Source: a virus. From it: a DNA stretch of 51,760 nucleotides. Every line of letters begins with the position of its first letter. Position 1 is the stretch's first letter. This document shows positions 1 through 51,760 of the stretch, piece by piece. The stretch spans positions 1-51,760 of IMG/VR virus record IMGVR_UViG_3300024319_000019; one strand, 5' to 3'. The notes under the pieces are model-generated. The model was not told the DNA's origin, did no database searches, and saw nothing but the letters and a program-made list of their open reading frames with translations. A program made the translations under genes and the position numbers.

Positions 1-817
1 CACGTCTAAACTTTTCTTCGCCAATACGTCCTATTTCTTCTTTCTTCCACTCTTCGTCTCTGTCTGGATGTTCATGCCACTCTGCAATAAAACTATGAAA
101 TCCGTTTATACCTACATCTTGTTCGTTGCCGTATTCATCAAACTTTTGTTCTGCTTGTTTCCAAATAGTAGCAAACGTATCTTCATCACTGTTTGGTGTG
201 CTAGTAATAATAGCACGACCACCTGTTGCTAGTGTAGGTGATATCGAAGTCCAAAACTCTTCCGCAATGTTGGGTTGTACAAATGCAAACTCGTCACAGT
301 ATAGTAATGAAATACTCATACCGCGTCCTGTGTTGCCTGTTGTTGTTTGACTTACAATACGACTGCCATTTTCAAACTCAATACTACCTTTGTTGTAACT
401 TGTGACACCTGCTCTAATATGATCCGGACAAGTTTCATATACAAAACGTATGCGTGACATAATCTCCTGTGCACCTGTGTATTTGTGTGCAGCAATAAGA
501 ATAGTTTGATCTGGATTAAACATTGCAAACCATGCTAGATAGATTGCAGCACATGTAGTCTTGCCTGTTTGTCTAGGCATCATATTGATGTTGAATCTAA
601 AACTATGATAACTATCCATTAACCCTAGCTGATATTCATAAGGATCAAACAGTAGTTTGCCTTTAGTTGGGTGTTGTATATAAGCAAACTTACGAGAAAA
701 ATGCAAGTATCCTGTATCTGGATCCATGCAGGCCAAAAGGTCTGCTATTTGTTCTTCGGTAAATGTTTCTTTTCTATTCGCCTTTTTGATTAAGACGCCG
801 TCTAATGATGCTGCCAT
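1..817 (-). CDS. 17: Terminase large subunit (T4 gp17-like), C-terminus cut by window edge
   Basis: This is the ATP-driven DNA-packaging motor and headful nuclease that docks on the portal. About 272 N-terminal residues are visible, enough for the ATPase domain only; the nuclease domain lies beyond the left edge. A Walker A motif reads PRQTGKT near residue 80 and a Walker B-type strand reads LLYCDEFAF near residue 172, followed by a TSTPNS coupling motif. The start is the ATG five bases after a TATAAATA octamer, with no Shine-Dalgarno sequence and a terminator just upstream, so the message probably begins at or next to the start codon. The family assignment is secure. The gene follows gp16 and two structural genes, as expected of a packaging block, but behind its own promoter. 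Confidence 0.96.
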   Translation of the reverse strand, partial: MAASLDGVLIKKANRKETFTEEQIADLLACMDPDTGYLHFSRKFAYIQHPTKGKLLFDPYEYQLGLMDSYHSFRFNINMMPRQTGKTTCAAIYLAWFAMFNPDQTILIAAHKYTGAQEIMSRIRFVYETCPDHIRAGVTSYNKGSIEFENGSRIVSQTTTGNTGRGMSISLLYCDEFAFVQPNIAEEFWTSISPTLATGGRAIITSTPNSDEDTFATIWKQAEQKFDEYGNEQDVGINGFHSFIAEWHEHPDRDEEWKKEEIGRIGEEKFRR

Positions 818-822
818 AATAT

Positions 823-830
823 TATTTATA
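823..830 (-). promoter_or_regulatory. Late promoter for gp17
   Basis: On the minus strand this reads exactly TATAAATA, the T4 late-promoter octamer recognised by the gp55/gp33-type late sigma system. It lies between a terminator and gp17. Only five bases separate it from the gp17 ATG, which places the predicted first nucleotide on the start codon. Confidence 0.8.
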
Positions 831-859
831 GAAAAAAATAGCACCCGTAGGTGCTATTT
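831..859 (-). terminator. Rho-independent terminator with UACG loop
   Basis: The minus-strand RNA forms a 10-bp stem (AAATAGCACC with GGTGCTATTT) closed by a UACG tetraloop and followed by a run of U. It ends the transcript of the 311-residue structural gene and insulates gp17. Confidence 0.85.
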
Positions 860-895
860 GGGTCCGTTCGCTCAGTCGGTAGAACGTTCTTAATC
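860..895 (+). other. tRNA-Lys-like 5' half fragment (D-arm remnant)
   Basis: The plus strand reads like the first half of a tRNA. A GGGTC start is followed by a D-arm with a GTTC stem, the loop GCTCAGTCGGTA and a matching GAAC, and shortly after by TTAATC, resembling the anticodon-loop region of tRNA-Lys(UUU). No anticodon stem partner, T-arm or acceptor 3' half follows, so this is not a functional tRNA. It overlaps the last codon and stop of the neighbouring minus-strand gene. It could be a recombination relic or chance similarity. Confidence 0.4.
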
Positions 896-1825
896 TTCTT
901 CTTTGGCTTTTTTCATTAGCATTTGAACAATCTCTTTGTTCAAAGATGATTTTTTAATGACATCGTTCATGTTGTTAGCAGCAAATCCGCTGCCACCAAA
1001 CTCAGCTAATACTTCACCAAGTCTTGAAAGTGCATTTGCCATCATTAAACTAGTATCATCAGTTCCTGACATATTTGAACTCATGTCCATCATTTTGCGT
1101 CCAAGATTGTTGATGTCTTTGTGCTTGTTTTCAAAGTTACTTGGAACATCATATTCAGCAACTTCTGCATCTGCTTTTTTGTTACCAGCATCAATCATTG
1201 CTTTGATACCTTTAGACTTTTTGTCTTCGTCTTCATCTTCGCCATCACGCTGTGCAATAGCTTGACTCATTGGCTCTTCTTTGTTGCCGTCGCCATCTAA
1301 GTCTGGAAAGTCTGGCTTTGGCTCTTTTGATGCTTGTTTTTCAGCAAGTGCTTTTGTAAGCATTGCATGAATACTTTCTCTAGTATTCATTGGATTGTCG
1401 CCACCTGCTGTTGCTGGATGTGATCCTTTTTCTTTGTGTAAGTCGTCACCACTTGGAATCATGTCACTTACATCGCCTGCATTTGATCTCATATATTCGT
1501 CATCTGGTTCTGTAGTTGCATCACCAAAGTTACCATCATAATCATCTTCTTCTTTTGAAATCATTCTGATAGTGTCTGCCATTGTTTCACTTGACGACTT
1601 GCCGCCGCAGCCTGCCATAAGATCTGAAGGACCATGATCGCCGCCACATACATCACACGGGCCGTCATCTTCTGGACTCGGTAACATTTTTTGATTAATA
1701 TCATCAATATCAACTTCTTTTGCATCAGAACCTGCTAGTTGCATAATGCGCAGTAGTTCTGATACTTCCGATGCGCTTTCGCCATTTACACTAATGTTCA
1801 TATTAGCTTCGTTTACTTTTTTCAT
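890..1825 (-). CDS. Conserved acidic virion structural protein with DLDGDGN motif
   Basis: This 311-residue acidic protein lies between gp16 and gp17 and resembles uncharacterised structural proteins of marine T4-like phages; its function is unknown. The N-terminus carries a short ordered-looking segment (SVNGESASEVSELLRIM). A CDVCGG...CGG cluster near residues 57-75 could bind metal. A DLDGDGN stretch near residue 176 looks like an EF-hand/dockerin calcium loop. The middle is low-complexity Asp/Glu/Lys-rich, and the C-terminal 80 residues look helical. A GGAG ribosome site precedes the ATG, one base after the upstream stop. A terminator follows the gene. Confidence 0.7.
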   Translation of the reverse strand: MKKVNEANMNISVNGESASEVSELLRIMQLAGSDAKEVDIDDINQKMLPSPEDDGPCDVCGGDHGPSDLMAGCGGKSSSETMADTIRMISKEEDDYDGNFGDATTEPDDEYMRSNAGDVSDMIPSGDDLHKEKGSHPATAGGDNPMNTRESIHAMLTKALAEKQASKEPKPDFPDLDGDGNKEEPMSQAIAQRDGEDEDEDKKSKGIKAMIDAGNKKADAEVAEYDVPSNFENKHKDINNLGRKMMDMSSNMSGTDDTSLMMANALSRLGEVLAEFGGSGFAANNMNDVIKKSSLNKEIVQMLMKKAKEED

Positions 1826-1826
1826 A

Positions 1827-2309
1827 TTAGTCTCCTGACTGTTCTTTACGAGCTGTCTCTAATTCTTTCAGCAGGTCCATTACTCTATTTTCGCCTGCCA
1901 TATCCTGTGCGCTTTCGCCTTCGAGTTCTTCAACTGTTAGCTTTGCAACATATACATCAGAAGACACTTCTTCTTGATACAGCTCTTGTGGCTCATTTGG
2001 ATTACGTACAATAATATGACTTTGTTTGACTCCGCAACACTGTCCGATGTACTCTTGAAGTACTTGCACTGTTGTTGGATATGTACAACTTATTTCAAAG
2101 TATGTAGCTTCGCAGTTTTCTAACTGTGGAAAGTCTAGTGGACGTTCTTGTATTGGTGTTTTTTTACCAGCTGCAATTTGCGAGCATCCGTATTTTTGTA
2201 AACTGGTTTCAAGCATATCTTCAAAGTTTTCAGGCAGCTCACCAGCTACACCAATCTTGAACTCGTATGTTTTTTTACTTTCAGTCAAATAATCAGCAAA
2301 GTTTTTCAT
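1827..2309 (-). CDS. Conserved protein of the packaging block, unknown function
   Basis: This 160-residue protein sits between gp16 and gp17. It begins MKNFADYLTES, an opening seen on several virion proteins of marine T4-like phages. The body is mixed alpha/beta with five cysteines in the first 90 residues and an acidic C-terminal helix (VMDLLKELETARKE). No catalytic motif is visible. The next gene starts one base after its stop, indicating co-expression with the 311-residue protein. A late-promoter octamer lies 24 bases upstream, overlapping the end of gp16. A structural or packaging-accessory role is inferred from position only. Confidence 0.6.
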   Translation of the reverse strand: MKNFADYLTESKKTYEFKIGVAGELPENFEDMLETSLQKYGCSQIAAGKKTPIQERPLDFPQLENCEATYFEISCTYPTTVQVLQEYIGQCCGVKQSHIIVRNPNEPQELYQEEVSSDVYVAKLTVEELEGESAQDMAGENRVMDLLKELETARKEQSGD

Positions 2310-2331
2310 TATTGTATCCTACGTTATGTTA

Positions 2332-2814
2332 CTATTTATCATTGTTCATGCCTTTTAACTTCTCTAAAAGGCTATTACGATCTGAGACAACATATCCTTC
2401 CCCGTTAACTACGCCGCCATCGCCAGGGTTACTATCTTTGTCCATTTTTTCTTTTTTAAGTTGCAAGTCAATCATTTTTAGTTTCTTATCCATTTTAGCA
2501 ACCTTAGCATCTAATGATGTTTTAAGCATTCCGCCAGCAACTTCAAATACTCTGCTTGCGTAACGTGATTCAACATTCATTCCTAAATCCATTAAATCGT
2601 CATATGCTTCCAATGCACGTGATGCAATGTCTTCGAGTTCGTCGTCTGCTTTTTGGCCAAGTCCTTTAACAGCTGGCAATGCACTTGCAATCTTGTCAAA
2701 CTCTGCAATATCTCTAAAAGTTTCTTCTTGTGCAACAACTGCCTGTTGTTGTACTTCTTGTTTAATATCTTCGTTATCTGGAAGATTCAACATTTCTTCA
2801 AGTTTCTTTGTCAT
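2332..2814 (-). CDS. 16: Terminase small subunit (T4 gp16-like)
   Basis: This DNA-recognition subunit regulates the gp17 motor during packaging. At 160 residues it is close to T4 gp16 (164). A charged N-terminal tail with a Gln-rich patch is followed by two long helices spanning about residues 55-125, including the family-like stretch SRYASRVFEVAGGMLKT and then a Lys-rich coiled coil (KMDKKLKMIDLQLKKEK). This matches the central oligomerising coiled coil of the family. The C-terminal tail is polar. It lies directly downstream of gp4 and upstream of gp17. The ATG follows an AGGTG site, and a late octamer lies 26 bases upstream. Confidence 0.82.
   Translation of the reverse strand: MTKKLEEMLNLPDNEDIKQEVQQQAVVAQEETFRDIAEFDKIASALPAVKGLGQKADDELEDIASRALEAYDDLMDLGMNVESRYASRVFEVAGGMLKTSLDAKVAKMDKKLKMIDLQLKKEKMDKDSNPGDGGVVNGEGYVVSDRNSLLEKLKGMNNDK
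2333..2340 (-). promoter_or_regulatory. Late promoter embedded in the gp16 stop
   Basis: The minus strand reads GATAAATA, one base from the T4 late octamer. It overlaps the last codons and the TAG stop of gp16 (GAT AAA TAG) and lies 24 bases upstream of the next start. Confidence 0.6.
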
Positions 2815-2839
2815 AATAACACCTATAATATGCTACTAT

Positions 2840-2847
2840 TATTTATC
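2840..2847 (-). promoter_or_regulatory. Late promoter embedded at the gp4 stop
   Basis: The minus strand reads GATAAATA. The TAA inside it is the stop codon of gp4, and the octamer lies 26 bases upstream of gp16, which has a ribosome site between. Confidence 0.6.
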
Positions 2848-3280
2848 TACGTTTGCCTTGATGGAAAATATCTCCTTCGTTAACAACTCTAAATAGCATT
2901 CCTTTTTGTTTACAGTAACCTCTAGCTGCTGCCCATTTTGCTTGATTAACAACATAGTGTAACTTGTTTACTTTGCTGTTGCCTAGTTGTTCTTTAAATG
3001 TATGATTTGCTGGCTTGACTTCTATTAGTTCAACGTGTTGTTTACCTGTACGATCATTGTATACTATAAAGAAATCAGGAACATATATAGTGTGTTTTCC
3101 ACTTAGTGGATTTCTATAAGGAATACGAACTGCTTCACTAGCCCATTTTGTTATATTTTCGTTTGTATCGCACATACGCATAAAAGCAAATTCCCAACTA
3201 CTTCTATAAGTAGGAGTTCTGCCGCCTACATATTTTTCAGGGTTTTTTAATGTATACTTGCCTTGTGCAAACCTCGACAT
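2843..3280 (-). CDS. 4: Head completion nuclease-like protein (T4 gp4/gp50/gp65)
   Basis: This 145-residue head-completion protein acts late, making filled heads competent for tail joining. It matches T4 gp4 along its length, from the opening FAQGKYTLKNPEKYVGG to the segment PTYRSSWEFAFM. A PD-(D/E)xK nuclease core is visible: Glu30 in the first helix, Pro68-Asp69 at the end of a strand, and Glu87-Val-Lys89 (EVKP). These suggest a nuclease fold, perhaps used to trim DNA. Its start overlaps the upstream stop as TAATG, so translation is probably coupled. Confidence 0.9.
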   Translation of the reverse strand: MSRFAQGKYTLKNPEKYVGGRTPTYRSSWEFAFMRMCDTNENITKWASEAVRIPYRNPLSGKHTIYVPDFFIVYNDRTGKQHVELIEVKPANHTFKEQLGNSKVNKLHYVVNQAKWAAARGYCKQKGMLFRVVNEGDIFHQGKRR

Positions 3281-3654
3281 TACAATACAACGTTTCTATT
3301 TTCGTATGTTACAATCTGATAATCTGTTGTGTAACCAAGAGCACTTACTTTGCTTCTGTTATTATTCAAAATAGCAGCTACCAGCTGACTAAGTTTTACC
3401 TCATCTAAACCTTTTAAACTATCTAATAACTCAAATATATTTTTATTTTCAGATTTAGCTTGTTGCAATAATACTGTAGTTACAGCAATAGCTGCATTAT
3501 CTTCAAACTTTCTTTTTTTAAAAAATCCTAATACACTATCAACTTCATTGCTTGTAATCGATATCGATTTTGAAAAATATCTATCAAAGAATGATTTTAC
3601 CTCTGCTGCACTATCAGATGATTTATTAATACTTTTATCAGTTATACTACTCAT
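3280..3654 (-). CDS. Small conserved protein upstream of gp4, unknown
   Basis: This 124-residue protein is not recognised. It starts with a Ser/Lys-rich tail (residues 1-20), then shows three or four predicted helices (SFFDRYFSKSI, NAAIAVTTVLLQQA, LSQLVAAILNN) and ends in a short beta-like strand (YQIVTYENRNVVL). There are no cysteines and no catalytic pattern. It lies between a tube-fold protein and gp4 and overlaps gp4 by TAATG; its ATG directly follows the upstream TAA. This tight packing suggests a virion or assembly role. The coding call rests on length, frame continuity and spacing. Confidence 0.6.
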   Translation of the reverse strand: MSSITDKSINKSSDSAAEVKSFFDRYFSKSISITSNEVDSVLGFFKKRKFEDNAAIAVTTVLLQQAKSENKNIFELLDSLKGLDEVKLSQLVAAILNNNRSKVSALGYTTDYQIVTYENRNVVL

Positions 3655-4929
3655 TTAGCCACCTATAATATTCTCAAGAGTGCTAGTAAATGCTGCACCT
3701 TGTAGTGTTGGGTCTACTCTATAGTTATCAACAACTGCCTGTTGTAGTTGTAGTTGTTGGGTTGCATTTAAATTATCAAACAGCTGGCCGTTATCATTAA
3801 ATGAGTTTGATGATCCTTGTGCTATTGCATAGTTTCGAAGAGCATTCCTGGCCAAGTCTCTTTGCTTAATAGTACTATTTTGTAACTCTCTTTGAGATAT
3901 TGTTGATTCAAATGCTGCATCAAAAAAGGCTGTAGTTATAGCTGTCTGAGTTGAACTTTGTGGAAAGAATGTATTACTATTAAATGGAACTCTGTTATCT
4001 GTTGTAACTGGATTAGTTACAAATGGAGATCTTAGGTTACGTTGCTGTTCGGTATTAAACTCAGTTATTCCTAATATGTCTAAAAATATATCAGCAAATA
4101 CCTTAGTCCAACCATTCTCAATTCCTGTTGTATCACTACCCGATCCTGTACTAATATACGGACTTGGAGATTTATCATAGTGTGCGTTATCTGCAAATCC
4201 TGCTGGATTATCATCTCCGGTATAACCTCTATCGTATAATACTGTTTCATAATCAACACGCATAGTATTTTTCATTATACCAGAAGCATCTGATTGATCT
4301 ACTCTATCATGTTCCCAGCCAGATATAAGAGGATTAACAAGTGTAAAACTAGTAAAATGACTATCAGTATTTTGATGATGTAGTTGGTGTATAGTTATAC
4401 TATTAAAAAATGGATATGTTTTGCCGGATCTGTTAAAACCGTGTCTATAAGTATTCTGTGGCTCACTATCGTATAAGCCAGTTTGATATGCACGTGGACG
4501 AGTTCCTTGATCAGCATAGTTGCCGTCTTCATAATAATATCTATAATAGGCTTCCCACAATAATGTTGTTAGCCCAGCAGCATCATCATGAAACTCAATA
4601 TTAACAGGATTATAGTTTATTCTTGTTTGAACTACTTTTTTTCTATTATATTGATTTATTGTTTCGGTATTAATATCGTAGTTTGGTAAATCAGCAGATG
4701 ATGCTAATATATTAAACTCTCGTTTGTTTAATAAGTTACTAACATTGTTTCCTAATGATTGTAACGCTATTGGATTTACATCTATTACAACATGATATAA
4801 GAATTTGACTTTAGGCGCAAGTCTAAAGTTATTGCGACGATACAAGTTTGAGGCGTGAGTAAAGTCACCCATTATACCTTTGTTGGTATCAAAATTAGTA
4901 AAGTTATCAAAGTTTCTATTTAACGGCAT
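3655..4929 (-). CDS. Tail-tube-fold structural protein (possible gp54/gp48-type tube initiator)
   Basis: This 424-residue protein shows features of T4 tube-family proteins. An N-terminal strand region (LAPKVKFLYHVVIDVNP) is followed by a segment like the tube fold (TRINYNPVNIEFHDDAAGL, then an aromatic helix with YYRYYYED) and a later strand pair (HFTSFTLVNPLISGWEHD ... TMRVDYETVLYD). The C-terminal 120 residues are Asn/Gln-rich and probably flexible. It lies next to gp19. A baseplate tube-initiator or cap (gp54 or gp48) is the best guess, but assignment needs structure comparison. The ATG has no ribosome site and lies four bases after a late octamer. Confidence 0.55.
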   Translation of the reverse strand: MPLNRNFDNFTNFDTNKGIMGDFTHASNLYRRNNFRLAPKVKFLYHVVIDVNPIALQSLGNNVSNLLNKREFNILASSADLPNYDINTETINQYNRKKVVQTRINYNPVNIEFHDDAAGLTTLLWEAYYRYYYEDGNYADQGTRPRAYQTGLYDSEPQNTYRHGFNRSGKTYPFFNSITIHQLHHQNTDSHFTSFTLVNPLISGWEHDRVDQSDASGIMKNTMRVDYETVLYDRGYTGDDNPAGFADNAHYDKSPSPYISTGSGSDTTGIENGWTKVFADIFLDILGITEFNTEQQRNLRSPFVTNPVTTDNRVPFNSNTFFPQSSTQTAITTAFFDAAFESTISQRELQNSTIKQRDLARNALRNYAIAQGSSNSFNDNGQLFDNLNATQQLQLQQAVVDNYRVDPTLQGAAFTSTLENIIGG

Positions 4930-4933
4930 AAAG

Positions 4934-4941
4934 TATTTATC
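4934..4941 (-). promoter_or_regulatory. Late promoter abutting a start codon
   Basis: The minus strand reads GATAAATA, four bases before the ATG of the tube-fold gene. A second weaker octamer, TTTAAATA at 4945-4952, lies slightly upstream. The terminator at 4970-4990 limits read-through from gp19, so one of these should drive the gene. Confidence 0.55.
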
Positions 4942-4969
4942 TTATATTTAAACAGCGCACATAACAAAT

Positions 4970-4990
4970 AAGGAGCCCATTGGGCTCCTT
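4970..4990 (-). terminator. Terminator hairpin after gp19
   Basis: A perfect 9-bp stem (AAGGAGCCC with GGGCTCCTT) with a 3-base loop is followed on the minus strand by the U-rich ATTTGTT. It sits between gp19 and the next promoter. Confidence 0.7.
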
Positions 4991-5017
4991 AGAAGTCAAG
5001 CAATCTCTTAGTTAGTA

Positions 5018-5656
5018 TTAAAGAGCGGCAGCGCCTGTGGCACCTGTGCCTGTTTCAGTATTTCGATCTTGGAAGTTATTAGGCGTTCCAACACCTACGT
5101 TAAGTTGTACAGCATTGTCATATTGAATATTAAGAGCTACTGTCATTGCATCGTTTGCTGAGTAACTCATTGATCCGTAGTCAACACTTGTTAAATAGCA
5201 ACCATATAGTTCCCAAGTTTCAAGTACAGCTGGAGTATTAGCGCCGTTGCCGCCGTCTAGTACTTCAATACGTTGTGTAAACTTATAGTCTTGTCCTGTA
5301 GCAGCACTAGACTGTTCAAAGAAATCAAACTGTTTCTGTAGTTGCTCGCCTACTGAACGTTGTACGTTTCCGTTAACATCGTCACGTAAGTTCATTGTAA
5401 CTGCTTGCCATTCGTGCTTGCCTGCCATATAAATTTTACTGTTGTAAACATCAATCGGTATTTGTTGGAATGATATATTTGGACGGGTTGCATCAATAAC
5501 CTGTTTTGTTAATTCAGTTGTGTTGCCTGTAATACCAAAGTTTTCCAATGTTACTCGGAAACGGTATTGTAGTTTAGGCATTAGCAGACCCTGACTGCTT
5601 GCACTAGTATCGTTTGCTAACGGTACTGTTAAATTTAATAGAGTTGAGATTGCCAT
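5018..5656 (-). CDS. 19: Tail tube protein (T4 gp19-like)
   Basis: This protein forms the stacked hexameric rings of the inner tail tube. At 212 residues it is longer than T4 gp19 (163), mostly through an Ala/Thr/Gly-rich C-terminal tail (GTGATGAAAL). Family-typical segments include PKLQYRFRVTLENFG near residue 27, the loop TRPNISFQQIPIDVYNSKIY, and the strands ETWELYGCYLTSVDYG and TVALNIQYDNAVQL. It has its own late promoter, a strong AAGGAG site before the ATG and a terminator behind it, consistent with very high expression. It sits between sheath gp18 and the tube-fold protein. Confidence 0.93.
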   Translation of the reverse strand: MAISTLLNLTVPLANDTSASSQGLLMPKLQYRFRVTLENFGITGNTTELTKQVIDATRPNISFQQIPIDVYNSKIYMAGKHEWQAVTMNLRDDVNGNVQRSVGEQLQKQFDFFEQSSAATGQDYKFTQRIEVLDGGNGANTPAVLETWELYGCYLTSVDYGSMSYSANDAMTVALNIQYDNAVQLNVGVGTPNNFQDRNTETGTGATGAAAL

Positions 5657-5678
5657 CTATGTTTCTCCTTATCACATG

Positions 5679-5686
5679 TATTTATC
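5679..5686 (-). promoter_or_regulatory. Late promoter for gp19
   Basis: The minus strand reads GATAAATA, 22 bases upstream of the gp19 start, with an AAGGAG ribosome site in between. This is a conventional late-promoter layout. Confidence 0.72.
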
Positions 5687-5690
5687 ATTT

Positions 5691-5716
5691 GTAGGGGGAT
5701 TTTATTTTCCCCCTAC
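5691..5716 (-). terminator. Strong hairpin between gp18 and gp19
   Basis: A perfect 9-bp inverted repeat (GTAGGGGGA with TCCCCCTAC) encloses an 8-base AT loop just after the gp18 stop. No U-tract follows, so it may be a weak terminator, a message-end stabiliser or a processing site rather than a classical terminator. Confidence 0.5.
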
Positions 5717-5725
5717 TTTAATGAT

Positions 5726-8700
5726 TTATAATCCTGCGATTTCTCCTGTATTTTTGATACGCAATGGTATGTATATAAACTCTACTGCTTTGACTGGTTC
5801 AATAGCAATATCTACATATAGTTCATTTCGATCAATTCTCGCTGGTGTGTTGTTTGATTCGTCGCACACAACTAAGAAGTCATATAGAGCTCTTAGTCCC
5901 ACTAGTTCAACCATTAAACTTTCTACTTGTGCTTTGATTTCATCACGTGTGATTTTATCATTTGGTTCAAATAGATATGGTTTTGTCAACTGATTCAACT
6001 GACTACGTAAGTACACTACAAGTCTTGCAACATTAACTCTATCAAGAGCACTTGCATTTCTTGCACGAGTTTTTTGTCCAAATACAACTAGCCCTGCACC
6101 TGTTAAGAATGTAATAGGGTTAACGTTGTTTTGATACAATGTATCTCGCTGTCCTTCGTTTAGTGCTGATGCAACAAATTCGCCTTCGTTACTAATGTAA
6201 CCTGTTGAAGTTGCGTTTGTAACTCCGCCACGTCTTGTACCTGCTGGTGCAAACCATGGATAAGCAACTTGGTCATTAAGTGCAAATGTACGTAGTACCA
6301 TATGCGATGCTGGAACAACAACATTGTTACCTGCATTATCGCTTGTGAAACCACTTGGATAATAAACACCTAAGTATTCATCTCTACTTACAAGTCCGTT
6401 GTCATTATCTTCAACAACTGTATTAACGTTGGTTGCCCATTCGTTAAGTGAAGTTGCATCCGGTGTTAAACGGAAAGGTGAATCACCAATAACAAATGCT
6501 GTTAGGCCTCTGTCATAGTTTAGTGTAATCATTTCTCCGATTAGCTCTGGATAACCTGGTGTTGACATCAAGTTAAAGATACGTGATTCATTGTCACGAA
6601 TATCTTGATTTTCGTTTAGCATTGCTTGTAGTTTTTGTACTACAACTTTACGCTGTGCTTTACGACCAAAGCTACCAGATCCATCTGCTTCGTTAGCTGA
6701 TTCTGTAACCCAACGGTGTGGATAATATGCTGACATTGATTCGTCGCCAAAGCGTTCGTTGTCTGCTGCTAAGTCGACATAGTTACGCTCAAAGCGTTTA
6801 ACGTTGAATCCGCTTCTACGTAGGTTCCATAGCAACATACCTTTTGGATATAGTGCTGGATCTGGACAATCTACATCGACATAGTTACTAGTAATCATGT
6901 CAACAATATCGCCTTCAGTACTGCTGTTTGCACCTGCTGTGTTGTAACGTGCATCTGCAAATAGTACACCGTTTTCAGTTGTTTGATCTGTTGTATCAAG
7001 TTCAACCCAACTGTTTAGTGTATTATTCCAACGATAGATTCTTGGGAAGTTTTCTAAATCTGCTGTACTAACCCAAATATCGCCAGTTACAAGATTGCCA
7101 CCATCTGCACGGTCGCCATCAACTGGTTCAGATGCAGCAACGATTGGACCGCTTGCGTCTGGAGCATTTCCAGGTGTAACATCGTAATACGGTGAATCAG
7201 TATTCAAATATCCAACCCACTTATCGCCATCGTGTACCATAATGTCAACTTCATCAACAACACTACTATACCATAATGCGCCGTCAGCTGCAAGAGCAGT
7301 TGGAGCATCATTACTTGCTGTATAAGTTAGTTCTTTCCAAAGTGTTGCAATATATGCACCTGACAACCCGTTTGGACTATCATAAAAGTTTACAGTTCCT
7401 GATTTTGTTGAGTAGTTCCAAGCAGTAAATGCGTCAGCTAATGGTGTGTTTGCACCATCTACAAATCTAATGTCGCCACCAATAGCATGTGATACTACAA
7501 CTCTATTAGTTGAATCAACACTAGCAGTAACATTAGTTAATCCTGCTGTATTAATAGCTGCTGCCATTAACTCTGCATCAGTTGTAGCACCTGTTGCACT
7601 AAATGAAATAGTTACTGGTGTACTTAATGTTGCGCTTCCTTTTACTGTTTCACTAATAGTAAAATCATTAGTACCACTTGTAAATGTATTACTGTCGACT
7701 ACACCACTAGTAATAGTTGTTGCGCCATTAGCATTACGTTTGAAAAGAGTAAAGTTAGCTAGGTTTGTTGCATTTTCTGTAACATTTGCCATTGCATAAA
7801 CATTAAGCGTTGTTAAGTTTGCGCCGCCACCTGTTTTATCTAAGCCAGCTAATGCTGCTGAGTTTGAAGTATAAATCGGTGTGCTTACTGCATCCCATAG
7901 TTCAGTTGAACCATTCCATACTTTTGTTTTCCAATCTGCACCACTGTTTGGTGTAGTTGTTTTAACCCATACACTTCCTGTTGGACGTGATGCTGAATCT
8001 GCTGTTTTCCATTCTGGAACACTTGTGTGAGCAGTTGCTTGATGTGCTGGTGGATAATATGTTCCAGCAACAATACCTGCATCAGTTAGTGGTGTTCCTG
8101 TACCGTTACCAAGAACGATGTTAGAATGTGTTGCACCAGTATTTTTAAATGCTAATCTGTTATCTATTGCTTCTGCAGTGATTCCAACAGCACCTAATGC
8201 TGTATTAATATCACTTACTGTTGAAGCAAGACTAGTTCCAGATAGTACAACTGTTACACTAAGACCTTCTGCAGATCCAATAGTAATAGTATTACTTGCT
8301 GTAAATGTCGGTGTACCTGCTGTACCTGTTACTGAAGGCCAACTGCCTTTCCAGTTTGCACTGCCTACTTCTACCCATGCACCTGTTGTGTTTTTATACC
8401 ATGTACGTATAATAGTTGAAACAGCTACAACTGCGTAATCGCCAATAGCGCCAACTGATTGTTTTGGAGCATAAGGAGATGAACCTGATGTTTGTGTTGC
8501 ATCGGTAATAACAGTTGGTGTTTTGTTAGTAAATGTTTGACCAACTTTATTAGTCGCTGACTGCGCACTACCGTTCCATTCAAAGATACCAAACTTTGTT
8601 ACTTGAGTATCTAACCAATAAGTACCATCTGCAGGATTTGCAGTAGTTGGCGTTGAACTAGCTGATATCGCTGTAAGGTCAACATCTGCTCTTACTACAT

Positions 8701-9022
8701 ATGCTCTATTGCTTACGCCTAGGTATGAATATGCTGCTTGAAGTCCGTATTCATTTTGCTCTCCGCCATGAATAGGATTGTTGTTAGCATCTGTATAAAA
8801 TGTAGGATCGCCAAATGTATCTACTAGATCTCGCTGCGATGTTAGTAGGTATGGTTTACCTGCATTGGCTTTTTGAGTTCCTGGTGCAATACCAGTTCCT
8901 GCGCCGTTTAGTTTATTTTCGCCTGTTGCGACAAATATTATAGGTACTGTGCCTGGTTCTGCTGGAGTGTAAAAACTCTCATCAATAACGCTGACCTCTA
9001 CACCTGGTGAAGTTAATGCCAT
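5726..9022 (-). CDS. 18: Contractile tail sheath protein (T4 gp18-like), enlarged
   Basis: The sheath surrounds the tube and contracts to drive injection. The N-terminus (SPGVEVSVIDESFYTPAEPG) and the C-terminal third, with ALYPKGMLLWNLRRSGFNV, FVIGDSPFRLTPDATS and FIYIPLRIKNTGEIAGL, match sheath proteins. The protein has 1,098 residues against 659 in T4. The excess lies in a surface-type insertion at about residues 115-690 that is Thr/Ala/Asn-rich and contains several short aromatic modules such as FGIFEWNGS, KVWNGSTELW, VHDGDKWVGYL and YRWNNTLNSW. These resemble modules in gp14 and gp15 and may form outward decoration. A late-promoter variant lies upstream, with a CTCC-complementary ribosome site. 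Confidence 0.94.
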   Translation of the reverse strand: MALTSPGVEVSVIDESFYTPAEPGTVPIIFVATGENKLNGAGTGIAPGTQKANAGKPYLLTSQRDLVDTFGDPTFYTDANNNPIHGGEQNEYGLQAAYSYLGVSNRAYVVRADVDLTAISASSTPTTANPADGTYWLDTQVTKFGIFEWNGSAQSATNKVGQTFTNKTPTVITDATQTSGSSPYAPKQSVGAIGDYAVVAVSTIIRTWYKNTTGAWVEVGSANWKGSWPSVTGTAGTPTFTASNTITIGSAEGLSVTVVLSGTSLASTVSDINTALGAVGITAEAIDNRLAFKNTGATHSNIVLGNGTGTPLTDAGIVAGTYYPPAHQATAHTSVPEWKTADSASRPTGSVWVKTTTPNSGADWKTKVWNGSTELWDAVSTPIYTSNSAALAGLDKTGGGANLTTLNVYAMANVTENATNLANFTLFKRNANGATTITSGVVDSNTFTSGTNDFTISETVKGSATLSTPVTISFSATGATTDAELMAAAINTAGLTNVTASVDSTNRVVVSHAIGGDIRFVDGANTPLADAFTAWNYSTKSGTVNFYDSPNGLSGAYIATLWKELTYTASNDAPTALAADGALWYSSVVDEVDIMVHDGDKWVGYLNTDSPYYDVTPGNAPDASGPIVAASEPVDGDRADGGNLVTGDIWVSTADLENFPRIYRWNNTLNSWVELDTTDQTTENGVLFADARYNTAGANSSTEGDIVDMITSNYVDVDCPDPALYPKGMLLWNLRRSGFNVKRFERNYVDLAADNERFGDESMSAYYPHRWVTESANEADGSGSFGRKAQRKVVVQKLQAMLNENQDIRDNESRIFNLMSTPGYPELIGEMITLNYDRGLTAFVIGDSPFRLTPDATSLNEWATNVNTVVEDNDNGLVSRDEYLGVYYPSGFTSDNAGNNVVVPASHMVLRTFALNDQVAYPWFAPAGTRRGGVTNATSTGYISNEGEFVASALNEGQRDTLYQNNVNPITFLTGAGLVVFGQKTRARNASALDRVNVARLVVYLRSQLNQLTKPYLFEPNDKITRDEIKAQVESLMVELVGLRALYDFLVVCDESNNTPARIDRNELYVDIAIEPVKAVEFIYIPLRIKNTGEIAGL

Positions 9023-9058
9023 TTTAATTTTCTCCTGTAAAGTGTTTCACTTACAAGT

Positions 9059-9066
9059 ATTTAGCA
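9059..9066 (-). promoter_or_regulatory. Late promoter variant for gp18
   Basis: The minus strand reads GCTAAATA, two bases from the late consensus, 36 bases upstream of gp18 with a ribosome site between. The same GCTAAATA variant appears before gp14. Confidence 0.5.
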
Positions 9067-9097
9067 GATCACCGGTAAAAAAGGCGGTTTTTAGGGG

Positions 9098-9598
9098 TTA
9101 AGTATGTATATAACTCATTAGCTGTCTAATATTAAACCAAAGATCATCCAACGTTCCGTTGTTGTCTATAGTAAAATCTGCCATCCATTGTTCAAGACTC
9201 ATGCTGTCTTTTGACTCAGGCATCAGGTAGTTGCTGCGATCAACCCAGATACAGTAATCAAATACACCTGTGTTTTGCATTGCAAAGAATTCACGTTTGT
9301 TGCGTAGCCCACAATAGATATCATAGGCATCAAACATTTCTCTACCTAGAGTCGCTGCATCAGGAACATTATAATCGCAGATAGCATCATACCATTCTGC
9401 TCTGTGGTTATGCCTGTCAGCATAACACTCTTCTTCATTAGCGTATCCATATTTGTCCTTTAAGTTATCATAGATGAACAACTTTGAGCAAAACTTACTG
9501 CTGCTTTCAAATGTATAACCGTACTCGTCTCGCAGAATTTCGCATACAGTGTCTTTACCATGTCTTCCATGGCCTATTACTAATAACTTCTTTTTCAT
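9098..9598 (-). CDS. P-loop nucleotide kinase-like protein
   Basis: This 166-residue protein has an N-terminal P-loop GHGRHGKDT (residues 9-17), a variant of GxGxxGK(D/T) seen in dNMP kinases (T4 gp1 class) and related AAA-like small kinases. An aromatic and acidic middle follows (residues 55-95), then the strand DYCIWVDRSNYL and a segment LEQWMADFTIDNNG. In T4-like dNMP kinases this region ends in a similar 'Asp-Asn-Asn-Gly-Thr-Leu' motif. A role in nucleotide supply or as a modified-base kinase is inferred, and the substrate is not evident. A metabolic gene between gp13 and gp18 is out of its usual context. Confidence 0.7.
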   Translation of the reverse strand: MKKKLLVIGHGRHGKDTVCEILRDEYGYTFESSSKFCSKLFIYDNLKDKYGYANEEECYADRHNHRAEWYDAICDYNVPDAATLGREMFDAYDIYCGLRNKREFFAMQNTGVFDYCIWVDRSNYLMPESKDSMSLEQWMADFTIDNNGTLDDLWFNIRQLMSYIHT

Positions 9599-9615
9599 AA
9601 TTTAAATGTAACATA

Positions 9616-10443
9616 CTATTTACATTTTGTCAATATCCATTTTGAAAAAAGATCTGCCCAATCGTTGTGTGCTTGTTCGAGAGGATGTTCTGATTCTTTT
9701 CCTTTTTCGTATTTAAACTTTGTTGCCCAATCGTAAAATCCAAGGCTATCTTCGGTGTGTATATTATTAGGAAGATTTAATCTTCCAACCATGTCTTGTA
9801 AAAAAATATTATCTTGATTTAATAACTCTGGTTGTATATCGTTAAACGCCGATGTAAAAAAATATTTAATATTATGATTCTCGAGCCAGTTTGTTAAATA
9901 TTCAAGTTGCTGTAGTGGATAATATACATGATTATCGTGCGTGTCACGCCTAGCATAAAACTCTACGTTTGTTCGTGTTAGATGTTCTGACGCCCACATT
10001 TGTCTTCTCATGTACAACATTGCATTTGAATAACCTTTAGTTTTGCCGTCGCCGTCTGATGGTAATGAAGTTAAAAATCTATCTTCATGAGTTTTTATTT
10101 TTCTGCCTGTAGGATATATACTAGGATATTCTCTACGTAAAATACTTGTCCACATTACAACTACAACAATATCTTCTGGCTTGTGTATTTTTAATTGGCG
10201 GCGGGTTTGGTATATTATACGTCTAACTATACTTCCATAATCAGCACCTGGTACAGCAGTATTATCAACTGTTGCATTAGTAAACATTTTTTGTTGAAGC
10301 AAGTTTGGCCATGCTGTATGACTCAACTCGTAGCATATTCCTTTATGATTGCGATCCCAAGACTCGTCAGCAAGTTCAGAGCCTGCTGTAAAACTACAAC
10401 CACCTGCTATTACTTTTTTGATATTATTAAATTTATTATCCAA
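9616..10443 (-). CDS. SGNH-hydrolase-like protein
   Basis: This 275-residue protein has the hallmarks of the SGNH fold. Block I is GGCSFTAG at about residues 14-21, with the candidate nucleophile Ser17. A block II-like segment is NTAVPGADYGSI, a hydrophobic strand is DIVVVVMWTS, and the C-terminal EHPLEQAHNDWADLF resembles the Asp/Glu-x-x-His block V. Such enzymes remove acyl groups from sugars or lipids; the target here is unknown, and a glycan-modifying role is only an inference. No ATG fits before the block I motif, so the start is probably the TTG that overlaps the last codons of gp13. Confidence 0.65.
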   Translation of the reverse strand: MDNKFNNIKKVIAGGCSFTAGSELADESWDRNHKGICYELSHTAWPNLLQQKMFTNATVDNTAVPGADYGSIVRRIIYQTRRQLKIHKPEDIVVVVMWTSILRREYPSIYPTGRKIKTHEDRFLTSLPSDGDGKTKGYSNAMLYMRRQMWASEHLTRTNVEFYARRDTHDNHVYYPLQQLEYLTNWLENHNIKYFFTSAFNDIQPELLNQDNIFLQDMVGRLNLPNNIHTEDSLGFYDWATKFKYEKGKESEHPLEQAHNDWADLFSKWILTKCK

Positions 10444-11194
10444 TTAAAAATCCGTAGCCAACACCACCTGCAACAGACATAGCCAAGTCGTTGTCAAGTT
10501 TTTCCATTTCCTGTTGAGCTTCGGATTTTAACGTATCACCATTTAGCGTAGTTCCGCCACCTGGTCCAGCAATAGTAGCAAACTTACTACGTGCTTCACC
10601 TAACATATATTTACAGTTGGCAAGAGTATATTCTTTAATCCACTGAAATGCTTTGTAGTCTTTGTACAACTCAAAGTCAGGTCTGTGATTATAACAATAT
10701 AGCAATACTTCTTCCTCAGCTCTTGGTCTTGTTAATATAGTTAGTTTTTTTGTACTAGTGTTCCAAACAAATTCGATAAAACTACCAAACATTCTTCCTA
10801 CTAGTTCTTGTTGTTGAGCAAAGAAATCATATGTAGCAAGGCCGCCAATGCCACTACCTGCTAACAAGTATGTGTTTGTATAAGCAAGGTTAAATGGTTC
10901 AAAGGTTGTTCCACCACTATTGCCGCCTAATCTACTTCCTACGCTACGTCTATGTACTTTACGTACTTCTATTATTTCATTAGGGAGTGTGTATGCATTA
11001 ACATCTTCTGTTAGTGCAAGAGTAATGTAACTTTCTTCAACACTGTTTTCACTGCGTTGTCTGTATCGTGCAGTTGCTTTTCCTAGTGCAGTTTCATAGT
11101 GTATAGGATCAAGTTCAACATCTATCATGCCTCCGCCTAAAAATGCAGTTACGTAATCAAATACTTCTTGTTTTTGTGTTGTAAGTTCAGCCAT
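10436..11194 (-). CDS. 13: Neck / head completion protein (T4 gp13-like)
   Basis: With gp14 this protein forms the neck that closes the filled head. It has 252 residues against 309 in T4. The N-terminal DYVTAFLGGGMIDVELDP leads into GKATARYRQRSENS. The C-terminal IKEYTLANCKYMLGEARSK followed by FATIAGPGGGT is a strong gp13 signature. It is transcribed on the minus strand away from gp14, its usual partner, which is unusual because gp13-14-15 are co-directional in T4. A GGAG ribosome site and a CATAAATA octamer precede the ATG. Confidence 0.92.
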   Translation of the reverse strand: MAELTTQKQEVFDYVTAFLGGGMIDVELDPIHYETALGKATARYRQRSENSVEESYITLALTEDVNAYTLPNEIIEVRKVHRRSVGSRLGGNSGGTTFEPFNLAYTNTYLLAGSGIGGLATYDFFAQQQELVGRMFGSFIEFVWNTSTKKLTILTRPRAEEEVLLYCYNHRPDFELYKDYKAFQWIKEYTLANCKYMLGEARSKFATIAGPGGGTTLNGDTLKSEAQQEMEKLDNDLAMSVAGGVGYGFLIG

Positions 11195-11210
11195 TGTTTG
11201 TCTCCAATAG

Positions 11211-11225
11211 TATTTATGCTAAATA
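11211..11225. promoter_or_regulatory. Back-to-back late promoters between gp13 and gp14
   Basis: The minus strand carries CATAAATA (11211-11218) driving gp13, and the plus strand carries GCTAAATA (11218-11225) driving gp14. They share one base pair. The plus octamer ends five bases before the gp14 ATG, predicting a message that begins at the start codon. Confidence 0.6.
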
Positions 11226-11230
11226 TACAT

Positions 11231-12385
11231 ATGCCAAGACTTAGTTTATATAGACCGCAAAAAACAAAAGACTATTCCTTCCTAGACGGCATTGTCTATG
11301 AACAATTTACTGTAGGAGGAACAGATTTTAATATACACAAATATCTTGGTCCAAAGAATACATTAGAAGATGATGCAACTGCTGAACAACCTGTTTACGA
11401 TGTTGTTAAAGAAACCAACATTCAAGACTTGTTATTTTTAGAAAACAGAGATCGCAAATACGACAAAGACATTTACACCATTAGAGGACATTACAACCTA
11501 CAAGATCAAGACTTTGATCTAAGTCAGTTTGGATTGTTTTTACAAAACGACACATTGTTTATGACCATACATATTAATAGTAGTGTAAAAACGCTAGGCA
11601 GAAAAATTATGGCAGGCGATGTAATAGAACTACCACACATGATAGACGAGTATGCTGCTAATGATTACAATGTTGCACTAAAACGTTTTTACGTTGTAGA
11701 CGAAGTAACACGGGCAGCAGAAGGATTTAGTCAAACTTGGTATCCACATTTGTATAGATTACGTGCAAAGCAAATACTAGATTCGCAAGAATACAAAGAT
11801 ATTTTAGATTTGCCTGCAGAAGAAGGCAGTGCTGATACACTTAGAGATGTACTTAGTACATACGAAAAAGAAATGCAAATCAACGAAGCTGTTATTGCAC
11901 AAGCAGAAGTTGATGTTCCACTTAGTGGGTATTCTACTATACAGTTCTATACACTACAGTTAGGTGACTCAGGCGAAATTGAAATCGTTAGTACTGACTA
12001 TGACAGTTTATTAGCCGATGATCAGATAACAGCAGACACTGTATTTGTTACTCCTGATGGCAATGGATATCAAGGATACTTAGTAGGCGATGGTATTCCT
12101 CCAAACGGAGCACCATACGGACAAGGAATTGGATTTCCTAGCGAAGCAGATAGTGGAGATTATTTTTTAAGAATTGACTTGTCTCCTAATAGATTATTTA
12201 GATATGACGGCAATAGCTGGCGTAAAATTGAAGACGCTGTTAGAACTACCCTTACACAAACTAGTGGACGTGATACTCTAAAAGGAACGTTTATAAACAA
12301 TGTAACTGTAAATACTATTAGCGGTGAAGATGTAGTCGAAAGACAAGCTCTTAGTAAAGCTCTTAGAGCAAAGGCAGGTGACTAA
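11231..12385 (+). CDS. 14: Neck protein (T4 gp14-like) with C-terminal extension
   Basis: This protein joins the neck with gp13. I chose the ATG opening MPRLSLYRPQKTKDYSF rather than an upstream in-frame ATG because the later one follows the promoter and begins the conserved part. At 384 residues it exceeds T4 gp14 (256). About residues 1-235 contain the gp14-like core (FGLFLQNDTLFMTIHIN, AGDVIELPHM, TWYPHLYRLRAKQI). The C-terminal 130 residues add a beta-rich region with LFRYDGNSWRKIEDAVRTTL, like modules in gp15 and gp18. No Shine-Dalgarno sequence is visible. The stop overlaps the gp15 start as TAATG. Confidence 0.85.
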   Translation: MPRLSLYRPQKTKDYSFLDGIVYEQFTVGGTDFNIHKYLGPKNTLEDDATAEQPVYDVVKETNIQDLLFLENRDRKYDKDIYTIRGHYNLQDQDFDLSQFGLFLQNDTLFMTIHINSSVKTLGRKIMAGDVIELPHMIDEYAANDYNVALKRFYVVDEVTRAAEGFSQTWYPHLYRLRAKQILDSQEYKDILDLPAEEGSADTLRDVLSTYEKEMQINEAVIAQAEVDVPLSGYSTIQFYTLQLGDSGEIEIVSTDYDSLLADDQITADTVFVTPDGNGYQGYLVGDGIPPNGAPYGQGIGFPSEADSGDYFLRIDLSPNRLFRYDGNSWRKIEDAVRTTLTQTSGRDTLKGTFINNVTVNTISGEDVVERQALSKALRAKAGD

Positions 12386-14088
12386 TGCAATACTTTTATG
12401 ACGGACAAATAAGACGGTACATAACACAAATAGTAAGAGCATTTAGTAACTTTAGTTATCGTGACGGCGAAGGCGATATCAAAGTAGTTCCGGTGTTGTA
12501 TGGAGATATTACACGACAAGTAGGTAGTATCATTAGAGAAAACAGTGACAACAAACTACCGAGTGCTCCTAGGATGGGTGTATATGTTACTAGTTTACAA
12601 ATGGACAGATCGCGTTTGAGTGATAGCAGTTATGTTAGTAAAATTAATCTTAGAGAAAAAGCATTTGACGAAAGCACTAGTAGTTACGTAGCACAACAAG
12701 CTAAAGGATATACAGTTGAAAGATTGCACCCAACTCCGTATACATTAAGTGTTAATGTTGATGTATGGTCAACAAGTACTGATCAAAAACTGCAAATACT
12801 TGAACAAATTTTTATGTTGTTTAATCCTGACTTGGAGTTTCAAACATCTGACAACTATGTAGACTGGACTAGTTTGAGTGCATTATATTTAGAAGATATT
12901 AACTTTAGCAGTAGAACTATTCCTGTAGGAACACAAGATGATATTGATGTTGCTACATTAGGATTTACAGCACCAATATATATTTCACCTCCTAGTAAAG
13001 TTAAAAAACTAGGTATCATAACAGATATTATTACTGGTGTTTACAGTCAAGATACAGGAACGCTAAGTCTTGACGGATTTAATCCTCCAACATCAGGCGA
13101 TCAGGCTGTATCAAGCGGAGTTACCGTATTACCAGATGGTACTGTTGTTAATGCAGGAAATGTTGGCATTACTAGTACTTCAAGTGTAAGCGGCACAGGT
13201 TTAGATTTAAACAACCCTCTAGTAACAAGTTATAGAGATTTTGATCTTATAGTTGACGATGACGAGGCAAAACTAGCTAAAAACAAAGCACTACGAGTAG
13301 GAGATATTAGTTGGCTAAATGTTATAGAAGCAGAACTACCAGCAAAATATCAACCTAACATAAGTCAAATAAGATTACGTAGAGCAGAACTTAGCGGCGA
13401 AATTGTCGGCACATTTAATATTCCAGATGACGATACTCATACAATGATTATAGATTGGGACGAGGATACATTACCTTCTAATACTATCATAGAAGGTCCG
13501 ACTAAAACTGACGGAACTATAGACGGTATTATAAATCCTATAACTTTTAATCCTTTAACAACTAAAACAGTTGGTACTAGATTATTATTGTTAGGACCAA
13601 TAGGATATAAAGTTGAACGAAGTTTTAAAGCTACTACTAGTAGTAATAGAATCGACACCGATATTAACTTTACTATTGCTACTAGTGAGTTAGCTGATAG
13701 AGCAGGTGACGAACGTGTTACAACTTTTGAAGTATTTGTAAACGGATCACCAGTAGCAGCAACAAAAGCAAATATAGACGATAAGTTTGTTATAAATCTA
13801 GCTACAGCATACAGCATTGATGATACTGTATCGTATGTACTAAACTTAAACGAAAAAGGTCCAGAGGCTTGGAAAAATACAGATAATACAGATTTCTCAG
13901 CTGATGCAAATGATATAGTTGAATGGGACGGATCTAAATGGATTACTATTTGGAACTCCAGTGACAATAATGTAACTACATATGTTACTAATGTAACTAC
14001 TGGTCAACAATTTTACTGGAATGGATACTACTGGCAAAGTGCTGTTGATGGATATTATCCACGAGGCACTTGGACTATTATATTATAA
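12385..14088 (+). CDS. 15: Tail sheath terminator / completion protein (T4 gp15-like), extended
   Basis: This protein caps the tail, stabilises the sheath and tube, and docks to the neck. Residues 1-215 match gp15: YFYDGQIRRYITQIVRAFSNF-type opening, VPVLYGD, SAPRMGVYVTSLQMDRSR, and the helix STSTDQKLQILEQIFMLFNP. T4 gp15 has 272 residues. This one has 567, with a long beta-rich extension ending in Trp/Tyr-rich motifs (VEWDGSKWITIW, FYWNGYYWQS) that resemble modules in gp18 and gp14. Translation is probably coupled to gp14. An outward position of the extension is inferred. Confidence 0.9.
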   Translation: MQYFYDGQIRRYITQIVRAFSNFSYRDGEGDIKVVPVLYGDITRQVGSIIRENSDNKLPSAPRMGVYVTSLQMDRSRLSDSSYVSKINLREKAFDESTSSYVAQQAKGYTVERLHPTPYTLSVNVDVWSTSTDQKLQILEQIFMLFNPDLEFQTSDNYVDWTSLSALYLEDINFSSRTIPVGTQDDIDVATLGFTAPIYISPPSKVKKLGIITDIITGVYSQDTGTLSLDGFNPPTSGDQAVSSGVTVLPDGTVVNAGNVGITSTSSVSGTGLDLNNPLVTSYRDFDLIVDDDEAKLAKNKALRVGDISWLNVIEAELPAKYQPNISQIRLRRAELSGEIVGTFNIPDDDTHTMIIDWDEDTLPSNTIIEGPTKTDGTIDGIINPITFNPLTTKTVGTRLLLLGPIGYKVERSFKATTSSNRIDTDINFTIATSELADRAGDERVTTFEVFVNGSPVAATKANIDDKFVINLATAYSIDDTVSYVLNLNEKGPEAWKNTDNTDFSADANDIVEWDGSKWITIWNSSDNNVTTYVTNVTTGQQFYWNGYYWQSAVDGYYPRGTWTIIL

Positions 14089-14101
14089 AATAAGTATTTG
14101 T

Positions 14102-14548
14102 ATGAACAAAATAATTTGTAGTGGTGCGTTATTCTATAGTCTTAACACTAAGAGATTTTTATTTTTACATCGTACTAAAGGAAAGACAAAAAATCTTTGG
14201 GGATTGGTTGGTGGCACCAATGAAGGTATTGAAACACCGTGGGAAGGTCTACAACGAGAAATAATAGAAGAAATAGGCAATCTTCCAAGTATTAGAAAAA
14301 CAATACCGTTAGAAACATTTATAAGCAGTGATAATCACTTTAGCTTTCATACATATCTTTGTGTAGTTGATTGTGAATTTATTCCAGAATTAAATAATGA
14401 ACACAACGGATATGCTTGGGTAACATTTGGAAAGTGGCCAAAGCCTTTGCACAACGGACTGAGTAATACATTAAGAAGCAAGCCTAATCAAGTAAAACTA
14501 GATACAGTTATACGCTTGGTAGATATAATGTCTCAAACTGATTCTTAA
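14102..14548 (+). CDS. Nudix hydrolase
   Basis: This 148-residue protein has a near-perfect Nudix box at about residues 38-60: G, five residues, E, seven residues, then REIIEEIGN. The glutamates of the REIIEE helix bind the metal for pyrophosphate hydrolysis. The N-terminal strand (ICSGALFYSLNTKRFLFLHR) and the WGLVGG lead are typical. The substrate cannot be told; phage Nudix enzymes act on nucleotide sugars, dinucleotide polyphosphates or RNA caps. It lies 13 bases after gp15 on the same strand. Its last 41 bases overlap the 3' end of the convergent repeat gene, so the two messages would be antisense there. Confidence 0.88.
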   Translation: MNKIICSGALFYSLNTKRFLFLHRTKGKTKNLWGLVGGTNEGIETPWEGLQREIIEEIGNLPSIRKTIPLETFISSDNHFSFHTYLCVVDCEFIPELNNEHNGYAWVTFGKWPKPLHNGLSNTLRSKPNQVKLDTVIRLVDIMSQTDS

Positions 14549-17138
14549 GCCATTCAAAATCATTAATTTTTACCAGCTCTTGTGCATTGCCTTTGTTGTC
14601 TTCTCCAAAAGCTCTGCCTGCTTTTGCTCCAGCTATTGCTGCTTTTCCAAAAGGCTTATCGTCACCTCGTGTACACCATGCATCTAATCTAAACTCAGTC
14701 TCGTCATCTTTTTGTCTAGCAATAGTACGACTAGCAAGTTTACAGCATTCTCTAAATCCACTTCGCCATGCACTAAATGCATCAGTGTTGAATGCTGTAG
14801 TATTACTCATTTTGTCTATACCCTTAAACTTGTCACTGATACTAGTGGTCATATCAGTTGTAGTTTCGTCAAGATTCCTTGTTAATCTTGTAGGTAATAG
14901 TTTAACGCCACCGTAGCCGTACACTAGCCCGTTTACTGGATTATAACTTCTCCACACATGAACAGTATCCTTGCTGTCAATGTCATAGGCCGGAACATAA
15001 TAACTAAAATCAAAATCATCTATAACTTCAGCATCACCGTCAACAACCCAAAACATTTCTGTTTCAACTAGCTCTGCTGCACGTTTATGTGCTGCATGAA
15101 TGCCTTTAATATCCATTACTCTCTTGGCTCTTGGATATTTTTCTTTTAGTTCGTTGTAGTTATTGTCAGCATTTGGTTCGCCATTACTAATAAACACAAT
15201 GTCATAAGGCTTGGGTATACTACCAACTTCGTCGTATTCTTTTTTGTTAACAAAGAATCTATAATCAATCTCTCTTTGACTGATGTTTAGTTGTTTACTA
15301 ACTAATGCAATGCCGTCATAAAAATCACCATTTTTCCAAACGTGATTTATTTTACGTTCGTACTGATTATGATGACTGATATAAAAGTTCCAATCAAAGT
15401 CATCATTAGGTAAAAACGAATCGTTTACAATCCAGAACATATCTGTATTGCAGTTTTCTTTTGCTTCTAAATAATCCTGATAATCGTTTACTGTATATGT
15501 CGGATATTGTTTTGGTGTACTTGCTACAACTTCATATTCTTTCTTTTTTATAAGAAACCGATGTTCTATTTCTTTTTCACTTACTAATACGTTTTTGCTA
15601 TATAATACAACACCGTCGTAGTTATCGCCATTTAAAAACACATGATTAATATTTCGATCGAATGTGTTTTGATGACTAAAATACAAACTAAAATCAAAAC
15701 CTTTAGCTATGTTAACATCAGTAGGTACTCCCCAAAACATTTCAGTGTCAGCGTTGTATAATGCATTTGTGTAATCTTCGTAGTTGTTAACTGTAAACTT
15801 TTTATATTTTTTTGGATTACTTGCTACAACTGCATGTTCTTTCTTATTAACATAAAATCTATGATCAAACTCTTTTTCAGATATAAGATCTATAGTGTTC
15901 AATAATGCAATGCCATCATAATCAACACCATTTAAAAATACATGATTTGTCGATCTATCAAAAGAATCTTGGTTATGGAAATAACTATCCCATGCAAAAT
16001 CATCCAACGGCTCTACATCATAGGGTATTAGCCACATCATATCACTACCGCAACTGTGAAATGCACTTTTATATTGTTCATAGTTTTCGATTATAAACTT
16101 TTCATAATCCTTCGGACCACTTGCTACAACATCATGATCAATCTTTTGTTTTAGTTCTTTGTGCTCTATTTCTTCTTTGCTTACTAGTGCTTGCTTGCTA
16201 AACAAAAATACGCCGTCGTATTTGTTTCCGTTTAGCCAAGCATGATTTGATTTTTGTTCACTACTATGATGACTAATGTAATAATCAAACTCAAACTTTT
16301 CATCAATAACAATATTATCTGAATGCCCCCAAAACATATTAGTTGTTGAAACTTCAGCTGCATATGTATAATCTTGGTAGTTGTTGATAATAAACTTATC
16401 ATATTGTCTTGGATTACTTGCTAATATTCTTACTTCTTTTTTGTTAACAAAAAACCTGTGTTTGATTTCTTTGTCTGTTAACTCGCAAGATTTAGGACAA
16501 AGTACAATACCATCTAGTGTGTCAATATCTCCATTTCCAAACACATGAGGAATATTGAAACTCCATTCGTCTGGTTTGTAGCTAAATTTAAATGTTTCTC
16601 TTACTTCTGTATCATCATAAACTACCCAGAACATATCAGTAAAACTATTTTGTTTAGCTGCGTTTATTGAATCAACTACCTGTACATCAAATCCTCTTGC
16701 TTCGAGATTTTTTAATACTGTTGTATCCTCACCAATATAAAAAATATCAAACTTATTTTTTCCTTTATAAGGATCATAATGGCCGCAGATGTAAGCGTGT
16801 TGATTAACAGTATATTCGCCCTTTGCAGTTGGAACTAGTCTAACTCTATTCCAATCTTTGACTTTGCGACTTTTTTCAAACACATAAGGAAAGGAATGTA
16901 TACAAACTTCTTCATCAACTTTTGGTTTGAAGAACCAAGGAAATGTACTATATGTTTCAATATTTTTATCAACAATCCATACATAATCGGAATCGTAATC
17001 TGATGTCCAAACTTGTTCTAAGTTTTCATAGTCGTCAGTTTTTACAACTGGATATTTTTTAAAAATATGATTCTTTAAAAAATCTTGTCCGTTGTGTACC
17101 GGTGTTCCAAATCTTTCAAATCTGTCGATTGCCTTCAT
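14508..17138 (-). CDS. Repeat protein with C-terminal glycosyltransferase-like module
   Basis: This 876-residue protein contains units opening with an aromatic-Asn-Tyr segment and then a D/N-M/E-F/M-W box, an Asn-His-x-(W/F) box, a YDG(I/V) box and a KKE..V.AS.PK end. Units 3-6 (residues 245-644) repeat with an exact 100-residue period; units 1, 2 and 7 are divergent. Only the last has an intact DxD-like acidic motif (MFWVVDGDAEV near residue 700) and a longer C-terminal domain (SAWRSGFRECCKLASR...CTRGDDKPFGKAAIAGAK), so it may be the catalytic GT-A-like part. A multi-module sugar-handling protein is inferred. It overlaps the upstream glycosyltransferase start by four bases, so the two are probably made together. 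Confidence 0.7.
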   Translation of the reverse strand: MKAIDRFERFGTPVHNGQDFLKNHIFKKYPVVKTDDYENLEQVWTSDYDSDYVWIVDKNIETYSTFPWFFKPKVDEEVCIHSFPYVFEKSRKVKDWNRVRLVPTAKGEYTVNQHAYICGHYDPYKGKNKFDIFYIGEDTTVLKNLEARGFDVQVVDSINAAKQNSFTDMFWVVYDDTEVRETFKFSYKPDEWSFNIPHVFGNGDIDTLDGIVLCPKSCELTDKEIKHRFFVNKKEVRILASNPRQYDKFIINNYQDYTYAAEVSTTNMFWGHSDNIVIDEKFEFDYYISHHSSEQKSNHAWLNGNKYDGVFLFSKQALVSKEEIEHKELKQKIDHDVVASGPKDYEKFIIENYEQYKSAFHSCGSDMMWLIPYDVEPLDDFAWDSYFHNQDSFDRSTNHVFLNGVDYDGIALLNTIDLISEKEFDHRFYVNKKEHAVVASNPKKYKKFTVNNYEDYTNALYNADTEMFWGVPTDVNIAKGFDFSLYFSHQNTFDRNINHVFLNGDNYDGVVLYSKNVLVSEKEIEHRFLIKKKEYEVVASTPKQYPTYTVNDYQDYLEAKENCNTDMFWIVNDSFLPNDDFDWNFYISHHNQYERKINHVWKNGDFYDGIALVSKQLNISQREIDYRFFVNKKEYDEVGSIPKPYDIVFISNGEPNADNNYNELKEKYPRAKRVMDIKGIHAAHKRAAELVETEMFWVVDGDAEVIDDFDFSYYVPAYDIDSKDTVHVWRSYNPVNGLVYGYGGVKLLPTRLTRNLDETTTDMTTSISDKFKGIDKMSNTTAFNTDAFSAWRSGFRECCKLASRTIARQKDDETEFRLDAWCTRGDDKPFGKAAIAGAKAGRAFGEDNKGNAQELVKINDFEWLKNQFETLYLPSV
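15207..16406 (-). repeat. Four tandem 300-bp coding repeats
   Basis: Four consecutive units of exactly 100 codons each (residues 245-344, 345-444, 445-544, 545-644) lie in the 876-residue protein. Each starts at a Tyr and shares the MFW, NHV, NG..YDG and KKE boxes. The units are diverged at DNA level, so the duplication is old and the period is kept by selection. Confidence 0.85.
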
Positions 17139-17719
17139 AACACGTTTGCCTTTGTTCCAAAATGTGCAAGTTTAATACTTGCGTCTATCCATACTTCATA
17201 ACCATGATGCATTGCTTGATTACAAAAGTATATATCCTCTCCGCTGAAAGTGTCTAGTCGTTTATTGTATTCGTGATCAAACCACGGCTTTGGCAAGTTA
17301 TTATACACATCGGTATTAACCAACATACATCCCATACCAACTGCCCATACCTTGTGCAATCCAAAACTAGCATCTAGTCTATTGTCTGCATTTTCATAAT
17401 CAGTAAATGCTACAGTACGATACGGAGCATATCGTGTACTGTATTGTGCTGCAACAATATCTTTTTGATGTTCATATAGTTTATCAAATACGTTTGCTGG
17501 AAAATGCATATCGCTATCAAGCCACAGTATATGCGTTGCATTATTTTCTAATGCTTCTTTTACTAGTGCAGTTCGACTTTCAATAATCACGCTGCCGCAA
17601 ACAATATGCAGATCAAAGTCAACATTTTGCTTTGTTAATCTATTTGTTAAGTTACAAAGACTGCGTGTAAATCCTATATGAACTTCGTCTCGTGATGGAA
17701 CACAAATACTTAGTTTCAT
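17135..17719 (-). CDS. GT-A-fold glycosyltransferase
   Basis: This 194-residue protein looks like a compact family-2-type glycosyltransferase. The opening strand is KLSICVPSRDEVH, the nucleotide-binding strand leads to HILWLDSDMHFP with a DxD motif at Asp68-Asp70, and a downstream SGEDIYFC supplies a likely catalytic acid (residues about 160-163), followed by a G-Y/H-x-V strand and LAHFG. Asp-x-Asp coordinates the metal and the nucleotide-sugar phosphate. The acceptor is unknown: virion protein, DNA base or host glycan are all possible. It overlaps the following repeat gene by four bases and starts next to the stop of the previous gene. Confidence 0.82.
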   Translation of the reverse strand: MKLSICVPSRDEVHIGFTRSLCNLTNRLTKQNVDFDLHIVCGSVIIESRTALVKEALENNATHILWLDSDMHFPANVFDKLYEHQKDIVAAQYSTRYAPYRTVAFTDYENADNRLDASFGLHKVWAVGMGCMLVNTDVYNNLPKPWFDHEYNKRLDTFSGEDIYFCNQAMHHGYEVWIDASIKLAHFGTKANVL

Positions 17720-17720
17720 A

Positions 17721-18098
17721 TTACAACATTGTTGATGGCATAGTTTCTTCGTTTAAATCTTTTTCAGCTTGTACAGTATAGTCGTTCCAAGTTCTTGCAG
17801 CACTTGTTGCAATCTTAACAGCTTCTTTAAAATCTTCTGCTGGCAAACAAGCCATAGCTATCATGCTTTCGGGTTGTACTTTACCTAGTGTAAGTAAGTC
17901 AGCGCCTGCGGCTCTTCCAAACTTTTGAATCCAGTGGAGTCTATCATCGTCGTTTGGAATAATCATATCGTCAATAGCTGCAAAAACAGCTTCGTGAAGA
18001 TCGCCATCAAGGTTAAGTGATGTTGCTACTTCTTTTTTACGTTCTTTAGTATACTCTTGTGCAAGGTCTACATTTAATACTTCGTATAATGTTTTCAT
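17721..18098 (-). CDS. Small alpha-helical protein, unknown
   Basis: This 125-residue protein is not recognised. It is predicted all-helical and acidic (KTLYEVLNVDLAQEYTKE, LHEAVFAAIDDMIIPNDDD, LHWIQKFGRAAGADLLTLGK, EDFKEAVKIATSAARTW). There are no catalytic or membrane motifs. An AAAGGA ribosome site precedes the ATG. It lies between a 58-residue gene and the glycosyltransferase, in a run of closely spaced minus-strand genes, so a shared transcript is likely. A virion or assembly-factor role is a guess from position. Confidence 0.55.
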   Translation of the reverse strand: MKTLYEVLNVDLAQEYTKERKKEVATSLNLDGDLHEAVFAAIDDMIIPNDDDRLHWIQKFGRAAGADLLTLGKVQPESMIAMACLPAEDFKEAVKIATSAARTWNDYTVQAEKDLNEETMPSTML

Positions 18099-18109
18099 TT
18101 TGTTTCCTT

Positions 18110-18286
18110 TTATGGTAATATTGGGAAATAGTAGCCACCAAAACTAGAGCTCATACTAATAGTATTGCCTACACTAATACCAATGTAAGTTCCTAATGTA
18201 CCAATAGCAATAGTACTATTACCCGCACTAAAATAGTTGCGGATTTGAGACATTGTTATAGTCGAACCTGTTGCTGGTAATGCCAT
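18110..18286 (-). CDS. Small 58-residue structural-type protein
   Basis: This short frame encodes MALPATGSTITMSQIRNYF, then a Gly/Ser/Ile-rich tail ending in SSFGGYYFPILP. The opening 'LPxTG/S..I(T/S)MSQ(I/V)' is a pattern met in small proteins of marine T4-like phages and in tail-fibre regions. An AGGAAG ribosome site lies upstream of the ATG. It fills most of the gap between the giant fibre gene and the 125-residue gene. Small size and composition suggest a virion or fibre-accessory component; this is inference. Confidence 0.65.
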   Translation of the reverse strand: MALPATGSTITMSQIRNYFSAGNSTIAIGTLGTYIGISVGNTISMSSSFGGYYFPILP

Positions 18287-18343
18287 ATTACTTCCTATTT
18301 CTCTCTATTAATATAACACATTATTTAAGCAGTGTCAAGTAAA

Positions 18344-18364
18344 GATAGCCACAATGTGGCTATC
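18344..18364 (-). terminator. Hairpin after the giant fibre gene
   Basis: A perfect 9-bp stem (GATAGCCAC with GTGGCTATC) and 3-base loop lie just downstream of the giant gene's stop on the minus strand, followed by a short UUU. It probably terminates or stabilises the fibre message. Confidence 0.65.
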
Positions 18365-18371
18365 CTTTGTA

Positions 18372-21300
18372 TTATTTATCCAGTAGTTTTTGTACCATTG
18401 TACGAAGTTCTGCAATCTCGGCTGCTTGTGCTTCTGCTTTAACATCTGCTTCTTTGATTGCTTCAACTAGTAATGGTACTATACGTTCATACTTAACAGT
18501 TAGATAATCTTCGCCTGATGCACTTTTACCATTGATATCATCAAACGGTGCTGGTACAACTACTTCTGGTAATACTGCTTGAACTTCTTGAGCAAGTAAT
18601 CCTGCTTCAACTGTATCATCTACTTCGTCTTTAAACCCATGTTCTATTGATTTTTCATTCCAGGTATAAAGTACACCGTTTAGCGCATTTACTTTATCGA
18701 GTGCATTTTCAATATTACCACTAACATTTTTCAGTCTTTTATCAGAAGCATATGCTGTAAGTTCACCTCTGAAAGCCCAGTTGTTGTCGTTGTAACTGTT
18801 TCTAGCTGTCCATTCATCAGTACCATTTGATCTTCTCCATAGTGTAATAAGATCAGACCCTGCTCCAGTTGTAGCAGGATTGCCGTCACCGTTGTATTCA
18901 ATACCGCCACCGTAACTGTCACTTTGTCCTACATAGACTCGTCCGGTACCTTGGCTATCACCACTAACATTTAAGAACGCATTACCTGCGTCATCACATT
19001 TGATTAAAACAGTAGTACTTGTTCCGTTGTCGAAACGTTTTGTACCATTAATAGTTTGTGTTGTTGAACCTGTAGCTCTTACAAATCCTGAACTGTCAAT
19101 GCCGTCAAGTGTGTTGGCATCATCGGCACTAATGCCAGTTAGACCACTACCATCACCTGTAAATGCGTTAGCAGTAATGTTTCCTGTAATGTTAATACCA
19201 CCAGCACCACTTAGTGTTCCACTAAATGCATCATTTGCATCACTACGTATAAACGATCCGCTACTAAGTCCGTCAAGTTGGTCAGCATCTAGTCCGCTAC
19301 CTGCACCGTCGTTGCCGCTGTGCCATACAGTATAGTTGGTACTACCGTTTTGGAATATTAATCCGCTGGTTCCATTATCAAGCTCAAGTGCAGTATTAGC
19401 ACCTTCGTTTTTAATGTACAGACTATCATCGCCATCTCTATACTGCATGTAAGCACGTCTTGTACTTGACTGATACCAACTAATATACGGATTACCAGTA
19501 GCACTTGTATCTTGCAAGCGAATCATTTCATCGCCAGCATGTGACATTGTTAGTAAGCCTGTCATTGTATCAGCAGTATTACTACGTAAATAGTTGCTAC
19601 CATCAACACCATCTAATGTGTCTGCATCTACATTAGTAAGTCCGCTACCGTTACCAGTAAATGTACTTGTACCAATATTAACATTACCAAATGTTGTTGT
19701 TATCTCACCAGCAGCAAGTGCGCCAGTTCCAGTTAGGTTACTGTATGTTCCTGTAACTCTTGCGTTTGGCACTGTTCCGGTGGATAAGTTGCTTGCACTC
19801 AAGCCTTGGATGCCACCTCCACTTGCTGTATTAAGTGAAGTAGCATATACATCGCCGTTAACACCTAAACCACCAGTTATTCTAACAGCACCTGTTGTAG
19901 TACTTGTAGAAGCACTAGTGTTGGTAAATGTTTTTATACCAGCCATACTTTGGTTGCCACCAAGTCTACTACCACTAACAGTACCAGTACTCAAGTTACT
20001 TGCGTTTAGTGTTGTTAAACCGCTACCGTTACCAGTAAATGTACTTGTACCGATATCGATACTACCAAAGCCGCTAGTAACACTACCACTGTTTAGTATA
20101 CCTGTTCCTGTAATATCACCTTGGTGTTGTGTTACACTACTTGATGATATTCTACCATCTGCTACAGTACCACTGCTCAAGTTACTTGCATTTAGTGTTG
20201 TTAAACCACTACCGTTGCCGGAGAATATACTTGTACCGATGTTGATATTACCAAATCCAGTATTAATACTACCGGCATTAAGTATACCTGTACCTGTAAG
20301 ACTCAACTGGTGTTGAGTAACACCACTTGCTTGTATACGTGCATCTGGAATAGTTCCGCTTGTTAAGAAAGCAGCACTCATATCACCAATAAAGTTGTCT
20401 GCACGTATATCTTTGTTTACATACAAACCGCCTGTTATTTTAACTGCTGCACTACCTCCTGCAAATGTTGCGCCTGTTGCATTTGTACCATCAGTAAATG
20501 TTACTAGGTTATTTGAAGCTAGTGTAGTAAATGCACCACTGCTTGGTGTTATGTTACCTATTGGTGTATTGTTGATAGCACTAACAAATAACTCACCATC
20601 AATATACATATCAGTATTTGTACGTAAATCCATACGTACAACCATTTCGCCTAAAGCACCTGCTAAATCTGCTGCTGCTTTAGTTTCACCAACTACAATC
20701 TCAGTTGCTGCTTGAGCAAATGCTAGTGTTGTAGCATTATCTTTGAGTAAGTTAAATGTACCTGTTTCATCTGTATCAAGTGTTGTACCGTTTACAAATA
20801 AGTTGCCTGATAAGTTAACATTTGAGTTTCTAATGTTAAAGTTACCTGTTGTAGCACCTGCTGTAACTGTTGTTGCAGCACCGCCTACATTAAGTGTAGT
20901 TGCAGTTGCGTTGATTAGGTTAAATGTTGCTGCATTTGTGGTAATATCGCCACCGTCGACATTAACATCTAGATCTACATCCAAGTTATTGTGTATGGTT
21001 GTTGTGCCAGTTGCTGCACCAATCTCAACGCTAGTAGCCGAGCCACCCATGTTGATTGATGTTGCAGTTGTGTCAAACAATGCCATTGTAGCACTTGCAG
21101 CATTAATACCAGTAGTAAAACTTGGAGATGTAGCAAATACTGCTGCGCCTGTTCCTGTTTCATCGCTTATTACTCCGCGTAGCTGAGCACTTGTAGTTGC
21201 TGCAAACTGACTTAATGGATTACCTGTGATAGCAAGTGTACCGCTTGTTGGTAGTGTTACACTAGTATTTCCAGTTGTTGTTAATCCTAATGTATGTGAA

Positions 21301-24300
21301 CCAGTGTGTGTAAAGTTGCCACCAATAGTAATAGTGCGGCCACTATTGTTAACTCCAGTGCCGCCGTATGTGCTGCTAATAACACTACCTTGCCATGTAC
21401 CAGTTCCGATAGTTCCTAATGTTTGTAAACTACTGTTAACAACTGCACTTCCTAGTGTTGTACTATTAAGTACATCTGCATCATTAATGTAATATGCTTT
21501 TCCACTTGCTAGGTTAAAGTCTTCACTTGAATCCCAACTAGTATTTGCATTATCCCAAGTTAGTGTAGCGTTTGCACCATCAACTGTAATACCAGCACCG
21601 TTTGCTGCTGCGCCGTTGGCAGCACCGCTTGCTACAACAATGTTAAGATCGTCAACTGTGAGTGTTGTACTATTAATAGTTGTAGTATCACCATTAACTG
21701 TTAGGTCTCCGGTGACAACCAAGTCGTGTCCGATAGTAGTTGTGCCACCACCGTCACCACCAGTACCAATATTAACTGTTGTTCCTGCTGCTGCAATGTT
21801 AACAGTTGTCGGAGTTGCCAACAAGTTAAATGTTGCTTGGTTGGTGTCTAAGTCTCCGCCATTAACATCGACATCGTGTGCAATAGTAGTTTTACCTGTT
21901 GATGCACCTACATTGATTGCTGTTGCTTCTCCTGCCATATTAATAGTTGTAGCAGTATCATTTAATAGCGCAACAGTTGTTTCGCTTGTGCTTACTACAG
22001 CATCAACTTCAACTTCACCAGTGAATGTAGCTTTGCCGCTGGTATCAATAGTTAAACGTGTTTGCACTGTATGTTCAATATCACCTGACGTTGAAACTTC
22101 GCCAGTTTTAATAACTACATCGCCGCCGGTTGCATTACCTGTTCCGCTTCCGCCTTCGATAGTAATAGCGCCACCTGCAACATTATTTCCAATACCGCTA
22201 GTGCCTTTGATTGTAGAAGTAGTTGGTGTTTCGCTTGCTTCTGCATTACCAAATACTACAGTACTATTTCTAATAATCATATTATTACCGATATTAATTG
22301 TACCCTGTACAACGTCTAATGGATCGGATGTAACATTAGCATCTGTTCTGATAGTAAACGATGTTGCAATATCAGTTGCGCCAACAACTGGCCAACTACC
22401 GTCTAAGTTTGTTACTGCACTGCCAGAAATATTAATAGTATCGCCAACTTTTGTACCTAATGTTTTTGGTGTAAATGTAAATGACAGTGTAGTTGAGTTT
22501 GTAATAGTACCTGTAGTTTTATTACTTAGATATATAAACTCATCTGTAACACCATTAACTACAGTATTTGAAGGAATACTTGCACTACCTGTAACAAGCA
22601 TACCTGCTAAAATAGTTGATGTATCTGACATTGGTATTTCAGTTTCTTGGTTAGCTGTAACTCCGTTTGTACTTACAGTAACACTACTAAGATTAACTAC
22701 AACATCTTGAGAGATAGTTGCTTCATACCCGTCAATAAATGTTAACAAGTTGCGTGTAGTATCTGCGTTACCAATCTTAATATTAGTTGCATCGCTGCCT
22801 ATTTCTATACTTGTAACATTTGCATTATAAACACTACCGCTACCAGTACTAGACGAGTTAAGTGAAGCGTTACCAACATCAAGACCTTCTGATAGATCAA
22901 GTGCTGTTCCCCATTCTGGTGTAACACCATTTGATTTTAAGAAACTATTGTTTCTACCAATATTGAGAGTGTTTAAACTACCTGTTGTTTGTGCGTAAAT
23001 CAAATCACCAATAGCGTATGTACTAATATTTGTTCCGCCTCTTGCAACTGGTACAAGGCTTGTTAAGTTAGCTGGGTTTAAGAAGTAAGCACTATCAAGA
23101 CCGTCTAATGTACCAGCATCAACAACCGCATCTTTAATAAAGACCTGGCCGCTGCCATCATTGGCAACATCAAACTGTGATTGCAAGAATCTACTTGTAC
23201 CTAGTGTTGAGAATGTGCCTAGCGGATCAAGGTCAACGTTAGCAATACCAATCTGAACTGGATCTCCGTAGAATTCTCCTCCTGAACTACTTCCTGTTAG
23301 TGTAATAGGATTGTCAGTTGTATTTTGTTTTTTAAGTGTTTGTACAACATTTTTATATGCACTATCACCAAACAATGCTGTATCACTGTTTGGAACACCA
23401 CTTGCTCCAAGTCTGCTTGGACTAATAGTACCTGAAATAATATTTTCAGCATCAATGTTTGTAACAGCAAGTGTGTTCCAGTTTGCTTGCAACCTACTTG
23501 AAGTATTAATAACACCATTAACTTGTACGTTGTTTTGAATAATCAAAGCACTACCTACGCCAATGCCGTCAATAAGTTTTGGATTGGTTACTAGGTCGTT
23601 AGCACTACTCAATGCGTCACTACGTAGTGCGTGAAGTGTATAGCTGTTAGTTGTTACAGATCCTACAAAGAATCTTGAGCCTGTTGGTGTAGCTTCTGCA
23701 TTAACACTAAACAGTTCGTTTGACGAACTTCCGTCTGATAACGATTCAACTCTAATAGCATCACCAGTTGTAAATCCATGATTTAATGTTATAACACTAT
23801 TATCAACTGTATTAACTGTTCTTCTTGTAAGCGTGTGTGCATTGTTAGCAGGAGTACTTGTAAAGTCTATCTGATTTAACAATGCAAATCCTGAATACAA
23901 TTCAAATGTATCTGCATCAATCTTTTTAGCATAATAAACTAAACCGTTTACTAGGCCGCCGATTGCAACGTTACCATTAGTATTATAGGTTACCGGATCA
24001 CCATTTTCAAACCCGTGATTTGTTACAATAATACGAGAATCAGTATAGTTAACTGCACCACCTGATCCGCTAACACCAGCTAAGAAGTTATTTTCAATAA
24101 AGTCGTCTAAGTTAATAGTTTTTGCATTTTGTACTGCTGTGTTATCTTCAACAAAGTCAATACTCGATGCACTAGCAACATAAAGCTCGCCACCTAATAT
24201 ATTAACATATGCACGTTTTTCAAAACTTACAACTTCTATTTCAAAGCCGCTACCAGTGCCTCCAACGCTCGATGCAGCAACACTAAGTAAATCGCCAATG

Positions 24301-27300
24301 TCGTAACCAGTACCGCCTGTTTTTATATCAACATCGGTAACTTGTCCTGCTGTAACAGTAACGTCTGCTGTTGCACCAGATCCTGATCCTGAGTTGTTTG
24401 TAAATGCTACGTCTTTATATACTAGTGTTCCGTTAGTAGGTGTATATCCTGAGCCGCTTGTAATAGCTCCGTTGTCGACTCCAGTTAACACGCCATATCT
24501 TACTTCTGTCACTGCGCCTTGAGCATTACCATCTGCTGATGTAACAATAGTACGTGCAGTACCTGGTACTGATTTTATACTTTCGTTGTCGCCTTCACTT
24601 GCAATAGTAAACGTAGTTGCTGTTGGTATACTTAATACTAATGTATTTTCGTTGTATGTTGTATCATCTGGTACTAGTACCTGTACATTGTTGTCGATTT
24701 GTAAGTTATGAGCTCCGCTTGTTGTGATTGTAGCAATATTACTTGTTCTTGCAACATTAGTGATAACTGCACTAGTAAATGTGTAATCAACATCTGGATC
24801 AAGTATTAAGAATTGACTGCTGTTTGAACTACGTAAGAAGAAGTTATCAACAATCTCTGATACTGCACCTTTTGCAGTTGGGCGAACTCCTGAATCAACA
24901 CCGTTAACAAACAAGTTTGGCGCTGTTCCACTTACGTCCCATGGGTCGCCAGTACTATCATCAGTATCGTCCCATGCTCCCGGAACACTAGCAACAAGTA
25001 TGTTACCACTTGATGGATATGCACCTTTTGCGTATGCAACAGCACCTTCAATACCAGGCTGTGTAATAGTGTCGCCGTTGGCTACATTTAAAATATTTCC
25101 ACTTAGAGTAAGTTCAACTTGCTCGTAGTTCTCAGTAGCAATATCACCAGCTTTCAAGTCAGTTGGTGGAATATCATCAACTTGTTCAAGTCGTGATAGA
25201 TAACCTTGTGTGTTAGTGTTGGTAAACTGACGTGTAGCCGGAATAAGGTCGCCGTTCAACTGACCGTTGGTGTTAAGCTGAACAATAGCGCCTGGTACGG
25301 CTGCTGTACTAACTGATTTATCAACAAAGCCGCCAAGTCTATTATTAATAAACGAACGTACTGCTAACTGTGTAACCATTCGAGCATCACTTGGACCGCC
25401 AAGTTCGTCGTCACCTAAGTTAACACTAGTTGAAATCTCTTCAATAGCAACATCACTAAGACTTAGTCTCAACGCATCAAGTTCGTCCACCTGCACTTTG
25501 TTTCTAAAGGTAATGTTACCTGTTCTGTTGAACGCTGTAATAAAGTCACCAACTTTAAAGTCACCAAGTTCGTTTGTACCTGATGAGTAAACACGTCCCG
25601 GAAGTTCTTCAAACTGTTCAAACTCTGTTCTTGTATTACCACCGTTTTGCGGTAATGCGTTGTAGTCAACGCCTGAACCGGCATATTCCCAAGTGTGTGA
25701 AGACGAGTTAACAATACTTGGTCTGTGGAACCATAGTTGATTTTCTGGAAGATTTGAAGTGTTAGTTAAACTACTACTACCATCTGTAGCAGTAAGGGTA
25801 AACGTTGCTGTACCTAAACCTAGCTTTGTAGCTACTTCGTTAACACCGATAGTTGAATTTGGACTACTTGCATGATCTTGTCCGATAATACTTGTTTCGT
25901 CAAACTGAACTCTAAGAACACTCGAACCAACTGCAACTTGTTCAATACTTACAACTAGTCTACGTTCTCTTGGTTCCCATTTTGTAACAATAGCACTGTT
26001 ATTATTCACGCCTGTTGTACCTGAAATAGCACGACCAGGAACAAACTCATAACTTTCTGCTCCAGATTCTAATATAAGTGTCTGGTATGTTGTATGAGAG
26101 TTTAATATTTCTTCAACAAAGAATTCAATAACATTTGAGAAAAACTTGTGAGTATTTGCACCTGCTGCAATAATATTAACATCAAAGTCTCCTGATTCAT
26201 CAAACGTTAGACCAAACTCGTCGTCGTTGACAATTTTAATATAGTAAGTTTGTTCTGCATCAAGTCCTTTGATCGGAGCGTTGCCATCTGGATCATATAT
26301 AACTTTTTGACCATTTGAAAAGCCGTGATCAACAATCGTAATAATATCAACTTCAGCATTAACTGCTGTAGCAGCATCAAAAGTAGTTTCAGTAGGAGTA
26401 GTTTTAAAGTCGTTTGTAACGTCACCTTCACTGCTTACTTCTGTTGGATTTGGTAAATCATTTGGATCATTTATGATCGTATTTACAATATCAAAACGTG
26501 AACTTGCAAAATCTTGTACGGCTGAACTAACACTAGTAATATAACTTAATGCTTCAACTTTTGCTTGCTCAATAGCAGCAATAGTCTGTAGTTCTTGGCC
26601 ACTAATACTAATACGAGAAGAGTCTTGTAAGTTAGCAGTGTAATATGCAAGACCAGCACTACGTGAATACCTGTTACCAGTATCCCAAGTATCTTGTGCC
26701 ACTGCTTCAACAATAAGTTGTGTGTCTCTATTACACTTAGCAGAATCATATGTAAATCCATACCAAATATTTGCTTGTATTTGTTCGTTTATAAACTGTG
26801 TAACATTTTGTGCAATGTTAATCTGAGTAACAGTTCCTAAGCCGTTGAAGTTATCTTGTAATGTTGCTGTAGTCCATGTTATGTCTGGTTCAATTCTTGC
26901 TGGCGGTGTGGCGCCTGCACTATTTAGATAATCAATAATTTCATCAATTCTATCTGCGGCATAGTCGGCAGCAGCTTCACTACCAGCTGTTCCTGATACA
27001 TCTTGTGTTTCAGTGTTACCTGCAGTTACAGTAACTGATTGTTCTTGTATAACTTGTTGTATTGCTTCTTTTAATCTACCATAGGCTGCAACAGTTTCTT
27101 CTTGTTGTCCTGTGCCGTACTGTGCTACTCCGTCTATAAAGTATGCTAGTGATGCAACCAATGTTTGTAAGTTGCCGCCGTATGTTAAATCATAAGAAAG
27201 TGCGTCAATAATAAGTCCTGTGTCTCTTTCACACTTGGCTTCATTATAAACAAATCCTGATTCAAACGGTGGGTTTGCAGCAGCAATCTCTGCGTTTAAC

Positions 27301-29261
27301 CAAGCAGTAAGTTCTTTTTGTAAAAATGTCTTGTTTGCATTTATTTGTAATACTGCATTTTCAAATCCTGCATCACTAGCGTTATTTGTGCCGCCAGTTG
27401 GTAGAGGGCGTGAATATGCTGCTGCAACACTATCACCCGGAACAGTATTTGCATCTCCATTAGTTACGATATCAATAATTTCGTCCCAAAGTGCATTTGC
27501 TCTGCTAGTTGCAGTTGGATCCGGAAGGGCATTTGCTGTAAATGCTTTAGCTTGGCCAAATGCTGCAATATGTTGATCTTTTTGTGCAGCAAATACATTG
27601 CCAGCAAATGATCCACTAAAATATCTTAATGCTGCACTAACACTTCTGTGATTACTGTTAAACAAGAAATCGTATCTTACAGCATCGATCAATCTTTGAA
27701 CATCTCGTCTACACTTATCTTCGTTATATGTAAACCCTGCCCATATACTTGGAGAAGCTGCTGCAATTTGTGCATTAATCCAAGTGACTACATCATTAGC
27801 AATAATATCTTTATTGAGTTTTAATAAATCATGTGCTGTTTTATAATCTGGTTCTCTAAAACGTAATACAAATTCTTCAACTGGTGTATCACGATTAATA
27901 CCAGCAATAGTAATAGTTTGCTTACCTTCACTTTGACCTGTTGCTGTTACAAATGCTCTGTCAAACTGGAACGCTTTAGGTGAGTAACCACTTGATCTCA
28001 ACGCATACAAACCAAAGTTTGTCGCGGAGTTAGTAATGGAACAATAACCACCTGACTGTGTATAAACACCGTTGAGCAGGAAGATTTCAAAACAAGACAC
28101 GATCTGTGCATAAGCATCGTTGGTTAGTCGCCACGCTGTACCACCAAATGATAGAATAGTAAAGGCGTTAGCAACCATTGATTTACCTTGTTCAGGTATG
28201 GCTCCAACAACCGGATTTTCTGCTTCAATTTGATTAAATGGTACGTTTGGAGATTCAACTTTACTACCGTCAATCTTAGCGCCGTTCATGCCTAAGAACG
28301 AAATAATACTAGCGTTCTGAATATACGGTGATGTTGTAATAGTTGGTTTTGTGCTCGGCAAGTTTGGATAGTCTGCACGATCTGGAATATCAGTAGCATC
28401 TGGATCATCGAATGCAACAGCGTAGTCAGCTGTAATAAGTGGAACAAAGTTTGAGTCAACACCGTCACGGAATGTAAATTCACCAAAGTAACAAGCGTTA
28501 CGAACTCGTAGCATGTCCAAGTTAGCATTAGCAGGACGAATAATACAACCACGTAAACCGTCACCTTTGATAACTGTGTTATCAGGAACAATAACTGGAT
28601 TGTCTTCTGTATAGTCACCAACAGCAACTTTGATGTTAATACGTTTAAAGTTAATAGTACTGTCTGCATTATATACTTGTGCAGAGGCTAGTTGACAAGC
28701 ACGTTTAATAGTTTTAACCGGAGCACTTTGTCCGTCGTTTTCATCATCGCCTTGTTCTTGAGACACGTAAATAACATTACCACCAAAAATATCAGCATCA
28801 CTAAAACTCAAGTTTCCGTTAGCATCAACAGACATTAGCTGACCAATTGAACCCGAGTTTGGAGGCAAGGTTAGTTGGTAGCCAGCATCTAATGTATTTG
28901 GTGCTTTAATACTAACACCATCTTCACCAGAAGCAGTAAGTTCTCTAAATGTTAACTTGCCGGCGTCTTCAATATCAATATTATCTTTAATATTAAATCC
29001 GGCATTTGTAATAGTCATCTTATCAACATCATTAACTGTCATTGTGATTGCTGCTTCTGTACTATCAGCTAAATCGTCAATCTTAATTTCTGAGTTGCCT
29101 TCAAAGATACGTTTAGTAATATCCTGAACCGTGTTATCATCACGTAGTAAATATACTTTACCGTCTGCTGTGTTTAATGCTAGTTCACCACTTTGAAGTT
29201 GTGCTATAGTTGGTTTCTTACCAGCGACCGCACTTCGCTTGTGTCTAATTGTTGTTGCCAT
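18372..29261 (-). CDS. Giant tail fibre / adhesin protein with C-terminal S74 chaperone
   Basis: This protein of about 3,629 residues starts at the ATG nine bases after GGAGG (an upstream TTG is too close to the ribosome site). Order: fibre opening IRHKRSAVAGKKPTIAQLQSG; pectate-lyase-like beta-helix from VIYVSQEQGDDENDGQ (about residue 165); three KCxRD modules (FTYNEDKCRRDV, FVYNEAKCERDT, FTYDSAKCNRDT); a junction (YAGSGVDYNALPQNGG) shared with the neighbouring giant protein; a long shaft of GNGSGLT and Asn/Thr/Ile-rich repeats. The last 124 residues, from SDKRLKN, form a peptidase S74 intramolecular chaperone with the Ser/Lys pair used for self-cleavage (near residue 3506), plus a C-terminal coiled coil. 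A trimeric receptor-binding fibre is inferred. Confidence 0.88.
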   Translation of the reverse strand: MATTIRHKRSAVAGKKPTIAQLQSGELALNTADGKVYLLRDDNTVQDITKRIFEGNSEIKIDDLADSTEAAITMTVNDVDKMTITNAGFNIKDNIDIEDAGKLTFRELTASGEDGVSIKAPNTLDAGYQLTLPPNSGSIGQLMSVDANGNLSFSDADIFGGNVIYVSQEQGDDENDGQSAPVKTIKRACQLASAQVYNADSTINFKRINIKVAVGDYTEDNPVIVPDNTVIKGDGLRGCIIRPANANLDMLRVRNACYFGEFTFRDGVDSNFVPLITADYAVAFDDPDATDIPDRADYPNLPSTKPTITTSPYIQNASIISFLGMNGAKIDGSKVESPNVPFNQIEAENPVVGAIPEQGKSMVANAFTILSFGGTAWRLTNDAYAQIVSCFEIFLLNGVYTQSGGYCSITNSATNFGLYALRSSGYSPKAFQFDRAFVTATGQSEGKQTITIAGINRDTPVEEFVLRFREPDYKTAHDLLKLNKDIIANDVVTWINAQIAAASPSIWAGFTYNEDKCRRDVQRLIDAVRYDFLFNSNHRSVSAALRYFSGSFAGNVFAAQKDQHIAAFGQAKAFTANALPDPTATSRANALWDEIIDIVTNGDANTVPGDSVAAAYSRPLPTGGTNNASDAGFENAVLQINANKTFLQKELTAWLNAEIAAANPPFESGFVYNEAKCERDTGLIIDALSYDLTYGGNLQTLVASLAYFIDGVAQYGTGQQEETVAAYGRLKEAIQQVIQEQSVTVTAGNTETQDVSGTAGSEAAADYAADRIDEIIDYLNSAGATPPARIEPDITWTTATLQDNFNGLGTVTQINIAQNVTQFINEQIQANIWYGFTYDSAKCNRDTQLIVEAVAQDTWDTGNRYSRSAGLAYYTANLQDSSRISISGQELQTIAAIEQAKVEALSYITSVSSAVQDFASSRFDIVNTIINDPNDLPNPTEVSSEGDVTNDFKTTPTETTFDAATAVNAEVDIITIVDHGFSNGQKVIYDPDGNAPIKGLDAEQTYYIKIVNDDEFGLTFDESGDFDVNIIAAGANTHKFFSNVIEFFVEEILNSHTTYQTLILESGAESYEFVPGRAISGTTGVNNNSAIVTKWEPRERRLVVSIEQVAVGSSVLRVQFDETSIIGQDHASSPNSTIGVNEVATKLGLGTATFTLTATDGSSSLTNTSNLPENQLWFHRPSIVNSSSHTWEYAGSGVDYNALPQNGGNTRTEFEQFEELPGRVYSSGTNELGDFKVGDFITAFNRTGNITFRNKVQVDELDALRLSLSDVAIEEISTSVNLGDDELGGPSDARMVTQLAVRSFINNRLGGFVDKSVSTAAVPGAIVQLNTNGQLNGDLIPATRQFTNTNTQGYLSRLEQVDDIPPTDLKAGDIATENYEQVELTLSGNILNVANGDTITQPGIEGAVAYAKGAYPSSGNILVASVPGAWDDTDDSTGDPWDVSGTAPNLFVNGVDSGVRPTAKGAVSEIVDNFFLRSSNSSQFLILDPDVDYTFTSAVITNVARTSNIATITTSGAHNLQIDNNVQVLVPDDTTYNENTLVLSIPTATTFTIASEGDNESIKSVPGTARTIVTSADGNAQGAVTEVRYGVLTGVDNGAITSGSGYTPTNGTLVYKDVAFTNNSGSGSGATADVTVTAGQVTDVDIKTGGTGYDIGDLLSVAASSVGGTGSGFEIEVVSFEKRAYVNILGGELYVASASSIDFVEDNTAVQNAKTINLDDFIENNFLAGVSGSGGAVNYTDSRIIVTNHGFENGDPVTYNTNGNVAIGGLVNGLVYYAKKIDADTFELYSGFALLNQIDFTSTPANNAHTLTRRTVNTVDNSVITLNHGFTTGDAIRVESLSDGSSSNELFSVNAEATPTGSRFFVGSVTTNSYTLHALRSDALSSANDLVTNPKLIDGIGVGSALIIQNNVQVNGVINTSSRLQANWNTLAVTNIDAENIISGTISPSRLGASGVPNSDTALFGDSAYKNVVQTLKKQNTTDNPITLTGSSSGGEFYGDPVQIGIANVDLDPLGTFSTLGTSRFLQSQFDVANDGSGQVFIKDAVVDAGTLDGLDSAYFLNPANLTSLVPVARGGTNISTYAIGDLIYAQTTGSLNTLNIGRNNSFLKSNGVTPEWGTALDLSEGLDVGNASLNSSSTGSGSVYNANVTSIEIGSDATNIKIGNADTTRNLLTFIDGYEATISQDVVVNLSSVTVSTNGVTANQETEIPMSDTSTILAGMLVTGSASIPSNTVVNGVTDEFIYLSNKTTGTITNSTTLSFTFTPKTLGTKVGDTINISGSAVTNLDGSWPVVGATDIATSFTIRTDANVTSDPLDVVQGTINIGNNMIIRNSTVVFGNAEASETPTTSTIKGTSGIGNNVAGGAITIEGGSGTGNATGGDVVIKTGEVSTSGDIEHTVQTRLTIDTSGKATFTGEVEVDAVVSTSETTVALLNDTATTINMAGEATAINVGASTGKTTIAHDVDVNGGDLDTNQATFNLLATPTTVNIAAAGTTVNIGTGGDGGGTTTIGHDLVVTGDLTVNGDTTTINSTTLTVDDLNIVVASGAANGAAANGAGITVDGANATLTWDNANTSWDSSEDFNLASGKAYYINDADVLNSTTLGSAVVNSSLQTLGTIGTGTWQGSVISSTYGGTGVNNSGRTITIGGNFTHTGSHTLGLTTTGNTSVTLPTSGTLAITGNPLSQFAATTSAQLRGVISDETGTGAAVFATSPSFTTGINAASATMALFDTTATSINMGGSATSVEIGAATGTTTIHNNLDVDLDVNVDGGDITTNAATFNLINATATTLNVGGAATTVTAGATTGNFNIRNSNVNLSGNLFVNGTTLDTDETGTFNLLKDNATTLAFAQAATEIVVGETKAAADLAGALGEMVVRMDLRTNTDMYIDGELFVSAINNTPIGNITPSSGAFTTLASNNLVTFTDGTNATGATFAGGSAAVKITGGLYVNKDIRADNFIGDMSAAFLTSGTIPDARIQASGVTQHQLSLTGTGILNAGSINTGFGNINIGTSIFSGNGSGLTTLNASNLSSGTVADGRISSSSVTQHQGDITGTGILNSGSVTSGFGSIDIGTSTFTGNGSGLTTLNASNLSTGTVSGSRLGGNQSMAGIKTFTNTSASTSTTTGAVRITGGLGVNGDVYATSLNTASGGGIQGLSASNLSTGTVPNARVTGTYSNLTGTGALAAGEITTTFGNVNIGTSTFTGNGSGLTNVDADTLDGVDGSNYLRSNTADTMTGLLTMSHAGDEMIRLQDTSATGNPYISWYQSSTRRAYMQYRDGDDSLYIKNEGANTALELDNGTSGLIFQNGSTNYTVWHSGNDGAGSGLDADQLDGLSSGSFIRSDANDAFSGTLSGAGGINITGNITANAFTGDGSGLTGISADDANTLDGIDSSGFVRATGSTTQTINGTKRFDNGTSTTVLIKCDDAGNAFLNVSGDSQGTGRVYVGQSDSYGGGIEYNGDGNPATTGAGSDLITLWRRSNGTDEWTARNSYNDNNWAFRGELTAYASDKRLKNVSGNIENALDKVNALNGVLYTWNEKSIEHGFKDEVDDTVEAGLLAQEVQAVLPEVVVPAPFDDINGKSASGEDYLTVKYERIVPLLVEAIKEADVKAEAQAAEIAELRTMVQKLLDK
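18373..18380 (-). promoter_or_regulatory. Late-type octamer at the stop of the giant fibre gene
   Basis: The minus strand reads GATAAATA, overlapping the GAT AAA TAA codons that end the giant gene. It precedes the hairpin at 18344-18364, so a transcript from it would have to pass that hairpin. It could serve the 58-residue gene, but this is less certain than the other promoters. Confidence 0.4.
19991..20362 (-). repeat. Tandem 186-bp repeat in the fibre shaft
   Basis: Two adjacent, strongly similar 186-bp (62-codon) units encode a shaft segment starting GNGSGLTTLNASNLS and ending DIGTS-F. A shortened relative lies at about 19,640-19,740. DNA-level similarity is high enough to suggest recent duplication or gene conversion. 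Confidence 0.75.
26690..27740 (-). repeat. Three KCxRD modules in the giant fibre
   Basis: Three units with the signature F-x-Y-(N/D)-x-x-KC-x-RD-x-x-x-(L/I)-(I/V), followed by a helix with an Asp and Gly-Asn, lie about 450-500 bp apart. They belong to the same family as the twelve units in the neighbouring giant protein. Confidence 0.75.
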
Positions 29262-29337
29262 GTGCAACTGCCTCCTATTTAGGTATGGGTCAGATCCGAA
29301 GATGCCCGATGTAAAACAATAAAAATTGCTACTCAGT

Positions 29338-29345
29338 TATTTATC
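29338..29345 (-). promoter_or_regulatory. Late promoter and structured leader of the giant fibre gene
   Basis: The minus strand reads GATAAATA, about 77 bases upstream of the ATG. The leader contains a potential UUCG-capped hairpin (29287-29307: GGGCATC, TTCG, GAT, then CTGACCC with an internal mismatch loop) shortly before the GGAGG ribosome site. Its effect on translation is unknown. Confidence 0.6.
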
Positions 29346-29373
29346 AAGTTTAAAAAATGGTTACTGTATTCGT

Positions 29374-29400
29374 AAAAAAAGGGCCTGTAGAGCCCTTTTT
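29374..29400 (-). terminator. Terminator after the 3,133-residue gene
   Basis: AAAAAGGGC pairs with GCCCTTTTT around a 7-base loop, and on the minus strand a run of seven U follows. This is a classic Rho-independent terminator, also plausible in the other direction. Confidence 0.85.
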
Positions 29401-29427
29401 ATTATTATTTTACTTTATTCAGTAAGT

Positions 29428-32400
29428 TTAAAATGCGCCACCGTCTATGGTATCAGTCCAAACTGGTGTTGCATCAGCATCACTTGTTACAGTAAGTATT
29501 TGGAAACTGTTACTTGCGTCACTTGTTCCGGCTGCGTCAGTTACTTGAACATCAGTAGCTGCATTACCGTAAAGTATGCCGTCTGTTGTAAACGTACTTA
29601 CACCTGTACCACCGTGTGCAACTGCTAAATCATTAGTTAAACTTACTGTTCCAGTTACATGGAAGTTGTGATTTACAGTAAGTGTTCCTGTAGCATCACC
29701 AATGCTAATAGTTGTTGCTGCTCCACCAAAGTTGATAGTTGTAGCAGTATCATTTAACAAGTTAAACGTTGCTTGATTTGTTGTTAATGCATCGTTGTTG
29801 ATTGCTAAGTCTGTTGTAAAGGTTGATATATCTTCACTTAAACGTAGTTTTTCAACACCTGCTGTGCCACCAATCATTGTACTAAAGACCATATCAAAGT
29901 CTTCTTGTAGTCCAGTAATATCTTGTGCTATAACATCAATCTGACCCGATGTTTCAAAGTTATCATTTGCTGTTTCAAGTTCAAACTTAACACCTGTGCC
30001 GCTTCCTGCTACTGGAGTACCACTTATACTGTGATGTGCAAATGTCATTGGATATACAATATCATCTGCTGCACTATCAGGTGCATTGGTTATAAGTTTT
30101 AGTCCATCTTGTGCAAGTACTGTATTTGCTCTAATATCAACTGTGTCTGTAGCAAGTGATGTAAGTTGTAGTACACCATTGTTATTACCGCCAATGTATT
30201 TTTGTACATGTAGTTCTTCACCTATGCCAACACCGCCAGCAACTACAACTGCTCCACTTTGATAAGTTTGACTTGGAGTTGTATTGTTGAATGTTGATAT
30301 TACACTACTGTCAACATTAAAGTATGAGTTACCAATAATAGCACGTTGACTTCCGTTTGTAAAGAACTCAAGCTCGTCATTGTTAGCACCAGGTGATGTT
30401 TCAGGACGTATAAATGTATTTTGATCAACATCTTTTACGCCGCCTAATGAACCCCATGCAATACCGTCATAACCTTCAAATACTAGCGTATCTGTGTTGA
30501 ATCTAACCTGACCAGTTGCAAACGCTGGTCGTTGTGCTGATGTACCAACTGGTATTTGCAAACTTGTAACACTATCAATAACAACTATCTCATTGTTGAT
30601 AGTAAGTGTGCCTGTTGTTGCACCTATGTTAATAGTTGTAGCATCGCCAAATGCATCTATGCGTGTAGCATTAGTATTGAATACATTAAAGGTACCAGTT
30701 TCGTCTGTAATAATATTAGTACCATTGATTTGTATATCTCTATCTGCAATAATATCTCTATCAGCAGTAATATCAACACCAGCGTGTATATTACGTTGTG
30801 TACTAAGACCACCTGTGATTTGTACTGCACCAGTAACATTGTCAGTAGCATCATCGTTGTTTAGTATAATAATATTTGGAGTTGTTCCAAACTCAACTAC
30901 TTCTGATCCGTCAACTGTATCTATTATAATATAGTCGCTAACATTTTCGTGTATTCTTAGTACGTTAGTGTTATTGTCTGGCAAGTCAATATCAGTTGCA
31001 CCATTGATATCAATAGTATCAACTGCTCTATCACTGCCTAATACAATACTTCCGTCTGCGGTAAAATCAACACCGACAGTTAAACTTTTAGCAATACCAA
31101 CACCACCGTCAATAACAACCGAACCTGTAGTTGTGCTAGTCGACTCTGTTGTATTTTCAACAAGTAATCCTGGACGGATGCCAAATGTAATAAGTTCTTC
31201 GTCTGTACGTGTGTTAATACTAATAAAGTCCAACGAACCTTCTGTACTAATACTGTATGCTTGTAAACTTTCATCAGGAATGTTTAAACTAACATCACCT
31301 GTGAATACAATATCACCGTTAACTGTTAAGCTACCTTGCACTAACAAGTCTGGATTAACTGTAAATGTACCGTCTGCTGCACCCATAATAATCGATGTTG
31401 CATCGCCAAATGCGTTAATAGTTGTAGCACTTGTGTTTAACAAGTTGAACGCACCAGATGTATCTGTACTAATCACATCACCGTTAACATCAAAGTCGCC
31501 GTTGAGTGTAATATCGCCTTCAACAGTGCCGCCTGTTAGTTTGTTTAAGTATCTGTTTTCAACATATGTACTAACAGCTTTTTGTGTAGGCGCTGTATTA
31601 AAGTCTTGTGTACCAATACTTGAAACTAAGTTTGCATTGTCACTAACTTCTTTAAGTTCTACACCAACCGGAATACCATCTCTAATAAACGGACCAACAC
31701 TGGTTAATCCTTTTAAGTCAATTTCGTTAGCATTAAGTGTGATACTACCTGTAAGTGCGTTAACACCAAAGAAGTTACCAACTCTAAAGTTACCGATTTG
31801 GTCAACTGTACCACCAGCAAATACTTTACCGTTGCTTGTTTCGATAATCTCTTGTTCAGGTATTGCTGTACCACCAAAGAACGGAAGTGCGTTATAAGTT
31901 ACGCCAGCACCTACATATTCAAACGCATGACCTGAAGTTGAAATAGTACTAACATTGTACAAGTATGCTTGCTGTGTTGTTTCAACACTAACGATACCTG
32001 GGAACACTGTGATTTCTGCACTACCACCGTATGTTGCATTTAGATCGTTAATAGCAGTTTCTACAATATCTTCAGTTGCTCCAACGATGATATTTCTTTC
32101 AGTGTTGTAAACACTACTACCAAGTTCGTGATTGTGTCCAACTTCGTGCCAGCCTGTAGTGTATCCTTGTATAATCGATAAAGCAAGTCTATCAACTAAA
32201 AGTTCAGCACGTTGTCCAATTGCTGCATCTGCATCTGGAATAGTTAAAATCTGTGTTTTTGCATTTCCAAAACTTTTAGCAACAACTTCGTTATTTGCAA
32301 CTTGACGCATTATGTCGCCTAGCTTATAATAACTATATGCACTAACTAATGTTTGGTCAACATTGCCTACTTTTGCTGCACCTAATATAGTGCCACTGTA

Positions 32401-35400
32401 GTATGCTTCGGCTGCTCTGCGAGATTGCTTGTTACCACCGTACATCAAATCGTATAGTACAGCATCAATAACATAGCCGGTATCTCTTTCACAAACTTCA
32501 ATACCGTATTCAAATCCTAGTATATTATCTTGGATATATGTGATAACACCGTTTTGTATAATCAACTTGTTTGCAAGTAATGCATTAGCTGCTGATCTTG
32601 TTGTTTGAGGCAACCAACTAAAGTCTGGATTAACTTCTCCTGGAACACCAACTAGTGTATTATTTTCAACAGCACTTTTGATAATACCTATTAATCCAAC
32701 TGCTGTTGAACTTTCTATACTTGTGCCATATGCTCCGCCTAATACTTGCGATTCTGTGTTTCCAGTAGTTGGTGTTACACCAATACCTTCGATACATTTT
32801 AAAGCAACGTCTTGTAAATGTGTATATGCTGCAACTGTGTTTGCTCTTTGACTTTCAGGAATATATGCTACTGCTCCTAAGAAGTATGCATTAGTAGCAA
32901 TGATTGTTTGTATATTGCCTGTGTATAGTAAATCGTATGCTACAGCATCAATAATAAGACCTGTGTCATTTCTACAACTTGCTTCGTTATAAGAAAATGC
33001 ATTGTAGTTATCTTCAAGTTCTGTTATTGTATCAGCAACAATAGTTGCTTTTGCTGCTTCTAAACTTGCAATAGCAGTTTGTGCGCCGGCAGTTGCCCAT
33101 GATGTATCTGGATAAGATACAGCTGGAAGATTATCAACACCGTCAGTGATAACGTTTTGGAATACTGTTAATAGTTCTGTTGCTCTAGCTACTTCAGTTG
33201 CAGTTGCAGCGCCAGCAGTTGTATCTTGTACTACGCCTGTTTGTTCTGGATCATCATATAATGTATCGAGTAATATACTACCAAGTAGTGTATCTACCCA
33301 TCCTAATGCTGCTGCTGTTTCAGGCTGTTGTCCTACAACTTGACTTACATAGCCAACATAATATGCTTGTGCTGCTTGATATGTTGCAGCATTGCCGCCA
33401 TATAAAATATCGTATGTAAGAGCATCAACAATATAACCTGTATCTCTTTCACACTTTGCACTATTGAATGTAAAACTTCTTGTAAATGTTTTATTGATAT
33501 AATCAATAACATCTGCTTTGTAAAAATCTACTTTCGTAGTACTATTCAAGTCTGCAAAATCTGTTTGTAATTCTGCTGCTGTCCAAGTAATGTCTGTAAG
33601 AATATCTGCTGGAATAGAATCTATATTGTTGTTATTAACAACATCTTCTACTATTTGCAACAGGTTTTGTGCTTCGCCTGCTGTACCAGCATCAGAACCT
33701 GGATTAGATGTATCTTGTGTTACACCTGATTGTTCTGCAGTTCCGTGTGTAATATTTTGAATAACATCAGATGCTACATTTGCTAGTTCATTAAATGCTG
33801 CAACTGTAGCTGCTTGTTGTCCAGCACCAAGTTGAGAAACTGCTCCAACAAAATAACTTTCTGCTGCATTTTTAGATGCTAAGTTACCGCGATATATAAT
33901 ATCATAACAAACAGCATCAATGATATATTTGGTGTCTCTTTCACATTTTGCTGCATCAAATGTTAGTAATGGATAGTTATTAGTAACATATGCACTAGTC
34001 TCTTTTGCTAGGAAATCTCTGTTTGCTTGTAGCTGAGTTACTGCTAGTGGATAGTTAGCATTTAGGCCGCTATCTGGGAATGTTAGCGTATCTGCTGATG
34101 TATCTGTACTTACAACACCGTTGTTAATAATGTCTAATATTTCATTAAATCCTGCAAGTACACGACTTCTAAATGTTCCTGATAGCTGTATTTCATCAGT
34201 ATTAATAGTATCTCTTAGATATTCAATAGACTTAACTGTTTGTAATAGTTGTGAACCAACAGCTACCGCAGCATTTGCTCTTTGATATGCAAGTCCTGAT
34301 GTTACTTGATTGAAGTTAGTTCCTATTGCTGCATCATAACACACAGCTTCTATCATAATACCTACATCTCTAGCACACTTTGCTTCGTCGTAAGTAAAAC
34401 TTTGGAAGTTGTTTGCAATCCAAATAATCACAGTTTCTTTTACATCATCTTTGTTGCCTTTGATAGTACTGTATGCTTGTTGTAACACACTAGTTGACCA
34501 GCTAACAGATGGTAGTTGCACAGATGGTAGTCCGGCAATATTTCCTGCTGTAATAACATCTTCGATAATCTGTACTAGACCTGATACATCATCTGCTTCT
34601 GTTGAACTTGCCGGAGTTCCGCTAGTATCTTGTACTAAAACGTTGCCTGCACTATTTTCAACAACTGCTTCAATAACAATATCACTAACTACTTGACCTA
34701 GTCTATTGTATGCTGCTGCTGTAGCTGCTACTTGTCCCGCACCTAGTTGTGCAACAGCACCAACAAAATACGATTGTGCTGCTTGTTGAGTTGCGCTATT
34801 GCCGCCGTATAAGATATCGTGACATAATGCATCAACAATATATCCAACATCTCTTCTACATTTAACTGCATCGTAACTTAATGCAGGATAGTTAACAGTG
34901 ATCCACTGTATTATTTCTTCTTGTATGTATGCTTTGTTAGCAATCAACTGATCTTTTGCTTCAACAGCATTTGTTGAAGGCAATAAGCCAGGAGTTGGAA
35001 ATACTAATGTGTCTGCTGCATCGTCTGTACTGATGTTTCCGTTTTCAAGAATATCAATAATCTCGTCCATTGCTGCTTCAGCTTTTGGTTCTGCTGTGTC
35101 ACTTAGTCCAAGTTTTACTATTTCTTTTTTAAGTTCTCTTAGTGCTCCAGACGTTTGTATCAACTGATCGTCTTGTAAATCTGCACTACTAGCTCTCTGA
35201 TATGCAAGTCCTGCTGTTACACTATTATAGTTTGTTCCAAGTGCAACATCAAGTGCAACGGCATCCATTATTAGGCCAATATCTCTTTCACACTTTTCTT
35301 GATTGTATGTAAAGTCTTTGTAGTTATTTGTAATAAATGTTGCTGCTTCTTTTTGTAAAAACGCACGGTTAGCAACCATTTGATCTTTTGCATTAATCTG

Positions 35401-38400
35401 GCCGGTAGTTGCACCAGTTGGGTTTGTCCATGTTAGTGTATCTGCAAAGCCAATACCATTTGTAACAATGTCTACTACTTCGTCAAACGCTGCGCCAACT
35501 GCTGTTTGTGTTGTTGCATCACTAGCTGTTGCTGTAGTTGATTGTCCTTTTGCAAAGTTAATCGCTGCTAGTGTTTCAGTTAACTGATCAGATAACACTG
35601 CTCCGGCATTTACTCTTAAATATGCTAGTCCGTTGGTTACACTATTATAGTTTGTTCCAAGTAGTGCATCGTATCCAGCACCTGAGATAATCAGTCCTGT
35701 ATCTCTTTCACACTTGGCTTGGTCGTATACAAAGTTGTTATCATTAATATATGCAATAACTTCGCCTGTTAAAAAGGCTTTGTTTGCAACAAACTGCGAG
35801 TGCGCATTTATAAGTGCATCAGCTGCTGGACCTGGTTCAGGATATTCTCTACCTTCACTAGGTAGTTGGTTAAACTCAATAATATCAAAAATATTATCAA
35901 ATAAGTCTGAAACTTTGTCCTGGAATGCTGCTTCGCCACTTGCTGCTAATACAGCCAAACGTTTTGCTTCTCTTAGTGCAATAATAGTTGCAGGTTTTTG
36001 TTCGCCGTTTAAGTAGGCAACATTTGCACGATTGTAAGATAATCCTGCTGTAATACTATTTTGATTTGTTCCAAGCTGGGCATCTCTATATACTGCATCA
36101 ACCATATAACCAACATCACGTTTACACTTTTCTTCGTTGTAAGTAAGTGTTGGGTTATTGATTAAGTTATAATCTATTGTATCTTCAAGGATAGTTGCAA
36201 TAACCGAAAGTAGTTTATTTGCTGCATTTACTTGTCCGGCTGGTTCTTCTTCAATATTTGGATAAGATTTAGTAGGCAACCCAGTAATAGTTTGTGCATT
36301 AATAACGTTTTCAACTATTTGCACTAATCCATCTAGTAATGTAGCTTCAATTTGTGTAGCATCGCCGCTTGTAAAGTCTTGTGTTTCTGCATTACCTGAT
36401 GTTTTTGCAACACTAAGTCCTCTAATAACACGTTGTACAATAAATCTTACTCTTGCAAATGCGTCTTCAAATGCTGTTAGATTTGTAGTAGTAAATTTAC
36501 TCCACGTTACACTTTTAAAGAACCAAGTTGTTTCTTGTACTGTTGCATTGTTACCACCATATAAAATATCATATGATAAAGCATCAACAAAGTTTTCAAC
36601 ATATGCTTCCCATTCAGATGCAGTATAAGTTAGTGTACTGTCAAGTGTGTCTAAGTAAGCAATAAACTCAGCAACAATAAAATCCTTGTTTGCTTGTAAA
36701 TGATCTTTTGAATCTATTCCATTTTGCGTAACTCCAACACTTGCTGGATATGCAGGTACAATGCCTGTACTATCGCCATCGTCAACTACGTTAATAATAA
36801 TATCAAATGCTTCATTTACTCTAGTTACTGAAGTAGGATCTGTGTTAACTTCTGTATATCCTAAAACTAATGATCTTAGATAAGCAAAACTAGAAACATA
36901 AAGATTTTTAAATCTTGTTCTTGATCTAAACTCTTTTGCTTGTCTAACTATAACATGGTCGCCACCTGTGGCAATGTATGAAGAAAGTGCAGTTAAGAAC
37001 ACTGTCATATCTTCGTCGTACCATGCTTGATTATAACTTAGTTCGGTAAACTGATCGTTGATATAAGCAGTTAGTTCAGCAATAATAAAATCTCTATTTA
37101 CTAAAATATTATCTTTTGCTTCAATGATTTCGCTATCTATGCTACTTAGATCGTTAAATGTGTCGCCGAGTTGATCTCCAACGAATGGAATGCCAGTACT
37201 ATCGCCTGCTGCAAGTGTACTAGTAACAATATTAAATCGTTGATCCAGTTCTTCTTTCATTGCAAGATTTGAAGTTAACGCTTTCATTTCGTCACGTGTT
37301 GCTTCAAGTGCATATATAGTAGGAGCAAGCTGATCTAAAAGAACTTTAGTAGAGGTAGCTCGTAAATAACTTTGCGCTGCTGTAGTTGTTTGATAGTATG
37401 TGCCCATAACAATATCACTAGTTAGTGCATCAATGATACGTCTAACATCACGTTCGCAAGTTTCTTGATTGTATACAAACGGCTGTGTTGTAATGTCGTT
37501 TGAAGTAATATAATAAAATATATCATCACCGTCAAACTTAATAACAGAACCAGTTTGCGGCTTGTCTCTTAAACTTGAAATAGCAATACTAGCATTTGTT
37601 CTTAGATTCACTGTTCCGGTGGCTTGTATTGTTGCGCCACCTCCTGTAAATGTAATATCCGGTACACTTCGATATCCGCTACCATTATCAGTAATACTGA
37701 CTGCTGCAAGTTCACCTGTAGTTAAATCTACCTGAGCAGTAGCTTGGGCAACTGTTCCGCCTGCGCCTTCTGGTGCGCTAAACTGTATTGTTGGTACACT
37801 AGTGTATCCTGTTCCTGCAAATGAAAGTGTTACACTACCTACTGTAGAATAATAGTTTTGATCAGCTGTTGCTGTGGTATATGCTACTGGATAATACCCA
37901 TCTGCTACAACACCGTTAGTACCAAAGTCACTAACACTGTTTGAAATACTTAAATAACCACCTTTGGTAGTCATAAATCCTGTACTACAGAAGACCGAGA
38001 AGCAACTAACAATCTGTGTATAACCAAAGTTGGTAACATGGAAACCAATACCACCTTGTGAAATCTGTGTAAATGCGTCAGCAACAAAACTAAACACTAG
38101 TGATGCAGGATCGTAGTCGTCTCCGTCAACTAGTAGTCCGCCACCGCCACCTTCTGGATTAATTTGTTTTTCTACAGGAACGTTTGGATTGTCTGCTAAT
38201 AATATTGGTTTTGCACCCGGTGTAATACCTTCAATCTGTACAGTTTCAAATGGTACAAACTCAGTTCCGTCGTTCAACCACGGACCATTCATGTTAGTAC
38301 AGTTTTGTACATATGGCGAAGTAGTAACTAGGGCGCCTGGGCGTATTCGAGTACACCAGCCTGGAGCACGTAATCCTCTAAATGTTATTTGATATAAGTA

Positions 38401-38829
38401 ACAAGCATTGCCCATAAGAAAGAAATCCGAAGTAGGATTCTTTGGAAACACTCTAGTATTTCTAAGTTCGCCTTGTCCTGAGACAGTAACAAAGTCACGT
38501 AATGTGATCGGATTGTTTTCATAATAATCGCCTGGTGCAACAATAATAGTTGAGCCAATGGGTGCAACTTCTGATGCACGTTTTATACTAGCAAATGCGC
38601 CATTTTTATCTGCACTTCTACCATCGTTTGTATCACTACCATCTTCGGTAACGTAGTATACATTAGTAACTTTTGGACCAGTAACATCACCTGTGGTGAT
38701 CATATTGGCATTTACACGAAACTCCTTGCCATCGTCAAGGTTCATTTCCATATCACCGTCGGATGTAAGAATAAAGGTCTTATCCCCTATTTTTCTGCTA
38801 TGTATCGACTGTCTTTTAATATAACTCAT
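29428..38829 (-). CDS. Giant fibre/baseplate structural protein with KCxRD repeats
   Basis: This 3,133-residue protein shares a beta-helix entry with the neighbouring giant: VYYVTEDGSDTNDGRSADK, then YTQIVSCFSVF...TTKGGYLSISNS, close to YAQIVSCFEIF...SGGYCSITNS there. Between about residues 450 and 2,120 lie twelve KCxRD units (two degenerate), the last at FEYGIEVCERDTGYVIDAV. A shared junction (EYVGAGVTYNALPFFGG) and shaft repeats of the type FNLLNTSATTI-FGDAT follow. The end is WTDTIDGGAF, without the S74 chaperone present in the neighbour. A tail-fibre or baseplate-fibre role is inferred; the KCxRD units have no assigned function. Translation starts three bases after the preceding stop, so it is co-transcribed with three small structural genes. 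Confidence 0.8.
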   Translation of the reverse strand: MSYIKRQSIHSRKIGDKTFILTSDGDMEMNLDDGKEFRVNANMITTGDVTGPKVTNVYYVTEDGSDTNDGRSADKNGAFASIKRASEVAPIGSTIIVAPGDYYENNPITLRDFVTVSGQGELRNTRVFPKNPTSDFFLMGNACYLYQITFRGLRAPGWCTRIRPGALVTTSPYVQNCTNMNGPWLNDGTEFVPFETVQIEGITPGAKPILLADNPNVPVEKQINPEGGGGGLLVDGDDYDPASLVFSFVADAFTQISQGGIGFHVTNFGYTQIVSCFSVFCSTGFMTTKGGYLSISNSVSDFGTNGVVADGYYPVAYTTATADQNYYSTVGSVTLSFAGTGYTSVPTIQFSAPEGAGGTVAQATAQVDLTTGELAAVSITDNGSGYRSVPDITFTGGGATIQATGTVNLRTNASIAISSLRDKPQTGSVIKFDGDDIFYYITSNDITTQPFVYNQETCERDVRRIIDALTSDIVMGTYYQTTTAAQSYLRATSTKVLLDQLAPTIYALEATRDEMKALTSNLAMKEELDQRFNIVTSTLAAGDSTGIPFVGDQLGDTFNDLSSIDSEIIEAKDNILVNRDFIIAELTAYINDQFTELSYNQAWYDEDMTVFLTALSSYIATGGDHVIVRQAKEFRSRTRFKNLYVSSFAYLRSLVLGYTEVNTDPTSVTRVNEAFDIIINVVDDGDSTGIVPAYPASVGVTQNGIDSKDHLQANKDFIVAEFIAYLDTLDSTLTYTASEWEAYVENFVDALSYDILYGGNNATVQETTWFFKSVTWSKFTTTNLTAFEDAFARVRFIVQRVIRGLSVAKTSGNAETQDFTSGDATQIEATLLDGLVQIVENVINAQTITGLPTKSYPNIEEEPAGQVNAANKLLSVIATILEDTIDYNLINNPTLTYNEEKCKRDVGYMVDAVYRDAQLGTNQNSITAGLSYNRANVAYLNGEQKPATIIALREAKRLAVLAASGEAAFQDKVSDLFDNIFDIIEFNQLPSEGREYPEPGPAADALINAHSQFVANKAFLTGEVIAYINDNNFVYDQAKCERDTGLIISGAGYDALLGTNYNSVTNGLAYLRVNAGAVLSDQLTETLAAINFAKGQSTTATASDATTQTAVGAAFDEVVDIVTNGIGFADTLTWTNPTGATTGQINAKDQMVANRAFLQKEAATFITNNYKDFTYNQEKCERDIGLIMDAVALDVALGTNYNSVTAGLAYQRASSADLQDDQLIQTSGALRELKKEIVKLGLSDTAEPKAEAAMDEIIDILENGNISTDDAADTLVFPTPGLLPSTNAVEAKDQLIANKAYIQEEIIQWITVNYPALSYDAVKCRRDVGYIVDALCHDILYGGNSATQQAAQSYFVGAVAQLGAGQVAATAAAYNRLGQVVSDIVIEAVVENSAGNVLVQDTSGTPASSTEADDVSGLVQIIEDVITAGNIAGLPSVQLPSVSWSTSVLQQAYSTIKGNKDDVKETVIIWIANNFQSFTYDEAKCARDVGIMIEAVCYDAAIGTNFNQVTSGLAYQRANAAVAVGSQLLQTVKSIEYLRDTINTDEIQLSGTFRSRVLAGFNEILDIINNGVVSTDTSADTLTFPDSGLNANYPLAVTQLQANRDFLAKETSAYVTNNYPLLTFDAAKCERDTKYIIDAVCYDIIYRGNLASKNAAESYFVGAVSQLGAGQQAATVAAFNELANVASDVIQNITHGTAEQSGVTQDTSNPGSDAGTAGEAQNLLQIVEDVVNNNNIDSIPADILTDITWTAAELQTDFADLNSTTKVDFYKADVIDYINKTFTRSFTFNSAKCERDTGYIVDALTYDILYGGNAATYQAAQAYYVGYVSQVVGQQPETAAALGWVDTLLGSILLDTLYDDPEQTGVVQDTTAGAATATEVARATELLTVFQNVITDGVDNLPAVSYPDTSWATAGAQTAIASLEAAKATIVADTITELEDNYNAFSYNEASCRNDTGLIIDAVAYDLLYTGNIQTIIATNAYFLGAVAYIPESQRANTVAAYTHLQDVALKCIEGIGVTPTTGNTESQVLGGAYGTSIESSTAVGLIGIIKSAVENNTLVGVPGEVNPDFSWLPQTTRSAANALLANKLIIQNGVITYIQDNILGFEYGIEVCERDTGYVIDAVLYDLMYGGNKQSRRAAEAYYSGTILGAAKVGNVDQTLVSAYSYYKLGDIMRQVANNEVVAKSFGNAKTQILTIPDADAAIGQRAELLVDRLALSIIQGYTTGWHEVGHNHELGSSVYNTERNIIVGATEDIVETAINDLNATYGGSAEITVFPGIVSVETTQQAYLYNVSTISTSGHAFEYVGAGVTYNALPFFGGTAIPEQEIIETSNGKVFAGGTVDQIGNFRVGNFFGVNALTGSITLNANEIDLKGLTSVGPFIRDGIPVGVELKEVSDNANLVSSIGTQDFNTAPTQKAVSTYVENRYLNKLTGGTVEGDITLNGDFDVNGDVISTDTSGAFNLLNTSATTINAFGDATSIIMGAADGTFTVNPDLLVQGSLTVNGDIVFTGDVSLNIPDESLQAYSISTEGSLDFISINTRTDEELITFGIRPGLLVENTTESTSTTTGSVVIDGGVGIAKSLTVGVDFTADGSIVLGSDRAVDTIDINGATDIDLPDNNTNVLRIHENVSDYIIIDTVDGSEVVEFGTTPNIIILNNDDATDNVTGAVQITGGLSTQRNIHAGVDITADRDIIADRDIQINGTNIITDETGTFNVFNTNATRIDAFGDATTINIGATTGTLTINNEIVVIDSVTSLQIPVGTSAQRPAFATGQVRFNTDTLVFEGYDGIAWGSLGGVKDVDQNTFIRPETSPGANNDELEFFTNGSQRAIIGNSYFNVDSSVISTFNNTTPSQTYQSGAVVVAGGVGIGEELHVQKYIGGNNNGVLQLTSLATDTVDIRANTVLAQDGLKLITNAPDSAADDIVYPMTFAHHSISGTPVAGSGTGVKFELETANDNFETSGQIDVIAQDITGLQEDFDMVFSTMIGGTAGVEKLRLSEDISTFTTDLAINNDALTTNQATFNLLNDTATTINFGGAATTISIGDATGTLTVNHNFHVTGTVSLTNDLAVAHGGTGVSTFTTDGILYGNAATDVQVTDAAGTSDASNSFQILTVTSDADATPVWTDTIDGGAF
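32450..37480 (-). repeat. Array of twelve KCxRD modules
   Basis: The units are spaced about 420-490 bp apart, with signatures near 37460, 37020, 36590, 36110, 35700, 35285, 34860, 34375, 33945, 33455, 32980 and 32495. The core is (F/L)-(T/S)-(Y/F)-(N/D)-x-x-KC-x-RD-x-G-x-(I/M)-(I/V)-(D/E)-A, followed about ten residues later by (Y/L)GxN and a Tyr-rich helix. The second and third units have lost KC-RD. Spacers carry QDTSG, IIxxVI and 'WxxxxLQxxxxxL' elements. Confidence 0.85.
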
Positions 38830-39162
38830 TTACACTTCCAAATAACTTAATGTTGCTGATAGATTTGTTGGCGTTTGTCCTATTAGCATAACTCTGTCTC
38901 CTGCTTCCAATATTAATCGTTCTGCCGAGAATGTAAAAGTATCAGCTGCACCAATTTCTAAATCATTTAATATCAAGTTATCAGTTGTTTTGACTGCACC
39001 ATTAGGAATAATGTGAACATCAACTTTGGTATCATTACTACCTGTTCCGTCATTAAGTCCTGTATTACATATTAGCAAAGTCGTTAATGCAAACTTTTTT
39101 TCTGCTGGTACAGTTAAAAGAGTTGTATCTGTTGTTAATATTGCTGCATTTACTATCGCCAT
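38830..39162 (-). CDS. Small beta-rich virion structural protein
   Basis: This 110-residue protein appears all-beta (FALTTLLICNTG, TKVDVHIIPNGAV, DTFTFSAERLILEAGDRVMLIGQ, NLSATLSYLEV), with a jelly-roll-like pattern of short strands. Similar small proteins lie next to fibre genes in marine T4-like phages. An AAGGAA ribosome site precedes the ATG, and the gene ends three bases before the 3,133-residue giant. A fibre-connector or decoration role is inferred. Confidence 0.65.
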   Translation of the reverse strand: MAIVNAAILTTDTTLLTVPAEKKFALTTLLICNTGLNDGTGSNDTKVDVHIIPNGAVKTTDNLILNDLEIGAADTFTFSAERLILEAGDRVMLIGQTPTNLSATLSYLEV

Positions 39163-39172
39163 TGTTTGTTCC

Positions 39173-40222
39173 TTAAAAAATAATACTATAAAGCAACGCT
39201 TTATTTCTGCTTACAAGTTCGTCCTGTGTGCCGTCTGTGTTTATAAAATATAAACCAGTACCGCCATCTCCGAGTGTTTTACTATATAATGTGCTACCTG
39301 CACTTGGCAAATCAACTGGAGTTACTTCCTCGGTAAAGTTTAACCATCCATCTATTTGTACTCTTCCAGTTCCTGAACCTTTTAAAATGATATCACTATT
39401 AATACCTGATGTAGTAACAATATTATCATCAAATCTTAGATCTTCAAACTCGACTCTAGACTCAAAAAACGTAGCAATAGTACTTTCATTAATAGAAATT
39501 TCAGCTCTACTAGTTCCGCCACCTGATTCAGTATCATATACTTGAATACTTGTTGGAGACAATGTGCCTGTTGTAATTTTATCTTGAAAGTTATATGTAA
39601 AATAACCGTCAACATAATCGAGTAATCCTCTAACGTTAACCAACGCATCATCGTTTGTAGCAACGCTAAGTCCATCGGGTTGTGACGGATCTGGAGTAAT
39701 ATCACTTCCGGTATATGACCATATTTGTTTTTCGTAATCAGTAGTTCCAGTAACATTAACAACCCCAGTACCGGCTCCGATTAAATATAAATCTTGATTA
39801 AGTGTTGGAATAATACTACTAGTGTGGATACCTGAAAGGTCTCCACTAACTAGTTTAAAAATAAACGCACCTTCGTTGGCAGGTTCTGCACCATTACGAA
39901 TAGTGTTTAGATCTTCATCATAAAAGAACTTTGCATCAAACGCATCAGGTCCACGATCAATAATGATACCAGCGCCTCTTCCGTTACCATCCGATACGTC
40001 AGTAATCCCAGCGTCTCCGCCAGGATCGCCATTATTGATTGTGATAGTTTTATCATCAACTACTAACTCAGCTGATCCAATACTAGTTTGAGCACCCAAT
40101 ACATCCAAGTCACCGTTAACAGTAACTTTACCTGTTAACCCAGTGTCGAGAAGAATCTCGCCTTCTGTGTTTATAGAGATTGTGTACTTGTCTACACCTA
40201 TGCGATTAATGCGTTCAGCCAT
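39173..40222 (-). CDS. Fibre-like structural protein
   Basis: This 349-residue protein starts AERINRIGVDKYTISINTEG. It then has a shaft-type motif, TGKVTVNGDLDVLGAQTSIGS followed by a strand like VVDDKTITINNGD, which recurs in the two giant fibres (for example LTVDDLNIVV in the S74 protein). The rest is beta-rich with Gly/Asp/Thr loops. No chaperone or enzyme domain is visible. An AAGGA site precedes the ATG. It is probably a fibre or baseplate-attachment component made in the same transcript as its neighbours. Confidence 0.7.
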   Translation of the reverse strand: MAERINRIGVDKYTISINTEGEILLDTGLTGKVTVNGDLDVLGAQTSIGSAELVVDDKTITINNGDPGGDAGITDVSDGNGRGAGIIIDRGPDAFDAKFFYDEDLNTIRNGAEPANEGAFIFKLVSGDLSGIHTSSIIPTLNQDLYLIGAGTGVVNVTGTTDYEKQIWSYTGSDITPDPSQPDGLSVATNDDALVNVRGLLDYVDGYFTYNFQDKITTGTLSPTSIQVYDTESGGGTSRAEISINESTIATFFESRVEFEDLRFDDNIVTTSGINSDIILKGSGTGRVQIDGWLNFTEEVTPVDLPSAGSTLYSKTLGDGGTGLYFINTDGTQDELVSRNKALLYSIIF

Positions 40223-40233
40223 TTAGCTAGTCC

Positions 40234-40683
40234 TTATGCGTCTTCTGTGAAGTCGTCGTCATCAACACCAACTAATGTGTTGTCGTCACCAGCTTCTTCA
40301 ACTTGTGCTGCGCCATCTGCTACAGATGTACTAAAGTTCCAAGCTACACTTTTGCCGTCATATGCGTTTGAGCCTGTAGCACTTGGAGCAACTAATGTTA
40401 CTTTACGTCCAGCAATTTTACTTACTGTGTATGTTTCTGCATCGTCCATTTTGAATGAAATTGACATTTCACCTGCTACAAGTGCTGCTGGCAATTTACC
40501 AGTTGTTAGCGTACAAGTAAATTCTCCGCCTGTACCGATTTCTTCACATACAAACTTTTTTGATCCTACTTGCTTTACGATATAACCTTCTTTAACGGCT
40601 GTGCCATTATGAAAGTTTACTTTGATTTCAGAACCAGCTGCTGTTGGTGTTCCAAATAATCTTTTGTTTAGTGGTCTTCCCAT
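40234..40683 (-). CDS. Conserved small virion protein (MGRPLNK family)
   Basis: This 149-residue protein opens MGRPLNKRLFG, a start seen in small structural proteins of marine T4-like phages. It is beta-rich in the body (IKVNFHNGTAVKEGYIVKQVG, FVCEEIG, GEMSISFKMDD, AGRKVTLVAP) and ends in a very acidic tail (VGVDDDDFTEDA). It is the first gene of the transcript that continues through the fibre genes. Its AGGAG-type ribosome site follows a leader of about 90 bases behind a late promoter. Head decoration or connector are both possible; the sequence does not decide. Confidence 0.65.
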   Translation of the reverse strand: MGRPLNKRLFGTPTAAGSEIKVNFHNGTAVKEGYIVKQVGSKKFVCEEIGTGGEFTCTLTTGKLPAALVAGEMSISFKMDDAETYTVSKIAGRKVTLVAPSATGSNAYDGKSVAWNFSTSVADGAAQVEEAGDDNTLVGVDDDDFTEDA

Positions 40684-40779
40684 TTGTTTTCTCCTATAAA
40701 AAGTAGTCCTATGCCCGTTCTATGAGCTACGCTGCGGGTACAGCATAAGTCCGCCTTGCGGCACACTATCTGACATATG

Positions 40780-40787
40780 TATTTATC
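40780..40787 (-). promoter_or_regulatory. Late promoter of the small-structural/fibre operon with GC-rich leader
   Basis: The minus strand reads GATAAATA. The following leader to the ATG is GC-richer than its surroundings and can form CCGC-AAG-GCGG and GCTG-TACCCG-CAGC hairpins before the AGGAG site. Confidence 0.6.
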
Positions 40788-40815
40788 TAAAAGAAAAAAA
40801 TGGGTAAATGTTCAC

Positions 40816-40849
40816 AAAAAAAGGCCTACCGCATTAGTGGGTAGACCTT
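40816..40849 (-). terminator. Terminator of the candidate ncRNA
   Basis: On the minus strand GGUCUACC pairs with GGUAGGCC around a 9-base loop and is followed by seven U. One pair is a U-G wobble on this strand but a C-A mismatch on the other, which shows that the terminator belongs to minus-strand RNA. Confidence 0.85.
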
Positions 40850-41064
40850 TAATAATAAAGTGATAGGTTGGACTCTGTGAATACCAACAACCCCTATGTA
40901 GAGCCACGCTCAAATCAGGGAACTTCATATTAAACAGTTACGTCTAAAAATACAACTTCGTATCTCTACGCTCTTGCATTGCCACCACAGCTATGAACCA
41001 AGTTACGACCTCTACGGACCGCCATTCCTTGCACTATCTAATCTAAACCGTCGTCTAGCTTATG
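40816..41064 (-). ncRNA. Candidate orphan non-coding RNA, about 245 nt
   Basis: This gene-free interval is bounded by a sigma-70-like promoter and a strand-specific terminator on the same strand. No frame longer than about 20 codons exists; the longest (19 residues, MAVRRGRNL..., start 41025) has its ribosome site too close. Potential pairings include GTAGAG near 40968 with CTCTAC near 40900, a hairpin GAGC-GTG-GCTC, ATAC-GAAGTT-GTAT, and GGTTG with CAACC near 40866-40890. It is not tRNA, tmRNA or RNase P by any motif I can see. It lies between the capsid block and the fibre operon. Function unknown. Confidence 0.6.
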
Positions 41065-41069
41065 TACTT

Positions 41070-41097
41070 AATATAACATATCTGTAAGAGAAGTCAA
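41070..41097 (-). promoter_or_regulatory. Sigma-70-like promoter for the ncRNA
   Basis: A -35 box TTGACT, 16-base spacer and -10 box TATATT with an extended TGT just upstream lie on the minus strand. This is a host-type promoter amid late promoters, so expression may be early or constitutive. The -35 box contains the TGA stop of the cold-shock-like gene. The predicted start is near 41063. Confidence 0.7.
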
Positions 41098-41300
41098 CCG
41101 ATTTTTTCTATTTTTCTAAGATTTAATGCATATTTTTTTCCGTTAGATAATACTTCTTCGTATTCAACTACGTCACCTAGCAATGCTTTAAAGTCTTTAG
41201 TTTCAAAAAGAACATCATAAAGTTCTCGTCCCCACTTATCTGGACGTATTACACTATATTTTCTTTTTTTATTGTATTTTATTATTTGTCCTATTGGCAT
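41094..41300 (-). CDS. Cold-shock-like small OB-fold protein
   Basis: This 68-residue protein resembles a diverged cold-shock domain. GQIIKYNKKRKYSVIRPD matches the first two strands (GxVKWFNxxKGFGFIxPD in classical CspA), followed by GRELYDVLFETKDF in place of GxDVFVHFSAI. A final strand with basic residues (YALNLRKIEKIG) ends the fold. The classical aromatic RNP residues are only partly kept, so RNA binding is plausible but not assured. GGAG lies nine bases before the ATG. It sits between capsid gp23, behind a terminator, and the ncRNA. I see no promoter of its own, so read-through is likely. Confidence 0.5.
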   Translation of the reverse strand: MPIGQIIKYNKKRKYSVIRPDKWGRELYDVLFETKDFKALLGDVVEYEEVLSNGKKYALNLRKIEKIG

Positions 41301-41331
41301 ATTTTTATTACTCCATGCAAATAGTTATCAT

Positions 41332-41359
41332 AAAAATAGACCCCGTAGGGTCTATTTTT
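41332..41359. terminator. Strong terminator after gp23
   Basis: A perfect 12-bp stem (AAAAATAGACCC with GGGTCTATTTTT) around a 4-base loop (UACG on the minus strand), with U-runs on both strands, ends the capsid transcript. It shares the UACG-loop design of the terminator at 831-859. Confidence 0.9.
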
Positions 41360-41379
41360 GTTTTTTGTTAAGTCTAAAC

Positions 41380-42552
41380 TTATGTGAAGCTTAGGTTGCT
41401 TGCTGATACTTCTACTTTTTCTAAGTAGTCAGCTGCGTTACCTAGAGACGAAGCAGTGTTCGATAGCTCAACATATCCATAACGTGTCATGAACGAAACT
41501 GTTGGTTCGAATGTACTTGGATCTAGGACAACACCTGAAGACATAAGTGGGATGTATGGGCAATAGAATGCTGCTGCATCTGATTCACTTGTACCTTTGT
41601 AACCAACTAATACATCATCATCTGCTGCATATGTGTTTACGTAGATCTTCATTGCGTTGTTCAATGTGCCAACCATTTTAGTGTTAGTTGGTGCTTCAAA
41701 AGTACCTTCAGTTGTACGTGCAAATGCTGAAGTTGTAGCACTTTGTAGAACTGTTAGGATTGCTGGTGATACAACTGCCCAGTTACCTGCGCCACGGCGT
41801 GTACGCTGTGCGATGCGGTTAGCTGCACGGTTAACTAGTACTGCAAGTGCAGCATGTTCGTCACCAACAAAAGTTGCTGTACCACTAACTGCTGCTTGGT
41901 CAAATGTATCTGTACCTGTACCAGCTAGTGTGTTAAGAGATGCTAGGACCTCTTGGTCGATCTCAGCAGTAATCTCTTGAGCAAGTGCTGCCATGATTTC
42001 TGCTTCAACGTCGATGCCGTGCTGCGACTGTGCGTCTTGTGCGGCTTCGAATGTCCAACGTGCTGATAGCTTACGTGTTTTAGCTTCAACAGTTTGCTTT
42101 AAGATCTGAATTGACAAACGGTTACCCGCTGCGCCTTCAAGTGCTGCTGTAGCGTCTGCTTTTGCACTAGTAGCGTTACCACTATATGCTTCAGCAATCT
42201 TAAATGGACTTAGTGCTTCTTCACCAGCTACTGCACCGCTTGCGCCTGTGCCTGCTGTGTCGCTATAGCGAACACGTAGCGTGTGAATCTGGCCAACTGG
42301 GCCAGTCATTGGTTGTACGCCTACAATCTCATTTGCGATGACTGTTGGCATAACACGTCTGATCACTGGAAGGATCACACGGTTTAGTGTTGCGATGTTA
42401 CCGGCAGATGTAGCACCCGCAGTTGCAGTTTCAGCCAAATACCTACGGGTATTTTCTAGGGTTGAAGCCATTACTGCTTTCTTATTGCCTTGAAGGCCTT
42501 CAAGAAGTGCTGACTTGGTATCATTCCAACGACTTTCGAGTAGTTCTGACAT
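41380..42552 (-). CDS. 23: Major capsid protein (T4 gp23-like)
   Basis: This protein forms the hexamers of the head shell (HK97 fold). It has 390 residues, shorter than T4 gp23 (521). Conserved blocks include NIATLNRVILPVIRRVMPT near residue 52, VGVQPMTGPVGQIHTLRVRY, and a C-terminal FEPTVSFMTRYGYVELSN. A prohead protease site of the (L/I)xE type is visible as YLAE (cleavage after Glu41), giving a short removable N-terminal peptide. AAGGAG lies before the ATG, and the gene follows the scaffold and protease genes as in T4. A strong terminator follows it. Confidence 0.97.
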   Translation of the reverse strand: MSELLESRWNDTKSALLEGLQGNKKAVMASTLENTRRYLAETATAGATSAGNIATLNRVILPVIRRVMPTVIANEIVGVQPMTGPVGQIHTLRVRYSDTAGTGASGAVAGEEALSPFKIAEAYSGNATSAKADATAALEGAAGNRLSIQILKQTVEAKTRKLSARWTFEAAQDAQSQHGIDVEAEIMAALAQEITAEIDQEVLASLNTLAGTGTDTFDQAAVSGTATFVGDEHAALAVLVNRAANRIAQRTRRGAGNWAVVSPAILTVLQSATTSAFARTTEGTFEAPTNTKMVGTLNNAMKIYVNTYAADDDVLVGYKGTSESDAAAFYCPYIPLMSSGVVLDPSTFEPTVSFMTRYGYVELSNTASSLGNAADYLEKVEVSASNLSFT

Positions 42553-42565
42553 TGGTATCTCCTTA

Positions 42566-43657
42566 TTATAATCCAGCTAAACGCTTTAGATCAACAACAT
42601 TGTTGTCTGCGTCTGCTTTGATGTCATTTGTTTGTGTTCGGTTGCCTGTTACTTCTTTTGCCTCTGATAGTACTGCCTTCTTCTTCGCTGGAGTATTACC
42701 GTCTATTACCGCCGGCAGGTATTTGTCAAACGATGCTCTTAAACGAGATGTTTGAACTGATTCCAGTAAGTCTGTCATAATGTCACGTTGGTCTTTGCTT
42801 AATGGCGAAACCAATGCATTAATAGTGTCTTTGCGGGTGTTTGTTTCGTTAATCGATTTAACTTCGATTGACTTTGCTTCCGCAAGTTTGATCGCTTTAG
42901 CCGCTGCTTGACGTGCTTCTACAATTTGTTTGTCTTTTGTATCTACAACTTTAAGCAGTTTTGATGTTTCTGAACTTTCGTTCAAATAACTGTGTTGATA
43001 TTCGTTAGCAAATGCTTCGAATAGCTTACGGCCAAAATCATTTTCACGTGCTTGATCAATATCTTCTTTCAGTGCTGAAATTTCTTTCTTAAGTCCTTTT
43101 GACACTGTTTCTGATACTAACGCTGCACTTTTCTTAATAAATTCAGTTTTGACTTTATTAACGTGTGCTTTGCCTTCACGTACTAAACGTACTTTTGTTT
43201 CGGCAAGATCTTTTTTGTCTTCATAAAACTCTGCAAGTTCTTTTGCAAGTGATTCAACTACAAACTCTTCTAGAGCAACAAACTTGTCCTTTGTTACTTT
43301 TTGATCTGCGTGTAGTTCCTTGATTTCTTTTGCTAGTTGTTCACTAACAAATGATTTCATTAGATTAGCATTTTTACGCTGTGCTACTGCAAACTTAGCT
43401 TTTGCTTCTGCTAGTTGTTTGCGGTCATCTTGGAATTCTGCGATTTCTTCACTAAGTTTTTCTGTCATCATAGCATCAATGGCTTCCACCATTGTTGTTT
43501 TATCATGTGCATATTTCTTAGCAAATTCTTCACGTAGTTCTGCGGTAGCTTGAAGTTTATTTTCTTCAACTTTAGCGTTCCATGCTTCCTCTAGTTCTGA
43601 ACGCACTTCTTCCGATAGTGCTGAGTTTTCGAAGAGTGATTTAAGTGAGTCTAACAT
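42566..43657 (-). CDS. 22: Prohead core scaffolding protein (T4 gp22-like)
   Basis: This 363-residue protein is almost entirely charged helix and coiled coil (AELREEFAKKYAHD, FQDDRKQLAEAKAKFAVAQRK, ELAEFYEDKKDLAETKVRLV), the hallmark of the internal scaffold that shapes the prohead. Many LAE/LEE-type sites would allow complete digestion by gp21 at maturation. The C-terminal part (residues 270-363) is less helical (VSPLSKDQRDIMTDLLESVQTS). It has a GGAGAGGAG ribosome site and lies between gp21 and gp23, as in T4. It is longer than T4 gp22 (269). Confidence 0.92.
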   Translation of the reverse strand: MLDSLKSLFENSALSEEVRSELEEAWNAKVEENKLQATAELREEFAKKYAHDKTTMVEAIDAMMTEKLSEEIAEFQDDRKQLAEAKAKFAVAQRKNANLMKSFVSEQLAKEIKELHADQKVTKDKFVALEEFVVESLAKELAEFYEDKKDLAETKVRLVREGKAHVNKVKTEFIKKSAALVSETVSKGLKKEISALKEDIDQARENDFGRKLFEAFANEYQHSYLNESSETSKLLKVVDTKDKQIVEARQAAAKAIKLAEAKSIEVKSINETNTRKDTINALVSPLSKDQRDIMTDLLESVQTSRLRASFDKYLPAVIDGNTPAKKKAVLSEAKEVTGNRTQTNDIKADADNNVVDLKRLAGL

Positions 43658-43674
43658 ATGATCTCCTCTCCTAG

Positions 43675-44298
43675 TTAGCGGAGTTTGCTTATTACATCTA
43701 ACAAGCTCTCTTTTAAATATTTTTGTGCCTTTTTATCGCCTTGTACTTCCCTTGATGTTAGGAACGCCTTATATCCACCATTGCTGTTCATAAGGTGTTC
43801 GTAAATAGGTGTTGGGTAGGCGCCCGGAGCACTTGGCTGGGCAACTACATCTACTGTTATAATCTCAAAATCGGAAACTTCTCCATTGCCACTTTCGCTG
43901 ACATTACCACTACCTCGCGATGAAACACCTAGTTTAACACCTGCTTCAAGCATTGTTTTAACTAGTTGTCCCATCGGAGTTGGTAGTATTTTAAGTTTAC
44001 CGTAACCGTTTGGGCCATCCATCCACATTTCTGTGATCATATGGCTTACACGGTCAATGTTTATATTAAGTCCTTCTGGATGATCTACTTCGCCTAGTAC
44101 TGAATAACCATTGCTAATCTGCTCGTTGAGCGTGGTGACAGCCCTGCCAATTTCGTTAACGGGATATACACGTTGATTTGCGTTGCGTACTCCGCCTTGA
44201 ATACAAATACCTTTCATATAAAGATCCTTGCCTTCATTAGCAGACTCAACAATCACTTTAGCTTGGTCAAAACTCAAACTTTCACTTAGTAAATTCAT
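43675..44298 (-). CDS. 21: Prohead core protease (T4 gp21-like)
   Basis: This serine protease of the herpesvirus-assemblin type cleaves scaffold, core proteins and capsid at (L/I)xE sites. The ATG encoding MNLLSESLSF is preferred, because AAGGA lies seven bases before it; an upstream TTG would add one residue. Conserved blocks are GICIQGGVRNANQRVYP, LGEVDHPEG with the catalytic His73, and GVSSRGSG with the catalytic Ser at 126 or 127, followed by ITVDVVAQPSAPGA. It has 207 residues, close to the T4 protein (212). It lies between the acidic core gene and gp22. Confidence 0.95.
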   Translation of the reverse strand: MNLLSESLSFDQAKVIVESANEGKDLYMKGICIQGGVRNANQRVYPVNEIGRAVTTLNEQISNGYSVLGEVDHPEGLNINIDRVSHMITEMWMDGPNGYGKLKILPTPMGQLVKTMLEAGVKLGVSSRGSGNVSESGNGEVSDFEIITVDVVAQPSAPGAYPTPIYEHLMNSNGGYKAFLTSREVQGDKKAQKYLKESLLDVISKLR

Positions 44299-44308
44299 CA
44301 ATCAGTCC

Positions 44309-45331
44309 TTACTTCGCTCTTTTTGGAGCGCCATTTAAAGGTGAACCTGCGCCTGCGTCTTGGTTAGGTGCAGCACCTTTCTTCTCGGCACCATGGCCGG
44401 GTTGGTTTGACATTTTTGTCGCCCCTTTAGCACCAGGAACATTTACGTTCTTGGTATTCATATCTTTTGCACTTGGAGCAGCTAGACCACCTTGTGTTCC
44501 GCCTGTTCCGCCGTCGCCACCTGCAACTATGTTAGCACTTGTGCCACCCATGTTGTTTGGTTTTGCTGTTGGTGATGTTGCGTTTGCGCCGTTGTCGCCC
44601 ATTTTTGCTGGTGCTACTTTGTCTGCATACTCACGCATTAGTTCTGAATTTGACTTTGGAAGTTTTGATTCTTCTACTTCTTCGTCAGTAGCTTCTTCAA
44701 CTTCTTCGTCTGCTTCAAATGCCATTGCTTCTTCTGGCTCTTCTTCAGCATCGTCTGTGTCCATGTCAATAGCCATTGCGTCATCGCCGCCCATGTCCAT
44801 GTCATCTCCATCATCGCCAGCTTCGTCGCCCATCATATCTGCAAACTCTGCTTTAAGAGCTTCTAGTTCATCTTCTAGATCTTCGATACGATCTTCAACG
44901 TCTCCGCCTTCGTCGCCCATGCCCATGTCATCGCCAGCTTCGTCGCCACCCATGTCCATGTCCATGTCCATTTCACCATCGTCTGCGCCTGGCATTTCGA
45001 TGTCCATTCCTAGTTCGTCAGCTGGATCACCACCTTCGTCAAACATACCTTCTTCAACTTCATCAGTTGCTTCGTCTAGGTCTTCATCTGATTCATCTAG
45101 ATCTTCGTCATTTGACTCGTCTAGGTCTTCATCTGATTCATCTACTTCTTCGTCAGTAGCTTCTTCAACTTCTTCATCAGTTGTTTCTTCTACTTCTTCG
45201 TCTTCAAGTAGACCTTCATAAATATCTCTTGATTTTTCTACCACGATTTCGTGGAATAATGCTTCTGCACCTTCTTTGTCTTCATTTACAAGACGCTCAA
45301 GCATTTCTTCAAACTTGTTGCGATCAGTCAT
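44309..45331 (-). CDS. Very acidic prohead core-type protein
   Basis: This protein of about 340 residues starts at the ATG after AAGGAG (MTDRNKFEEMLERLV); an upstream TTG overlaps the ribosome site. A short N-terminal helical domain (FEEMLERLVNEDKEGAEALFHEIVVEKSRDIY) is followed by a strongly acidic repetitive region (units of DEEVEEATDEEVDESDEDLDES and Met-Asp-Met-Asp tracts), a coiled-coil patch (DRIEDLEDELEALKAEFADM) and a basic Gly/Asn-rich tail. Position between gp20 and gp21 suggests the T4 gp67/gp68 core protein class. Peptides cut from it may stay inside the head. Precise orthology is uncertain. Confidence 0.75.
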   Translation of the reverse strand: MTDRNKFEEMLERLVNEDKEGAEALFHEIVVEKSRDIYEGLLEDEEVEETTDEEVEEATDEEVDESDEDLDESNDEDLDESDEDLDEATDEVEEGMFDEGGDPADELGMDIEMPGADDGEMDMDMDMGGDEAGDDMGMGDEGGDVEDRIEDLEDELEALKAEFADMMGDEAGDDGDDMDMGGDDAMAIDMDTDDAEEEPEEAMAFEADEEVEEATDEEVEESKLPKSNSELMREYADKVAPAKMGDNGANATSPTAKPNNMGGTSANIVAGGDGGTGGTQGGLAAPSAKDMNTKNVNVPGAKGATKMSNQPGHGAEKKGAAPNQDAGAGSPLNGAPKRAK

Positions 45332-45364
45332 GTCATTCTCCTTTATTGTCAAGGCTGTCTATTA

Positions 45365-45372
45365 TATTTACA
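45365..45372 (-). promoter_or_regulatory. Late promoter variant for the core-protease-scaffold-capsid run
   Basis: The minus strand reads TGTAAATA, two bases from consensus, 34 bases upstream of the acidic core gene and just after a terminator. It would serve the acidic core gene, gp21, gp22 and gp23. Confidence 0.5.
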
Positions 45373-45393
45373 CTCTTTTGTAAATATGCGTGT

Positions 45394-45419
45394 AAAATGG
45401 GGTCAAAACGACCCGTTTT
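45394..45419 (-). terminator. Terminator after the MptE-like gene
   Basis: AAAACGGGTC pairs with GACCCCATTTT (one bulge) around a 5-base loop on the minus strand, ending in a UUUU run. It separates the portal transcript from the core/capsid transcript. Confidence 0.7.
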
Positions 45420-45426
45420 ATATTTT

Positions 45427-46020
45427 TTATTGAAAAACTTTACTAAATTCCTCATATGTTATATGCGATAGATTACTTAAATCCCTTAAATGATCTGGAA
45501 TATAATCTTCTATTGAGCTTAGTACTCGGTAATATTTAGTTTTTGGATGCTGGTTTATACACATCATTGTTTGTCTTTGCCAGTTTCCATAGTACGTTGC
45601 TCTATCATTAACGTTTTTATAGTTTCTACTACCTGCATATATATTATTAACTAGTTGATTATCTTTTCCTAAACCTACATAATCAAAACCTAATATGTAT
45701 ATTTCGTTATGATCGTTTTGACTTGCTAATAATAAGGCAGTTGGACCGCTACTCCATCCTTTATTTGGATGCATAATATTAATATTAGGTGTTCTTTCAG
45801 TTAGTTTGTTTCTATTTGAATGAACATTGTATTTTAAGTGATAATCAGTTTCGCTAATTTCGATAATCATTTTAGTATCAACACATACTAAATGATCTGG
45901 CACAAACTCTCTATACAAGCCGTTACAGCCGTATGTTGTACCTTTGTTTTTTAAGTTATGTAAGTTGATTGCAGAACGGCTAGTACCGTTTCCAAGTACA
46001 AAAGCTATTTTATTTGACAT
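45427..46020 (-). CDS. MptE/DUF115-like protein
   Basis: This 197-residue protein carries features of the DUF115/MptE-like Rossmann family. A glycine-rich opening (KIAFVLGNGTSRSAINL) is followed by the YGCNGLYREFVPDHLVCVD strand-loop with an acidic end, a SGPTALLLASQ helix and the strand NEIYILGFDYVG. Relatives are found as putative glycosyltransferases or pterin pyrophosphokinases and occur in many marine phages. Its activity is unknown. It interrupts the usual portal-core-protease order, lying between a small conserved gene (coupled by TAATG) and the acidic core gene. It may act on a sugar nucleotide or modify a virion protein; that is inference. Confidence 0.6.
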   Translation of the reverse strand: MSNKIAFVLGNGTSRSAINLHNLKNKGTTYGCNGLYREFVPDHLVCVDTKMIIEISETDYHLKYNVHSNRNKLTERTPNINIMHPNKGWSSGPTALLLASQNDHNEIYILGFDYVGLGKDNQLVNNIYAGSRNYKNVNDRATYYGNWQRQTMMCINQHPKTKYYRVLSSIEDYIPDHLRDLSNLSHITYEEFSKVFQ

Positions 46021-46268
46021 TAGATCCCGCCAGCGGCTGCTTGTGCTGCTAGACCGTACATTTGTCTAACATAATTAAGATCCTTGGCTTTTTGTTCTGT
46101 ATGAGTATCAGATGCTTTACGGGCACGATTGATATCTTTTAGAGATAGTCTACTTTTTCTATTGTCGTCAACTTTAACAATACTGGTATCGTCCTCAGCA
46201 TTGTAGGTGTCGTCCTCAGTAGGCTCCATTGTTTCTCTATCAAAGTAATATAGTTCTCTAAGTATCAT
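46020..46268 (-). CDS. Small conserved protein downstream of portal (gp67-type position)
   Basis: This 82-residue protein starts MILRELYYFDRETMEP. It has a central acidic stretch (TEDDTYNAEDDTSIVKVDDNRKSRLSLK) and a charged C-terminal helix (NRARKASDTHTEQKAKDLNYVRQMYG). I chose this ATG over an upstream in-frame codon inside gp20 because it begins the conserved part. The octamer TATAAATA ends four bases before the ATG, with no ribosome site, so it could be leaderless or translated from the gp20 message. The position after gp20 matches T4 gene 67 (prohead core), but sequence alone does not prove this. Confidence 0.6.
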   Translation of the reverse strand: MILRELYYFDRETMEPTEDDTYNAEDDTSIVKVDDNRKSRLSLKDINRARKASDTHTEQKAKDLNYVRQMYGLAAQAAAGGI

Positions 46269-46272
46269 AATG

Positions 46273-46280
46273 TATTTATA
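46273..46280 (-). promoter_or_regulatory. Exact late promoter at the gp20 stop
   Basis: The minus strand reads TATAAATA, with the TAA stop of gp20 inside it. It ends four bases before the ATG of the next gene and can drive that gene and the MptE-like gene. Confidence 0.65.
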
Positions 46281-48030
46281 TCGTTTGTGCCGGATTTGGT
46301 TCTGCACCACCACCGCCAAGTTCGTCTCCGGTATTTGTTTCAGGTGCAGTATCAGTGCCGCCATCTATTCCGCCTAAATCGTCACCTAACTCGTCTTCAA
46401 GTCCTCCAAAGTCGCCTGCAAGATCAGCACCGCTTAGTCCAGCACCTCTCATTTCGCCTGCCATATCGTCTGTAACAAGATCAGTTAGGTTTTCGTCATT
46501 TTCTTCACGCCATAAACGTTCGTTCTCTGCTATCTCTTCTGTACTCAATCCTAAGAATCTTTCAAGTGCAAATCTATTTGATATATATGGAACTGCTGCC
46601 ATGCTTGTAAATGTACTAATACGGTTGTTATCAAGTTCTGCTTGTCTATATGCTGCAAAGTTTTGTGGTGGAGTTAGTCTTAAATCAAACATTGCATAAT
46701 CAATGTTTGCACCTTTGCTTTGTAAATACAGTTTAAACTCACTGTTAAAATCTTCAGCTACCATATCCTGCAAACGTTCGCAGTATTTGTTAAATCTTAA
46801 CTCTTGTATGTATGCTGTGCCAACACGGCCATCGTTGTATTGACTTGCCCCATCGTCTGCACCTGTGGGTAAGTAACTGCTAGGAATACGCAATCCGCGA
46901 ACCAGTTTGTTAGTAAAGTACCTAAGGTCATCAATCTCTCCTAAGTTAGTACCGCCGGGTAGTGTTTCAACTTTTGAACCACGTCCTTCAGCAGTTTGTG
47001 GGAAGAAGTAATCTTCGTTGATTGACAGAGGGTTATATGAACTGTCTATGACATTTGTGCCACCACCTGTCTTGGATGGGATACGTCTTTGGTGTATTTC
47101 CGTCTTTACACGCTCCACAAACTGCATAGCAAGGTGTGATGGCATGTTGCCCACATCAACGTAGAATACTCTGCGCTCTGGCGCACGTTGTACTCGATAG
47201 ATAATAATAGCATCTTCAAGTAATTCTTTTTGTTTGTATACTTTAAATATACTTTCTAATAAACTGTTACCAAAAGGATAGTTTTGATCCAACCCTTCAC
47301 TTAAACTCAAATGTAAAACATGTTGTGCATCAATGTATGTTTCGTCGTGTTCTTGAGCAAATCTACTAGTATTGCCACTAGGTGTGTGATTATTTCCTAC
47401 ACCTGTTCCTCGTTGAACTTGCTGATAGCCGTTAGTGCCGCCTGGACCATAACTATTCTGTGTGTTCAACGGTGTTGCTTGTAATGCGCCAAATGCAAAG
47501 TTTAAGTTTTTCACAACATACTGTTCGGGCTTCTTACCTTCGCTTTCGTTGACAATAACTTTTGTAATCTGGCCAGGATCAACATGAAATAGTTTCTGTG
47601 TTTCTGGATCTCTAATAAAAAACTGATCACCATATTTAAATGCATTACGAATAGTTCTAAACATACGTGTTTCAAACTTGTTTAGTTTGCACCACTGTTG
47701 TAAGTACTGCCCGATAACCTGTACTTCACTATTAGTCGGTGCGCCTTTGAAATCAAGTTGAAAGTGTGTGTTGTTTTGTTTATTCTTTTGTGTACAAAAC
47801 TCAGCCAAGATATCAAGTGCAGCATTAACTTCGCTGTCACTATCCATAGTGTTGTATTGATTGTAACGTTCGATACGATTAGGAGAGCCAACATACACGT
47901 CAGGCAAGTGTGATGAATAGTTGGCCGCTGCTGGGCCTATTCCGTTAGATCCTTTTAAACTAAAGGGACTGTACCCTCCGTTTGTATTATCACTTGTAGG
48001 AACTGGAGTAAAATGTTTTTTCCAACTCAT
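46276..48030 (-). CDS. 20: Portal protein (T4 gp20-like)
   Basis: This protein makes the dodecameric portal at the head vertex, where DNA enters and the neck attaches. At 584 residues it is close to T4 gp20 (524). Recognisable segments include EVNAALDILAEFCTQ near residue 66, IYRVQRAPERRVFYVDVGN near residue 277, VKTEIHQRRIPSKTG, the SYNPLSINEDYFFP block and GRGSKVETLPGGTNLG. The C-terminus is acidic and Gly-rich. Its ATG overlaps the stop of the tape-measure gene (ATGA), so the two are translationally coupled, an unusual link between head and tail genes. Confidence 0.96.
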   Translation of the reverse strand: MSWKKHFTPVPTSDNTNGGYSPFSLKGSNGIGPAAANYSSHLPDVYVGSPNRIERYNQYNTMDSDSEVNAALDILAEFCTQKNKQNNTHFQLDFKGAPTNSEVQVIGQYLQQWCKLNKFETRMFRTIRNAFKYGDQFFIRDPETQKLFHVDPGQITKVIVNESEGKKPEQYVVKNLNFAFGALQATPLNTQNSYGPGGTNGYQQVQRGTGVGNNHTPSGNTSRFAQEHDETYIDAQHVLHLSLSEGLDQNYPFGNSLLESIFKVYKQKELLEDAIIIYRVQRAPERRVFYVDVGNMPSHLAMQFVERVKTEIHQRRIPSKTGGGTNVIDSSYNPLSINEDYFFPQTAEGRGSKVETLPGGTNLGEIDDLRYFTNKLVRGLRIPSSYLPTGADDGASQYNDGRVGTAYIQELRFNKYCERLQDMVAEDFNSEFKLYLQSKGANIDYAMFDLRLTPPQNFAAYRQAELDNNRISTFTSMAAVPYISNRFALERFLGLSTEEIAENERLWREENDENLTDLVTDDMAGEMRGAGLSGADLAGDFGGLEDELGDDLGGIDGGTDTAPETNTGDELGGGGAEPNPAQTI

Positions 48031-50192
48031 ATTGTACCTTTCAGCATATTGCCCTGTAGACTCTTTGTAGCTCTAAATGTTTTTTGTTGCGCACTTGCTG
48101 AGGATGATTCTATAGTTACAAGTGTTTGTAACTGTTGTATCATTGTATCAAACTTACTTGTCATTAAATTACTCATTTGTTCTGCAACATTATTATTACT
48201 TATCGTATTTTGTCCATTTGCACCATTGTTTTGAACACTACTATCAAGACTTTTAATACCTTTCATAAGATTTTGCATAACACCCATACTGGTGTTAGCA
48301 CTCATAACATTTGCTGGTCCACTAATAAACTCAGGTCCAGCTTCGCCTACCATTCCAAATTCATTAGCACCAATCTCACCGCCTTCGGCAAAGCCTCCAC
48401 GGTAACTTGATCCCTCGGATTTGTATCTTTCTAGTTTAGCAAGGGTTGAATCTTGTACTGCTCTTAATCCATCAATTGAGTTTACTATTGTATCACTTAA
48501 ATTGGTTTCAGCTTCTGCAACTCTGGCTCCTGCGGCTTCGGCTGCTTCTCGTGCTGCTCGAACTGGTGGATCTAGCGCATTAAGCCCTTGTTCAGTTAGT
48601 GTTGCTAACTCTGCTACAGAGGTATCTAAAGCTGCGTTTGCTGCTGCTACTTCTGCTCGTGCTGCTTCTACATCGTCTTGTGTAGTTGTTGCGGTGCCTT
48701 CAATATTAGCATCAGTTGTTGCACCTGCACCTTCAACTGTTGCACCAAGAGCCTCTGCATTTGCATTTGCCGCAGCAGTACCTTCTTGTATAAAGCCATC
48801 TGTTGGCCCTAGAGCGTTTCTAAATACTTCTTTGTTATCCATTGATTCGGCTGCATTGAATATGTTGTTGATGGCGCCGCCAAGTTCACTAGCAATAGTT
48901 TCTGCACTAGGCATAACTTCTGATATTTTTTCTAATGCAGCAACAGCAACATTTTCAATGTGAGGAATAGTAGTTTCCATTACTGTTGTTGTTATTTCAC
49001 GTAAGTTTTCTTGTATAGCAATCGTACTGTCATATATACCAGTGGTTTGTTCCATCTGACGAGCTTGCTCAGCTAGTATTTGAGTATTCAGTGTTTCTCT
49101 AGCTTGTTCTGCTGTCATAGTGCCGTCACCAACACTATCAATTGCATTTTTATAGTTGTATCCAGCAGCACTTGCATCTGCAAATGCGCCCGAGACGTTA
49201 GAAAGCCCGCCAAGTATTGCAGTTTGTCTAAACTGTTCTGTGTCTTGATAATCCATTGCAGCACCGGTAGCTGCTTCTAGACTGTTTTGGAAACTGCTAA
49301 TATCACCAGCGTTAAACTGTTGAGCCGCAGCATACAGGTCGTCAGCGCCGTTGCCCATTGCAAGTAATGCATTTCTTGTGCTTTCAGTAGTAGGTGCGCC
49401 TCTGAGTGCAACATCTACAAATGCATCAGCTGCATCTTTTCCTAGTGTGTTTTGTAGTTCAACTAACTTAGTAGTAAATGCAGTTTGCTCTTCGGCAGAT
49501 TTTGTTGACAAAAATGCATTTACATCACCTTGGCGTCTGCGTTCTTTCATTTCGTCAGCTAGTTGATCACGCTGTTTACCTGTGAGTTTTGATAGACCAT
49601 CAAGTTCTACCATTAATGCTTTAGCACTTTGAGCTTGCGATTCTACACTTGCTCTATCTTTTCTACTATTGGCATCACTAATTTCACCATACAATGCAAG
49701 ATTATTGTTTATATCAGTTGTTGTATATCCTAACGCACGAAGTTTAGTACCAAGTTCTGCACTATCAAGAACAGTAGTCGATAATGCTTTAAATCGAGAC
49801 ATAGCTAAATCAGTTGTACCACCAAATGCTCTCAATGCTTCAGAGTTTGATTTTATAAAGCCTGTCATTTCTTCAACACTCAAGCCAAGTTCAGCAGCAG
49901 ATACTTTTACATCTTTTATTTCTTTTCCAAATGTAGCACCTAAATTAGTAAGTTGCTGATATTCAATAAGGCTTGCGTCGGCAAACTTTGACAATCCATC
50001 AATTACGCCGCCGAGCTGTTTTCCAAACAATCCAGTATTGGCTGCAATAGCACCACTATAAGCTGATAGATTTTGTTGCCCAGTCAGCAGGGCACCACCT
50101 AAACCAACAGCAGCCTTAGTTGCACCACCTACTGCACCAGTAAAGGTGCCTAATAGCTTGCCAATTGCTGGGCCTGTGACTTCTTCTGCCAA
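48027..50192 (-). CDS. Tape measure protein (tail length determinant)
   Basis: This 721-residue protein determines tail length and is later ejected from the tube. It is rich in Ala/Gly with long helical stretches. A hydrophobic Ala/Gly-rich N-terminal segment (residues 8-45) may be membrane-active. The C-terminal FAEGGEIG...FGMVGEAGPEFISGP is a typical tape-measure motif. A heptad-like Ala-rich coiled coil lies near residues 470-580 (VEAARAEVAAANAALDTS). The start is a TTG nine bases after AGGAG, without an alternative ATG nearby. T4 gp29 is the functional equivalent. A late-type octamer (GGTAAATA, 50237-50244) lies upstream. Confidence 0.85.
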   Translation of the reverse strand: MAEEVTGPAIGKLLGTFTGAVGGATKAAVGLGGALLTGQQNLSAYSGAIAANTGLFGKQLGGVIDGLSKFADASLIEYQQLTNLGATFGKEIKDVKVSAAELGLSVEEMTGFIKSNSEALRAFGGTTDLAMSRFKALSTTVLDSAELGTKLRALGYTTTDINNNLALYGEISDANSRKDRASVESQAQSAKALMVELDGLSKLTGKQRDQLADEMKERRRQGDVNAFLSTKSAEEQTAFTTKLVELQNTLGKDAADAFVDVALRGAPTTESTRNALLAMGNGADDLYAAAQQFNAGDISSFQNSLEAATGAAMDYQDTEQFRQTAILGGLSNVSGAFADASAAGYNYKNAIDSVGDGTMTAEQARETLNTQILAEQARQMEQTTGIYDSTIAIQENLREITTTVMETTIPHIENVAVAALEKISEVMPSAETIASELGGAINNIFNAAESMDNKEVFRNALGPTDGFIQEGTAAANANAEALGATVEGAGATTDANIEGTATTTQDDVEAARAEVAAANAALDTSVAELATLTEQGLNALDPPVRAAREAAEAAGARVAEAETNLSDTIVNSIDGLRAVQDSTLAKLERYKSEGSSYRGGFAEGGEIGANEFGMVGEAGPEFISGPANVMSANTSMGVMQNLMKGIKSLDSSVQNNGANGQNTISNNNVAEQMSNLMTSKFDTMIQQLQTLVTIESSSASAQQKTFRATKSLQGNMLKGTI

Positions 50193-50218
50193 AACGTTAA
50201 ACTCCTACTTAACTATAA

Positions 50219-50244
50219 AATAAATATAGCTAGTAGTATTTACC
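50219..50244. promoter_or_regulatory. Divergent late promoters between tape measure and gp26
   Basis: The plus strand carries AATAAATA (50219-50226), 32 bases before gp26. The minus strand carries GGTAAATA (50237-50244), 44 bases before the tape measure. Partners in tail assembly are thus transcribed divergently from one short region. Confidence 0.5.
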
Positions 50245-50258
50245 TTATAGGAACAACC

Positions 50259-51098
50259 ATGGAAAAAACACAAAGTCCGCTAAAAAAATATCGAAGACAG
50301 CCTAAGTTATATTTGAATATTCCTAGCAATGGAAAATGGTATAATGAAAAAATATTAGCCGAGAACACCTATACCAATCTCGCAGTGTTTAGTATGACAG
50401 CCAGTGATGAAATATTATTTAAAACCCCCGATGCACTTATCAACGGAGATGCAACTGCAAAAAACATTAGTAGCTGTATTCCAGCTATTATAGATCCTTG
50501 GGCTATTAAAACTTTAGATCTTGATGCAATACTTATAGCAATAAGAATGTCTTCATATGGCGATACTATGACTGTTTCATCTAAATGTAAAAAATGCGGT
50601 GCTGATAATCAATACGAAGTTGAACTACAAAAATATTTAGATTACTTTTCAACAAGAGAGTTTGAAGATAAGTTGCATTATGAAAACTTTGTTATACATA
50701 TTGAGCCACTAAGCTACAAGGCATGGACTGATATACAAAAACAACAAACTGCATATCAACGTGCATTAAATCTAAATATTAGCAAGATCAATGAAGAAAA
50801 AGAAAAAGAAAAGTTTATACAAGAAGTTATTGATAAAATAAACATTTTAGTTGCTCAAGCAATACTTGATCAAGTTTCTGCTGTCGAAGTAGATGGAGAA
50901 GTTGAAACTAATAGAGAAGAAATAAACGATTTCCTTGGCGAGGCCGAAGTAGGGTTGTTTCACGAACTTAAAAAGTTGATTGAAAAAAATACCAACGAAT
51001 GGCGTATTCCTCCTGAATCAATAAAATGCAACGAATGCGACCATGAAGATGATGTTAGAATATCATTGGATACATCGGATTTTTTCGTACAAGGCTAA
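50259..51098 (+). CDS. 26: Baseplate hub / tail assembly protein (T4 gp26-like)
   Basis: This 279-residue protein belongs to the T4 gp26 baseplate family. The opening LKKYRRQPKLYLNIPSNGKWY, the block FKTPDALINGDA, and SSCIPAIIDPWAIKTLDLDAILIAIR are typical. Two CxxC pairs, Cys110/113 (CKKCGADNQ) and Cys257/260 (CNECDHED), should bind one zinc. It is longer than T4 gp26 (208). The AGGAAC ribosome site lies before the ATG. The last codons contain a slippery heptamer, so a fraction of ribosomes may produce a longer fusion. Divergence from the tape-measure gene fits a chaperone or hub role. Confidence 0.85.
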   Translation: MEKTQSPLKKYRRQPKLYLNIPSNGKWYNEKILAENTYTNLAVFSMTASDEILFKTPDALINGDATAKNISSCIPAIIDPWAIKTLDLDAILIAIRMSSYGDTMTVSSKCKKCGADNQYEVELQKYLDYFSTREFEDKLHYENFVIHIEPLSYKAWTDIQKQQTAYQRALNLNISKINEEKEKEKFIQEVIDKINILVAQAILDQVSAVEVDGEVETNREEINDFLGEAEVGLFHELKKLIEKNTNEWRIPPESIKCNECDHEDDVRISLDTSDFFVQG

Positions 51099-51133
51099 CG
51101 AGCCTAGAAGACTCTGATATACTTTCGTTAGCC
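51080..51133 (+). promoter_or_regulatory. -1 programmed ribosomal frameshift signal
   Basis: In the gp26 frame the codons GAT TTT TTC contain the heptamer T TTT TTC (51080-51086). After a 6-base spacer a perfect 9-bp stem (GGCTAACGA 51093-51101 with TCGTTAGCC 51125-51133) encloses a 23-base loop. The zero-frame TAA is inside the 5' arm. This matches the classical heptamer, 5-8-base spacer and stem-loop design for -1 slippage. Confidence 0.8.
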
Positions 51134-51319
51134 AAAGATTTTGAAAATAATATCAAACAAATAAAAGATAACGCATATCGACTTAGTTGGTACATGCGTG
51201 GCGGAATTTCAGTTGACCAAATACTTTACGATACTGACTTAGAAGATCACGATATTATTACCAGTATTATAAAAGACAATATTGAAAATACCAAAAACTC
51301 AAAGATGCCGTTGATTTAG
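51086..51319 (+). CDS. Frameshift-encoded C-terminal extension (tail assembly chaperone type)
   Basis: This frame opens after a TAG at 51056-51058 and has no ATG, GTG or TTG before conserved sequence, so independent initiation is unlikely. A -1 shift at the heptamer joins it to residue 276 of gp26, giving a product of about 353 residues. The 77-residue extension reads RTRLTSLEDSDILSLAKDF, then an AYRLSWYMRGGISVDQILYD block and ends NSKMPLI. The WYMRGG box resembles the frameshifted half of tail assembly chaperones such as lambda gpG-T. The stop is directly followed by the convergent stop of the next gene. The internal ATG in the WYMRGG box would lose half the domain. Confidence 0.75.
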   Translation, partial: RTRLTSLEDSDILSLAKDFENNIKQIKDNAYRLSWYMRGGISVDQILYDTDLEDHDIITSIIKDNIENTKNSKMPLI

Positions 51320-51760
51320 TTATTGCGGTCCTGCTTGAGCATCAGGATTTATAGGCATTCCAGGATCGCTAGAAGTTTCAGGATTAGCACCAGCTGATGG
51401 AGATGTATCCACTGTGTCATCTTCTCCATCATTTGTTACATCATCAGCATCCATAGGATTAAGATCCATTGTGCCTGCTAACAATACGTTTCTTCTACTG
51501 CTAGGTATATAAGGAACTAGCATACTTTCTTGGTTTGGTGGAAACAACAATGGGCCAAAAACCAGCTTGGCCCATTCACTCTCACTGTAGTACTCCCCTG
51601 TAACACCTTCAGTTTCAGTTGGATCAAATCCGTTTAATGCTTTAGCTAGTGCTCCAGTTCCAAATCTTCCATTAAGCATTTGATCAGCTGCATTTACAAC
51701 TCCAACTGCACTTCTTCCTGTACTGACAAAAATATCTTTGAATGTACTATCAACAATGAT
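51320..51760 (-). CDS. Unknown protein, N-terminus beyond the right edge
   Basis: This frame is open to the window edge. The visible 146 C-terminal residues begin IIVDSTFKDIFVSTGRSAVG and include GEYYSESEWAKLVFGPLLFPP, then the basic PYIPSSRRNVLLAG and a disordered acidic Pro/Ser/Asp-rich tail (DGEDDTVDTSPSAG, ending in PDAQAGPQ). An in-frame ATG at 51679 is probably internal, because the open frame continues upstream in the same style. I do not recognise the family. Its stop abuts the frameshift gene's stop in convergent orientation. A virion or tail role is likely from context only. Confidence 0.55.
   Translation of the reverse strand: MIVDSTFKDIFVSTGRSAVGVVNAADQMLNGRFGTGALAKALNGFDPTETEGVTGEYYSESEWAKLVFGPLLFPPNQESMLVPYIPSSRRNVLLAGTMDLNPMDADDVTNDGEDDTVDTSPSAGANPETSSDPGMPINPDAQAGPQ

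Follow-up and report, generated by a model that had tools for sequence, protein, structure and literature searches.

The gp26-like gene and its 3' end

The stretch of DNA analysed here (51,760 nucleotides, referred to as the window) is an IMG/VR virus record, a metagenomic contig, and carries T4-type genes for portal, major head protein, tail sheath, tail tube and head closure. At its right end lies a gp26-like open reading frame (50259–51098, + strand), which is divergent from an ORF of 721 amino acids (48027–50192, − strand) and from the gene of a T4 gp20-like portal protein (46276–48030, − strand; PF07230 Portal_T4, E 1.1e-106). The protein of 279 amino acids encoded by the gp26-like ORF, the short form, matched PF12322 (T4_baseplate; E 3.3e-11, 43.7 bits at a cut-off of 24.5) and phrog_150 (baseplate hub, 1e-13). 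Its AlphaFold2 model had a pLDDT of 88.4 and gave 59 matches at E ≤ 0.001 in BFVD, including gp26 of Aeromonas phage 25 (2.4e-5) and the "baseplate hub assembly chaperone" of ACP17 (4.3e-9). The extension encoded behind this ORF was modelled as a separate protein; it was predicted to form three helices (pLDDT 79) and had no BFVD match at E ≤ 0.001.

Elsewhere in the window, the gene for a tail sheath protein of 1098 residues (5726–9022, − strand; phrog_10581, E 1.3e-233) is adjoined by two tail tube genes (3655–4929 and 5018–5656), and two very long ORFs (3631 and 3133 residues) occupy positions 18372–29267 and 29428–38829 of the minus strand. An ORF of 194 amino acids among the tail genes (17138–17719, − strand) had a match to phrog_1574 (4.9e-25), whose function is unknown, and a weak one to a glycosyltransferase family (3.5e-7).

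The 3' end of the gp26-like zero frame reads GAT TTT TTC GTA CAA GGC TAA. It contains, all on the + strand, the slippery heptamer T TTT TTC (51080–51086) in the X XXY YYZ phase, followed by the six-nucleotide spacer GTACAA (51087–51092) and by a stem, in which the 5' arm GGCTAACGA (51093–51101) and the 3' arm TCGTTAGCC (51125–51133) form nine perfect pairs, to which RNAfold added a G-U pair as the tenth. The zero-frame stop TAA (51096–51098) is located within the 5' arm. The description of these elements in an earlier note on this DNA was thus confirmed base for base. The −1 frame, whose first codon is the CGT at 51086, stays open as far as the stop codon 51317–51319 (51086–51319, + strand; 77 codons plus stop), and its end falls one base short of the end of the next, convergent gene. 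The long form predicted from the sequence consists of residues 1–276 and the 77-codon extension, that is, 353 amino acids, so that the reading frames agree with the two forms of 279 and about 353 residues that had been proposed.

In 31 main ORFs of the window, which were picked by hand and comprise 16,275 codons, there are 41 in-phase X XXY YYZ heptamers, and only the one in the gp26-like gene is within six codons of a stop; in-phase T TTT TTY heptamers occur twice. Folding of the strand alone was moderately unusual (z −2.58, with 5 of 200 shuffles folding equally well), and an Rfam search of positions 50900–51400 gave no match at E ≤ 1. The statistics of the window stem alone are modest, and it is because of its conservation that we judged the heptamer to be beyond chance.

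Conservation of the slip site, the −1 frame and the stem

We searched for relatives using the downstream frame as the only query, which does not include the heptamer. This gave 62 loci, 59 of which reach the junction (the other three start inside the extension and were left out). All 59, which correspond to 21 distinct 75-nt junctions, carry TTTTTTC at one and the same position and in the same phase. A wider search with an alignment of eight extensions gave at least 490 relatives, of which the best 80 were kept; this set overlaps with the 59 loci, and three of its members, which begin inside the extension, were excluded. The remaining 77 of these best 80 (39 distinct sequences) all had TTTTTTC, a zero-frame stop separated from the TTT by 3, 5 or 6 sense codons, and an extension of 77 codons. 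With gp26 as the query, TTTTTTC and an open −1 frame of 75–77 codons were found in 15 of 19 loci. The four exceptions were a locus with a broken upstream frame (L014), a locus running off the contig end, and two short partial matches belonging to other proteins; the junction of L014, found as L025 in the downstream-frame search, has the heptamer intact. A tblastn search with three extensions returned only Agrobacterium phage Atu_ph07 (two records) and Sinorhizobium phage Phosso.

Both phenylalanines of the slip site are invariant columns of the family. The second of them is encoded by TTC in 40 of 40 distinct junctions, and the 341 Phe codons upstream comprise 271 TTT and 70 TTC. The residue in front of the pair is Asp, Asn, Ser or Gly, and its codon is GAT, AAT, AGT or GGT, ending in T in each of the 40 junctions. 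Amino acid constraint therefore explains a part of the slip-site conservation, and the third bases are left over. In 31 pairs, pN/pS was 0.18 for the −1 frame versus 1.22 and 2.02 for the two other frames, which points to purifying selection on the −1 frame; by this measure, it evolves as a gene.

For the stem, the analysis covered the window and its clade, 25 distinct sequences in all. Of the 225 cells that the 9-bp stem has in this set, 218 are paired (96.9%), and two-sided changes were found at four of the nine pairs. The covariation score of the stem was 0.355. Shuffled alignments gave 0.153, with none of 500 reaching the score of the stem, and sliding the stem gave no more than 0.149. As a further control, we used synonymous-codon shuffles preserving the −1-frame protein, against which the stem had p ≤ 0.05 in 23 of the 25 sequences. 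The same shuffle test gave p ≤ 0.05 in 3 of 15 distant relatives and in 3 of 10 jumbo phages. Since no consensus structure forms in the distant set, a single conserved stem across the whole family was rejected.

Single distant members do have hairpins, e.g., L194. Behind the heptamer of L188, L194, L203 and L205, which belong to the distant sister clade, there are different hairpins around a TGTC...GACA core, located farther from the slip site in some members; they are not significant as a set. In named phages, a large stem lies 6 nt behind the heptamer in Atu_ph07 (z −6.72) and Phosso (z −4.78), and strong hairpins were found in S-PM2 (z −5.48) and P-SSM2 (z −3.25). For Syn9 (z 0.92), phiM12 (−1.03), KVP40 (−0.51) and HTVC008M (0.06), folding was no better than that of shuffles. 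Judging from these sequences, the constant element is the slip site, and the stem is lineage-specific. Of the conservation in homologues that the earlier note had suggested examining, the part concerning the heptamer held (59/59 and 77/77), and the part concerning the stem held in the window's clade and did not extend to the family as a whole.

The junction in named phages and its relation to T4 gp26 and gp51

A tblastn search with gp26 found 61 phage records, from which ten jumbo records were chosen for diversity (Atu_ph07, Phosso, GAP32, 121Q, PA5oct, SCTP-2, Vibrio 2.275.O, XbC2, RaK2 and RAS14). Nine of the ten have T TTT TTC and one (RAS14) has T TTT TTT, in phase and 3 to 8 sense codons before the stop (13 in RAS14), and the −1 frame behind it is open for 70 to 80 codons. 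Eight further isolates were inspected. The gp26 gene ends with T TTT TTC in S-PM2, P-SSM2, Syn9 and KVP40 and with T TTT TTT in phiM12 and HTVC008M, each time with an open −1 frame behind it; the other two, Vi01 and CPX, did not fit the pattern. The Campylobacter phage CPX has two overlapping genes instead. In Salmonella phage Vi01 (Ackermannviridae; L228:2206–2400), a gp51-like −1 frame is present behind gp26, and no canonical in-phase heptamer was seen. Gene 26 of T4 has no in-phase heptamer in its last 25 codons.

The −1 frame has no annotated CDS in RaK2 (L091:3849–4043) and PA5oct (L087:3843–4052), and it is annotated as a separate hypothetical protein in other jumbo genomes. Published jumbo genomes thus leave this conserved frame without annotation or list it as a hypothetical protein of its own.

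In T4, PF12322 finds both gp26 and gp51, the match in gp51 covering residues 1–201: gp51 is gp26-like over the full PF12322 profile and has a C-terminal tail. The gp26 and gp51 families gave an hhalign value of 98.8%. PF12322 matched at a single place in S-PM2, RaK2 and Atu_ph07 and at one place in 13 of 15 further records, of which CPX has two genes and SCTP-2 none. From these copy counts, it follows that the sampled lineages have either the slip site and one copy, or two copies. In the contigs of six larger relatives, all of them fragments, one gp26 copy was found in five and none in one.

A profile built from six gp51 proteins was run on ten records. In P-SSM2, its positions 15–186 matched gp26 (E 6.5e-5) and 195–246 matched the −1 frame (E 6.8e-7); in S-PM2, the corresponding parts were 15–175 (E 2.6e-5) and 196–246 (E 8.7e-5). 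In phiM12, only the −1 frame was matched, by positions 200–244 (E 0.002), and in KVP40 only the gp26 part. In six of the ten records, including Syn9, HTVC008M, Atu_ph07 and RaK2, there was nothing at E ≤ 0.1. A direct hhalign comparison of the window-clade extension with the gp51 tail gave 0.1%. The chain through intermediates gave 99.3% between the window extension and the jumbo phages, a weak 25% (E 8e-4) between jumbo phages and cyanophages, and 93.8% between cyanophages and the gp51 tail; a fused profile made from marine sequences alone was placed wrongly on gp51. These comparisons weakly suggest that the window's clade is linked to gp51 indirectly, through the intermediates.

The small protein annotated as gp51 in S-PM2 is encoded by the −1 frame that follows gp26 (L217:2472–3364; in P-SSM2, L225:1465–2373). 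This accounts for the "truncated" cyanophage gp51 of the 2010 literature: cyanophage and marine vibriophage gp51 was described as short of the first ~200 residues (PMC3037559), and the word frameshift is absent from the part of that text examined.

A proposed short and long tail assembly chaperone from one gene

We propose, with a probability of about 0.88, that the gp26-like gene encodes a T4-type tail (hub) assembly chaperone as two products from one start, the longer one being made by a −1 slip. Judged from its genome, the phage very probably makes a short and a long tail-assembly helper by slipping at TTTTTTC. The −1 frameshift, which the earlier note had proposed, is supported by the heptamer in every junction-reaching locus of both searches, by the covarying stem of the clade, by the selection on the −1 frame, and by the same layout in named phages. 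Because of the homology to hub chaperones and the lambda G/GT precedent, the best reading of the two products is a pair of the lambda G/GT type, in which T4 gp26 would be the counterpart of the short form and T4 gp51 that of the long one. That ribosomes slip here, how frequently they do so, and which partners the two forms bind is what we infer.

The earlier note had taken the divergent 721-aa ORF for the tape-measure gene, and this identity is unproven: the protein had no Pfam hit over the cut-off and no PHROG at E ≤ 1, its best BLASTP E value against the neighbour in RaK2 was 0.24, and a search of ten phage records, run without a positive control, gave 0 of 10. Its position is the one taken in jumbo phages by a large structural protein next to the portal, and the neighbour in GAP32 touches a tape-measure family only at E 0.028. 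In line with this and with the name of the family, baseplate hub, the fusion could be real and yet give a two-form structural subunit of the hub and not a chaperone of the tape measure; the views on whether gp26 stays in the hub, as presented in the sections of PMC3004832 consulted, are conflicting. The same sections, however, tabulate T4 gp26 and gp51 as hub assembly chaperones, with gp51 absent from the final particle, and in S-PM2 the gene right after gp26/gp51, which overlaps the end of gp51, matches the tape-measure family phrog_9570 (E 5.5e-20), giving the lambda G-T-H order. We therefore consider the structural subunit unlikely. The chaperone role, which the earlier note had put forward with reserve, gains support from the homology to T4 gp26 and gp51, both listed as hub assembly chaperones.

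An alternative is a separate small protein, made without any fusion by ribosomes that finish gp26 and reinitiate. In its favour, an ATG is present within the first six extension codons of Atu_ph07, Phosso, 121Q and XbC2, and the depositors annotated a separate gene in Phosso, 121Q and XbC2, and in S-PM2 as gp51; in named phages with an ATG close behind the slip site, reinitiation could add to slippage or replace it. In the window's clade, by contrast, none of the 59 loci has an upstream start codon in the open −1 frame, and 52 of them lack ATG, GTG and TTG over the first 13 codons of the extension. In the window itself, the first of these start codons is the ATG at 51194, codon 37 of the extension, inside WYMRGG. 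The first 13 codons are also free of starts in RaK2, PA5oct and RAS14. Unlike a start codon, the heptamer and its choice of codons are conserved, and the combination that the earlier note had named as speaking against frameshifting, an ATG of its own in the downstream frame and no heptamer, was absent from the 59 homologues checked. Reinitiation as the general explanation is therefore quite improbable.

Every conserved site is a run of at least six T, at which the polymerase could lose one T or add two, placing a fraction of the mRNA in the long frame. Such polymerase slippage does not need a codon phase and is favoured by longer runs, whereas the X XXY YYZ phase is kept in every locus counted and a C ends the run in 77 of 77; in addition, the covarying stem six bases downstream fits a pause of the ribosome. 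Slippage during transcription is accordingly even less probable than reinitiation. That a homopolymer indel, by an error of sequencing or assembly or in a dead remnant, split two once-joined frames has in its favour the homopolymer at the junction and the metagenomic origin of the contig, but it is practically dismissed by the same junction in 39 distinct sequences and in isolate genomes, which refute an artefact, and by the purifying selection on the extension.

In the ribosomal frameshift that we favour, most ribosomes would stop at the TAA at 51096 and release the short form of 279 amino acids. Some would pause at the stem with T TTT TTC in the P and A sites and slip back by one base, so that TTT TTC would be re-paired as TTT TTT. 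Translation would then go on from CGT at 51086 and yield the long form of 353 amino acids with its helical C-terminal extension of 77 amino acids. The part shared by both forms may bind the tape measure and the extension may recruit another tail component, as in lambda gpG/gpGT.

On a larger scale, we regard it as somewhat more probable than the opposite that a −1 slip at T TTT TTY is an old and common route to the long chaperone in the T4 superfamily, that the stems were invented separately, and that gene 51 of T4 and the gene pair of the Campylobacter phage arose later by duplication and fusion. The direction of this change, with the slip site older and the separate genes later, is likewise something we infer. 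If the proposal is true, the "truncated cyanophage gp51" and the "T4 exception to the frameshift rule" would be effects of annotation and sampling, and several jumbo phages would lack the second half of their chaperone in the annotation. The slip site itself offers, at the level of sequence, an answer to how many T4-related phages that lack a complete gene 51 could produce the long chaperone, and it makes the chaperone ratio in T4-like phages directly testable.

Decoding by frameshift is, as a principle, long established for lambda. The covarying stem may be new or already known, and so may the occurrence of the signal across jumbo phages. No earlier report of the signal in jumbo phages or cyanophages was found among the literature matches listed, which is a weak negative. 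The title of Vladimirov, Gautam and Davidson (2022) proposes a mechanism other than frameshifting. A 2025 paper (PMC12846349) attributes, in the relevant passages, the polyT slip signals of TAC-N genes in T4-like phages to Vladimirov et al. 2022 and gives a GTTTTT slip signal for Vandenendeviridae/Andersonviridae. The PRFect paper states in the passage concerned, citing Vladimirov et al., that some T4-like phages have separate short and long genes (PMC10885494), and a 2016 review describes, in the part consulted, the G-T frameshift as widely conserved in long-tailed phages "except T4" (PMC5009743).

The window resembles several of these systems. With the polyT signals of PMC12846349, as they are described in its passages on TAC-N, it shares a polyT slip site close to where the short chaperone frame ends, followed by a −1 frame that stays open. 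With T4 gp26, it shares the PF12322 family of the short form; in contrast to the window, T4 makes gp26 and gp51 from two divergent genes (115802–116428, − strand, and 116479–117228, + strand). Lambda gpG/gpGT, as outlined in the part of PMC5009743 consulted, likewise uses one gene with a −1 slip near its 3' end, which gives a major short form and a minor long form with a C-terminal domain encoded in the −1 frame. Unlike lambda gpG/gpGT, the window protein belongs to the T4 gp26 family, its slip signal is a T TTT TTC heptamer with a stem, and its neighbour, with the tape-measure identity unproven, is on the other strand.
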